Of a DNA stretch of 64,000 nt, positions 1-64,000 are shown one piece after another; position 1 is the first letter of the stretch, and each line of letters starts with the position of its first letter. The notes beneath the pieces are model-generated. The model did no database searches. It was not told the origin of the DNA and worked only from the letters and a program-made list of their open reading frames with translations. The position numbers and the translations under genes were made by a program. The stretch is from Physcomitrium patens. Taxonomy: Eukaryota > Streptophyta > Bryopsida > Funariales > Funariaceae. Where the stretch lies: NCBI RefSeq assembly GCF_000002425.4, contig NC_037263.1, positions 6,820,959 to 6,884,958 of the forward strand, written 5' to 3'.

Positions 1-1287
1 AATAAATGCTTTGAAATAGAAGCAAAGCCACCTTTGTGTTGGCACATTGGATTAAAGCAAACGTATGAGCAAGAGAAATAAAATAAAATAAGACTTGCCT
101 AAAGCACACTAAGTCTTGAAATTTTTGAAAATTATTATTCACTCTGCAAAATCAATTAAATTCCATCTATTACTATACATATTTTTCAGCATTTTTTTGG
201 TCGCCCATGATTTGTTCCACCTTGTAAAAAAAAATACCATTGTTTGATTGTTGTTTAATTTTTCTACATATGATTTTCAACCAGACCTAATCATATTCTA
301 TCAAGTTGGATAAAATCAAATCTCTAGTATAGAGGTGACTTCACACTTTTATGTTTAAATACAAGCTTGCTTCATTGCATCTAAATAGAGTATAGGCATA
401 ACCTCCTTAATAGTAATTATATGGTAGAAGCTTTTAAATTCAAGTTGCTAGATACATTTAAGATAATATTGAATATCAAAACCATCATCACATGGTCTAA
501 AATGACCTTAAATTATGAGATGTCAATATGAGATATCTAAAGCAAATGCAGCAATTATGGATTTGATTCCTTCCAATAATACCTCTTTTATACTTGATAG
601 AATTCTATGGCTTAGATCAAATGGTTTTTGGAATTACAAATTTCACTACCACCATTCCATACCAAATGGTTTTTGGAATAGCAAATTTTGTTGTATTTGA
701 TGGATTGGTATACAACTATGCTTTTAAAATTTGGTTTGAAATTATGGATGTGATTAAATGGGTGAAGTGGGATTTTTGAAGACTTAGATATGAAATTAAA
801 TAGGACAATGGTGACAATGATTACTTGAGACAAAAAGAGAGAAGAAAGGGGGAGAGAGGAGAGAAAGAAGAAAAAAGGGGATTAAAAACAAAAACCTAGG
901 ATAAGGATTGGAAACAAGGATGGATATTGGAAACAAAGACAAGAGAGAGAGAGAGAGAGAGAGAGGGTTAAAACAAAGATTGGAAACAAGGACGAGAGAC
1001 AAAGGTTGGAAATAGGGATGGATGTTGGAAATAGAAACAAAGAAGGAAGGATTGGAATGGAAGATGAAAGGATATAATGATGGTTTTGATTCGTGAATTT
1101 ATTTAGTAAAAATCAATGTCAATTTAATATTATTTATTATATATTACAGATTTTTTATTATTACTTTTATTTATTTATTTATATTTTTAAAATAATTAAA
1201 AATAAAATTATGATGTAATTATTACATTGCTATCAATGACATGCATCACAAACAACCAAAATGTCATTATACTTTTATATCACTTAA
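1..1287. other. unassigned AT-rich and purine-rich DNA
   Basis: No gene or recognisable element is seen. The short open frames between 515 and 1002 are low-complexity and show no domain. Positions 826-1070 are strongly purine-rich on the plus strand, with a degenerate repeat built on GGAAACAARGAYGG-like units and a GA run. A short phrase reading ATGGTTTTTGGAAT occurs twice, near 620 and 665. Confidence 0.6.
942..965. repeat. (AG)n microsatellite
   Basis: An uninterrupted AG dinucleotide run of about 12 units within the purine-rich tract. Confidence 0.9.
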
Positions 1288-1823
1288 TGTCAAGGATATG
1301 AGCTTCAAAGAATTAAAAGATCAATACATTCTTGTGTCACTTGAAAAGACTAAAAAATCACTAAAAGATGATGTAATGTTAAACTAAAAAAGCGTTTGTT
1401 AAAGACAAAAATACTACAAAGTCTTGAAACAAGATTAAGGACTAGAAAGCTGTTAACAAGAGTAAAGTAGGCTTCATTCTTGCCTCCATATATACTAACT
1501 AACTAGGAGCTATATGGTGATGTTCTATAGGACCTCCAACATGTGTTAACTTTGTAAAATATATCTTAACTTGCAAGGTAAGTTTTCTATAAGTGTGCCA
1601 TATAGTTAGCTTATTCTACAAGCTATCAATATGTGTGACATATGATTAACTTGTTGAGTAAGTTTTTAACCTATTAATCAATTATAAACATGTGTAAAGT
1701 CAAAATCATATCTATGAAGCTTTTAAGAAGCTTTTATAGAAGATATCATGAAATTATTTACTTTTACTTACTTTTAATTAAGTACAAAGATAAATATTGG
1801 AATAAATATGTATGCCCATGACA
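1288..1823 (-). repeat. 3' LTR of element B (C-type LTR)
   Basis: It begins TGTCAAGG and ends ATGACA on the plus strand, so it is bounded by TG and CA. The part near 1300-1430 resembles the LTRs of element C more than those of element A. It retains a TATATA motif and a degenerate form of the leader hairpin seen in A. Confidence 0.85.
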
Positions 1824-1859
1824 TTATTCACTACATACTCTGATTTTTTTCCTCTTCAA

Positions 1860-2165
1860 AGATGATTGATAGGGCCTTTCAACCATCGATAGTGTTCCAT
1901 ACTAGGGCGGAAAGACCATCCAGTTATTTGATCATTATTAAGGCCTTCATAACTTCCTTCAAATATAACATTTAGAACATCGTCAGGAGTTGTTTCTACC
2001 TCTAATAAAATCACCAAACATCGAGAGTCCCTTCTAAGGTCATGATACCAAACACGTTTTATCTCGCCATCTATTTGAAGAAGAACATATTGTTCTTCAC
2101 GATCTTCATCTTGATTACGTCATCTTGAAGATTGTAACAATCGTAATGTCATGTCCAACAGTCAG
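1860..2165 (-). mobile_element. Element B, post-pol ORF remnant
   Basis: This clearly matches, at the DNA level, the extra ORF of element A at 4877-5161, in the same place between the chromodomain end of pol and the 3' LTR. It is a degraded copy. It is useful because it shows that the extra ORF is an old, shared part of the family. Confidence 0.7.
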
Positions 2166-2732
2166 TAAATGAAGGTTCTTTAGTTGAACCCGTTGGTTGT
2201 TGGTTTTCCATCTCCTTAGCATCATAATTACAAAGAAGCTACAAACAAGGATTGTAAGTAGAATGTTATCTTGCCTAGATCTTAATTCTTTTATAAGGAA
2301 GGATTTCATCTTGATTTTGATGGATGTTGTTGATGAAAAGCCTCCACGACCTTTGTTGCATTTACAAGATTCTTTATTGGCTCTCATGTGTGTTTACTAA
2401 TATCATATCTCTGCCAATAGATAAGATATTCTAATTTATTTCAACGTTGCCTTGAAGCTAGGACTTCTTGTACTTTGAATTCTTCATTATTGTCTACTTC
2501 TATAGGAAGAGGTGAAGCTTGTTTTCTTCTTGATATGTCCATTGTCTTGTATGGTTCAAGAAGAGAGACATGGAATATTGAATGGATTTTCATTGAGCCT
2601 GGTAGGTGCAAACGATATGCAACTAGATTGATTTGTACAAAAATAAAAAATAGTTTTAGCCTTTGATAGTCCAACTTGTCACAAGGACAAGTAGTCTTGA
2701 TATTGCAATAAAGTAACCATACCTTGTTACCC

Positions 2733-3175
2733 ATGACATACATATTTATTCCAATATTTATCCATGACTTTTCAATAATAGGAAATTATGGATACAATAT
2801 AACTTTGGAACTAATATCCAGGGATTTTTGGTGGCTACAAATGTGGAAGGCAGTCAAAGATTTTGTACAATCTTTTGATGTTTGTTCAAGATCAAAAACT
2901 CTTTGTCATCGACCTTGCGGACTTCTTCAACCATTACTTTTTCCAAAATAACCATGGTCTTTTGTTTCTATGGATTTCATCATAGATCTTCTGATCTCAA
3001 GTGTTTATGACTCTATATTCATGATAGTAGATTGTTTTACCCAGATGACATATTTTGTACCATATATAAAATCTATCAGAGGTGAAGAAACAACTAAGCT
3101 CTTTCTTGATAACATCTATGGCTATCATGGATTACCTAAAGATATTATATCGAACTTGTTTAATGAAAGTTGAAT
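2733..3175 (+). mobile_element. Opposite-orientation integrase segment inside element B
   Basis: The plus strand reads integrase sequence here (zinc-binding CDVCSRSK-like stretch, then a MDFIIDLLIS-like catalytic-core start), while the flanking integrase, chromodomain and RNase H sequence of B reads on the minus strand. The segment is preceded at about 2733-2765 by sequence matching the first 25-30 bases of a C-type LTR. It is either a local inversion or a nested fragment of a plus-strand relative. Confidence 0.7.
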
Positions 3176-4217
3176 CAATAATTAGTGTTGATTTCATTGC
3201 TCAAAGATGTAGATGCTTTGGCTTCAAAAGAATTCTCCGTTATTGATTAAAAGGAGCATTTCATTCCTTTGGTGTAAGGTAAGTTCGTTTAGAGAGTACA
3301 TCTGACAAATCTTGTTGTTTTTCGATCGATAAGTGATCTTGAATTCAAATCTTGACAAAGACATACTCCAAGAGGCTTGGCGATGATTCAAAACACGTGT
3401 TGACATAAAATATTCAAGATTCTTGTGATCCATATACACAGTGATTGGACTAGGAGCACCTTCTAGATAATGGCACCATTCTTAAAATGAATCCATGATT
3501 ACAAGAAGTTCTTTGTTGTGGATCTTGTAGTTAATCTTGTCTATTGAAAATTTTTTGGAATGAAAAGCTACTCGGTGAAATTATCATCTGTTTCCATTTG
3601 TGACAATACGACACCAAAAGCAAAGTTTGATGCATATATTTCTATAAAAAATGGCTTAGAAAAATCAACACAATACAAGATTGGTGCAGAAAAAAAGGTT
3701 GTCTTCTAAGCTTCAAATGCTACTTCCACTTCTTAATTCCATTGAAGTTTGTCTTTACAAGTCAAACATGTAAGTAGAGCTGCAACTTGAGAGAAGTCTT
3801 TGATGAAGATCCGATAATAGTTGGCAAATCTCAAAAAGCATTAGACATCTCTTATCATTTTTGAGATGTTCAAATCCATAATAGCTTAAATTTTCTTAGG
3901 ATCCATCAGAAGTCCATCATTTGAAATGATGTATCCCAAGAAGTTGACTTGAGTGGTGTGAAATATACACTTTTCTATCTTGGCATAGATTTGCAAATCT
4001 CTTAGTTTTTGTAACACATGACGAACATGAAGTTTATATTCTTCTGTTTTCTTAAAATAAATTAAGATGTTCTATAGGTAACAAACAATAAAATCATCTA
4101 AAATCTTCCAAAAGATATCATTCATTAGATGTTGGAATGCTGCTGGTGCATTTCTAAGTCCAAAAGGCATGACGTTGTATTTTAAATGTCCATACTTTGT
4201 TTGAAACATAGTCTTCC

Positions 4218-4769
4218 TGTCAAGGACAAAGACTCGATGAGGGAAAATATACACCAAAAGGCTATCTCGATATAATAAGTCAAAATATAAACAAGTAGGT
4301 ATATTAAAAGGAAACTGGAATGGCTATTGCCACAAGACAAGAAACTAAAGACTCTTGAACCTGGACTAGAAGCAAGAAAAGAGTTGACAAGAGTGAAGAA
4401 GCCTTCACTCTTGTCTCTATATATACTATCTAACTAGGGGCTACGTGGCGACGTTCTATAGGACCTCCAATATATGTTGACTTTGTAGGACACATGCCTT
4501 GACTTACAAGGCAAGTTTTTCTACGTGTGGGCCACATAATAAGCTTGATCTTCAAGCTAACAACATGTGTGGCACATGGCCAACTTGTTGACCACGTTTC
4601 TAATCCAAAAAGTCAATTAAAGACACCTATGAAGTCAAAGCAGCGTCTAGGAAGTTTTTAGGAAGCTTCTATATTAAATATTATAGAATTAACTTACTTT
4701 TATCTACTTTTACTTACTTCTACCTATTTTTATATGTAATTATTAGCTTACATGATTATGGCCGTGACA
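4218..4769 (-). repeat. 3' LTR of element A
   Basis: Its plus strand starts TGTCAAGGAC and ends GGCCGTGACA. It is 99% identical to the copy at 10038-10589. On the minus strand it is directly preceded by a G-rich purine tract (complement of 4770-4785), the expected plus-strand primer site. Confidence 0.96.
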
Positions 4770-4876
4770 TTACCCCCCCTTCTAGAGACGAGTTCCACGA
4801 GGAGCGGTCATCATATGTTGAAGAAATCTATGATGCGACGAATTGTATTCGCCACATACTCTGATCTCTGTTCTCT

Positions 4877-5161
4877 TCAAAGATGATTGATAGGGCCTCT
4901 CAACCATCGATAGTATCCTATACCAGGGCGGGAAGACCACCCAGTTATTTGATCATTGTTGAGGCCTTCGTAACTTCCTTCGAATAGAGTATTCGGAACA
5001 CCATCAGGAATTGTTCCTACATCTAGCAAAATCACCAAACATCGAGAGTCCCTTCCCAAATCGTGATACCAAATACGTTGTATCTCACCATGTGTTCGAG
5101 GAAGAACATATCGTTCTTGAAGATCTTCATCTCGATTGCGTCGTCTTGAAGGTTGTGACAA
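4877..5161 (-). CDS. Element A extra ORF downstream of pol, unknown protein
   Basis: An open frame of about 94 codons lies between the pol stop and the 3' LTR. The product is hydrophilic and arginine-rich at its start (SQPSRRRNRDED) and ends with an aromatic and glycine-rich stretch (ITGWSSRPGIGYYRW). No signal peptide, membrane segment or known domain is recognised, so an envelope is unlikely. Equivalent sequence is present in the same place in B (1860-2165) and C (about 18420-18830). It may be a real accessory ORF or a conserved 3' non-coding region that happens to be open. The exact start codon is uncertain. Confidence 0.5.
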   Translation of the reverse strand: MSQPSRRRNRDEDLQERYVLPRTHGEIQRIWYHDLGRDSRCLVILLDVGTIPDGVPNTLFEGSYEGLNNDQITGWSSRPGIGYYRWLRGPINHL

Positions 5162-5327
5162 TCGTAATGTCTCGTCCGGCAGGTCAGCAAACGAAGGTTC
5201 TTGAGTTGAATCCGCTGGTTGTTGGCTCTCTATCTAATTAGCGTCACAAATGCAAAGAAGTTACAAACAAGGATAGGAAATTGAATGTTATCTTGCCTCA
5301 ATCTTGTCTCTTTTATAAGAGAGATTT

Positions 5328-8090
5328 TCATCTTGGTTTTGATGGATGTCGTTGATAAAAAACTTTGACTTTAGCTGATGCATTTCCTAGATTCCTGGAT
5401 GGCTCCCATGTGCGTTCACTAATATCATATCCGTGCCAATGAACAAGATATTCCAGCTTATTTCGGCGCCGCCTTGAGTCTAATATCTCTTCCACCTCAA
5501 ATTCTTCATTATTATCTACTTCTATAGGAGGCGGTGGCATTTGTCTTCTTCCTTGTATATCCACTGTCTTATATGGTTCAAGAAGAGATACGTGAAATAC
5601 AGGATGGATCTTCATTGACTCCGGTAGATGTAACCGATATGCAACTAGGTTGATCTGTTCAGAAACAGAAAAGGGGCCAAGCCTACGATAGTCCAACTTG
5701 TCACAAGGTCGAGTAGTCTTGATATTGCGACGAAGTAGCCATACCTTATCATCCACGTTGATTTGTGGTTGCTCCTTACGATATAGATCTGCGTTTATCT
5801 TTTGTCGTTCTTGAGCTTCTTTCAATTGCGTCTTCATTATTGCATGTAACTCTGACAACCGATTTGCCATATCTTCTGCTGCAAGATTATCAACTTTTGA
5901 AAAATCAAAAGTATCAAGTCGTGGATGATAGCCATAATTGGCAAAGAAAGGTGTTTGTTGCGTGGAAGAATGTACCGTATTATTATAAGCAAACTCTGCC
6001 AATGGCAGAAGGGTTGTCCAATCATCTTGTTGGTAGTTGATAATACACCTTAAATATTGCTCCAAGACTTGGTTTACGTGCTCTGTTTGTCCATCAGTTT
6101 GAGGATGGAAAGCCGAAGATAGCTTTATGTCCACTTTTAAAATCTTGAAAAGGGTCCTCCAAAATCTTGACACAAATTGAGTTCCCCTATCCGATATGAT
6201 ATCTTTAGGTAATCCATGATAGCGATAGATATTATCAATGAAAAGCTTAGCTGTTTCTTCACCTGTGATAGATTTTGTACATGGCACAAAATGTGCCATC
6301 TTGGTGAAACGATCTACTATCACAAATATAGAATCATAAGATCTTGAGCTTGGAAGATCTGTGATGAAATCCATAGAAACAGAAGACCATGGTTGTTTTG
6401 GTATAGGTAATGGCTGAAGAAGTCCGTAAGGTCCATGACGAGGAATTTTTGATCTTGAACAAATATCACATGATTGTACAAAGTCTTTGACTGACTTCCA
6501 CATTTGTGGCCACCAAAAATCTCTTGATATGAGTTCCAAAGTCTTATTATATCCAAAGTGCCCTGCTGCTGGAAAGTCATGACGTGCTTGAAGAACACGT
6601 AAACGTGCTTCTCCTTCTGGAACATATAGGCGTCCTTCAAAATATAATAGATTATTCTTGAACTCGAACTTAGAAGGATCATGAGACTTAGAAGAATTAT
6701 TCTTGATATCATAAACAAGAGGGTCTGAGGACATACTAGACTGGATTTGCTTGAGAAAAGTTGAATCAACAGTCAATGTTGATTTCATTGCTCGGAGATG
6801 AAATTGCTCCGGTTTCAAGAGGACCGTTCTTTGTTGCTCAAAAGCTGCATCTCCTTCTTTTGGTGCAAAATAAGAACGTCTAGATAGGGCATCAAACAAA
6901 CCTTGTTGTTTTCCTAGCCGATAAGTGATAATGAACTCGAATCTTGACAAAGACATACTCCAACGAGCTTGACGACGATTCAACACGCGTGTTGACATGA
7001 AATACTCGAGGTTCTTGTGATCTGTATACATAGTGACTGGACTAGAAGCGCCTTCTAGATAATGACGCCATTCTTGAAAGGATTCCACGATCGCAAGAAG
7101 TTCTTTGTCGTGGATCTCATAATTGATCTTGGCTACTGAGAATTTTCTTGAATGAAAAGCTATCGGATGAAGTTTGTCATCTGATTTCATTTGTGATAAA
7201 ACTGCACCCAAGACAAAATCTGATGTATCTGTTTCCATAAAAAATGCCTTGGAAAAATCAACACGATATAAGACTGGTGCAGAGACAAACGATGACTTCA
7301 AGGCTTCAAATGCTGCTTCCGCTTCTTGATTCCATTGGAATTTATCTTTACTAGTCAAGTGTGTAAGTGGAGCTGCAACTCGTGAGAAATCTTTGATGAA
7401 GATCCGATAGTAATTGGCAAATCCTAAGAAACATTGGACATCTCTTACTGTCCTTAGAATCTTCCAATCCATGATTGTTTGGACTTTCTTAGAATCCATC
7501 ATGAGACCATCATTTGAAATGATGTATCCTAAAAAGTCAACTTGAGTAGTGTGAAATATAGACTTTTCCATCTTGGCGTACAATCCTGCATCTCTAAGTT
7601 TTTGTAATACTTGACGAACATGTATTTCATGTTCTTCGACGTTCTTAGAATAGATCAAGATATCGTCTAGATAGCAAACGACAAAATTGTCTAAGAATTC
7701 ACGAAATACATCATTCATGAGATGTTGAAAAGCAGCTGGTGCATTCGTGAGTCCAAAGGGCATGCCATTATATTCGAAATGTCCATACCTAGTTCGAAAC
7801 GCAGTCTTCCATTCATCTCCTTCTTTGATCCGTACTAGATTATATGCTCCTCTTAGATCTATTTTTGTATAGATCTTAGCTTGATTCAACTGGTCAAGGA
7901 GTCCTGATATCAAAGGTAATCGATACCTGTTCTTGATTGTGATCTTGTTGAGTCCTCGATAATCAACACACATTCGTAAAGTTCCATCTTTTTTCTTTAC
8001 GAATAGAATTGGAGCTCCTGCTGGAGATTTTGAATGGCGTATGAAATTCTTCGCTAAATTCTTGTCAATATATGTCTTGAGTTCAGCCAT
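5328..8090 (-). CDS. pol: Element A pol: RT, RNase H, integrase, chromodomain
   Basis: One frame of about 920 codons. The reverse transcriptase is first, with the catalytic YLDD box near residue 140 and the [13 protein letters not shown] motif just before it. RNase H follows near residues 270-400. The integrase has its HHCC zinc region (CDICSRSK), then the D,D,E core with SMDFITDLP, SDRGTQF and DGQTEHVNQ. A C-terminal chromodomain is seen around residues 860-905 (EYLVHWHGYDISERTWEP), with the aromatic residues that bind methylated histone tails in this family. Chromodomain and integrase order place it in the chromoviruses. Related sequence continues upstream towards the protease. Confidence 0.95.
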   Translation of the reverse strand: MAELKTYIDKNLAKNFIRHSKSPAGAPILFVKKKDGTLRMCVDYRGLNKITIKNRYRLPLISGLLDQLNQAKIYTKIDLRGAYNLVRIKEGDEWKTAFRTRYGHFEYNGMPFGLTNAPAAFQHLMNDVFREFLDNFVVCYLDDILIYSKNVEEHEIHVRQVLQKLRDAGLYAKMEKSIFHTTQVDFLGYIISNDGLMMDSKKVQTIMDWKILRTVRDVQCFLGFANYYRIFIKDFSRVAAPLTHLTSKDKFQWNQEAEAAFEALKSSFVSAPVLYRVDFSKAFFMETDTSDFVLGAVLSQMKSDDKLHPIAFHSRKFSVAKINYEIHDKELLAIVESFQEWRHYLEGASSPVTMYTDHKNLEYFMSTRVLNRRQARWSMSLSRFEFIITYRLGKQQGLFDALSRRSYFAPKEGDAAFEQQRTVLLKPEQFHLRAMKSTLTVDSTFLKQIQSSMSSDPLVYDIKNNSSKSHDPSKFEFKNNLLYFEGRLYVPEGEARLRVLQARHDFPAAGHFGYNKTLELISRDFWWPQMWKSVKDFVQSCDICSRSKIPRHGPYGLLQPLPIPKQPWSSVSMDFITDLPSSRSYDSIFVIVDRFTKMAHFVPCTKSITGEETAKLFIDNIYRYHGLPKDIISDRGTQFVSRFWRTLFKILKVDIKLSSAFHPQTDGQTEHVNQVLEQYLRCIINYQQDDWTTLLPLAEFAYNNTVHSSTQQTPFFANYGYHPRLDTFDFSKVDNLAAEDMANRLSELHAIMKTQLKEAQERQKINADLYRKEQPQINVDDKVWLLRRNIKTTRPCDKLDYRRLGPFSVSEQINLVAYRLHLPESMKIHPVFHVSLLEPYKTVDIQGRRQMPPPPIEVDNNEEFEVEEILDSRRRRNKLEYLVHWHGYDISERTWEPSRNLGNASAKVKVFYQRHPSKPR

Positions 8091-8379
8091 CTCATCTTGC
8101 GATAAACTATAAATTGGTCCAAATGGTGGCTGAGTTCCTTCCTTGAGGTCGATTGAACAATCATATGGGCGATGCTCAGGAAGAATATTTGCATTCTTTT
8201 TCTCAAAAACGTCTTGATATTCCTGATATTGACTTGGAATGCCAATTGAAGTCTTTACATTTTCAGAAATAGGTGCAGCATAAATAGCAAAAGTTGATCC
8301 TTCTTTTGCTGCGTGTATAAATGCTTTTGCACCTATCAGTACGGGTTTAAATACTAGACTTATAATTTTTTACTTGGTT

Positions 8380-8740
8380 GATAGAACTATTAATAACGCT
8401 TTGGGAAAAGTCAAGTTTACGTGAATTCCAATCTATTCGAGGGTTATATTTTTCTAGCCAGGATAAACCTAAAATAACTGGATTGGACGGGGATTTAATT
8501 ATGTTAAAAGCTATGTAGCTATCATGACCGTCTATTGTTACTTTTATAGGATGAGTTTCATGAGTGACATCTCCAGAAGACAAGGGACGACCATCTATGA
8601 CTTCTACATGTACTGGTTTAGGTTTCTGTACAAAGCGTATTTTACGACTTTTAACAAATTGTTCATCTAAAAAACATGCTGAGGCTCCCGAATCTAATAA
8701 AGCAGAGGCTTTGTAATTCTTAGGTCCTAAATATAAGTCT
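8380..8740 (-). mobile_element. Element A protease region
   Basis: A retropepsin-like region between gag and RT. The active-site motif LLDSGASACFLDE reads on the minus strand near 8660-8700, followed by the flap and second hydrophobic-glycine region (NPVILGLSWLEKYNPRIDW). It lies where the family's aspartic protease is expected and would process the Gag-Pol polyprotein. Confidence 0.8.
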
Positions 8741-8819
8741 ATTATAAATTAAGGAGAGGGTTCTGAGGAGAGGATAGGACCTTCATTAGGAATTGTACAA
8801 GGTTCCAGCTGCACGGTCC

Positions 8820-9824
8820 CTATTGTAGCTGGACGAATCCGTTTTTCGACATGTTGTCTTCTTTGACCGTCGTACCCCTCATTTTATAGTTGCGTCGTTT
8901 CTTTGGACAATGTTGAGCAGTGTGCTTAGGTTCTCCGCAATATAAACATAATCCTTCTTGACGACGACAAATCTTTTCTTGCTCAGTTAGGGGTTTAAAA
9001 CGTACTGCGTCAATTTGCATGTCTTCTACTTCTGAATGTACGTTTGGCAAAGATGTTGATGTTGCCATTGAGTAATAGCGTTGAGGTTCCCGTGAATGAT
9101 TCTCGGATCGAAATTTGAAAAGTCGATTATCACATTTTACCGCAAAATCGATTGCTTGACTCAAAGTTTGAGGATCAGGTAAGTTGAGCATCAATTTCTT
9201 TACTTCGTATTGCAATCCATAAAGAAATTGACTGATGAGTGCAGCATCATCCCACTTGATGTCAATTGCAAGTTGTCGAAATTGTGAAGCATATACTGTT
9301 ACTGAGCGATTTCCTTGTCGCAAAATTTGGATCTTATTTGTTGCAACACGAGTTGCATCGTGTTCACCATACATAGATCGAAACTCCGCCAAAAAAGCTT
9401 CCAAATTGTCCAATATTGGATTTCGTTGTTCAAGAAAAGACGAAAACCACGATAATGTAGAACCAGAAAGTAGAGTGCCAATAAACTTGACTTGTGATCC
9501 TAGCGTTGGATAGCTTTGCGATTGAAGTTCAATTGCCAATTGTACTTGATTGATGAACCCTCGAAACTTTGATCTCGTACCATCAAATTTCTCAGGTAAG
9601 GCAATTCTTGGTTCTCTAGTGCTTATAGGGTGTTGTACAATTGGAGAAGGAACGTGATTTGTTGTAGATGTTGAAGCAGCTCCGATCATCTCTATATCTC
9701 CACTTTCTGCTATTCTTGTTCTTTCCTGTGTTGGTGAATTGAGTTGATGCATCGCAAGCATTAACTCCCTCATTTGCTCTTGCATTTGTGCCATTGCACT
9801 CTTCATTTCAACAAGCTCTGTCAT
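8820..9824 (-). CDS. gag: Element A gag
   Basis: An open frame of 334 codons from the ATG at 9824. The N-terminus is a predicted helical stretch rich in M, E and Q. The central part is a Retrotrans_gag-like region (LPEKFDGTRSKFRGFINQ, then SWFSSFLEQ and YGEHDATRVATNKI). Near the C-terminus is one CCHC zinc knuckle, CLYCGEPKHTAQHC, for RNA packaging. The frame can be extended upstream by 13 codons, but the ATG at 9824 opens the Gag-like MTELVEMKS sequence and is the better start. Confidence 0.9.
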   Translation of the reverse strand: MTELVEMKSAMAQMQEQMRELMLAMHQLNSPTQERTRIAESGDIEMIGAASTSTTNHVPSPIVQHPISTREPRIALPEKFDGTRSKFRGFINQVQLAIELQSQSYPTLGSQVKFIGTLLSGSTLSWFSSFLEQRNPILDNLEAFLAEFRSMYGEHDATRVATNKIQILRQGNRSVTVYASQFRQLAIDIKWDDAALISQFLYGLQYEVKKLMLNLPDPQTLSQAIDFAVKCDNRLFKFRSENHSREPQRYYSMATSTSLPNVHSEVEDMQIDAVRFKPLTEQEKICRRQEGLCLYCGEPKHTAQHCPKKRRNYKMRGTTVKEDNMSKNGFVQLQ

Positions 9825-10024
9825 AATGACACTAAGAAGAAAAATTTGTTTGATATTGCTCAAGACAAAAGAAAAGAAAGACTTGATAACAAAGAAGATA
9901 CTAAGAACAATATCAGTTTAGAAGTGGGTAATCCGCAAACTTCTAATACGCTTATGTCTTGTCAAGACAAAAGGGGTAATCCACTCTTACTCAAGAAAAA
10001 ACAAAGCTCTGATATTGTAAGTGT

Positions 10025-10035
10025 ACTCTTGTCAA
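10025..10035 (-). promoter_or_regulatory. Candidate self-primer binding site of element A
   Basis: The minus strand reads TTGACAAGAGT two bases inside the 5' LTR. It is the exact 11-base complement of ACTCTTGTCAA, which reads on the minus strand at 10214-10204 inside the LTR, 31 bases after the start of the TATA box. B (12312-12324) and C (13492-13502) keep the same arrangement. A weak tRNA-iMet-like match (TATCAGAGC) lies 24-32 bases inside the LTR, further in than is usual. Confidence 0.6.
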
Positions 10036-10037
10036 TC

Positions 10038-10589
10038 TGTCAAGGACAAAGACTCGATGAAGGAAAATATACACCAAAAGGCTATCTCGATATAATAAGT
10101 CAAAATATAAACAAGTAGGTATATTAAAAGGAAACTGGAATGGCTATTGCCACAAGACAAGAAACTAAAGACTCTTGAACCTGGACTAGAAGCAAGAAAA
10201 GAGTTGACAAGAGTGAAGAAGCCTTCACTCTTGTCTCTATATATACTATCTAACTAGGGGCTACGTGGCGACGTTCTATAGGACCTCCAATATATGTTGA
10301 CTTTGTAGGACACATGCTTTGACTTACAAGGCAAGTTTTTCTACGTGTGGGCCACATAGTAAGCTTGATCTTCAAGCTAACAACATATGTGGCACATGGC
10401 CAACTTGTTGACCACGTTTCTAATCCAAAAAGTCAATTAAAGACACCTATGAAGTCAAAGCAGCGTCTAGGAAGTTTTTAGGAAGCTTCTATATTAAATA
10501 TTATAGAATTAACTTACTTTTATCTACTTTTACTTACTTCTACCTATTTTTATATGTAATTATTAGCTTACATGATTATGGCCGTTACA
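10038..10589 (-). repeat. 5' LTR of element A
   Basis: 552 bp, TG...CA, followed by the target duplication CTTCC at 10590-10594. It contains the minus-strand TATA box and leader hairpin described separately. Confidence 0.96.
10204..10245 (-). promoter_or_regulatory. Element A LTR core promoter and leader hairpin
   Basis: On the minus strand a TATATATAG box (10245-10237) is followed by a perfect 13-bp inverted repeat, GACAAGAGTGAAG then CTTCACTCTTGTC, separated by four bases (10235-10206). The likely transcript start, about 31 bases from the TATA box, falls at ACTCTTGTCAA within the second arm. The TATA box and leader are the best-kept part of the LTR across old copies. The same block lies at 4384-4425 in the 3' LTR. 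Confidence 0.7.
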
Positions 10590-12324
10590 CTTCCATTCAT
10601 CTCCTTCTTTGATGCATACTTGATTCTATGTTCCTCGTAGATCTATTTTTGTATAGATCTTAGCTTGATTCAATTAATCAAGGAGTCTAGATATCAAAAG
10701 TCGTGGATACTTATTTTTAATGGTGATTTTGTTGAGTCCTTGATAATCGACACACATTTGCAATGATCTATCTTTTTTCTTCACAAATAAAATTGGAGCT
10801 CTTACTGGAGATTTAGAATGGCATATGAAGTTTTTTGCAAGATTTTCTTCAATATACTCCTTGAGTTCAACTAACTCATTTTGTGATAAACTGTAGATTG
10901 GTCCAAATGGCGGTTGTGCTCCTTCTTAAAGGTCAATTGAGCAGTCATAAGAATGATGTTCTAGAAGAGTATCTTCATTCTTCTTGTCAAATACATCTTA
11001 AAAATCTTGATATTGGCTTTGAATGCCACTTGAAGTCTTTCCACCAGTAGAAACAAGTGCGACATAAATGATACAAGGTGATCTTTCTTTTGTAGTATGC
11101 AAGAAAGCTCTTGTACCTACAAATACAAGTTTAATTGTACTAGACTTATGACTTTCTACTTGATAAACTATGTTCTTAGTTATACTTTCAGAAAAATTAA
11201 GACTATGAGAAGTCCAATCTATTTTAGGGTTATATTTTTTTTAGCCATGATAAACCTAAAATGACTAGATTAGAGGGAGATCTAATGCTATTAAATATTA
11301 CAAAGCTACTATAACCATTAGTTGCTACTTCTATAGGAAGAATTTTATGGATAACATGTCCTGAAGACAATGGACGACCATCTATGAGTTCTACATGAAC
11401 AGATTTAGTTTTCTTCACTAACAGTATGTTATATCTTTTAATAAATTTTTCATCTAAGAAACATGCTGAGGCTCTTGAATCTAGCAAGGCAGAGGCTTTG
11501 TGATGTTTAGGTCCTAAAATAACATTTATCATAAAAGAAGGAGAGGTTCTAAGGAGAGAATAGGACCTTCTCTAGGTATTGTATAAGATTCCAGCTGCAT
11601 GGTCTCTATTATAGTTGGACAAACTCGTTTTTCGACATACTATCTTTTTTAATAATCGTACTCCTCATTTTATGGTTATGTCACTTCTTTAAGAAATGTT
11701 GAGTAGTATGCTTAGATTTTCTACAATATAAGCACAATCCTTCCTAATGATGACAAGTCTTTTCTTGCTCAGTAAGAGGTTCAAAACGTATTGCATTAAT
11801 TTGCATATCCTTTACTTCTAAATGTATGTGTTGTATTTGATTGATAAATCTTCTAAACTTTGATCTGGTGCCATCAAACTTCTCAAGTAGGGTAATTCTT
11901 GTTCTCTAACACTGAAGGGTGTTCCACTATAGGAGAAGGAATATGATTTGGTGCAAATGTTGAAGCAGCTCCAATCATTTCTTTATCTTCAGTCCCTGCC
12001 AATCTTGTTGCTTCTTGTGGTGATAAATAGAATTGACGTATTACAAGTATTAACTCCCTCAATTGTTCTTGTATTTGTGTCATTGCACTATTCATTTCAA
12101 TAAGTTCTGCCATGATAACACTTAGAAAAGAGAAGATGTCTAATATCGCTCAATATAAATGGAAGAAAGGGCTTGAGAACAAAAAAATACTAAGAAAAAT
12201 ATCAGCTTAAAAGAAGGTAATGTGCAACTTCTAATATGCTTATGTCTTATCATGAGAAAGGAATAATCCACTCTTAATCAAGACAAGAAAAAACTTTGAT
12301 ATTGTAAGTGTACTCTTGTCAATT

Positions 12325-12851
12325 TGTGAAGGACATGAACTAAAAGATGATGCATAAATCAATAAAATCTGTGTCAAAAAAAGTGACAGAATTGAAATAA
12401 GGAAGTACGTATATTAAAAAGAAATTAGAATGGCTTATTGCCAAAAGACAAGAAAACTTGAGACTCTTGAAACTAGACTAAAAGTAAGAATAGAATTGAC
12501 AAGAGTGAAGAAGGCTTCACTCTTGCTTCTATATATACTATCTAACTAAGAGCTACATAGCGATTTTCTATAGGACCTTTAATATGTGTTGACTATGCAA
12601 GTCACATACCTTAGCTTACAAGGCAAGTTTTCTATATGTAGACCACATAATTAACTTATTCTTGAAGCTATCAACATGTGTAGCACATGGCCAACTTGTT
12701 GATCGTGTTTTTAATCTAAAAAGACAATTAAAGACATCTATAAAGCTTCTAAGAAACTTGTATAGAAGATATTATGGATTTGACCTATTTTTACCTATTA
12801 TTATCTAAATCATATAAGTAATTATTGATTTACATGTGTATGTTCGTAACA
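12325..12851 (-). repeat. 5' LTR of element B (A-type LTR)
   Basis: It begins TGTGAAGGAC and ends TTCGTAACA on the plus strand. It aligns with the element A LTRs along its length, unlike B's other LTR. The 13 bases directly inside it (12312-12324) are complementary to leader sequence at 12494-12506. Confidence 0.85.
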
Positions 12852-12880
12852 ACTATATGACAATGTTCTATAAAATCTCT

Positions 12881-12933
<53 letters not shown>

Positions 12934-12945
12934 ATTTTGTAAGAC
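12852..12945 (-). repeat. LTR remnant D, left piece, with a (TA)n run
   Basis: This matches the middle of the A-family LTR in minus orientation (the ...TATGNNNATGTTCTATA... region). A TA microsatellite has expanded at 12883-12931. The piece ends with AAGAC, the target duplication of element C, and continues at 20171. Confidence 0.7.
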
Positions 12946-13489
12946 TACCATAGACATACATATTTATTCTAATATTTACCTATATAATTAAGTAGAAGTA
13001 GGTGAAAATAGATTTATTTCATAGTATTTTTTAATATACTTCAAATAAGCTTCATAGATATTATTTTGACTTTATATGTATTTTTATTTGATTGATAGGT
13101 TAAAAACTTGGTCAAAAAATTAACCACATGTTCATAACTTATAAAATAAGTTTATTATATGATGCACATATAAAAAACTTGCCTTATAAGTTAAGATATG
13201 AATCTTGCAAAGTTAATATGTTTTGGAGGTCCTATAGGACATTGTCTTGTAGCTTTGAAGCATATATTTAGTTAAGAGTATATATAGAGGCAAGAATGAA
13301 GCCTTCATCACTCTTGTCAATGCTTTTCTAGTCTTTAATCTTATTTCAAGGCTTTTTAATTTTTTAATTTTTTTTTGATAATAGTCATTCTAATTTAATA
13401 TCATACCATCTTTGAGTGATTTTCTTGTCTTTTTGAGTAATACAAGAGTGTATTGACATTTTGGTTTTTTGAGGTTTATGTCCTTGATA
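12946..13489 (+). repeat. 5' LTR of element C
   Basis: Aligned to the B 3' LTR it starts at TACCATAGAC (ancestral TGTCATGGGC) and ends CCTTGATA (ancestral CCTTGACA). A TATATATAG box at 13279-13287 is followed 31 bases later by ACTCTTGTCAA (13310-13320). TTGACAAGAGT, its complement, lies at 13492-13502 just after the LTR. Confidence 0.85.
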
Positions 13490-16400
13490 ATTTGACAAGA
13501 GTACTAATTTATTATTTTTAACTTTTTTAGAAGTAAGTAGATTATCTCACTTCATTAATTGAATTTTGAAGGTTGTAAATTATCTATCTTTAAATAATTT
13601 TTAAAATTTTCTAACACCAATTTTTTCATTAAAGAGAGCATATTATCTCTCTATGTCAAAAAAATTATTTGATATTAGAGGATTTGGATTATCTTCTTCT
13701 AATTTGATTTGTGGATTTGTTAAGTTTTTTGAAATGAAAGAAAAAATCATAAATATTATATTTGGTAGAAATAAAAATAAATTTATAATTATTACAGATA
13801 TTCACAAATTTGTTAATAATCCTAGAATAGAAATTTCATGCATCACCAGCATCAACCATAAAAATAATAATCCTATGCCTACTGAAACAATTCAGAATCT
13901 ATGGCAAAAAATTGTGTAGTTAAAAGAAGCAAGTACATCAACCTCACAACTAAATCTAAGAAGTTTGGTTCTTTAAGTATGATAGTGATATGAATTAGAA
14001 TGCCCAATAATTTTGATGGAATGAGATCAAAATTTTAAGGATTTTTGTACTAAATCAAGCTCTATCTAAGATTGGATATCTCCCAATACTTCAATGGATT
14101 TACTCAAGTTAGGTTTATAGATGTACTTCTATCTAAAAATGTTATCTCTTGGTTTATATTTTTTATAAAAAAAAGATTTATGACTTTTTTATAATTCAAA
14201 TTCATTTTTAGAAGCATTTATAGCTACATTTGGAGATAAAGATTGAAAAAGAGTAGCAAAGAACAAGCTCTTATCTTTACAACAAAGATCATGATTAGCT
14301 ATCATATATGTTGTTGAATTCCAAAAACTCGCTTGCAACATGGATTGGAATGACAAAGCTTTTATCAATGAGTTTTGATATGAATTAAAAGATAATATCA
14401 AAGATTTATTATTAACAATATAGAAAGCAAAATCCCTGGAACAATTTATTGCTCAAGCCATTGCATGTGACAATTGATTATTTGAAAGGTGTCAAAAATA
14501 GAGATTTAGCAAGAGAAAAATAAGATTAGTAATAATGATAGCTATTAAATTTTCAGAATCTTATTTATTAAGGTCGAAACTAATACAAATTGATATGGTA
14601 CATTTTAAATCTCTCACTAAGCAAGAAAAGACTCAACATTATCAAGAAAGTTTGTGCTTATATTAAAGAGAAGCTAAGCACATTGCTCAACATTATCCAA
14701 AGAAACAATCAAATCACAAAATGAGGAGTATGATTGCTAAAGAAGACAATGTATTAGAAAAAAAGTTTTTTTAGTTAGAATAGGGACTATGTAATTGGAA
14801 TCATGTACAACACCTAGTAAAGGTCTTATTTTCTCTTTAGATCCCTCATATTATTTTACAATAGATGTATGTATAAGACTTAATTACAAAGTCTTTGCAT
14901 TATTAGATTCAAGAGTCTTAGCCTATTTTATAGACAAAGACTTTGTCAAAAAATAAGAAATATCTTTAGTCAAGAAAACTAAATCTGTGCATCTAGAAGT
15001 CATAAATAGTCATTTTTTATCTTTTAGAGATATTACTTGTAAGACTATTTTTTTAGATGTAGCAATTAAAGTTCATAATAGTGTAGTAATATTTAATGTG
15101 ATAAGATCTTCTTCAAATTTAATTATTTTAAGATTATTGTGATTAAAATATAATCTTCAAATAGATTGGATTTCTTGTAATCATAATTTTTTTTATAGTT
15201 AATTCAAAATTTTAATAGTGAAAGAAAAATAGATAAGCCTAATATATTCAAATTCTTATTGATAAGTGCAAGAACTTTCATGCATGTAGCAAAAAAAATG
15301 TCATCTTTTGATATATATGCTACATTCATTTTTTATGGTAGAAAGATGTCAAGTGATATTCTTAGCCTGTATTAAGATTTTTAGGATGTTTTTGAAAAGA
15401 AAAATATAGATATTCTTCTAGAATATCGATCCTATAATTATTTAATTGATCTATAAGAAAGAACTTAACCACCATTTAGATTGATTTATAACTTATTACA
15501 AAATCAGTTGGTTGTACTAAAAGAACACATTGTCAAAAACTTAGTTAAGAACTTTATATATCATTTGAAATCCCTAGCAAGAAGTCTTATCTTATTTGTA
15601 AAGAAAAAAAATAGATCTTTGCAGATGTGTATAGATTTTTAAGGATTTACAAGATTACCATGAAGAATAGATATCACCTATTTTTAATTTTAAGACTTCT
15701 TGTCTAATTCAATCAAGCAAAGATCTATATGAAAATAGATCTATGAAAAGCATACAACTTGGTCCACATCAAAGAAAGAAATGAATTAAAGATTGCTTTT
15801 TGAATTAGGTATGGATATTTCAAATATAATGTCATGCCTTTTGGACTCACGAATGCTCCAACTACTTTTCAACATCTTATGAATGATATCTTTTGTAAGT
15901 TTTTTGAGGATTTTATTATTTTTTTTATTTAGATGATATTTTAATCTATTCTAAGAATATAAAAGACCATGAACTTCATATTCATTGTGGGTTACAAAAA
16001 CTTAGGGATGGAAGATTATATATAAAGATGAAAAATTGTATATTCTACACTACTTAAGTTGATTTTTTAAGATACATTATTTTCAACAAAAGATTAATGA
16101 TAAATCCTAAAAAGATTCAGATTATATAGATTAAAAGGTCTTAGAAACAATTAAAGATGTATAATATTTTTTAAGATTTGTTAATTATTATCAAATCTTC
16201 ATCAAGATTTTTTTTCAAATTGTGGTTCTTCTTATATGTCTGACATTTCAAATCAAACTTGAGTGGAGCAAAGAAGTTGAAATATCTTTTGAAGCCTTAA
16301 AGACAACATTTATTTTTGCACCAATTTTGTATTATATCAATTTTTCTAAGACATTCTTCATAAAAAGAGATATATTAGACTTTGCTATGGATATTGTTTT

Positions 16401-19400
16401 ATTACAAATGGAAGCATATGATAAATTCCATTTGGTAGCTTTTCATTCCAAGAAATTTTTAGCAATCAAGATTAATTACAAGATCTACAACGAAGAACTT
16501 TTTGTAATTATGAATTTATTTTAAGAATAGCGTCATTATCTAAAAGGTGCTTTTAGTCCAATTATTATATATGTCGATCATAAGAACCTCAAATACTTTA
16601 TGTTTGCATGTATTTTGAATCATCACCAAACCTATTGAAATATGTCTTTATCAAGATTTGATTTTAAGATCACCTATAGATTCAAAAAATAACAAGATTT
16701 TTTGGATGTCATTTTTAGATGTTCTTATCTTATATCAAAAGAAAGAAATGTATCTTTTAATCAAAAAAAAATAATTCTCTTGAAGCTAGATCATTTTCAC
16801 CTTTGAGTAATAAAATCAATATTAATTATTGATTTAACTTTTATGAAGCAAATTTAATCAAGTATATCTTTTGATTTTCTTGTTTATGATATCAAAAATA
16901 ATTCTTCTAAGTCTCAAGATACTTTTAAGTTCAAGTTTAAGAATAATCTACTCTACTTTGAGAGAAAATTATAAATTTTAGAAAGTAAAGTATAATAATG
17001 TATTCTTTAAGCTCGTCATGACTTTTGAGTAGCTGAATATTTTTAATAACACAAGACTTTGGAATTAATATCTAGAGATGTTTTATAGCCTCAAATATGG
17101 AAGGCACTCAAAGACTTTATACAATCATGTGATATTTATTTAAGATCTAAAACTCTTCATCATTGACCTTATAGACTTCTTCAACCATTACCTATTTGGA
17201 AACAACTATGATCTTTTGTTTTTATAGATTTTATTACTGATCTTCCAATCTTAAGTTCATATGATTCTATATTCGTGATAGTAGATCATTTTATTAAGAT
17301 GGCACATCTTGTACTATGTATAAAATCTATCACAGGTGAAGAAATGGTTAAATTTTTTCTTGACAACATCTATTACTATCATGGATTATCCAAGGATATT
17401 ATATTAGATAAAAAAATTCAAATTGTATCAAGATTTTAGAAAACTCTTTTTAAAATTTTAAAGATAGATATAAAGTTCTCTTTGACCTTTCATCTTTAAA
17501 CTAATGGACAAACAAAAAAAGTGAATTAAGTTTTGGAATAGCATTTGAGGTATACCATCATTTATCATCAAGATAATTAAACAACTCATTTGTCATTGGC
17601 CGAGTTTGTGTACAATAATTTAGTACATTTTTTTATTTAAGAAACACCTTTCTTTGTTAGTTATGATTATCATCTATTACTTAATACTTTTGACTTTCAA
17701 AATTTGATAATTTTATAGTTTAAGATTTGACAAATTGTTTGTGAGAATTACATGTACTAATAGAGGGACAATTAAAGGAAGCTCAAGAACAAAAAAGAAT
17801 CAATGCGGATGCCTATTTTAAAGAATAATCACAATTTAATGTAGATTAAATATGGCTACTTCATTACAATATCAGGATATCTCATCTTTGTGACAAGTTG
17901 GACTATTGTAGCCTTGAACCTTTTTTTATTAGAGAACAATTCAATCCTATTGCTTATTGATTATATTAATTAGAGTCTATGAAGATTCATTCTATATTCT
18001 ATGTATCTTTTTTTGAGCCATATAAGATAAAAAATATCTTGAAAAAAATACGAAAGCCACCTTTTATAAAAATAGATAATAATCAAAAGTTCAAAGTGGA
18101 AGAAATCTTTAATTGAAGGCAATGCCAAAATAGATTAGAATATCTTGTTCATTGGTATGAATATGATATTAGTACATATGGGAGCTAGCAAAGAATCTTC
18201 CAAATGTAATAAAGAAGATTGAGATTTTTCATTAACAACATCCATCAAAACTAAGATAAAGAATATCAAATCTTTGCCATAAAAGAAACAAGATTCAAAA
18301 AAGATAGTATTCTACTTTCTACTCTTATTTATAACTTTTGTATTTTTGTAACACTAAAAAGATGAAAAATCAATAACCAAAAAATTTAATTTAAGAATTA
18401 TTACTTACTTACTTACTTGTTGAATAAGACATTGCAATTGTCATAACATTCAAGATGATGTAATTGAAATGAAGATACTTAAAAATGACATGTCTTTCTT
18501 TGAATAGATAGCAAGATATAACATATTTGATATCACGTCCTTCAAAGAGACTCTCAGTGTTTGGTGATTTTATTAGAAGTAGGAACAACTTTTGATGATA
18601 TTTTATATATTTTATTTGAAAGGAGTTATAAAGCCTTTAACAATAATCAAATAGTAAGGTGACCTTCTCGCCTTAATACAAAATATTATTGATAGTTGAG
18701 AGGACCTATCAATCATCCTTAAAAGAACAAAGATCAAAATATGTGGCAAATATAATTTTCTACATCTTCAATTTTTTCTACATATGATGACCATTCCTCA
18801 TAGAACTTGTTCCTATGAAAGAAGGTAATGTCATAGTGTCATATTGTAATACAACTATATGATAAAAATATAATCAAAAATAAAATTTTAATTAATTTTT
18901 AATCATCTTGATTCAATAATAATTCAAGATATTTAAAAATGGCTTTTATAAAAGCCTCTTAATTTTGTATTAATCTAACAATACAATTGAGTGATATTTG
19001 GGTTTTGATAAAAGAAGGTATCAAAAGTTGGGAGTTTGAGGTTGGATAGGATTTTTGTGATATCTAAAGATCTATTAGTTCGATCAAGGTGAAATTTGGC
19101 ATCATATTAGAAGACTTTAAAATCAAGTTACATACCAATTTTGAGTTGAAGTTAAGAGTTGGAAAAGAAAAAATCACTACTAAAATATCTGCATCAACTT
19201 TCAAGTTAGTGGCCAAGTGATATCAATGCAATTTTTGGACTTTTTTTCTGAATTTGTAGGTTGAATTGGATTGAATTTTTCTAAGTATATAAAAGAATTA
19301 TAGTGGCATCTGTATGCAAAATTTTACATTGAGTAGATAGTTAGATTAGGAGTTACAACTTGCCAAAGCTCATTGACTAGGATTAGGGCTTACAAAGAAA

Positions 19401-19638
19401 AATCAAAATTACCTAATTATGAAAGTAATAAGATAATTGGAGTTTATATATGATTGAAGTTATTAAGAAGAGTGTTTTTAAGCACTTTGTATTGACTTTA
19501 AGTAATTTTGAATTGAAATTTGAATTTCATTCTTTTTATATGGATGAAACCTATTAGGTATTCTTGAATATTTGTAAAATACAACTTCACCTTCCATAGT
19601 CAAGTGTTTGGTGCATTCTCAAATCAGAAAATACATAT

Positions 19639-20170
19639 TACAACAACAAAAAAATATATTTATTCTAATATTTGTCTATAAAATTAAATAGAAGTAAGTA
19701 AAAGTAGATTTATTTCATATTATTTTCTAAAAATGCTTTTTAGGAGCTTCATAGACTCTACTTTAATTCTATATGTATTTGTAGTTGATTGATAGGTTAG
19801 AAACTTGATCAATAAGTTAACCACATATTGATAGCTTGCAAAATAAGCTAAGTCTATGGCATACATATAAAAAACTTATTTTAGAAGTTAAGATACTTGT
19901 CTCACAAAGTCAACACATTTTAGAGATTGTATATGACATTGCCATGTAACTCCTAGTTAAGAGTATATATAGAGGCAAGAATGAAGGATTTTTTATTCTT
20001 GTCAATGCCTTTTTAGTCCATAGTCTTATTTTAAGGCTTTTTAATCTTTTTTTCTTTGGCAATAGCTATTCAAGTTTAATATCATATCATCTTTGAGTGA
20101 TTTTTTAGTCTTTTTGAGTGACAGAAGAATGTATTGACATTTTAGTTCTTTGAAGTTTATGTCCTTAATA
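19639..20170 (+). repeat. 3' LTR of element C
   Basis: Its right edge is fixed by the target duplication AAGAC at 20171-20175. Its left edge is approximate because the first bases are degraded. The TATATATAG box and leader are still recognisable around 19960-20010. Confidence 0.8.
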
Positions 20171-20461
20171 AAGACATATTTTTACTTACAAGACAAATTA
20201 TCTATATGTGTGCTAGATAATTAGCTTATTCTACAAGATACCAATACGTGTGACATAAGTCATCTCTATGTATGACATGTGGCCAACTTGTTGACTAAGT
20301 TTTTAACTTATCAATCACTTACAATCATATATAAAATCAAATATGTACCTACAAAGCTTCTAAGAAATTTTTTCACAATATAATATCAAATTTATTCACT
20401 TCTACTTCTATTTATTTCTATCTAACTCCTTTAATTTAAGTAAATATATATGTCGATAACA
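20171..20461 (-). repeat. LTR remnant D, right piece
   Basis: The remainder of the minus-oriented A-family LTR split by element C, ending at GTCGATAACA, the degraded LTR end. With 12852-12945 it shows that C landed inside an existing family LTR. Confidence 0.75.
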
Positions 20462-20935
20462 ATTATCTATCTTTTAGACTTTATTTTTTGAACAATGAAA
20501 AATCACCAAGTTTTAAATAAAACAATTAGTAGAGATTATAAAATTCTTTGGTATTTATTCTTTTATTTCTTGTTGTTCATTTTTATTGGTTCTTTAAAAA
20601 TTAAAAGTATGGCAAAAAAAAAGTTTGTTTAGAATTTAATATAATTACAAATCTATATCAAAATGAATCAAATTTACTTTCATAAATTAAAATAACACCA
20701 AATCATGGTTGATTTGGTATTATTGAAGATAATGCATTCTTTTAATTAAATGGAAGGAGCCACAGGGACATTGTTTGCAAATCTTGAAATCCCTATTTCA
20801 CCATTTGAAGATTGAACTAAATTCTTTTGGTATGGTCTATCATGTCTCATAAAAAATTTAAAGACATGCAAAACTTATAAAAATATGTGTGTTTTGGACA
20901 CAAGCTGAATTTCAACATAAAACATGAAGGGTAAC
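20462..20935. other. unassigned AT-rich spacer
   Basis: No gene, element end or strong repeat is seen. It separates the retroelement cluster from the pectate lyase locus. Confidence 0.6.
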
Positions 20936-21968
20936 TTCTAGTTTACTTTAAAATAATTTAGAATTACAAAAATACATTGCAACCATAGAGAGTTACAGCC
21001 ATGAAGAAGATCACAGGTTGCCATTCCAATAGTCGTAACACAAATTCCAATAGAGTAATTCATATTGACAACAACGAGAGGATGTGCAGAGACAGCGAGC
21101 AACGTTACTGAGCAAGCAATACTGCAGGGATACGACAGCATTCAGAACAAACATACTCCAATCGAGTTTGAAGGTCAAAGAGGGAAACGAAACAGCAGCA
21201 GCAGATTCCCTCATCCCATCACAATCCACTTGACTGCACTTGCACTGAGGAGAATTCTTGGTTTTTGCAAGTGTTTCGCTGCAGTCGATTCAAGAGATGG
21301 GGCACGCAACACATCTGGAACGAGGTACACAAGCACCGAATATGTGTGTTCTTCCGAAAAAGTATCTACATTGTAGCAGGTGCTGCACTATCCAATCTGA
21401 AGAGTAACACATGAGAACTATCAACTCGTCAATCGAGGCAACGACTACGTCGCTCACAGGGAGAGGTTGCTTGGAGATTCTAGACTAGACAAAAGCCACA
21501 GACTCGATAATTCACCCGCGATGTTTGGACTGTAGTAGGGAATTCCAAACCCACGATGCTCCCGCTAACGTGCAGGTAATGCAATGAAACTAGTACGCAC
21601 CAATGAGAAGTTGATCCATCATACTCCTTAAAACCGTATCGACTATTAAGTACTCGATCACAACACACAACTTCAGATACCTTCACAAAAGCGGTCTGCA
21701 CATTCTAATCTCCAAAAGTCAGTGACAAAAAAACAAAAGCTTGATGTTAATTTGTTCTTTTTCAAAAAAAAAAAAATTGTGGTTTAAATCTAATCAATAC
21801 CAACTCGTCACCCACAAGCTGGTAATCAATCGCAAGCTTCAGTGAGGAGGTTGCAGTCCACATGAAGGGATACTACTAGACAAACCTCTGCGTGCCGGTT
21901 TGAGGAATCCCGATGCGCATGCATGCTATCCCATTTTATATTCCACACAATTCTTGAGAATAGTTAGA
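20936..21968 (-). other. 3' flank and probable 3' UTR of the pectate lyase gene
   Basis: Base composition is more balanced here than in the AT-rich DNA beyond 20930, and the segment directly follows the pectate lyase stop codon. It has short open frames on both strands (for example 21065-21376 plus and 21011-21229 minus), none with a recognised domain. A run of A (plus strand) lies near 21764-21776. A long 3' UTR is the simplest reading. An unrecognised exon is possible. Confidence 0.4.
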
Positions 21969-24316
21969 TCAGGATGTCGCCACAGATTTCAGGGGTCCCG
22001 CACTTTTTGTGAAAGCGGGCACCAGGTGCCCAGGACGTGACGAAGTGCTGAAGGCATCAGCGTAGACGCTAGCGGTGATCTCGGCTCCGGAGCCAGTGAA
22101 GTATGATCCATCAAGGAAAATGTCGCCGCTGGAAACCCAGTTCCAGTTCTCCCAGCTCCCGAAAGTGGGTCCATTGTCATCGATGCGTTTTGTCACCTAG
22201 GATTCAAAACACCTTCGGATCAGAACAATATTCCAGTAAGATTGAAAACAACGAATCAGGACCTGGGGCATTCGACATCTAATTGCTTAATCAAGTGAGT
22301 GGAAAGAAATCAAAAGTAAGGCAGTGCAACCGAAGTGATTCGTTTGTGTACAAGGGTTGAAGGAAAGTGTTCATGAATAGCGATCTGTGCAGAGAATCTC
22401 ACCTCTTTCTCCCGGGTGGGTCTAAAATAATTTCCTTCGCTGAGGATAGTAGGGTTTTCGCTTCCCCCGATCGCATACTTGTCCCACCCCTCCGAGTAAT
22501 CGTTGTTCAAAATATGGAACACACCAAACCGGCATCTGAATTGCACAACAGAGCATAATAGCAGTAAGCTGCTTTGACAACCCAAAAGCCAGACACGTTT
22601 CACTAAGCAGATGCAAATCTTCACTGTAAATCACAGTTCAGTGAACTATACCGTGGCATTCTTTGAATGAGGCCTTTGCCAAATTTGTTAAAAGCCACTG
22701 TCGCCTTCATGTTCCTGTCGGCTGTCCATGTAGGGCTTGATCCAAACAGCAACACCTGCAATTTCACCGGCCAAGGACTTCAAATGGTTGTAACCTATGA
22801 TATTAAGCTCGCAGCCAATTGTGAAAGCAACCTCCAGAGAACCTGTTCAAAGGCAGCAAGATAGCTACCTTGTTGTGATTCTCGAACAAGCAGTTCGACA
22901 CTGTTATCATGGTCGATCCACGAGTAGCGTCCAGCAGCCCGTCAGAAGCCTTTGCCAGGTAGCAGTGATCCACCCACACATGCTTCGAATTTAAGATATG
23001 GAGGGCGTCACCGTCAGATTCGACACGAAGAACCACTCCGGTGGGCGATACTCGGATAGCCGTAGGACCTGTAACCTCAATGTCGTGGATATGGATGCCG
23101 TGAACGATAACGTGGCTGGCGTTCTGGATGGTGATCTGCGCTCCTACAACGTGTACATCCGCGCCACGACCGTCAATGGTCTTGTACGAGTTCACCCAGA
23201 GTTCTCCCTTTAGCTTGATTGTCATGCTTTTGGCGAAGGTTATCCAAAGAGGGCCATTCCGCGACAATGCATGGCGCAAGGTTCCAGGTCTTGGATATTC
23301 CGGATCGTCGTCATCCTTCCTCGTGACAACGTAGATGGGCCCGTTTTTACCCCCCTCGGCGTTTCGTCCGAATCCAGTGACGCAGCCAGCCAACGCCTGA
23401 CGATGGCTACGCCAGTTGAGGTCGCAACGCCAGCAGTCGTCTATTGGGTTGCCAGTGCCACACCCGCCCAAGACCTTGGCCAGCGAGGCGAGCGTGTCGT
23501 CCGCGGTGGTGGCGTTCAGCATGTCTACAGCAGCAAGACTCAACTCACTGCTAGAATGTAAAGCGTTATCAGAATGTCCAAACAATTATGGTATACGTGC
23601 AGGAGTAGGTCTATATTCTCTACTTTGGTCACATTGAGGCTGCTATCAACCAGAACCTCATTCCACACTGAAGCCAAACCCACGTTTCCAATTTAAGTTA
23701 CTCATTCAAAATCCACAAAAATCCAGCGAAGAAAATGGGTTCAAACTTACTTGTCCATCCCCCTGTAAATGGTGCGCGCAGAGGACGTGTTGAAGAAGAC
23801 CTCGTCATTCTCGTACTCATACTGGGTGTGAAACCCGCGTCGCTCGCCGGACTCGTCATTCTCGTACACAGTGTCGCCCGAAAAGCTTCTCAGGGAAGCA
23901 TCGTCCACAACCTCAGGAGAGTTTATGAATGTGTCGAATGTTGGGTCACTCTCCGTGGAAGCGAATGAGTCATACTCCTCTGGCATCTCTATTGGCCTTT
24001 GTTCGCTTCCCTGCATAGCAGAATACTGGAAGGGGCCAGTTTTCTTGGTGAATGTGGGCATATCCAACTGAGTGTTGCTTTGAGTGTCAAACAACACTGG
24101 ATCGGAAGGAAATTCATAAGGACTGTCCTGGTAATCGGGAACCCTACCGTACACATACTCCTCTGCTACGACTGGGTCGCTAGGGAAGTCCATGAAGCTT
24201 TGGGCGGGGTAATCCTGCTGAGTGCGATAATCTCCTGCCACCGACCTGGCGTGGAGGAGTGTCCACTGGGAGGTGAGCACCAGCAGGAGCAAACGAGGGA
24301 ACATTCTGGTCGCCAT
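21969..24316 (-). CDS. Pectate lyase, PL1 family, five exons
   Basis: Secreted enzyme that cleaves de-esterified pectin in the cell wall by calcium-dependent beta-elimination. Inferred exons (minus): 24316-23751, 23550-22869, 22755-22652, 22535-22403, 22196-21969, all with GT-AG introns, giving 570 residues. A signal peptide ([13 protein letters not shown]) opens the protein. Residues about 25-190 are an acidic, low-complexity extension. From residue 223 the plant PL1 signature [10 protein letters not shown] appears, then GFGRNAEGG. The calcium-site region [20 protein letters not shown] spans 381-400, with Asp 383, 392 and 396. The catalytic RMPRCR is at 448-453, then the NNDY and [10 protein letters not shown] blocks. 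Plant PL1 proteins are usually about 400-450 residues, so the N-terminal extension is unusual. The second exon could start three bases later. Confidence 0.93.
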
Positions 24317-25284
24317 TCAAGTGACCAATGAGGCGCAGGCTCGATTCATCCAACAGATCTCCAAGTACACCGCATAGAAGTAGTTGAATTCCCACAAACC
24401 CAATGCAGACAGAACACTCTGATCTAATCGACGTGCAATAGGTGCACGTGAGTCTTAAGAAGGACACTGCTAATTGATAACACGTACATTGAGAGATCGA
24501 CTTCAATGTCCGCGAATAGACCTGATCACATTCCTCCGCAACCCAGTGTTGCAGGAACCCAACGTCGCCATCCTTCATGTGATCTAATCATGGCCGGGGT
24601 TGTCGAAGACGAGCTTCCGCTGCACCTCCAACAACTGTAGAATCACAAATCGAAGAACGCGGTGCGAGTCTGTTCCAGAATTAGTTTTCATATCGAGCGG
24701 GCGGGCTCGGATTCGGGGTTGTATCTCCCGATTCAAGATCAGCAATGATAAATTATCCTTTCAAGGGGTGCAACGTGCTGGTAGCTGCTCCGATAATGGG
24801 GAGCAATCTGTGCAATCCGGCAATGTAGCAGCGCTGAGCTTGATAGCCACCAACTCCTTCAACTCGCTTTTAAACTGCAAGAGGATTGAGCCATTCCCAC
24901 CTTCCCTAGGATTCAGTAATGATTCAAACCGTTTTCCCTCAAATTGCACATCCTCTCAGATGTGTGTCATTGTGACCGAAGAACACTGCACTCAAGAGTA
25001 ATTTTAGACGAAGCGTTGTCCATACTCCGTTAAAAAATCCTTAGCAAATATAGTAAAACCATGTAACACATTTCGCGATATTTTCAACAATCTCACTGCA
25101 ATTTAGCCAACCAACCTACCTCGGCTTGCTCAATCTAGTCAAAAACCCATTCGATCTAATTGTACAAAATTACACTGACAGCACATGATTCAAACGCTTC
25201 ACAATCCCACGGAGTGCAAGATGAGCAACCGAGAGTTGGTCCCACACCTATTGACGCCGTCCCCACCACAGCGGCTATAATTGT
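24317..25284. other. Upstream region of the pectate lyase, no certain gene
   Basis: It probably holds the promoter and 5' UTR of the minus-strand pectate lyase. Open frames occur on both strands. The most coding-like is minus 24949-24761 (about 62 codons, product ending LPARCTP), but it has no ATG and no convincing splice partner. The plus frame 24600-25001 overlaps it and has no recognised domain. Confidence 0.4.
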
Positions 25285-25572
25285 TCATTCTCCTTTGAGC
25301 CCACCGAATGACGCGGTGACCAGCTGCAGAGCCCGCAAACGAATCGGGGCCACCACGTTGACCGTCACCGCCGCTGCTACAATTCCTGACGACGTCCCCG
25401 TGATGAATTCGAATCCTTCGTGTGCAACGGACTGAAGCTGGGTCCAAACTGCGAGATGGGCTGCTGCATCTGATATGGTGAACTTGGAGGCACCGAACCA
25501 GAGCTTGCGCCGCGGTGGAGGACTCCGACGCCGACCACGAATGCATCGTAGAACCCATGCAGTCAAAGCCAT
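25285..25572 (-). CDS. Hypothetical 95-residue protein
   Basis: An open frame from ATG at 25572 encodes 95 residues. The N-terminus is basic (CIRGRRRSPPPRRKLW), followed by KFTISDAAAHLAVW and one hydrophobic stretch (GIVAAAVTVNVVAP, residues about 63-76) that could be a weak membrane segment. The frame stays open upstream without an ATG, and a telo-box-like AAACCCTAA lies at 25619-25627, as in many plant 5' regions. It could be a small organelle-targeted protein, a first exon, or chance. The family is not recognised. Confidence 0.35.
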   Translation of the reverse strand: MALTAWVLRCIRGRRRSPPPRRKLWFGASKFTISDAAAHLAVWTQLQSVAHEGFEFITGTSSGIVAAAVTVNVVAPIRLRALQLVTASFGGLKGE

Positions 25573-26144
25573 GCTGGCAAATGTTTGTCTTCTACGAAAA
25601 CTCCGGGATCGTGTTCGCAAACCCTAAAAGTTTGCGAATTTGAGTCATTGGAGGATTTTGTTTGATTTTTAGTTTCCTGTCATTGTTGTAGAGCACAACA
25701 CGGAAATTATTTTAACACTAGCTACTGTAAATGTGAAATGTCATTCGAAGTGTGTTGGGGTTCTTCAATTTAAACAGTATGTCATTGGAAGTATGGATTA
25801 GTCTAGACTTTCAAGTTGTCTAGTTCGATAGGAAAACCAAGACTACGTTTGGATGAGTTCTTGTTTCTTGGCATACCAATAAAATGAGTATATTTCGTGT
25901 ATTCAGATTATATTGGTTGAGGTCCATGACTTTTGTGAATGGCAGCTACAAATATGTGTGGAGGTGCAATGATTGTTATGGATTCATAGAAATGACTACT
26001 GGTAGATTTTTACAATATTGGATTCGTAGATTTGAGATATGAGGAATTGAGGTTCGTAGAATCGTTGATTTGTGAGCTTGTAGATTTGTGGACTAGTGGG
26101 TTGGTATACTTTGGATTTGTGGAATAGCTAATTCAAGATTTGTA
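25573..26144. other. unassigned spacer leading into the minisatellite
   Basis: No gene is recognised. From about 26020 onward, scattered GATTTGTGGA-like and GATTYGTAGA-like words appear, which look like diverged forerunners of the tandem array that follows. Confidence 0.5.
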
Positions 26145-26902
26145 AATTTGTAGACTTATAAATTTGTGGATTATGTGATTTGTGGATTATGTGATTTATG
26201 GATTATATGATTTGTGGATTATGTGATCTATGGATTATTTGATTTTTGGATTATGTGATTTGTGGATTATTTGATTTATGGATTATATGATTTTTGGATT
26301 ATGTGATTTTTGGATTATGAGATTTGTGGATTATGTGATTTATGGATTATTTGATTTTTGGATTATGTGATTTGAGGATTATGTGATTTATGGATTATAT
26401 GATTTGTAGATTATGTGATTTGAGGATTATGTGATTTGTGGATTATATGATTTGTGGATTATGTGTTTTGAGGATTATGTGATTTGAGGATTATGTGATT
26501 TGTGGATTATATGATTTGAGGATTATGTGATTTATGGATTATATGATTTTTGGATTATGTGATTTTTGGATTATGAGATTTGTGGATTATGTGATTTATG
26601 GATTATATGATTTTTGGATTATGTGATTTTTGGATTATGTGATTTGTGGATTATATGATTGGTGGATTATATGATTGGTGGATTATGTGATTTGTGGATT
26701 ATATGATTGGTGGATTATATGATTGGTGGATTATGTGATTTGTGGATTATATGATTGGTGGATTATATGATTGGTGGATTATGTGATTTGTGGATTATAT
26801 GATTGGTGGATTATGTGATTTGTGGATTATATGATTGGTGGATTATGTGATTTGTGGATTATATGATTGGTGGATTATGTGATTTGTGGATTATGTGATT
26901 TT
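26145..26902. repeat. 16-bp minisatellite with higher-order repeats
   Basis: About 47 tandem copies of a 16-bp unit, typically GATTTGTGGATTATGT with variants (TATGGAT, TTTGGAT, GATTGGTGG, TTATAT). From 26641 the variants are ordered: a three-unit 48-bp block repeated three times (26641-26784), then a two-unit 32-bp block repeated three times (26785-26880). This shows recent local amplification at the right end. Confidence 0.95.
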
Positions 26903-27603
26903 GTAGACTAGGCTAAAGAACAATCCGCAAATTGGTAGAATTGGAGTTCGAAGCTCTTAAACAACCATGGAAAAGTAGCAATTTCTTCAACACGAAACGT
27001 GTGACAAAAATAAAACTCGTGTTTTTAAGCCATGCATCACGTGACATTCTATTGTTATAGTCGATATTAGTTTTGAATCTTGTATGCTATATTCTAAATT
27101 TTGTACATATTTTGTTTATGACACAACTCGTTATACATAGAGAAATTTGTTTTTTGACTATTTTCTGTTAAGTAATCAAATTTGTGGATACAATGTTGTA
27201 ACATAAAACAATACATTTACAAATACACTTTTCAGAAAAAGAATAAAATAATAAAAATAATAAAAACAAAAACTATAATCAATCAAAACATGCTCTCCTG
27301 ATAAGAAAAGTGACTAAAAAAGTGATCGATCCACTGATGATGATGATAAGTGTATTTTAATCAGATGCAAATTATGATGTTAAATAGTACTTTGTTTTGA
27401 AACTTGGCAAAGAAATAGACAAAAATCCGAAAAGCTTTGAACAATGTTCTGGGATTTTTCATTTATGCAGACATGGTTTATTTTGTTTTGCAATTTTGCA
27501 TGTCTGGGGATGTTTTCCACTCCGTCTAAAAAATTATTTGCTAGGTATTCGAAGTTGGCAGATAGATTAACTTGTGAGCAAAAATGTCAAATGTCAAAAG
27601 ACG
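26903..27603. other. unassigned spacer between minisatellite and tRNA
   Basis: AT-rich with no recognised gene. Immediately left of the tRNA lie short T runs on the minus strand (about 27580-27600), which fit an RNA polymerase III terminator. Confidence 0.5.
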
Positions 27604-27686
27604 TCCGACCAACCGGATTCGAACCAGTGACCTAAGGATATCTGCAACTCTACAGTCCTCCGCTCTACCAACTGAGCTATGGTCGG
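27604..27686 (-). tRNA. tRNA-Tyr (GTA) with a 10-nt intron
   Basis: The minus strand folds as a complete tRNA: acceptor 5' strand CCGACCA pairs with TGGTCGG, with discriminator A. The D arm reads GCTCAGTTGGTAGAGC (A box) and the T arm GGTTCGAATCC (B box). The anticodon loop CTGTAGA reads GTA. A 10-base intron (AGTTGCAGAT) follows position 37, the standard place for plant nuclear tRNA-Tyr genes. C1-G72 is the eukaryotic tyrosine identity pair. A short T run downstream supplies termination. It is nuclear and probably functional. Confidence 0.96.
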
Positions 27687-29141
27687 ATTCCTGATAAAGC
27701 TCAGTCCTAAAACTTATTTATATGTTTACAGCTACAGTATCAGCCTACTCCAATATTCCGAAACGAAGAAACTGGGCAGTTCATATGCCAACCCCACTTG
27801 TTTCGGGAGCTGAATATAAATGGTGACAAACCAAGCTTTTCGAGCAGTTGCAGCTGATGCTGTGAGTTGCATCCTTACCTCACGCATGTTCATCACCTTT
27901 CACTAACATCTCCTGGCTTTCTCTTCGTAGAAAATCACACGATGAGGATAATGAGGTCAGATTTCGAGGTTTTCCTGTGCTGTCCGCGAACCCGTAGGCT
28001 TTGAGCCGCACAGTCGTCAGAGCGTTCATATTGCTCTTCTGGATGCTTCAGATCTCAGAAGCCTCACCAGTATGTGAAGAACTGTTTCCATTAGCAGATA
28101 AGTGGTAATCACCGGTTCATACAAATCATACGAACTACGAAGATCTCATAGGTGAGCGAATCGTAAGTAAAATAAAACGAAGTGTAGAGGACGCTTGGAC
28201 CAAAAACTTACCTCCAAAGCATATGAACCCGATACCTTGAGATTGTATTACGTTCTTCACACGCAATTTCTGATTGAATGATGAACAGAAGGAGATAAAG
28301 ATAGTTCTGGCATCGATATTTTGATGACTGCATTAGAGAAGCCATTGCTACGTACGAGAAACAGAAATGAATGTCGCTAGGAGTTAAGTCCACGTACCAG
28401 AAGGAAGGAAGATCGTCTCGCAGTGTGGGATATCAAGTCACTGCGAAACATTCTCAACAAGTTCAGTTCAAACATTTAATGGGGATTGCACAGGGACGTG
28501 TGTACGAACTCACCCCAGTCCATAGGCGGCACGATGTACAATTCCGCAAGTGAGCTCGCAGGAGGCGCATGTCCTTGGCACCTCTAAGATTTACTAACGG
28601 CGTCGTCAGAACCCTAAATCTAAATCCTAAACCTGGACAGTCCACACACTCTTGCCCAGCTATTCTTCCGACCGCTCTCAACCACACTAGAGCCACGTCA
28701 CAGACGCAAAATTGCAAGAGAAACATCTCCGCTCCTTTCACTCTAATCAGGTGCAAACCACAAGGATTCCTGGAAATCCCGAACATTCGCCGGAGAGTCA
28801 AAGAACAGAAACGTTGCTCACATGCATATCATTCCCCCTTTCAGACCTGCTGGGCAGAAGTCATCCATGTCGATGATGATCGTCGAATTGCTCGAAACCC
28901 TATACGCAGAGTTCTCACGCAAGAGGTTTGTTGTCTAATTTTATGTGTCAACAATCAATATATTAAGGGAGATGCAAATGTTACCATATATTTTTGCAAT
29001 TTCATCATGATTTATTTTAATTATTTAAATAAAAGTTATTTTCTTTGTACACAATTTGAAATAATATATATTGGAAGTATTGATATTTTTTATTGAAATA
29101 AAAAAAAATTAAAAATATGTCAAATAGGTGATGAGTTGTGA
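27687..29141. other. GC-moderate region without a certain gene
   Basis: Composition resembles the host gene island up to about 28930, then turns AT-rich. Splice-like junctions (for example GCTGTGAGTTG near 27860 and CTTCGTAG near 27930) and open frames occur, including plus 28569-29096 and minus 28463-28801, which overlap each other. None has a recognised domain. A telomere-like AACCCTAAATCTAAATCC phrase is at about 28612. Part of a host transcript may lie here. Confidence 0.35.
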
Positions 29142-29628
29142 TGTAATTGACATATATATTTATTTAGATAAGAAGTAGTAGGGAGTAAATAAATATAGGT
29201 AGATTTAATAAAATCTTCTGGTGAAGCTTCTTAGAAGCTTTATAGACACATATTTGACTTTATACATGTTTATAGTTAAGTAGGTTAGAAAACTTAATTA
29301 ACAAGTTAGCTATGTATTGTATATGTAGATAGCTTGTGGTATAAGCTAATGATGTGTGGCACACATATAAGAAACTTGCCTTGCAAATTAAGACATGTGT
29401 CTTGCAAATTGGACACATATTAGAGGTCCTATAGAACATTGCTACATAGCTCATAGTTAGATAATATATATGGAAGCAAGAGTGAAGCCTTCTTTACTCT
29501 TATCAATGCCTTTTTAGTCCTTAGTTTTGTTTCAAGACTTTATAATTTTCTTGTTTTTGGCAATAGTCATTCTAATTTAATATATTACCATCATTGAGTG
29601 ATTTTTTAGTCTTTTTGAATGACATAAG

Positions 29629-29830
29629 TATCAAGGATAAGAACTTGATGAAAAAAAATAAACAAGTAAGACTTTTTCAAAAAAAATATGACAAAATAAA
29701 AATAAGGAACTATGCATATTAGAAAGGAAGCTGGAATGACTATTGCTAAAAAATAAGGAAACTAGAGACTCTTGAAATTAGATTAGAAGCAAAAAGAAAG
29801 TTGACAAGAGTGGAAAATGCTTCTCTCTTA

Positions 29831-29869
<39 letters not shown>

Positions 29870-30199
29870 TACCTAGAAGCTATATGATGATATTCTATGG
29901 GATCTTCAAAACGTGTTGACTTTGCTTAACATGTATTTTAATTTTTAAGGCAAGTTTTTTATATGGATGCTATATAGATAGATAGTTCTACAAGCTATCA
30001 ATATGTGTGACATGTAGTTAACTTATTAACCAAGTTTCTAACCTACCAATCAATTACAAATACATATAAAGTCAAAGAAACATATATGAAGCTTCCAAGA
30101 AGCTATTTTAGAAGATAATATGAAGTTAATATACTTTTACCTAATTCTATCTATTCATATTATTCAAGTAATAATTACAATAAATATATGTCTATAATA
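29629..30199 (-). mobile_element. Solo LTR F inserted in the LTR of element E
   Basis: A minus-oriented A-type LTR runs from TATCAAGG (ancestral TGTCAAGG) to GTCTATAATA. It is flanked by the 5-bp target duplication ATAAG (29624-29628, 30200-30204). No internal sequence is present, so it is a solo LTR left by LTR-LTR recombination. It contains a (TA)n run at about 29834-29868. Confidence 0.87.
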
Positions 30200-30211
30200 A
30201 TAAGAGTGTAT

Positions 30212-30216
<5 letters not shown>

Positions 30217-30248
<32 letters not shown>
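30217..30248. repeat. poly-T run in LTR E
   Basis: About 32 T in a row near the end of the C-type LTR. The matching place in the LTR tail at 61547-61712 also holds a long T run, while element C has only short T runs there. Confidence 0.85.
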
Positions 30249-30249
<1 letters not shown>

Positions 30250-31005
30250 AGAATCATGTCCTTATCAATTTAAGAAGAGTGCTAACTTGTTTCTTTTCTT
30301 TTCTTTTAGAAGTCAATGAATTATTTTACTTTTATTATTAGATTTTAAAAATTATGGATTATCTATTTTTAAATTTACTTTTAATTTTTTAAAATATTAA
30401 TTGTCTTTTTTAATAAAAGAGTGGACTATCTCTTTTAGTAGAAAATTTTATTTGATATTACAAGTTTTGCATTATCTTCATCTAATTTAACTTTTAGATT
30501 TATTTGAAATATCTATGGAAGAAAAAATTATGGATGTTACTCTTTGCAGAAGTGAAAATAGATTTTCAACTATTGTAAATCTTCATGAGCTTGTCAACAC
30601 TCTGAGGGTGGAAATCTCACATATCTCTAACATCAACCATAGAGGTAGTATTTCAATGTCCATGGAAGAGGTTAACACCAAAGTTCAAAGTCTATGCTAA
30701 GAAATTGTGCAATTAAGAAAAACAAATAGATCAAGTTTACAATTAAATCTATGAAGTCTTGCTACTCCAAGTATATGAGAGGCAAAGATAAATATATGTA
30801 AGAAGTTTAAAGGAATAAGATCAAAATTTCAAGGATTTTTACAACAAATAAGTTTTATCTAAGATTACATCCTTTTTTAGTACCATAATGAATTTACTCA
30901 AATTAAATTCATAGGTGCACTTTCTTTTAGAAGTGCTTTCTATTGGTTTGTACCTTTGATGAAAAAAGATTCATATCTTCTTTATAATCTAAATTCATTC
31001 TTAAA

Positions 31006-31440
31006 ATTTGTTGTTTAAAAATCATTATTACATATAATACATTGAGTACTACAAGTCAATCACAAAGTATGTATTTTAAACCAAATACAAATATTCACTC
31101 AAGTCACTCTCATGGAAAGATTAAAAATCTATATCAAACTAATTCAAACCATCTCTTACATTAGAAAAGGAAAATCCAAGAATACAAGTGTAAAAATGGA
31201 GAAAATTGTAATCTTTACTAAAATAGTTAAATCACCATACTAAAGTAAAACTTCACAACAAATTCTCTCTCTTTGAAAAATAATTTACAAGATATGATTT
31301 GACAAGAATGTCAAGTCAAGGATTTTTTTCTACTTAAGTATTCAAATCCTAATTAATATGAACAAAGTATCAAAGACATAAATTAAAATAAGAAGAATCT
31401 TAAAATATATTTTTTTATAATTGAAGAAGAATAAATATTT
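31006..31440. other. unassigned AT-rich DNA
   Basis: No gene is seen. A phrase around 31065-31105 (AAATACAAATATTCACTCAA-like) recurs in diverged form near 32080-32105, so the DNA on both sides of LTR G may belong to one older, unidentified repeat. Confidence 0.4.
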
Positions 31441-31900
31441 TGTCTAAAAGTAATATAGTATTAAAATTAGAATACCTATTGTCAAAGACAAGAAGAGTAT
31501 AGACTCTTCATACTAGACTAGGAACAAAAAAAATGTTGACAAGAGTAAAGAAGGCTTCATCCTTACTTCTATGCATACTATCTAACTAGCACCTATGTAG
31601 TAATATTCTATAAGATTTCCAACATATGTTTAAATTATAAGATACATGTTTTAACTTCTAAGATAATTTTTTTTATATGTATACCACATAGTTAGCTTCT
31701 TCCACAAGCTATCAATACATATGACATGTGGCTAATTTGTTGACCAAGTTTCTAACCTACAAACACATCTATATTCAAAGCCTTGTCTATAAAGCTTTTA
31801 AGATGTTTTTCTAGAAGATATTATAAAATTAATTTATTTTTACCTACTTCTATTTATCATATAGATAATTATTGGAATAAACATATATGTCTATGATACA
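31441..31900 (-). repeat. LTR remnant G (A-type)
   Basis: A minus-oriented A-family LTR that ends at CTATGATACA. Its left edge is unclear and it is probably truncated there. The leader and TATA region, GGACCT-like and ACAAGCTATC-like blocks are recognisable. No internal region is attached. Confidence 0.75.
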
Positions 31901-32699
31901 AAATCAATTAATGGAAAAATTATCAATGGATGAAAAATCACTAATAAAACTAAAGTACATATATTTAACAAGATTTGGTATCCAATGCTCTATCATGCAA
32001 CAATTTTTGTGTAAACAAAGATTTTTATATACAACATATTAAATTCTAAAAACTAATTATAAAATATATAATTTAAATCAAATACAAATTTACACCCAAT
32101 ACACTCTCAAGTACTCCCTCTAATTGAACACGAGCTCCTCCAACTAGCTAAGACTAAAAAGCATATATCATTGAAGATGAATGCCACAATGATATTGCCA
32201 AATTGTACTCTTTGAGACTAATGTTGTAGCAATTGGACCATTAAAGTATGTGATAAACATAATAGAAGAAATCTTCAATCCTTATCAATAGATGATGCAT
32301 GGCTAAAAGATTTTTTATAATAGGAATAAATCCAATCTTGTAAAGGAATAGTCAAAAGAAGTAATATCAAATACGTCATATGCCACCTATATTGATATTG
32401 ATTTTACAAAAACATGGTAACAACTCTTTTCTTTTCACCACATACAAAATAAGAGAGAATAATTGATATAACTGTCAATTCAAGATGTATAGAATCATCA
32501 ACAAGAAGATAATAAAGAATACACTTCTTTAAATGCTCTTAATACTCTTATCCATCTTTACCTTCAAACAACAAAATACCACTAAAAAATACATCCTTTA
32601 TATATAGAATTATATGCCATGCCTTAACATCAAGTGTTGTAAGCACCTCATGTTATAAATACATATAATCTTTTTTGGAAAATATTTATAATTGAGATC
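31901..32699. other. unassigned AT-rich DNA
   Basis: No gene or element end is identified. A stretch near 32100-32240 has the look of a decayed coding sequence but no family could be assigned. Confidence 0.4.
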
Positions 32700-33183
32700 A
32701 ATTAGCTTCACTACAAATGCAAGCATATCAAAAAGTGTCACAATATTGAGCAAAAAATAAGTTTTTCATAGCCATAGATATGACTTGTTTAAAGAATTCT
32801 ACTCGATCATATAAATATTGAGCTCTAATATCAAGATCATCTTGGTCTAGAGTTAGAGCTAACTTCTCATGTATTGAACTAGGTAGAATTGGCTCTTGTC
32901 CATACAACAACTAATAAAGACTATAAGATACCAAAGATGCTTATTTATTAAAGCAATAATCTATTATAATCCATGGCAATATCAAGTTCCAATCACAATG
33001 GTTGCAATGAAGTAATCTATACTTCCATAAATCATGTTTGAAAATATAAATAATTCGCTCAACTAGGCCATTTGCTCTAGGATGATTTTTAGATATGATA
33101 CAATGATGTATTAAAGCTTGAATATATAAAGCTTCAAATGTCCTCAGATTTCTTTTTCTTGATTTATTAAGATTTTAGCACGT

Positions 33184-34398
33184 TGTCGTATTTCATGAAG
33201 TCTTGCTTGAGAATGCACCGGGCACCTAGTTGTGGAAGATAAAAGAAAATTTGCAACAAAAGATCCAATTAGTTGATGATCTCAAAATTCTACTCGGATG
33301 TCGGTCAGCCTCTCCTTTTTCAATCTGATGCCAAACTTCCAGCATTGATATCTCCTTTTTTCATCGTTCTATTGCTTCCAAATTTTACTTACATATAGAA
33401 AATCAAGTCTTCTACTGATAAAACTAAAAATCTCTCCAATCCAACTAGCAGATTATTAGATATCTAAGAAAACCATACTCATCCTCAAATCCCTAAATTT
33501 CGAGACCTTAGCTCACAAAACCTTCATATGTATCGATCTAGTCATTCGATTGACCTCAAATCTCTTGTACACATTCACAACAAGCATATCAATAAGTCTC
33601 TAAGTTTTTATTTATAAAAATACTACAAAAATCACGAAATCTAAAAATTTGTAAAGTAGTTTTATTTCTCAAAGATCTAAAATCACAGAGAACATGACTC
33701 GCTTTAAAAATCCCTCAAAATCCAATACTGATCCCAATGACACGAAATCACCTCCCTCCAAAATCCCTCCACAAGTCTATCCTCTAATTCGGCTTTCCAA
33801 TCTCCCCCCGTTCCCCCCCAAATCCCTCTGCCCGTCTATCCCATATTCTTCTACCTTGGTCTTTTTGAATTGGTTCAGCCAAAAGAGCTTTTCTCTCCAT
33901 ACAGTCCAATCCTCCCGCCTTGGACTTTTTGAATTGGTGCAATGGACAGAATAGCTTACCTCTCCCATGCGGTCCAATATCCTCCTGCCTTGGACTTTTC
34001 AAATTGGTCCAGTTGATGGAACAGCTTACAATAGAGTCAAAGTCATTGTATTGGGACCTCATTGGGTTGCCAATCGAATCAGGTCTCATATTGAATAAGA
34101 GGCCGTAACAGGACCTAAATTGGACGTCTCTATAATTAGGTCAAATTGGCCCTTCACATCAAGCTCACTCAATGTTGAATTAGTCCTTTTTCCTTCTACT
34201 GACTCTTGTTATTGGAATTAAATGAAGCATTTCATTACTGGTAAATATGCCTTGACTGACTGTGATGGGGTGACAGTAATTGGCCCCTGAATATTGGCAC
34301 TGGAATTGGCCGCTACTACTAACATTCAAGATGACTAAATATTAATAAAAATCTTCTTCTTTTTTATTTTTACCATATTGTCGTGTTACAACACGACA
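33184..34398 (-). repeat. 3' LTR of element H
   Basis: It runs from TGTCGTATTT to ACAACACGACA. The outer right end holds the palindrome TCGTGTTACAACACGA-like sequence. Positions about 34050-34330 carry a K-type gag fragment. Confidence 0.93.
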
Positions 34399-37300
34399 TC
34401 CACCCTCCCCCTGAACCTATGCATCATTTGATATGCACCAATTAACCTAGTTGTTGTTCGACTCATAATATGTCCTCTAAGTCTTCATCCAATCTATCTT
34501 CATCATCTTTACTATCCAGATCAATTTCATCTCCTCCCTGAAAAATATCTATATCGTCACTATGGTCTTCTATATTTATTTCTAAGTATCTTTGTTTGAA
34601 TATTTTTACTCGCTTCTCTACCATTGGTATTTTTAACTTCGTTCCATCTAACTCCCACAATGAGTAAGTTGCATTATCATGAACAGCTGTTACCACATAT
34701 GGTCCAAACCATCACTTAAAAAACTTTCTTAAAGTACTGTGTTGATTGTCCAAGCTACTATCATAGACCAAAATCCAATCACTTTCTTCAATTGCTTTAG
34801 GCCTCAATCGATGTTGCTTATCAAATCGCATCTTGTTTTGTAACCTTACTCTTTTAAACCTTTCTAATGCTATTTGCACATCTTCTAAACTTTGCTCTAA
34901 TTGTTGAATTCTAATAGCTAGAAATTTATCTCTTGTCAATCTATCTTCCAATAGTAGTATACTCCAAGTAAGTACCTTTTCCTCAACCGACATAATTGGT
35001 TTTTGACGTGTCATAAGTTCAATAGGCATATATCATATTACTGAGCTATGAGTTGTTTGATCAGCCCATAATGCAAATGACAAAAGTCGTGGCCATTCTC
35101 TAACCTTCCCATTACAAGCTTTAACTAATACTTTCACAATCGGTGGATGACCACATTCACTTTTTGCATTTCCTTCTGAATTATAAGCAATAGTCAGTGA
35201 TAGTTTACTTCCACATCTTTCAAAGAATTTATGAGCTTCTTGTACATTTAATTCTCCACGATCTGTAATGATTTTTCCTACACATCCGTCGTGGCAAATA
35301 ACATCTTCAAGCAGAAACCTACAAATTCCTTCTATAGACTTTGTTTTCAATGCTCTTCTTTCTATTTGATTTGATAAATCTTCACGAGCTAAGATCAAAT
35401 ATCTCATTTGTCATAATCCGATTGGCATAATAACCAAATCAACGACCCATTTCAAATGAATAGTCAGAGGATACATAGGATGAAGACCATCTTGATGTCG
35501 TATATTAGAATACACTTGACAAATTTCACACGACTTTACAAATAAGAGCACATCTTGATACATATTTCTCCACCAATATCGTTCCTTGAGTTTAGCAAAA
35601 GTAGTCCAAATTCCTCTATGCCTTGCCCATAAACTATCATAAAACTCTTTTAATAATTTTTGTTTTTCTTCCTTACTGCCTATCACTCTTTGTGGCATCC
35701 CAATTCCTTTCTTCGGTCTCTTCCATAAGAATCCTTCTCAAAGCAAAAATCCATATGCTTTCTTCCTTATTTGTTTGAATTTTTCTACAGACTAATTTCT
35801 TTGCTTAGTGAAGGTATTTAAGTAATGACTAATATCTAATATTTCTCCTTCATAAAATTCGTCAAGAAATAGCTTATCTTCTCGGTTAAGATTTGATACT
35901 GAATAGAATTTCAATCCAATGTCATCAATGTCTTCAACCATTTTGTCTTCTCCTTCGTATCTTGCTCGAGACATCATGTCTGCTACTAAATTTTCCTTTC
36001 CAGCAATATGCCTAAATTCTGGATTTAGTGACTTAATATAAGCAATCCATCTTAATATTACAATATCTGGCGTCGAAAATTAGTAACCATTCCAAGCAAT
36101 GGTAAGCAATCTGTTTCAATTACGACTTTTGTCCCAATTAAATAATCCTTTTCAGCTTTCATAGCTGAAACAACTCCCCAAAGTTCCCTTTTGACTTGTG
36201 AATATACACGTTGACAAGTACTTAAAACTTTAGCCCCAAATTGAACCACAATTCTATTTCCACTTGAATCATCTTGATCCACAGCCTACCCAATAGCAAT
36301 AGGACTGGTATCCACAGTAAGAATTATCTGCCTATTACAGTCGTAATCAATTCTTCTTAAAATTGGAGGTGTCATAAATAAGACCTTTAATTTTTGCATT
36401 GCTTCAATATGCTTTCTTTCCCATTTAAATCGATAACCCTTACATAATAATTCATACAATGGATCCACTATATGAGCATAATGAGGAATCCATATACGAT
36501 AAAATATACAAACTCCTAAAAACCTATGTACCTCTGTTAAAGAGTCACATGAATCTTTCATCCTTCCAATTGCATCAACTTTGATTGGATCTGGCTTTCT
36601 TCCATAAGACCCACACAATTGTCCAATCATAAGAACTTCTTGTACTTCAAATGTAGATTTTGTTCTTGACAGTGTAAGACGAATTTCGTCAAGTCAAATT
36701 AAAATCTTTTCATAATCTTGTACATGATCAACAACATATTTGCGACACCCTTCCTCATCTAAAGTTTTGTCTTTTTTTCCTTCTTCACATCCTTTGATAG
36801 GAACATCATCCAAAAAAGGTATAGTTTTTTTAGGGATGAAGTCTCTTAGTACTTTATTCATCCCGTTCATCATATGAGCAACTGAATTAGTAGCACCTTG
36901 TGGGAGAGTACACATTTTAAGCAATCCAAGTGGCATTCTCATTGTCGTTAGATCTCTACTCCCATGCACGAGTTAAAATTGATCATAACTCGAATATAAA
37001 TCACCCATTGAATAAATTGTCCTTTCCATAAACGCTTCTGTAAACTCATCTACTAAAGGTCCTATACCTGCATTTCTTATAGTTATGGCATTCATTGGCT
37101 ATATATCTTGAATAAAATATAATGATCCATTTTTCTCAGGCACTGTAAACCAACGACTAGAATATAGAGCAAAAGAAGGCTCCAAAATTTTCATTCTCAT
37201 CTTTTCTTTTAGTAATTCCACCAATTTAAGTAAATGTACCCTCGGTATTGGAATTGGCCTTAAGTTCCAAGGCACATGAGGTACTGTAAAGATAACCATA

Positions 37301-40300
37301 GGAGCAACAACATTAGGATCTACACATCCTATTTCCGAAGATTCAAAGGTAAACGATTTACCTCGTTTAGCAAGTATTTTTTTAAAATATTCGATTTCTG
37401 CTAGAAATAAAGAACCATCACATCCAATCTTCAATTCTTCAAAAGTCTCCTTTGTAAACTGATATCCAATATTCTTTAGATTTCTTAAATTTTCTTCTTT
37501 TTATGCTTCTTCTATTTGTTCCTTAGAATCTTCTCGTAAAGGTTCGACAACAAGTTTTATCTTTTTATCTACTGTTTTATATTTTGTCTCTACAATAATT
37601 TTTGGTGCTTGAAAAGATTCTAGTATAGTATAAACCTCCTTCGAATGAATTTCCACAATCTTGTCATTATCCCCTAATCCAATAGACGTAATTAATTCCA
37701 AAGAATCCTCCAATCCATTTTCTTCATAATCACCAAAAATCCTTTCATTATCTTCTACTGTTCCTAATTTGTATAATTTCCTTTCAATACTATATAATTT
37801 TTTTCTTTCTTTTCTTTTAAGTTCATCAATCTGCTTATACATAATATTTCTATTGTCTAAAATACCAATAAAACTAGCGTCAAAGGGACCTATATCTCAC
37901 AAGAGTACCTCCTTTTTGTACCTCCATAATCCCGCTTTATAGTGGTACTTCTCTAAAATCCTTAAATTCTCCAACAACCCTCAACAAAGGTTTCTCCCGC
38001 AACCTATCTCGATTTCGCTCATGATTAGGAGGTACTGTTAGAAATTGTATAGCTTTCTTCCCATCTTCACTACATATCATTACATAAGCAGAACCACTGT
38101 CAAGTATTTTTGTTTCCATCCGTGTTGTCGTAATATAAGATTGTCCTAAAATCACCAGATAAGACGTTGTATCTTGAACAAAGAAATGTTGTTCTGTCGC
38201 AACATCTCCAATTCAAACTTTGACATCTGGACAAGCTCCGTATAATTCGCCCCATATGTTATTAGTTGCTTGTATTGCCCATCCATGTTCCATATCAATT
38301 GGCCATTTTGCCTCTTATAAAGATCCTTAGACATAAGATTGATTTCAGAACCATGATCAACCAAAGCAACAATTGGTTCTTCTATATCTCCCACCTTCAC
38401 CAATACTTTAGTAGTTGCCATTGCCCAATATTTTTGAGTATAATGGCTTGAAGCTTCTATGTCCTTATCACTATAATCTTTGAAACGTACTCGTTGATTA
38501 TACCCATTCTTTTTCTTTGTTGAATGCTTGTAACCATTATTAACCTCTTCGTCATCTTTATATATTCTTGTGTCAATAGCATGACTCATTCTAGCTTCGC
38601 CCATTAGTTATCTCTTTCGCTTAATGCTGTCAATGATAATATCATGAAACTCCTTCTTTGCAATTCTCAAAATTTCTTTCAATGTGAATTCGATCTTAGC
38701 ATTTAATATACGTTATTCCAACACTCCTTTTAAATCTGTTGCTACTTTAATGTCAGAAAGTAGCTTATAAGTAATCAATTTATCCTTATCTTTTGTCTCA
38801 TTTATTTTTTCTTCCAATGATGTTGAAGTGTCATTTATAGGCAATTCTTGTGAAGATGCCTCTTGAGCCTTGTCTCCTCGAGATCGCCTCTTAGAAGAAC
38901 TTTCTTCTCTCATATCATCAAAATTCTCTCGTCTCTTTTCTTCCATCAAGGCTTCGTGTTGGCTCTTAGCAATATATGGATGAACTGAAAGAGATTCAAT
39001 AGGATCTTTCCACCCAATTGTGCCTCGTATTATAGCTGTAATCCTCAATAATGCATCCCGAGGCATTTTTCCTTCTTGTATAGTAGAAATGGCAGAAGCC
39101 CAAAATTCACTAGTTTCAATATTTCTACCAAAGTCATCATCTACTCTAGCACCACAACTTGCACTCTCACATGCTGCTATTTCATGCGCTTTTAAGTAAT
39201 CTTGAATCAATGCTCTCATATCTCCTTTGCCAAAATTGGTTTGAAGGAGAACCTCCATATCTTTTAATGCTATCTTTCTATCTTTCTAGTAAATAACTTC
39301 TTGCCATATCATGTTATTAAATTCGTCGCAATTCTTCCTAGTATGCATAGCATCATCACACCAAATACATCTTTGTACATACCCTTATTTTGAAACATTC
39401 TTCAAATTTTTTTAAAAGTATTTTCTTCAAGTCTTGCCAATTTGATTTGAAGATATCGCATTCCTCGTATAATTTCTTCCATCCCCATATCTCCTTTTTT
39501 TGGTAAAGATGTTGAAGGTTGAACATCAAGCATCGTTGGTCGTATTCTATGTACTAGAATTTTAGGTGCTTGTATTGCTTTTGGAATATTACTCCTATTC
39601 TTTCTCTTTTCTCTTTTTGCAACAAATCCACCACACTTTCAATATTTTTCCACGTTGTTGTCAATCCTTCATCTTCTTTTGTGTCTTCAAGAAGCAACTC
39701 CAATTTTCCTTGTAATTCTCCATTAGCAGCTTGGAGAAATAATTCAACCTTGTTTGGCTCTAATGTCAATTTTTCTACCTTCGATAATTGAGAGTACTGC
39801 CTCTCAAACTCCCTTAGTAGCTCGGTTGCTTATAAATTCTTATTAGGCCGCTCAATCCATTCTAGAAATAGTTTCTTAGTAATACGATCAATGTCCTCCA
39901 AGAAATATTCATCTTTTAATGCACGTAAAAAAATCTCCCATGAATTTCCATAATGATCCATAATCGATGTAATATGTTCTTTTATCTCTGGTATTGTGGT
40001 AAGTCCAAACAAGTCAACCATCTTCTTTTCAAAAACTCGATTTAATTCTATTTCTCAAATATAACATCTTAAATACCTTGAAATATCCCTTCTATCAAAT
40101 TGATCAATTTTATTAACCACTACTTGCAATGCTTTGGTTGCTAAAGCTTTCTTACGATCATTGCTTTGCTGTTGTTGCATAGATAATGATAAGGCTTGAA
40201 ACATACTAGCAATGGATGGAACCATATACACACCTTGTCCTTTAGAAGAAACTCCACTAGAAACTCCCTCAAAACTTTTAATCTCATTCTCCATAAAAAT

Positions 40301-40365
40301 AAGAATGAATATAAACAAATTCTAATACCTCTTTCCTCAAGCTTTCATGTCGGGTTCACTACTTA

Positions 40366-41580
40366 TATTGTATTACGAGAAGTCTTGCTTGAGAATGCAC
40401 CGGGCACCTAGTTGTGGAAGATAAAAGAAAATTTGCAACAAAAGGTCCAATTAGTTGATGATCTCAAAATTCTACTCGGATGTCGGTCGGCCTCTCCTTC
40501 TCCAATTTGATGCCAAACTTCCAGCATTGATATCTCCTTTTTTCATCATTCTATTGCTTCCAAATTTTACTTACATATAGAAAATCAAGTCTTCTACTGA
40601 TAAAACCAAAAATCTCTCCAATCCAACTAGCAAATTGTTAGATATCTAAGAAAACCATACTCATCCTCAAATCCCTAAATTTCGAGACCTTAGCTCACAA
40701 AACCTTCATATGTATCGATCTAGTCATTCGATTGACCTCAAATCTCTTGTACACATTCACAACAAGCATATCAATAAGTCTCTAAGTTTTTATTTATAAA
40801 AATACTACAAAAATCACGAAATCTAAAAATTTGTAAAGTAGTTTTATTTCTCAAAGATCTAAAATCACAGAGAACATGACTCGCTTTAAAAATCCCTCAA
40901 AATCCAATACTGATCCCAATGACACGAAATCACCTCCCTCCAAAATCCCTCCACAAGTCTATCCTCTAATTCGGCTTTCCAATCTCCCCCCGTTCCCTCC
41001 CAAATCCCTCTGCCCGTCTATCCCATATTCTTCTACCTTGGTCTTTTTGAATTGGTTCAGCCAAAAGAGCTTTTCTCTCCATACAGTCCAATCCTCCCGC
41101 CTTGGACTTTTTGAATTGGTGCAATGGACAGAATAGCTTACCTCTCCCATGCGGTCCAATATCCTCCTGCCTTGGACTTTTCAAATTGGTCCAGTTGATG
41201 GAACAGCTTACAATGGAGTCAAAGTCATTGTATTGGGACCTCATTGGGTTGCCAATCGAATCAGGTCTCATATTGGATAAGAGGCCGTAACAGGACCTAG
41301 ATTGGACGTCTCTATAATTAGGTCAAATAGGCCCTTCACATCAAGCTCACTCAATGTTGAATTAGTCCTTTTTCCTTCTACTGACTCTTGTTATTGGAAT
41401 TAAATGAAGCATTTCATTACTGGTAAATATGCCTTGACTGACTGTGATGGGGTGACAGTAATTGGCCCCTGAATATTGGCACTGGAATTGGCTGCTACTA
41501 CTAACATTCAAGATGACTAAATATTAATAAAAATCTTCTTCCTTTTTATTTTCACCATATAGTCATGTTACAATACGACA
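40366..41580 (-). repeat. 5' LTR of element H
   Basis: Same length as its partner, about 98% identical. Its left edge is set by alignment to the J LTRs. The bases inside it read AGTAGTGAACCCGACATGAA on the minus strand, matching J's putative primer site, which J keeps with a TGG start. Confidence 0.92.
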
Positions 41581-44031
41581 ATGTTTTTCAAAATATGCTA
41601 CTATTTGATAAAAGAAAACCATAGTTGCCAATTTTGAAGAGTTTTGTAATAAAGCCTCAAGTTCAATCTACTTGCTAAAATATTCTACCATCACCAATTA
41701 TATTTAGCTTCACATGAGATAATAAGTCGTCCAAAAAAATTTAAAGACCAACAATAGTAACAATCTATGATAATTAATAGCTTCAATAGAGGTGATAAGG
41801 TATTAAAGCATAATCTAATCTGATTATACACTTTATATTAAGAAATATATGTAGCCACTTATTGATATATACTACTCTTCCAATATTAATTATGTAATAT
41901 AGAATGTATTTTGCATACCTCAAAATGTTCAAGTTCTTTAGGTACTTTTTGTATTTAAGAGACATTTTAATCTAACCTTAAAACTATGTATTTAGTTCTA
42001 TCAAGCCACTCACAAAATAAAAAATTGTTTATATAATAAAATCTCTTTTATTTAGTGATTAATCTTATTTCTTTTTGTATTAGAGATAGTTGAAGGAAAT
42101 GTTCTTTGTCGGAGCTTGTGCAAGATTGCAACATCTTCTCACACATTATTAATCATTTGATTCTTGTCTAATTTTTCATATGAATTTTGGTCAAGAACTA
42201 TGGTTGTAGAACTTGACATTAAAGTCAAGTATGTAATTATATGCCATCTAGGAAATGCCTCTCAATCACAATCTCCATGCCACCAAGCTTTGATTACATT
42301 TCTTTTGATGGATATGGATTAGAAGAAAGTCGATTGGTAATGCCTATTCAATGCACAACTTCAAAGTTGTATTCTTCAAGCAACAAAGTCTAACTTGCAA
42401 GCTTGCCAAGAAGCCTATCTGACTCCATAAGCTACTTCAAAGGTTGATAGTCAATTATCAATATAAAGTATTGACCATATAAATAAGATCAAAATTGAGC
42501 AATGATCCAAACTACTATCACAGTTTTTTTTATTTTTATTTTTATTTTTTTTTATAAGATGATTAATTTGACTCTGTATTATTATTATTATTTGTAGAGG
42601 AAAATAGAATAATATATTTTTATCTTACATTATTTTTTTATATCAAGATTGTTGCAAATCCTATTATACTCTGATTTATGTATAATTAGAAAGGTCTATT
42701 AGCATCCAGATATTAAAGTATTAGAATTGAAACAAATTTTTACTTCAATATATCAAATGCATGTTGTTGCTCAAAACTCCAAGTCCATAGTTGATTTTTA
42801 TCTATGAAAATAGTTAAAGGCTTAGAAATGACGCTAAAGTTTTTAAAAAATCTTTGTTAGTAGTTTGTCAATCTTTAAAAAGCTAGAATTTATGAAACAT
42901 CACTTGGTGTTGGGATTTTTTTGCAAGGCATCTACCTTTTCTTATTATACACCAAGACCTCTTAAGAAAATTATGTGACTTAAGTATGATAACTATTTAT
43001 GGAAGAATTTACACTTTTTATGATATAAACATAATTCTTATTTCTATAATTGTTCAAATATTACTTATAAATGCTTAACATTATCTTGTGGGATACTACT
43101 AAAAATGATAACATCATCAATGTAGTATCTAATAAATGAAAAGTCAAATAAAACTTGGTCTATTATCCATTGAAATCCAATTGGTGCATTCTTAAGATCA
43201 AATAGAAGGAATTTTCAGTGACAAATATAATCTTTGTTAACTTGATTAATTTTTCAAATTGTTATCTTGACTTGATCTTTAATAAGTAATGGTAATTGGT
43301 GATGACAAGATCTTAAATCCAAAGTGCTAAATACTTGAAAAAATCTTAATGCATCAAATAATTCTTTTAGCATTGGTATTGAATATTGATCATAGTTAGT
43401 CTTATAAATAATTAGATGATGATCTCCACACATATGCTTTTTTATCCAATTATCAAAAATATCTTTTTTTAAAGGCATAACCATGGCATAAGCATATTTA
43501 CCATTAGAAAATTTAATTAAATATGCAGTTAATAATTCTTGGTAACAAGCTTAAATATCAACTTTCACTAAGGTACTAAGCTTGTAAGATTGTTAAAAGA
43601 TTGGATAATCATCTTTCAATTGGATGTGGATATATTTGCCTTTATAACTTTTAAGTTTTTTAAAGATAAAGACAAAATAATTGTGATAGAAGTGAATAAA
43701 AGCTTATATTTTTTGTGTTTTGATATCAAAAATATGTAGCCTTAATTTTAATGGCCAATCATGAAACTTTGTAGTCTCTTTCTTCATCAATGGAGCACCA
43801 CTACATATTGATATGATCTTTGACTGCTAATTTGTTGAAAAAAAAAATTCCTACACATCTAATATCCTCACTTCTAGCCAAGTGAGAGACTTCATTACCA
43901 CAATGTTTGTATGAATTAAAAATGTTGGTAGAATATACAATATCTTTTAAAAATAAATCTCGTGAGAGAATCTCTTAAACATTTCTTTATTTTAAGTCTT
44001 TGGCTAAAACTGCAAAGACATGTTGAGCTAG

Positions 44032-44461
44032 TGTTAGGGACATAATCCTTAGAACCTTTTAGAGAGAAGTTTCTAGAACCTTCTAGAGACAAGTTTCTAA
44101 AACCTTTTAGAAACAAGTTTCTAGAATCTTCTAGAAGCAAGTCTCTGGAACCTTCTAGAAGCTTCTCAGTTGACAGAAGATCTTAGAGACATAGTCCTTA
44201 GAACCTTCTAGAGATAAGTTTCTAGATCCTTCTAGAAGCAAGTCTCTGGAATCTTCTAGAAGCTTCCTAGTTGGTAGAAGTTGCTTGAGAAGCTTCCTAA
44301 ATAGAAGTATATATTGGAATCAAGGCTGAAGAGTTCTTCAGTCCCAACAACACATCTCTTGGAGCTCTAGCTCACCTCTTTGGTGTTCTCATCTGATTAA
44401 TCTAGTTCTTGCCAATTCTTCTTGAACTTCTTGTTAGATCTAGAGTTTGTATTTCTGTGTC
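44032..44461 (+). repeat. Isolated LTR-like segment with heat-shock-element arrays
   Basis: It begins TGTTAGGGAC, as many plant LTRs do. It runs through repeated TTCTAGAA motifs to a TATA box (44308-44315) and a transcribed-leader-like stretch ending near 44461, where an H/J-type LTR fragment begins. No partner LTR or matching internal region is found here, so it is a solo or truncated LTR. The family is uncertain. The start resembles Copia-type LTRs. Confidence 0.6.
44071..44315 (+). promoter_or_regulatory. Heat-shock-element arrays plus TATA box
   Basis: Alternating GAA and TTC pentamers occur in perfect phase: TTCTAGAACCTTCTAGA (44071-44087), TTCTAGAATCTTCTAGAA (44119-44136), GAACCTTCTAGAAGCTTC (44148-44165) and GAATCTTCTAGAAGCTTC (44249-44266). 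More imperfect copies lie between them. The nGAAnnTTCn array is the known binding site of heat-shock factor trimers. A TATATATT box follows at 44308-44315, about 40 bases after the last array. Confidence 0.75.
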
Positions 44462-44464
44462 CGT

Positions 44465-44633
44465 TGTCGTGTTGTAACACGAGTATACCGTGAAAATATA
44501 AAGAAAGGGGACTTTTATTAATATTTAGTTACCTTAAATATTGGGAGCAATGACCGCTTCCAGTGCAAATATTGAGACGCCAGGTTTAGTCACCTCGTTA
44601 CAATCAGCCGGGGCATACTGAAACTTTCCTCTA
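44465..44633 (+). repeat. H/J-type LTR end fragment, plus orientation
   Basis: It starts with TGTCGTGTTGTAACACGAG, the sense start of the J LTR, and follows it to about CATACTGAAA, then diverges. It includes part of the gag-derived segment found in J LTRs. Truncated, with no further element attached. Confidence 0.8.
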
Positions 44634-44649
44634 CTGGTGATGTTTGCCG

Positions 44650-45430
44650 TAATGTTTACGCAATCATAGTATATACATAATTGGAACATAGCAACATTGT
44701 AAACTTCCCTATTTTACACTTGGCTCCCATTTCCACATGAATACGGGTTGCTACATAAGTTGCCCAATCGAATACTATCCCTTCAAACGTCCCTATCACT
44801 GCAAACATTAACTGTCTTGACATATATGTGTTGTGTCAATACAACCCTAGATGCCTCAGCACAAAGCGCAACCATTCCATGAGCTCTAGTATAATTGCCT
44901 CAGCCATCCGCCAACCTTGATTCTTCTCAAACGATGAAATGCCACCTTTGAAATAACTTCTCGATCGGAAGTCACTAGACTCCTCAACACCCATTGCAAT
45001 CTCTCCAACTGGAAGAAACAATATTTTTTCGAGGATCTTTTCATCAATACCTATAACGCGCCCTTGTACTACGCTCGATCCATCCTGTGGATCATAGTTC
45101 GTGATGTATTCTTCCACTAATGCCACATTAATTGAAGGCAAACTATCTGATCTTCGCAAAAACTGAAACATTTGCATGTTTCAAAAATCTCATATTCTCC
45201 TTGGCGTCTAGCAAATCTCCAGCTTCATAGGCTCTATATTGGTAACGATAACTACGGATGGTGGTCCTAAATTACGTTTAGCTTTCACATTTTGGCCACT
45301 TTCCTCTCTATCCGTAGCTCTCTTTGCACTCTCAATCGCCATGACGCACACTCTTTTAAGCTTTAACCATCAATACTACGCTCCAGTACTCCGAAACATC
45401 CAAAATTGCAACATCGAAAAGAAACAATAA
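44650..45430 (-). mobile_element. Element K downstream coding region, plant-mobile-domain-like
   Basis: Minus-strand open frames downstream of integrase. Readable pieces include GRVIGIDEKILEKILFLP and a stretch with LMFAVIGTFEGIVFDWATYV. This combination of a 'G...D...I...ILFLP' block followed by a hydrophobic 'FDW' block resembles the putative plant transposon and plant mobile domains often found at the 3' side of Tat-lineage retroelements (resemblance by eye only). Decayed, several breaks. Confidence 0.45.
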
Positions 45431-45667
45431 TAGAATGTGATACCTGAGAATGACCGTAAATGGGTGCCCTACTCCTATTCTTTTACCTAGTCGTGATAAT
45501 GACAACATGTTACTCCTACTGTCCGTTTCTCACCTCTGTCCCATCTGACACATTAGTAATTACTAACTATCCTTTCAGCCACCTCTGCACCCTAACGCAC
45601 TTAATTAGGTCTATCCTAAGTACATTTGATGTGACCTCCTCCAAAAATTGAAAACCCGTCTTAGATT

Positions 45668-47010
45668 TTATGTATGATATAACCGTAATCGGTTCCCGTT
45701 AATGTGGGTACTAAAACAATGACCTATGAAATCCTCCAATTGAACAGACCCATAGGAAAATCCTTCAAGCACACGATATGGCCCATGCCAGCGAACTTGA
45801 AATTTGCCTGAAAAATGATTAAACCTGCTATCATACAACAATACCAAATCATTGGGCATAAAACTCTTCGGACGTAGTTTACTATCATAGTAACTCTTCC
45901 GCCATTTTTGAGTTGCTTCCATGTTGAAAAGAGCTGTAGCCTGTATTTCATCCAATTTTTTCAACTCTGCCAATCGATATTGGATTGATTCTTTATCTCC
46001 AAGACGTTCATCCAACACAATGCACAAACTCTGAACTTCCAATTCAATTCGTAATATTGCTTCTTGTCCATACACCAATTGAAATGGTGTGGAATTGGTA
46101 GTCATTTTATATAGAGTACGATATGCCCATAATGCCACAAATAATTTAGTATTCCAATCCGTTCCCGTGCCCAAAATTATTTTCGTTAAAATCTTACATA
46201 GAATACCATTGGTCTTTTCCGTCTGCCCATTGGCCCAAGGATGATATAGTGTTGTTTTCTTGTACTTGATTTCATATGTGTTCGTCAAGGCTGCTATGGT
46301 AGCATTTATGAAATAGGTGTCGCGATCGCTAACCAATTCCTTTGGACATCCAAATCGAGTAATAATATTCTCGTATAGGAAAGTGGCCAACGTACTGGCA
46401 TTATCATTGCGAGTAGCAATAGCCTTCGCCTATTTGGTTACATAGTCCGTGGCGACTAAAATATATCGCTTTTGTCCATGTCTCGATGCTGGTGCAATGG
46501 GTCCAACAAAATGAATTCCGTATTTCTCAAATCGTGCCTATGTCAAGATTGGTACTAACGGCATTGCTGAAGTACCCGTGGGTCAACGAATTCGTTGATA
46601 GGGATCACAACGACAAACAAATTGGTGCGCATCAAAAAACATTGTGGACCACCAGTATCTGGTCATTAAAGCCTTGCGAGCAGTATTGTCTCCAGTAAAA
46701 TATCCACTACAACTATCTAAATGACATCCCTCTAGTATCGATTGTACTTCACTGGGAAAGATGTAACGGTGTAGAATTCCATCCCGGCCTTGCTTATACA
46801 AGGCGTCTCCCATCATCATATACGGTGCACTTTTTAAAATTAGTCGTTTCTTGAGTTTGTCACTATATGTAGGTAGGAATGTCTGAAATGTCAGATATTG
46901 AATCAATTCACTATAATCAATTGTAATCACTTCGACGGCAAATAACTGCGTGTCAAAAAGTGCATCACTAATAGGCTCATTACCCAAGATATTGGACAAT
47001 CGAGACAAGT
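45668..47010 (-). mobile_element. Element K integrase region
   Basis: It contains a zinc-binding part (TGDNTARKALMTRYWWSTMF... CDPYQRIR), then catalytic-core motifs FGCPKELVSDRDTYF and HPWANGQTEKTNGIL, and the C-terminal GPYRVLEGFSYGSVQLED region. The D, D and E landmarks of the integrase core are recognisable. It ends at LRLYHT without a chromodomain. Confidence 0.85.
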
Positions 47011-47215
47011 GATCCGTATTAGCATGTTTCTTTCCTGGTCATACATTGATAGTAAAATTAAATTCTTGAAGTAATAACACCCATCGAGCAATGCGTCCTT
47101 TCAATTGAGGCTTATTAATCATGTATTTGAGGACATCACGATCCACATAAAAGACAAAGGGATACCCAAGCAAATAGTGTCAAAATTTTTGAACCGAGTA
47201 TATAATACCCAACGC

Positions 47216-48562
47216 TGTCGTATTACGTGCTTTCCTACTCGAGAACGCGCCGGGCGTCTGGCTATAGAAGGTAGTATGGAGATTCACCGATAGTCAAGCA
47301 GTCTATCAGTTTTTGACTGCTGGAATATAAACAACTGCAACAATGTACCGTAAATCTATACGGATGCTCTTCGACTGCTTGTCGAAGTCTTTTTTTTTTT
47401 TTTTGCCCCTGCCGGTAGGTCTCTAGACGTTACAGAGAACCCCGAACAACCCAAACTGTTAATCTTCAATACTCTTTTGTACTTACGATCTTGTATCCAC
47501 TGACTATCCAGTTAGATTAACCCAATAAATTTCATTCACTCCGCATACTCAATCCTATAGACACCCTTTTAATCCTTCAATCACAGACGTAACTCGATTT
47601 TACAAAACAGTCAAGAGTATTCAAACCCACTTCATTTAAAAATCCCGATTCACCATTACAACAGTGACTTCAGCAACGATTGCCTCAGTCTTCCCAAAAC
47701 TCCACGAAGAAGAAAAATCCAAATTCTATGTCTTTCCTTCCCCGATCCGAAGCATGAAGCTCATCTCTCTAATTCCCTTGATTTTCAAAAATCTTCCAAT
47801 GAAACCGAACTGGTAACCTTGCAAAAGCTTGAAAAACTAGCTCCCCCTCGATTCCCCCGAAAAAAACCTCCCTCCCTAAAACTATATTCTCCCCTAACCT
47901 TATCCTCTGAATTTCTTCAATCTTCCATCTTAGATCCGGAATTGGCTCCCGCCGTCAGAGCTTAGATCCAAAATTGGCTCACGTCATCAAGGCCTTCTCC
48001 TCCGTTTTTACCTTTAAGAGATCCATTTACCGTAAACAACGTTCCCTGAAACGGCATTGAGAACAGGACAGCCCAAAACAGAATCGAAACCCCGTAATCG
48101 GGACCACATTGAGTCGCCTGACCAATTCAGGTCCCATATTCGGTAAGATGTCCATAGTAACCTGGATGCTCGCATAATTGGGTCAAATTGGTCTTCGCGT
48201 CAAACTGGCTAAGGCTCGTAGTAAGATCCGGATTTTCCCATAACTAGACTGAATTGGGTTGCCCCACCAATACAGGTCTCATATTAGGTAAGAGGATCCG
48301 GATTGGATTCTCGAAATTGGATCCAATTGGCTCTTCAAACCCGTCGTGTGAATTGGTCCTTCTCATCCTGCTAACTCCCGTTATTAGAATCGAATGGAGC
48401 ATTTCAGTATGCCCCGGCTGACTGTAACGGGGTGACTGAACCTGACCACTCAGTATTTGCGCTAGAGTTGGTTGATGCTCCCAATATTCGAGGTAACTGA
48501 ATATTAATAAAATTCCCCTTCTTTTTTTTATTTTCACTGTATACTCGTGTTACAACATGAAA
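47216..48562 (-). repeat. 3' LTR of element J
   Basis: It runs from TGTCGTATTACG to the ACAACATGA end. It is 132 bp longer than the H LTR. The extra length corresponds to a second copy of a gag-derived segment (about 48095-48230 and 48233-48360). Confidence 0.94.
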
Positions 48563-48624
48563 TCCACCCCCTCTAAACCTGTGCATCCTCCGGTATGCAC
48601 CAATTTACCCAATTGCTGTTTGAT

Positions 48625-49760
48625 TCAGAATATATCGCCTCCGTCTTTGTCCAGTTCGTCTTCGTCACCTTCATTATCTAAATCACTTTCATCTTCTTGC
48701 TGCGGAATCTCTGTACCTTCATTAAGGTCTTCCATATTCATCTCTGCGTGTCTTCGTTTAAATATTTTTACTCGCTTCCCTACAATTGGTATTTTCAATT
48801 TTGTACCATCTAACTCCCGTAATGAGTAAGTCGCATTATCATGAACAGTTGTTACCACATATGGTCCAAACCAACGTTTTGAAAATTTCCGCAAAGTACT
48901 ATGTTGATTATCCAGACTATTGTCATAAACAAGTACCCAGTCACCTTCCTCGATTGCTTTTGGTCTCAATCGATGTAGCTTATCGAATCGCGCCTTGTTT
49001 TGTAACCTTGCTCTTTTTAACCTTTCCAATGCTATCTGGACATCTTCCGTTCTTTGCTCCAATTGTTGAATCCTAATAGCCAGAAGTTCTTCTCCTGTCA
49101 ATCCATCTTCCCATGGTAGCATACTCCAAGTAAGTACCTTTTCTTCAATCGGCATAATTGGTTTTTGACGTGTCATAAGTTCTACTGGCATATATCCTGT
49201 CACCGAACTATGTGTTGTTTGATCAACCCATAATACAAATGACAATAGCCGTGGCCACTCTTTAACCTTCCCATTACAAGCTTTAACTAATGCTTTCACA
49301 ATCGGTGGGTGACCATGTTCGCTTTTTACATTCCCTTCCAGATTATAAGCAGTAGTCAGTGATAGTTTAATTCCACGTCTTTCAAAGAACTTACAAGCTT
49401 CTTGTGCATTTAATTCTCCATGATCTGCAGTGATTTTTTCTACACATCCATAGCGGCAAATGACATCTTCAAGCAAAAACCTACAAATCTCCTCTGTAGA
49501 TTTTATCCTCAATGCTCTTCCTTCTACTTGATTTGATAAATCTTCACGAGCTAAAACCAAATATCTCATCTGCCATAACCCAACCGGCATAATAACCAAA
49601 TCAACAACCTATTTAAAATGAATAGCCAGAGGATACGTAGGTTGAAGACCATCTCGATGTCGGATGTTAGAATATGATTGACAGATTTTACATGACTCTA
49701 CAAATAAGAGCACATCTCGATACATATTTTTCCACCAATATCGTTCCTTGAGCTTAGCAA
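48625..49760 (-). mobile_element. Element J integrase region
   Basis: Readable core sequence includes LLEDVICRYGCVEKITADHG (second Asp region) and HGHPPIVKALVKACNGK, then a basic C-terminal part (LKRARLQNKARFDKLH) and the RWFGPYVVTTVHDNATYSL block typical of gypsy integrase C-termini. An acidic tail ends the region. No chromodomain is seen. Confidence 0.8.
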
Positions 49761-49767
49761 AAGTAGC

Positions 49768-52023
49768 CTAGATTCCTCTATGCCCTGCCCATAAACTATC
49801 ATGAAACTCCTTTAATAATTTTAGTTTTTCTTCCCTTTTGCCTATCACTCGTTGTGGCATCCCAATTCCTTTCTTCGGTCTCTTCCATAAGAATCCATCT
49901 CGAAGTAAAAATCCATATGCTTTTTTTCTTATTTGTTTGAATTTTTCTGTAGACCAATTCCCCTGCTTAGTCAAGGTATTAAAGTAATGACCAATATCCA
50001 ATAATTCTCCTTCATAAGATTCTTCAAGAAATAGCTTGTCTTCTCTGTTGAGATTTGATATTGAATAGAATTTCAATCCGACATCATCAATGTCTTCAAC
50101 CATTTTGTCCTCCCTCTCATATCTTGCTCGAGATAGCATGTCTGCTACTAAATTGTCCTTTCCAGTGATATGCTTAAATTCTGGATTTAGTGACTTAATA
50201 TAAGCAATCCATCTCAACATTGCAATATCTGGCGTTGAACAGTTAATAATCATTCCAAGCAATGGCAAGCAATCTGTTTTAATTACTACTACTGCCCCAA
50301 TCAAATAGTCCTTTTCAGCTTTCATAGCCGAAACGACTCCCCAAAGTTCTCTTTTGACTTGCGAATATGCACGCTGATGAATACTTAAAACTTTAGCCCC
50401 AAATCGAACTGCAAATATACTCCCATTCGAATCATCTTGACCCACAGCCCATCCAACAGCAATTGGACTAGTGTCTACAGTAAGAATCACTGGTCTATTG
50501 CACTTATAATCAACCTTCCTCAATATTGGAGGTGACATCAATAATTTCTTCAATCTTTGCATTGCCTGAATATGCCTTTCTTCCCATTCAAATCGGTAAC
50601 CCTTGCGTAACAATTCATATAATGGATCCGCTATGTGAGCAAAATGAGGGATCCAGATTCGATAAAATACACATGCACCCAAAAACCTGCGAACCTCTGT
50701 TAAAGAACCACAATCCTCTTTCATCCTTCCAATTGCATCAACTTTAGTCGGATCGGGTTTTCTTCCGTAAGATCCACATAAATGTCCAACAATTACAACC
50801 TCTCGCACTCCAAATACGGACTTCATACCCGATAATGTAAGATGAACTTCTCCAAGCCGAGTTAAAATCTTTTCACAATCTTGTATATGATCAACAACAT
50901 ATCTGCGACACCCCCTCGTATCTAAAGTTTCATCCTTGTCTCCTTCTCTGCACCCTTTTATAGGAATATCATCCAGAAAAGGCATAGTCTTTTCCGGAAT
51001 AAAATCTCTCAATACCTTATTCATCCCATTCATCATATGTGCAACTGAGTTGGTCGCGCCTTGAGGAAGAGTGCACATTCTAACCAATCCAAGCGGTGTC
51101 CTCCTCGTTGTCATATCTCTACTTCCTTCGACAAGTTGAAATTGATCATAACCTGAATACAAATCACCCATTGAATAGATCGCCCTTCCAGCAAACGCCT
51201 CAGCAAATTCATCCACAATAGGTCCAATTCCTGCATTCTTGACAGTTACAGCATTCACCGGCTGCATATCTTGAATAAACCGTAGTGACCCATTCTTCTT
51301 AGGTACTGTAAACCATCGACTAGAATACGGCGCAAATGAAGGTTCTAATATTTTCATCTTTATCTTTTCTTTCAATAGTTCCACCAATTTAGGTAAATGT
51401 GCCATCGGTACTAGAATCGGTCTTAGATTCCAAGGTACATGCGGTACAGTGAAGATAACCATAGGTGTTATAATATTTGGATCCACACACCCAATTTCAT
51501 GAGATTCGAAGGCAAACGATCTACCTTGTTTAGCCAACATCTTTTTGAAGCAAGTAATTTCCTCCGGTAATAAAGAACCATCAGAACCAATCTTCAATTC
51601 TTCAAAAGTCTCTTCAGTAAACTGATGTCCAATACTCATTGGATCTCTTAAACTTGCTTCTTTTGATGCTTCTCCCATTTGTTCTTTAGAATCCTCTGGT
51701 AATGGTCCGGCAACAGGCTTTACCTTCTTATCTGCCGTTTTATATCTCGTCTCTACTGTGACTTCTGGTGCTTGAAAAGATTCAAGCATGGTATAAACCT
51801 CTCTCGAATGAATCTCAACAATCTTATCATTATCCCCTAACCCAATAGATGTAATCAATTCCAATGAATCTTCCAGTCCATTTTCTTCATAAACACCCAA
51901 AATCCTCTCATCATCTTGCAATGTACCTATCTTGCATAATTGTTCTTCAATATCATATAATCTTTTTCTTTCTTTTCTTTTAAAATCATCAACTTTCTTA
52001 TACATAATATTTCCATTCTCCAA
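49768..52023 (-). CDS. pol: Element J pol: RT and RNase H
   Basis: An open frame of about 751 codons. The RT has FTVPKKNGSLRFIQDMQPVN, TLPQGATNSVAHMMNGMN and an unusual catalytic box FLDDIPIKG in place of the common Y/F-x-DD-I-L-I/V. The RT connection (RRFLGACVFYRIWIPHFA) and RNase H (ILTVDTSPIAVGWAVGQDD, then KRELWGVVSAMKAEKDYLIG) follow. The frame ends in the start of the integrase zinc region (DSLWAGHRGI). The upstream 150 residues are acidic and of unknown role. Confidence 0.9.
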   Translation of the reverse strand: MENGNIMYKKVDDFKRKERKRLYDIEEQLCKIGTLQDDERILGVYEENGLEDSLELITSIGLGDNDKIVEIHSREVYTMLESFQAPEVTVETRYKTADKKVKPVAGPLPEDSKEQMGEASKEASLRDPMSIGHQFTEETFEELKIGSDGSLLPEEITCFKKMLAKQGRSFAFESHEIGCVDPNIITPMVIFTVPHVPWNLRPILVPMAHLPKLVELLKEKIKMKILEPSFAPYSSRWFTVPKKNGSLRFIQDMQPVNAVTVKNAGIGPIVDEFAEAFAGRAIYSMGDLYSGYDQFQLVEGSRDMTTRRTPLGLVRMCTLPQGATNSVAHMMNGMNKVLRDFIPEKTMPFLDDIPIKGCREGDKDETLDTRGCRRYVVDHIQDCEKILTRLGEVHLTLSGMKSVFGVREVVIVGHLCGSYGRKPDPTKVDAIGRMKEDCGSLTEVRRFLGACVFYRIWIPHFAHIADPLYELLRKGYRFEWEERHIQAMQRLKKLLMSPPILRKVDYKCNRPVILTVDTSPIAVGWAVGQDDSNGSIFAVRFGAKVLSIHQRAYSQVKRELWGVVSAMKAEKDYLIGAVVVIKTDCLPLLGMIINCSTPDIAMLRWIAYIKSLNPEFKHITGKDNLVADMLSRARYEREDKMVEDIDDVGLKFYSISNLNREDKLFLEESYEGELLDIGHYFNTLTKQGNWSTEKFKQIRKKAYGFLLRDGFLWKRPKKGIGMPQRVIGKREEKLKLLKEFHDSLWAGHRGI

Positions 52024-52100
52024 TATACCAATAAAACTCGCATCAAAGGCACCTTCATCTCGCGAGAGTACCTCCTCTTTTGTACCTCTATAATCTCGCT

Positions 52101-52982
52101 TTACAGTGGTACCTCCCCAAAATCCTTAAATCCTTCAACAATCTTTGGCAATGGTTTCTCCCTCAACCTATCTCGATTCCGTTCATGGTTAGGAGGTACT
52201 GTTAGAAATTGTACAACTTTCCTCCCATCTTCGCTCCGTATCCTTGCATAAGCAGAACCATCGTCAAATACCTTTGTTTCCATCCGTGTTGCCGTGATAT
52301 AAGGTTGTCCTAAAATCAACGGATAAGATGTTGTATCTTAAACGAAGAAATGTTGCTCCGTCGCAACATCCCCAATCCAAATTTTGACATCTGGACAAGC
52401 TCCATATAATTCGCCTCGTGTGTTATTAGCTGCTCGTATTGCCCATCCATGTTCCATATCAATTGGCCATTTTTGCTTCTTATAAAGATCTTTAGACATG
52501 AGATTTATTTCAGAACCATGGTCCACCAAAGCAACTATTGGTTCTTCTATATCTCCTACCTTCACCAATACCTCAGTAGTTGCCCTTGCCCAATGCTTTC
52601 GAGTATAATGGCTCAAAGTTTCCATTTCCTTGTCACTAGAATCTTCGAAACGTACTCGCTGATTATACCCATTCTTTTCATTTGTTGGTTGCTTGTAACC
52701 AATATCAACCTCTTCTTCATCTCTACATATTCTTGCATCAATAGAATGACTCATTCCAGTTTCGCTCATTAATTGCCTCTTTCGCTTAATGCTGTCAATG
52801 ATAACATCATGAAACTCCTTCTTTGCAATTCCCAAGACTTCTTTCAACGTGAATTCCACCTTAGCGTTTAATATACGTTCTTCCAACACCCCTTTCAAAT
52901 TTGTTGCCGCTTCAATGTCAGAAAGTAGCTTATAAGCAATTGATTTGCCCTTATCTTTTGTCTCCCTTGTTTTTTCTTCCAA
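52101..52982 (-). mobile_element. Element J protease region
   Basis: A retropepsin-like region with the active-site motif ALVDHGSEINLMS, where DHGS stands in the place of the usual D-S/T-G-A/S. It continues with the VILGQPYITATRME block. Element H has the same DHGS motif, so the change is a family trait and was present before either copy inserted. Confidence 0.75.
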
Positions 52983-53027
52983 TGATGCTTAAGTATCCTT
53001 TATAGGCAATTCTTGTGAAGTTGCCTC

Positions 53028-54473
53028 TTAAGCCTTGTCTCCTCGAGTTTGCCTTTTAGAAGAATTTCCTTCTCTCCTATCATCAAAATTTCCTTGTCTC
53101 TTTTCTTCCATCAGAGCTTCGTGTTGGCTCTTAGCAATATATGCATGAACTGAAAGAGACTCAACAGGATCCTCCGAACCTGTTGCACCTCGTATTGTAG
53201 CTGCAATCCTCAATAATGCTTCTCGAGGTAATTTCCCTTCTTGCATTGTAGAAATGGCAGAAGCCCAAAACTCACTAGTTTCTGTACTTCCACCATGATC
53301 ATCATCTACTCTAGCACCATAACTTGCACTTTCTCGTACTACTGTTTCATGCTCTTTTAAGTAATCTTGAACCAATGCTCTCATTCCTCCCTTGCCAAAA
53401 TTGGTTTGAAGAAGATCCTCCCTATCTTTCAATGCTATCTTCCCATCTTTCCAGCAAATAATTCCCTGCCGTATCATATTATTAAATTCATTGCAATCTT
53501 TTCTAGTGTGTGAAGCATCATCACACCAAATGCATCTTTGTACATATCCTTGTTTTGAAACATTCTTTGAATTATTTATAGAAGTATTCTCTTCAAGTCT
53601 TGCCAATTTGATTTGAAGATCTCGCATTCCTCGTATAATTTCTTCCATACCCATATCTGCTTTCTTTGACAAGGATGTCGAAGATTGAACTGTAGGCATT
53701 GTTGGTGGTGTTGTACATACTGGAGCTTTGGGTGCTTGTACTGTTTTTGGAATATTGCTCCTATCCTTCCTCCTTTCTTTTTTTGTAAGCAACCCCACCG
53801 CATCTTCAACGTTCTTCCACTTCGTTGTCAATCCTTCATCTTCTTCTTTGTCTTCAAGAAGGGGTTCTAATTTCTCTTGCAATTCTCCATCAGCAGCTTG
53901 AAGAAATAGATCAACTTTGTTTGGCTCCAATGTCAATTTTTCTACCTTCGATAATTGAGAGTACTGCCTCTCAAATTCCCTTAGTAGCTGTGTTGCTTGC
54001 AAATTCTTATTGGGTCGTTCAGTCCATCCCAGAAACAGCTTCTTAGTAACGCGATCAGCATCTTCCAAGAAATATTCGCCTTTCAATGCATGTAAAAAAT
54101 CCTCCCATGAATTCCCACAACGATCCGTAATCGATGTAATGTGGTTCCTTATCTCCGGTATCATGGCAAGTCCAAATAGTGCAACCATTTTCTTCTCAGA
54201 AACCCGATTTAATTCCATTTCACGAACATAACATCTTAAATACCTTGAAATATTCCTCCCATCAAATTGATAAATTTTATTGACCACTGCTTACAATGCT
54301 TTGGTTGCCAAAGCTTCCTTTCGATCATTGCTTTGCTGTTGCTGCATTGACAATGAGAAGGCTTGAAACAAACTAGCAATAGACGGATCCATGTGCATAT
54401 CTTGTCCTTTAGAAGACTCCCCACCAAAAACTTCTCCCAAAAATCCTTCAAAATTTTTATTTTTGTTTTCCAT
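53028..54473 (-). mobile_element. Element J gag region
   Basis: Gag starts at MENKNKNFEGFLGE, followed by a glutamine-rich stretch (SLSMQQQQSNDRKE). The capsid-like part includes FDGRNISRYLRCYVREME and SWEDFLHALKGEYFLEDADR. One CCHC zinc knuckle, CIWCDDASHTRKDC, lies in the second half. The tail is charged (EEKRQGNFDDRREGN). Homologous to the H gag region. Confidence 0.88.
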
Positions 54474-54544
54474 AAAAATAAAGATAAAATCAACCGAAAA
54501 CCAATACCTTCCACCTCAAGCTTTCATGTCGGGTTCACCACTTA

Positions 54545-55891
54545 TGTCGTATTATGTGCTTTCCTGCTCGAGAACGCGCCGGGCGTCTGGCTGTAGAAGG
54601 TAGTATGGAGATTCGCCGATAGTCAAGCAGTCTATCAGTTTTTGACTGTTGGAATATAAACGACTGCAACAATGTACCGTAAATCTATACGGATGCTCTT
54701 CGACTGCTTGTCAAAGTCTTTTTTTTTTTTTTTGCCCCTGCCGGTAGGTCTCTAGATGTTACAGAGAACCCTGAACAACCCAAACTGTTAATCTTCAATA
54801 CCCCTTTGTACTTACGATCTTGTATCCACTGACTGTCTTGTTAGATTAACTCAATAAATTTCATTCACTCCGCATACTCAATCCTATAGACACCCTTTTA
54901 ATCCTTCAATCACAGACGTAATTCGATTTTACAAAACAGTCAAGAGTATTCAAACCCACTTCATTTAAAAATCCCGATTCACCATTACAACAGTGACTTC
55001 AGCAGCGATTGCCTCAGTCTTCCCAAAACTCCACGAAGAAGAAAAATCCAAATTCTATGTCTTTCCTTCCCCGACCCGAAGCATGAAGCTCATCTCTCTA
55101 ATTCCCTTGATTTTCAAAAATCTTCCAATGAAACCGAACTGGTAACCTTGCAAAAGCTTGAAAAACTAGCTCCCCCCCGATTCCCCCGAAAAAAACCTCC
55201 CTCCCTAAAACTATATTCTCCCCTAACCTTATCCTCTGAATTTCTTCAATCTTCCATCTTAGATCCGGAATTGGCTCCCGCCGTCAGAGCTTAGATCCAA
55301 AATTGGCTCACGTCATCAAGGCCTTCTCCTCCGTTTTTACCTTTAAGAGATCCATTTACTGTAAACAACGTTTTCTGAAACGGCATTGAGAATAGGACAG
55401 CCCAAAACAGAATCGAAACCCCGTAATCGGGACCACATTGAGTCGCCTGACCAATTCAGGTCCCATATTGGGTAAGATGCCCATAGTAACCTGGATGCTC
55501 GCATAATTGGGTCAAATTGGTCTTCGCGTCAGACTGACTGAGGCCCGTAGTAAGATCCGGATTTTCTCGTAACTAGACTGCATTGGGTTGCCCCACCAAT
55601 ACAGGTCTCATATTAGGTAAGAGGACCCAGATTGGATTCTCGAAATTGGATCCAATTGGCTCTTCAAACCCGTCGTGTGAATTGGTCCTTCTCATCCTGC
55701 TAACTCCCGTTATTAGAATCGAATGGAGCATTTCAGTATGCCCCGGCTGACTGTAACGGGGTGACTGAACCTGACCACTCAGTATTTGCGCTGGAGTTGG
55801 TCGATGCTCCCAATATTCGAGGTAACTGAATATTAATAAAATTCCCCTTCTTTTTTTTATTTTCACTGTATACTCGTGTTACAACACGACA
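54545..55891 (-). repeat. 5' LTR of element J
   Basis: The sense (minus) start is TGTCGTGTTGTAACACGAG, containing the perfect inverted repeat TCGTGTT / AACACGA. It ends at CATAATACGACA. Both edges are confirmed by the target duplication and by the partner LTR. Confidence 0.95.
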
Positions 55892-55899
55892 ACGCTTCT

Positions 55900-57523
55900 C
55901 GTTCAGTAGTAGTGTAATTACGTTTAGCAGCCACCAATTGCCGACTATCATAATAGATAGGATGACCAGACCCTGGTCATCCTTCTGACTTAGCACCGAT
56001 CCAATACCCACATTGGATGCATCAACATACACATGAAAGGGCTCGGTCCAACGAGGGGCCACGAATATTGGTGCAGAGACCAATTTTGACTTCAATGCTT
56101 CAAAGGCCATAGTATACTCCATGGTCCAGATGGGACTAGTCCCATCTAACGAAGGTTTCTTTAGTAAGTTCATTAAAGGTTGACAAATAACAACAAACGA
56201 CCGAATAAATCGTCCATAATAACTGACATGGCTGACGAACCCTCGAACACCGGAGACCGTCTCTGGTCTGGACAAGTTCATCATATGTATCACTTTATCT
56301 GGATCCATAGCGATACCACGGCTAGAAACAATATGTCCCAATAACTTTCTTGATGGAACACCAAATTGACACTTATCCAAGTTCAACGATACCCCAAACT
56401 TAGCACACTGAGCCAAATATTTGTCAAGACAATTAAGATGATCTTATTTTGTACTGAATGCACAAAAGTCATCTAAAAAGATCTCCATAAACAGTCAGAG
56501 ATAGTCTTGGAAGGCCTGAGTCATCACTCTCTGAAACGTGGCTGGGGCGTTACATAACCCAAAAGGCATCACGTAATAAGTGAATGTGCCCCAATCCATA
56601 ATAAAGGTCGTCTTGAGCTGGTCTTCCATTGTAATTTGAACTTGATTATATCCAAAAAATCCATCTAGGAACGAATAACATTCTTGACCTACTACAGCGT
56701 CCAATATATTATCCGTGAAGGGCAATGGGAAGTAATCTTTCTTAGTGGCCATATTAAGTTTTCGAAAATCTTGACAAATTTGGATTTTTCCATTCTTTTT
56801 CAATACCATCACGATTGCAGAAACCCACTCACTATTTGGTACTGGGTAAATAAAACCAACCGCAAGAAGCTTGTCTAATTCCTCCTTCACCATGAGGGAA
56901 TATTTAGGATTAAGGCGATGTTGCCTCTGCCATACTGGTTTAGCGTTCTCCTCTAAAATGATACGATGCTCACAGACTTCAGTGGGAATATCTTTTAAAT
57001 CATCATAAGTCCAAGCAAAAGTGGATTTATGATGCAAAAAAAATTCGGTCCAGCAGGTCAACTCTTGTTCCTTAATACCTTCGTAGACCTTAATTGTCCG
57101 AGATTTTGTTGTAGTCGCCAAGTTGATAGTTTGATATAAAGGTGCAATGGTGATGTTCTGTTTCAACCCCCGCGCTGGTTTAAAGTCAGTCGATAAGTTT
57201 GATATGTATGAAGTATTGAATCCTGTGTCCAAGGTACTAACATGGTGCACATCATACTTGGTCATCCAATCAGTACTAACATAATTCGAGTTTTTCGAGT
57301 CCGTCGGGTATATCAAGTACTCCCTTGGACCTCTACATTGGTACACCACTCCAAAGTGTAGTGTTGCCTCCACGGGTGCCTCCATAATTGCTGCTACTGC
57401 GTCGTTATTGGAGCTAAGGTCATCATCCAACGTTAATTCTGCTGCTGGCAATTGAGACTCCTTGTGATAGTGTACTAGATACATTTGTAACATCATTTTG
57501 TCTCTGTCCTTGCCAATTGTCAA
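55900..57523 (-). mobile_element. Element K reverse transcriptase and RNase H start
   Basis: RT motifs read on the minus strand: VLKKNGKIQICQDFRKLN, FLDGFFGYNQVQI and YYVMPFGLCNAPATFQRVM, then GVSLNLDKCQFGVPSRKLLG and VRGFVSHVSYYGRFIRSF of the connection, and the RNase H start VYVDASNVGIGSVLSQ. The RNase H is cut by element J and resumes near 47.1 kb. Confidence 0.88.
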
Positions 57524-57599
57524 AGTACCCCAATCCCAATCATTCTTAACCTTTGCTTGATAAAGTCAGGGTTGTCTCAATAAAATTGGATATCATAAA

Positions 57600-58070
57600 G
57601 TCGAACGTTATAACCGAAAGACGACATAGTCGATTTCATATGCAATACCGAGAATTATAGTTTGAACACTCCGTAAGATATCCATTGGTTTAACCCGGCT
57701 ATGATCTGCCATCCATAATACCAATATCGTGGGTACTAAGTATTCTAAATCTAAAGCATCCATTGTATCAGCGTTCATTAAATTGATACTGAAACCACCA
57801 TCCACCTGAATACCCGAGATCATAACACCGTCAATCGAAACATCGATGGTTGGTGCACCTGAGTCAGGGTTCAAACTGACTTCATAAACTTCTTTATTAC
57901 GATGCTTATGTCGTATTAATGATGAATTCAATGTAGAACGACACTCTGGTGCAATCGCTAGAAGTTGCTTCATAGAAATAGAAGGCCGAATAGCATCCAG
58001 ATCCTTCAAAATATCATAGGATTCCATATTTAGGATAATTTCCAATGTCCTCTTTCTTTTCATTAGTTTG
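57600..58070 (-). mobile_element. Element K protease region
   Basis: Minus-strand sequence with VSIDGVMISGIQVDGGFSIN and then ILVLWMADHSRVKPMDIL fits a retropepsin between gag and RT, with DGG in the place of DSG/DTG. The motif is weak, so the assignment rests mainly on position. Confidence 0.6.
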
Positions 58071-58099
58071 AGTTTAACTCCGTGAGATAAGATATTCTT

Positions 58100-60445
58100 C
58101 TACCCTGGACTCGGAATTGGAACAACAGCCGAGGCTTCTTTGGAATTTTCGCCCCCAAGAGGATCTTTCAATGGATAGGACGTTTCTCGGAACTGCGTAG
58201 AGATCGAAACTGCTTGGAACGAAACCGAAGCCTCTGTAATTGGGACCTCATTGGGTTGTACCACCGAGTCAGGTCTCATACTAGGTACAAAGTTCGTAAC
58301 AAGACTTGGATTGGATGGTCCTCTAATTGGGTCAAATTGGTCTTTCGCATCGGGATTATCCAAATGTTGAATTGGTCCTTTTTCCTTTTGCTGACTTCGG
58401 ATAAGAACGGCTTGGACACCTTCCACCCGATTTATCGGAGAATTTTGAGGACCTCGATTTATCTCCTCAAATTTTCTTTGGCTTTGGATTTACTGATCCC
58501 GATTATTGACATTGAACGGAGCATTACATTGTTGATACGTATGCCCCGACTGCTTACAATTCCCACAAACTTGTGCATAATCGTCACTGACTATGAGATT
58601 GGGACATTCATTGGCATAATGACCAATCTGTCTGCAACGAAAACAACGAAGTGGTCTTCTTGCACCCCCATCAGGCATATTAGGTGCCTCCACCGATATA
58701 TACCTACTAGGCTTATTTCATGTAAGGTAAGAAAATGATTCTAGTTGTCCCGTTGGTACTGAGGGAACTTGGTTTGATGACATCGATAGAGCATATTACT
58801 GATACCTATGCTGCTTCTTACTGTAGTTCTGGGGGTTCGATGCAGATCCCTGATTAAAATTGGAACTTTGAAAGTTATTGAATGCTCGATTTTGTCGATT
58901 AAATCGATTTCTATTCTATCCAAACGTATTTCCCGTTTGCACTTGATTGATGTCCCACTGGTTTGGTGGGATCATAGTCTGATTACTAAATTGTTGTTGT
59001 TGTCTTTGCCAATTCCAACAATTTGTTGTTAGGTGCTTTCCTCCGTAAAATGTACATTGATCCATTATTTGTGAAGGTGAGGGGCATTCTGTTACAGAAT
59101 GACCGTGGCCCTTACAATTACTACACCATATATTGGTTCTAGTATCGGTAGGCTTTTGGGTCTTCTCCTTATCTTTAGCCATATTGACGGCTATTTCTTC
59201 CATTTTCTTTATCAAATTCAATAACAAGGTTTCATTAGAATCTTTTAGGACTAACATTATTAGTATCTCTACTGTAGTTAATGCTTGTTATTGATACTGA
59301 AAATATAGAGCATACGCTGTTGTCATGTTTGGTGGTATAGCTTGCAATGGGGTGACATTAATTGGCCCTTGAATATTGGTATTAGAATTGGCCCTTCTTT
59401 CTAACATCCGTAGATAACTATCCATTGATTCGTTCCAAGTCGGATTTTGATATCTACCTTGAATTGGAATCATCGTGGCTCCTACAGTTAAAAATTGATC
59501 ATAATGGCATTCCTCCCAAACCTTGGCTCTATTAAGGGATGCAGCCATCGTAACGGGTTGAGCTTTCTTTATAAACATTTTTAGCTCTGGTGGGTGCAAA
59601 CCATTGATTAATATGGATAAGATAAATGCCTCAGGTATTTGGTGATTCAGCCACTTATTGAGTATATCAGCCACTCGGCCATAGTACGATTCCACCGCCT
59701 CCCCTAGGATCATTTTGTTATTCATTAACCTCTCTCAAAGGCAGTCTTCAAAACCTATTGGCCGAAAATGAAATAAAAATGCATTCTTCAATGCTTCCCA
59801 ATTCGAAAATTGACCCACTGGTTGGCGGTTATACCATTCAAACGCCATATCTTTTAACGTCGCTGGCAGCCATCGCAACCAAATATCTTCAATTCTGCCA
59901 TTATTAGCTACACATGCTGTAAGAAATTGAGACAAATATTGATCGGGATCCGTACCCGATACTAGATCGAAAAATCCCCGAAAAGTAGATAGTGGTGCAA
60001 CACTAGTCATACGATCGCCTACTGCACCCATTTGTACTGCAATCGGAATGGCTGATCCTCTTGACGCCATTGAATTTCTTATTCCGCTAAACTCCATTTT
60101 AAAATAATCTCTATTTTTTTTTATTCTAATTTCCGAGCTCTCAGTGGTCCTCGATTTACTGTTATTTTTTGCAATTAGTTTTATTGGTTGAATTGTAGGT
60201 GAAAACGTCGGATCTTGAAATACAATATAGTTATCTTTATTGGCGACTAATTTGTGCCATTCTGAAGAGCCACTATTGCTCGTTTCAGCGGTACCCTCTA
60301 CTGGAAAAATACCCAATGGAGTACCAAATTCTTCTACGCCTCTTTTTCTTTCAGTTAACGACCTCAAGATTTCCACTGGAATGTTAACAAAATTTCTCGC
60401 AAGTGTTCTTAGCAGTTTTTCTAGTGGTACATATGATTGCAAAAT
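58100..60445 (-). mobile_element. Element K gag region
   Basis: A Retrotrans_gag domain is clear (WLRWLPATLKDMAFEWYNRQ, then NWEALKNAFLFHFRP). It is followed by a linker with YLRMLERRANSNTNIQGPI and at least three zinc-knuckle-like motifs: CSNCKGHGHSVTEC, CFRCRQIGHYANEC and CGNCKQSGHTYQQC. Segments of this region (about 58236-58550 and 59338-59430) are echoed inside the LTRs of H and J. Several breaks. Confidence 0.87.
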
Positions 60446-60740
60446 TAATAATCTATCCGGTTCTTGATATATTTGGATGCGTCGACAAGCTTACAACCAT
60501 GATTTAATCCAATTCTATCGATGCTTCCTTTTAAGATTACGTTCTTGCTCCTCTCTAAGCAAGTTCCTTCCTTGCACTCTTCCCTGTCTTTCTCTCAATT
60601 GATTTATTTTCCTCGATGCAATGCTCTCGTTCTTATTAACCATAATCTTGCTTCAAACACTACTGAAATCGTCTTCCATTGCTAATTTTCTCACACGTTT
60701 GGTAATTAATTCTTAACACTCAAAGCTATTATCACTCACT

Positions 60741-60753
60741 GGCAGCGGCGCCA
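60741..60753 (-). promoter_or_regulatory. Primer binding site of element K (tRNA-Asp type)
   Basis: The minus strand reads TGGCGCCGCTGCC, matching the complement of the plant tRNA-Asp 3' end (TGGCGCCGTTGCC) at 12 of 13 bases. It starts three bases inside the LTR edge. This primer type is common in plant Tat/Athila-lineage elements. Confidence 0.85.
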
Positions 60754-60756
60754 AAA

Positions 60757-61546
60757 TGAGATTACTCGTTTTACTTATTCCGAAAGAAACCTCCCAGAAT
60801 AAATCTGTATAAGGAGATTCGAACATGGAGAATGACTAGTTGCTTAAGCGTTCACATTAGGGTCACACAATCAATTACCTCCTGAATGTATCGTCTCTAT
60901 TTCCAATATCTGAACACATAAGGAAACTATAATCTCCTCCTTCACCTTATCGATCTCTTCCTTACAATAATTCAGTCATACCAATAACTACTATTTCCAC
61001 CAATATATTCACCCTCATAATCTCCAACTGTAATACTGCGCCCTCGTAGCTTTCAGCACACAATTACCCTCATTCCAATCACTGGAATTCTTCACACAAA
61101 ACTGCCATTCACATTACAATGTTTCACACAAACACAGTCTCATTCTCTCTACTGAACTACAATCAGATTTCAACATTCAATCTTTCTTCTTCTCAAATAA
61201 TACCAATCACATTTCCATTCCATAATTAACTTCACAATATTTAGAAACTCTCAATCCTCTTATTCAAAGATAATAACAAACAAAAGAAAAGAAGTAGCAC
61301 CAAGCTTACTTCGGCTCACACTATCACAACGATGGCCCTCGGCTCATGACTATCACAGTCTGGCACCTTAATTAACTTCTACAACTCCTATATACTTTCC
61401 CTTGATTCTCAAGATTCTAACCGTAATTCTGTAATTAACCGCTTTTAATAACTAAATCACTCATCCGTCCTCCTGAATTTCCTATTATATGGACTATTAA
61501 TATATTTTATCAATATCTTTCAAAAACGAATTAATATCTATTCTAC
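60757..61546 (-). repeat. 5' LTR of element K
   Basis: Plus-strand TGAGATTACT... to ...ATTCTACA. The left edge is fixed by the adjoining primer site. The right edge is where the A/C-family LTR tail begins. No partner LTR is found in the window, so its age cannot be estimated. Confidence 0.65.
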
Positions 61547-61661
61547 AGTCTTGTTTCAAGACTTTCTAGTCTTCTTGTATTTGGCAATAGTCATTCTAAT
61601 TTAATACATTATTTTCTTTGAGTGACTTTTTAGTCTTTTTGAATGACATAAGAATATATTG

Positions 61662-61693
<32 letters not shown>

Positions 61694-61712
61694 GAAATTC
61701 ATATCCTTGATA
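61547..61712 (+). repeat. C-type LTR tail fragment
   Basis: It matches the last 165 bases or so of the plus-strand LTRs of E and C, including the GGCAATAGTCATTCTAATTTA block and a poly-T run of about 31, ending TCCTTGATA. Element K appears to have inserted into this LTR. Confidence 0.85.
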
Positions 61713-63630
61713 TATGGTAGTAATAACAAAATTTTGGTGATATTTGATAGATAACAAATTGTAATGACACTAGCAAAAATTGTATTGATATGAGCAAAAT
61801 TTTAAATTAAGTGCATACTACAATATAATATCCATCCTTTATGTTAGATTTCATGTCATTTTCTATCAATTTATTTAATTGATTCAATAATTGATAACTT
61901 TATTTTATTTTTTCTTGATTTTGATAATTATTAGGGTTCCAAAATTGTTATTCTATTTATCATATGATCTTATTTTATTTTTTTGTTCTTTCCTTTTGTT
62001 AGTCTCTTAATTTATATATTATTGTATTTATGTTTCACACATTTAAATATACAAGCAAAATCTTAATAAATTATAGTTTTTATCTTTGAAAAAAAACATG
62101 AGTGTAATTTGAAATATTAACATGTTAGAATCCACAAAACAATTACAAGGTTGAAAAATTGGTCACATTCTTGAACTTATTTTTTATTATTTAAATTCTC
62201 TACAAAAATCTTTTTGCTTTTACTCAAAGTTGATTCATATGTAATAATTATATTAATATATTTTTAACTATAAACTTTATAAGTCATATTGTATAATTTG
62301 GATTTATAAAAATTACATATAAATATATTTATTTCTTATATAAAATAACTCATGAAGATAAACCAACAAGATAAATTAGAAGAGATAAAAACCATTTCTA
62401 ATTGGTTGCATATCTCATTGTTTTCATCAAAAGTGAATTAATAACTCAACTTTTGATCAATGGATGATCAAAATCTGCATGTTGTTGTTGCAAATTGCTA
62501 AGAGTAGCACTATGAGGTTATTAGGCGTAGAACTTGGAAGCTCCTAATTGTAGTTATTAATAAATATTTTCAATGAATATTTTTTTGTAGCTAAGAGCAC
62601 GGGTTTCCAATAGTTAGTTATAAAACATAAACAAAACATAAGACAATGAAACATTGACAATCCATCAATACAAGATGTATAGTAATAGAGTAAAAAAACT
62701 TAGAAATATGTTGCAAAGGAAATGTACAGTATAGGACAAATACAAAAATAGGTCCCATATTTTGCATTATTAGAAGTGGGTGCTTTAACCATTTTCTTAA
62801 CTGGAAATTCTTACCAGGATCATCCCACCATATAATAACCTGTTTAAATTTAAGTATTCTTTGTATGTTATTATATATATATATATATATATATATTTGT
62901 TTTCTTAGTCTAAATATTATCTTTGGTTTTGTTTCAATCTATTAACACTTTAAATTTATTATTTTGCTAAACACTATTCCGAATAAAATTAAAGACCGCT
63001 CTTCCAAACTTCAAACCGTAGCTAAATCATGTGTCGACCTATCTAACATTCACATGTTGCTTGATTTTCTTAGTTCTATATTTGTAAAGTTTCACTAATT
63101 AGAAGTAAGTTTGAATGAAAAGCCATAGAAACAATCTAAAAGTAATCAGAATTAATATAGTATCGTCCAAAAAGAAAAGAAAAACAATGAACAAAACAAA
63201 ACAATTACAGCACAGAACTTTAATATGAAAAATATACAATCGGATGCTGTGAGTGCAATCTATAACCACAATTACATAGTAAAATTTGCAAAAGCAAAAA
63301 AAATCCTTTTATTCTTGCATCTACGTCTCATTTTTCAATTTACATCTACAGCCTCAACAGTCGCACTATATTAGAATCTTAATGAAAAAACTTTCATAAT
63401 ATTAAAACTGAAAAAAAGCAAAACCTTTGCTCCCTGCGGCACAAACGCTGACTCATTACGAAAGCTGCCGCTCATGCCCACAAGGTCTTGTGCCCTCGCG
63501 AGGAGAGACGTCTTCGTGCGGGGCGAGGAAGGAGGCCATGAGACTGGGCGAGAGGCGTTTCGGAGTAGTCTCGGCAGGAAGCGCACATGCTCGCAGAGGG
63601 AGTGGAGTGTAGAGGAGAGGAGAAGAGGCG
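61713..63630. other. AT-rich spacer and promoter side of the cytochrome c1 gene
   Basis: No gene is recognised. A (TA)n run is at about 62871-62896. Near 63420 the composition shifts sharply to GC-rich, and 63420-63630 is probably the 5' UTR and proximal promoter of cytochrome c1. Minus-strand open frames there (63371-63993) are shadows of GC-rich coding sequence. Confidence 0.5.
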
Positions 63631-64000
63631 ATGGCGGGGCGGGGAGCATCGGGCCCCGTGGTGCGGGCGCTGTCGCGAGCGGCGCGTGCGTTGAAGCAGA
63701 GGCATGGCGGTGATGCGGAGGCCGGAGTGGTGCGCGCGTTGGGAGCGAGCGCGCAGCAGCAGGAAGGCAATGGTGAGGGTTATGGGGTGAGGGGATTTCG
63801 AGGGCTGGCGCTGGTGGGCGCCGGGACCACGGGGCTTCTCGGGCTGGCAGGTGTGGCGTACGCCGATGAGGCGGAGCACGGGCTGGCGCCACCGCAGTAC
63901 CCATGGTCGCACAACGGCGTGCTGAGCGGGTACGACCACGCTTCGATCCGGCGGGGGCACCAGGTTTTCCAGCAGGTGTGCGCGGCGTGCCACAGCGCGT
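63631..64000 (+). CDS. CYC1: Cytochrome c1, heme protein of mitochondrial complex III (5' part)
   Basis: Electron-transfer subunit of the bc1 complex, passing electrons from the Rieske protein to cytochrome c at the outer face of the inner mitochondrial membrane. The 123 visible codons start at ATG 63631. Residues 1 to about 75 form an Arg- and Ala-rich mitochondrial presequence (VVRALSRAARALKQRHG) with a hydrophobic sorting stretch (LALVGAGTTGLLGLAGVAYA). The mature start ADEAEHGL follows, then YPWSHNGVLSGYDHASIRRG, the plant c1 signature. The heme-binding CAACH is at 117-121. The gene runs off the window's right end in this exon. It is very GC-rich, unlike its surroundings. Confidence 0.96.
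   Translation, partial: MAGRGASGPVVRALSRAARALKQRHGGDAEAGVVRALGASAQQQEGNGEGYGVRGFRGLALVGAGTTGLLGLAGVAYADEAEHGLAPPQYPWSHNGVLSGYDHASIRRGHQVFQQVCAACHSA

Follow-up and report, generated by a model that had tools for sequence, protein, structure and literature searches.

Element A, a retrotransposon of Physcomitrium patens, was identified with high confidence as a chromovirus of the Tcn1 clade (Tf1/sushi group), very probably P. patens RLG1, that would prime its own reverse transcription. Self-priming of the Tf1/sushi type had been proposed in a first-pass annotation of this DNA, and the proposal was supported by the anatomy of the element, by compensatory change between two families and by the clade to which the element belongs. 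According to the spacing from the TATA box, transcription would begin 31 bases past the start of the box, with the A of TTCACTCTTG as its first nucleotide. The first 11 nucleotides of the RNA, ACUCUUGUCAA, would fold back onto UUGACAAGAGU, two bases beyond U5. By analogy with Tf1, cleavage by RNase H behind nucleotide 11 would release a 3' end for extension across U5. Extension across U5 from a primer of 11 nucleotides would set the LTR end two bases from the primer binding site (PBS). The cap site, the RNase H cut and the use of the leader as primer are inferred here from sequence and analogy. The window, namely the whole stretch of 64,000 nucleotides that was analysed, was C11:6820959-6884958, and the genome scanned comprised 470 Mb in 101 contigs.

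Anatomy of element A and its relatives in the window

Element A was a gypsy-type element of 6.4 kb on the minus strand. Its 5' LTR (TG...CA, 552 bp) occupied 10038-10589 according to LTR comparison and the target duplication, and its 3' LTR occupied 4218-4769 according to LTR comparison; the two differed at 5 positions. The target site duplication CTTCC (5 bp) was located at 4213-4217, with its second copy at 10590-10594, and the host site of the insertion was an older relative, element B. The gag open frame (8820-9917, minus; Retrotrans_gag and Ty3_capsid) and the pol open frame (5328-8369, minus; RT, RNase H, integrase, Tf2-1-like SH3 and chromodomain) were uninterrupted as they stand. The pol frame thus contains the RNase H domain.

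The 5' LTR terminated with CCTTGACA at 10038, which was followed by GA and then by TTGACAAGAGT (10035-10025, minus strand), the putative self-priming PBS, two bases past the LTR. This LTR end was fixed independently of the pairing, by comparison with the 3' LTR and by the CTTCC duplication. The leader or predicted self-primer, ACTCTTGTCAA, was the exact complement of TTGACAAGAGT. It was located at 10214-10204 on the minus strand (LTR position 376), was supported by covariation and corresponded to nucleotides 1-11 of the predicted RNA. The TATA box TATATATA (10238-10245, minus) started at LTR position 345, that is, 31 bases ahead of the leader. The two-base offset, the exact complement and the TATA spacing described in the first-pass annotation were hence reproduced, and its coordinates were correct. 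A further copy of the leader, at the start of the 3' R, was present in the 3' LTR (4384-4394, minus).

The same arrangement was observed in older elements of the window. Element C, an old copy on the opposite strand to element A, had a TATA start at 13279, a leader 31 bases on (13310-13320, plus) and a PBS at 13492-13502 (plus), which confirmed the pairing, offset and spacing reported for it earlier. Element B, which was split by element A, paired over 13 bases between its PBS (12312-12324, minus) and its leader (12494-12506, minus), also as reported. A decayed LTR piece of the E family, described below, lay at 44259-44464 (plus) with its leader worn to AGTCCCAACAA, and no matching PBS was found downstream of this piece. 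In positions 1-20000 and 29000-32000 of the window, older copies of the element A family were nested and pieces of its LTRs were present, with further remnants near 1.4, 29.5, 29.8 and 31.5 kb. One tRNA gene was called by both ARAGORN and Rfam at 27603-27686 (minus), with an unclear anticodon. A frame of the window encoded a pectate lyase fragment whose nearest named relative came from Physcomitrium patens (69%), followed among mosses by Ceratodon (61%). This P. patens protein matched contig C1 of the scanned genome at 99% over residues 19-248, and in two more stretches at 96 and 99%.

The first-pass annotation had judged a chance match improbable, and the simulations agreed with this judgement. 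When the element A LTR was randomised 1000 times by a first-order Markov model, the 20 bases following the LTR found an 11-base match at some place in the LTR in 3 cases. Moreover, ACTCTTGTCAA with at most one mismatch occurred 15 times on both strands of the window, compared with 2.0 occurrences expected.

The pairing was bounded in most copies to nucleotides 1-11 of the predicted RNA, as judged from 40 sampled loci. The next pair outward (leader position -1) formed in 6 of the 40 loci and the next pair inward (+12) in 3, and the limit of 11 bases was not strict because element B paired over 13 bases and the copies E2 and L001 over 12. CA was present at the predicted transcription start in 38 of the 40 loci. 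The bases after the LTR were GATTG or GTTTG in 37 loci and AATTG or ATTTG in the other three. The pairing probability of leader and PBS was 0.92-0.96 in all seven folded leaders.

Paired changes between leader and PBS across the genome

The pattern GTCCNTGACANNTTGNNNAGA, which combined the LTR end and the PBS, gave 2732 and 2623 matches in the genome, compared with 1 and 0 for the reversed control. Two PBS types prevailed, with TTGACAAGA or TTGTCGAGA at 80 of the 100 listed places. Places with a perfect pair of the A type (ACTCTTGTCAA/TTGACAAGAGT) numbered 3605 and those with a perfect pair of the E type (leader AGTCTCGACAA, PBS TTGTCGAGACT) 1640, with 0 for both reversed-pattern controls; these pair patterns were palindromic, so every place was listed on both strands. 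An E leader combined with an A PBS, the one mixed form counted, occurred at 4 places of the genome (C18:3161095, C20:4293459, C20:6882195 and C25:2093260), which are possibly recombinants or nested insertions. The leader and PBS of the E-type representative in the genome (C11:6815153) were the same as those of L001, and its LTR end was confirmed by its own 3' LTR.

Three of the 11 pairing positions differed between the A and E families, and each differed on both sides (C-G to G-C, U-A to C-G and U-A to A-U); because the two families represent one evolutionary contrast, L001 being of the E type, the three double changes were not three independent events. The U5 regions of A and E2 were 47% identical (52/111), and leader and PBS each kept 8 of 11 positions. 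Of the 100 junctions listed, the first 24 had 14 PBS of the A type and 10 of the E type, each facing a leader of its own type. The pairing was 11/11 in 18 of these junctions and included one or two mismatched or wobble positions in 6; none was crossed, and TATATA was positioned 31-32 bases upstream of the leader in all 24. Leaders were sought as one or the other of the two known forms, allowing 4 substitutions at most, and 6 of the 11 PBS letters were set by the junction pattern; the procedure was blind to mixing of leader and PBS, yet not free of assumptions.

The alignment of eight sequences gave the same picture. All 88 of 88 leader-PBS cells were paired, whereas slid versions of the alignment were 32-41% paired. 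None of 500 shuffles attained the covariation score of 0.234, and 54 of 500 attained the number of pairs with double changes, although these tests were inflated by kinship among the aligned rows. Self-priming is strongly supported by the compensatory change between families.

The paired changes for which the first-pass annotation had proposed to test among copies were borne out between the families, with the three double-sided changes, and mostly failed within them. For 20 of the 100 listed places, PBS variants, judged on nine visible PBS letters, were accompanied by a matching leader change in 2 (L034 and L046) and by none in 18. A matched change of leader and PBS was observed in L045 at a different pair. 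Single PBS mutations were not matched copy by copy, and the rarity of matched changes within families was as expected from decay after insertion. The PBS variants were also considered as new families, a possibility that was rejected on these counts.

The U3 arm, the iMet-like site and alternative explanations

Directly upstream of the leader, element A contained a U3 arm, GACAAGAGTGAAG (10223-10235, minus), which complemented leader positions -4 to +9 and formed the perfect hairpin GACAAGAGTGAAG-GCTT-CTTCACTCTTGTC overlapping the leader. The arm formed 13 pairs in A, E2 and L001, with one G-U in each of the last two. It changed together with the leader between families, with two double-changed pairs in the alignment; in our reading, a third was masked by a gap in the arm. 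The aligned cells were 92.3% paired, with a score reached by 0 of 500 shuffles and a number of changed pairs reached by 107 of 500. Over the 40 loci, 448 of the 520 cells were Watson-Crick pairs, 38 were G-U, 25 were A-C and 9 were other combinations. If transcription starts as predicted, the U3 arm is present in the RNA only at the 3' end, where U3 is followed by R, and it might plausibly serve to mask the primer copy at that end.

The hairpin had already been raised as a partial alternative in the first-pass annotation, and it does exist and co-varies with the leader. It could be supposed that the U3 arm and leader are simply a promoter hairpin, and that the match after the LTR is a by-product of the palindrome through shared ancestry, with no priming. 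The overlap of the perfect hairpin with the leader and the letters GACAAGAGT shared by the arm and the PBS would suit such an origin. However, the arm pairs with a shifted stretch and leaves the PBS unexplained: the PBS pairs with leader positions +1 to +11, whereas the arm pairs with -4 to +9. The paired cells amounted to 100% for the PBS and 92% for the arm, and the position of the PBS exactly two bases from the LTR end was fixed by LTR comparison in both families. Furthermore, the leader-PBS pair of the contaminant contig L005, discussed below, had no such arm by eye. An origin as a by-product of the palindrome is therefore considered very improbable.

A second primer-like site was present farther downstream. 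The stretch CAATATCAGAGC of element A (10006-10017, minus), at bases 21-32 after the LTR, agrees at 9 of 12 letters with what we take to be the plant tRNA-iMet PBS, of which TATCAGAGC is presumably the last nine letters. In 40 sampled loci of both families (L033-L072), the start of TATCAGAGC lay 24-28 bases past the LTR, at a distance of 10-14 bases from the self-primed PBS. It was exact in 26 of the 40 and had at most one mismatch in 39, with several different trinucleotides preceding it, although the loci are related and so represent few independent cases. The complete TGGTATCAGAGC was found in one of the 40 copies, L072, and the E2 copy had TGGTATCAAAGC at this site. Over the whole window, matches to the tRNA-iMet PBS with up to 3 mismatches were at chance level (39 vs 41).

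These counts are what a role of tRNA as the primer would draw on, either with tRNA-iMet at the TATCAGAGC site or with a tRNA fragment at TTGACAAGAGT. Priming by iMet, however, would be expected to yield an LTR that ends about 20 bases farther downstream than LTR comparison indicates. The iMet-like site was absent from A4, C and B by scan (B showed TATCAAAGT) and none was visible by eye in L001, yet these copies kept perfect leader pairing, so the site is not needed for the arrangement. A tRNA PBS starting with TGG, the form in which tRNA sites were sought here, was absent from positions 0-5 after the LTR in all 40 loci, unlike in the iMet-primed plant chromoviruses (Tekay, Reina, Galadriel and CRM), and the PBS differed between the families exactly as the leader did. 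Priming by a tRNA was accordingly given hardly any credence, and self-priming by the leader was retained. Most sampled moss copies thus carry two primer-like sites. Tentatively, the iMet-like site might be left over from a switch from tRNA priming to self-priming that shifted the LTR end upstream, or might still serve as a tRNA site during annealing or packaging. Separately, since the U3 arm changes with the primer, the 3' primer copy would be locked in the hairpin and priming would be left to the 5' copy. These readings are possible rather than probable. An origin of the site as a relic would fit PMC10085805, according to which plant chromoviruses primed by tRNA stand closest to the Tf1/sushi group.

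Clade, relatives and comparison with known systems

The RT of element A was compared with its relatives, and the best 120 of 7880 matches included named sequences from Tremellales (63%), Powellomyces (63%), Ustilago (54%), Xenopus (59%), other frogs (52-65%), the alga Closterium (49%) and angiosperms (42-55%). In a midpoint-rooted tree of 26 rows, element A grouped with three named fungal and three named frog rows at 100/100, while the branching order within this side was largely open. Six angiosperm rows and Closterium stood apart from the element A side. We infer that the fungal and frog rows, which carry no such label, represent Tf1/sushi elements. The Chromo domain was detected at 9.3e-14, with the residues F, W and Y from EFEVEEILD...YLVHWHGY at what we take to be the aromatic cage positions of the chromodomain. 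By its sequence relationships, element A falls on the Tf1/sushi (Tcn1) side, away from the seed-plant chromoviruses. The aromatic cage is found in 95% of the plant elements of the Tcn1 clade (PMC6317226, in part).

Relatives were also present in misassigned contigs. Six contaminant contigs with relatives were found in prokaryote assemblies; two protein scans of IMG/VR gave no relatives, and in plasmid and phage collections the RT matches, at 28-39% identity, were confined to four records. The contig L001, a eukaryotic contaminant of a cyanobacterial assembly, had an RT 76% identical to that of element A. Its leader CAGTCTCGACAA was located at 128-139, with TATA 31 bases upstream, and its PBS TTGTCGAGACTG at 282-293, preceded by CCCTGACA and GT. 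The 12-base match was reached in 1 of 1000 randomisations of the same kind as above. L001 probably comes from another species, and it repeats the E family. In the cyanobacterial metagenome assembly AVDCRST_MAG81, six contigs with RT matches of 28-76% were eukaryotic contamination; the loci concerned are L001, L003 and the G001 contigs C16, C92, C123, C201 and C259.

The contig L005, a contaminant of a Neobacillus assembly, had an RT 49% identical to that of element A. Its candidate pair of 10 bases, chosen among about three dozen pairs of this length, consisted of ATCGAATCCT (4845-4854), which had TATA 31-33 bases ahead of it, and AGGATTCGAT (4956-4965) behind TTTCA and CT; the LTR edge was placed from a single LTR. 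The position of the pair, on the downstream side of pol, would suit a contig that passes through a collapsed LTR. Scans with words of 9-10 bases give many chance pairs in AT-rich DNA and were used only with the LTR edge in place; among the other loci of the 10-base scan, no pair had both TATA and LTR edge in place. L005 probably provides a third self-priming pair, with unrelated letters and the same two-base offset and TATA spacing.

The mechanism and its occurrence in mosses are already in print as a prediction. Self-priming was predicted for Tcn1 elements of mosses and club mosses by Neumann et al. (2019), with complementarity of at least 10 bp to the LTR as the criterion for each element (PMC6317226, in part). 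Element A showed LTR complementarity of at least 10 bases starting 0-5 bases past the 5' LTR, and it shares with those plant elements the RT clade, the aromatic-cage chromodomain, the host group and the predicted self-priming. The prediction concerned complementarity within each element, and compensatory change between families is unmentioned in the passages of PMC6317226 considered here. The first-pass annotation had regarded self-priming as surprising for a plant chromovirus, a view that was not sustained, given the position of element A on the Tcn1/Tf1-sushi side and the published prediction. In Tf1 of Schizosaccharomyces pombe, the first 11 RNA bases complement the PBS and cleavage occurs between bases 11 and 12 (PMC7175516, in part); the pairing of nucleotides 1-11 and the chromodomain integrase are common to Tf1 and element A. 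The likeness to Tf1 was drawn from its description; in the moss elements, the U3 arm co-varying with the primer and the downstream iMet-like site were observed as well. The two further duplexes that flank the primer pairing in the Tf1 pretzel (PMC10085805, in part) were not clearly found in the moss elements: a search gave an 8-bp candidate in A and a 7-bp candidate in A3, with none common to E2 and L001. Self-priming has also been proposed for Tcn1 of Cryptococcus neoformans (PMC7175516, in part), a fungal element; the likeness to fungal relatives was drawn from the RT of Tremellales (63%) and Powellomyces (63%). For SM-Tcn1 of Selaginella, the authors saw evidence of neither tRNA priming nor self-priming, according to the portion of PMC2864245 available.

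RLG1 is the dominant chromodomain gypsy family of P. patens, with 5092 complete elements (PMC7466625, in part), a number comparable with the 3605 and 1640 paired junctions; its expression in protonema is reported in the same paper. The element A family is very probably RLG1, as judged from abundance, chromodomain and host. The terms "self-priming" and "primer binding" were absent from the RLG1 paper (PMC7466625). In a 2023 genome paper on fission yeast (PMC10085805, in part), PpatensLTR2 of P. patens was listed among chromoviruses, and the host range given for the Tf1/sushi group included non-seed plants. No report of the between-family compensatory change, the U3 arm or the iMet-like site was found in the portions of the open-licence literature covered. 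The self-priming mechanism in moss elements is therefore well supported and not new. What is added here is the compensatory evidence, a U3 arm co-varying with the primer, and the iMet-like site shortly past the PBS in most sampled copies. As far as the passages of the earlier work show, the case for self-priming in plant chromoviruses had been a match of 10 bases or more in each element, to which two moss families now add compensatory evidence, with matched pairs in the thousands and four of one mixed form. The moss is a plant system for testing Tf1-type priming, and both the U3 arm and the iMet-like site are relevant to the origin of self-priming and to the choice between the two primer copies.
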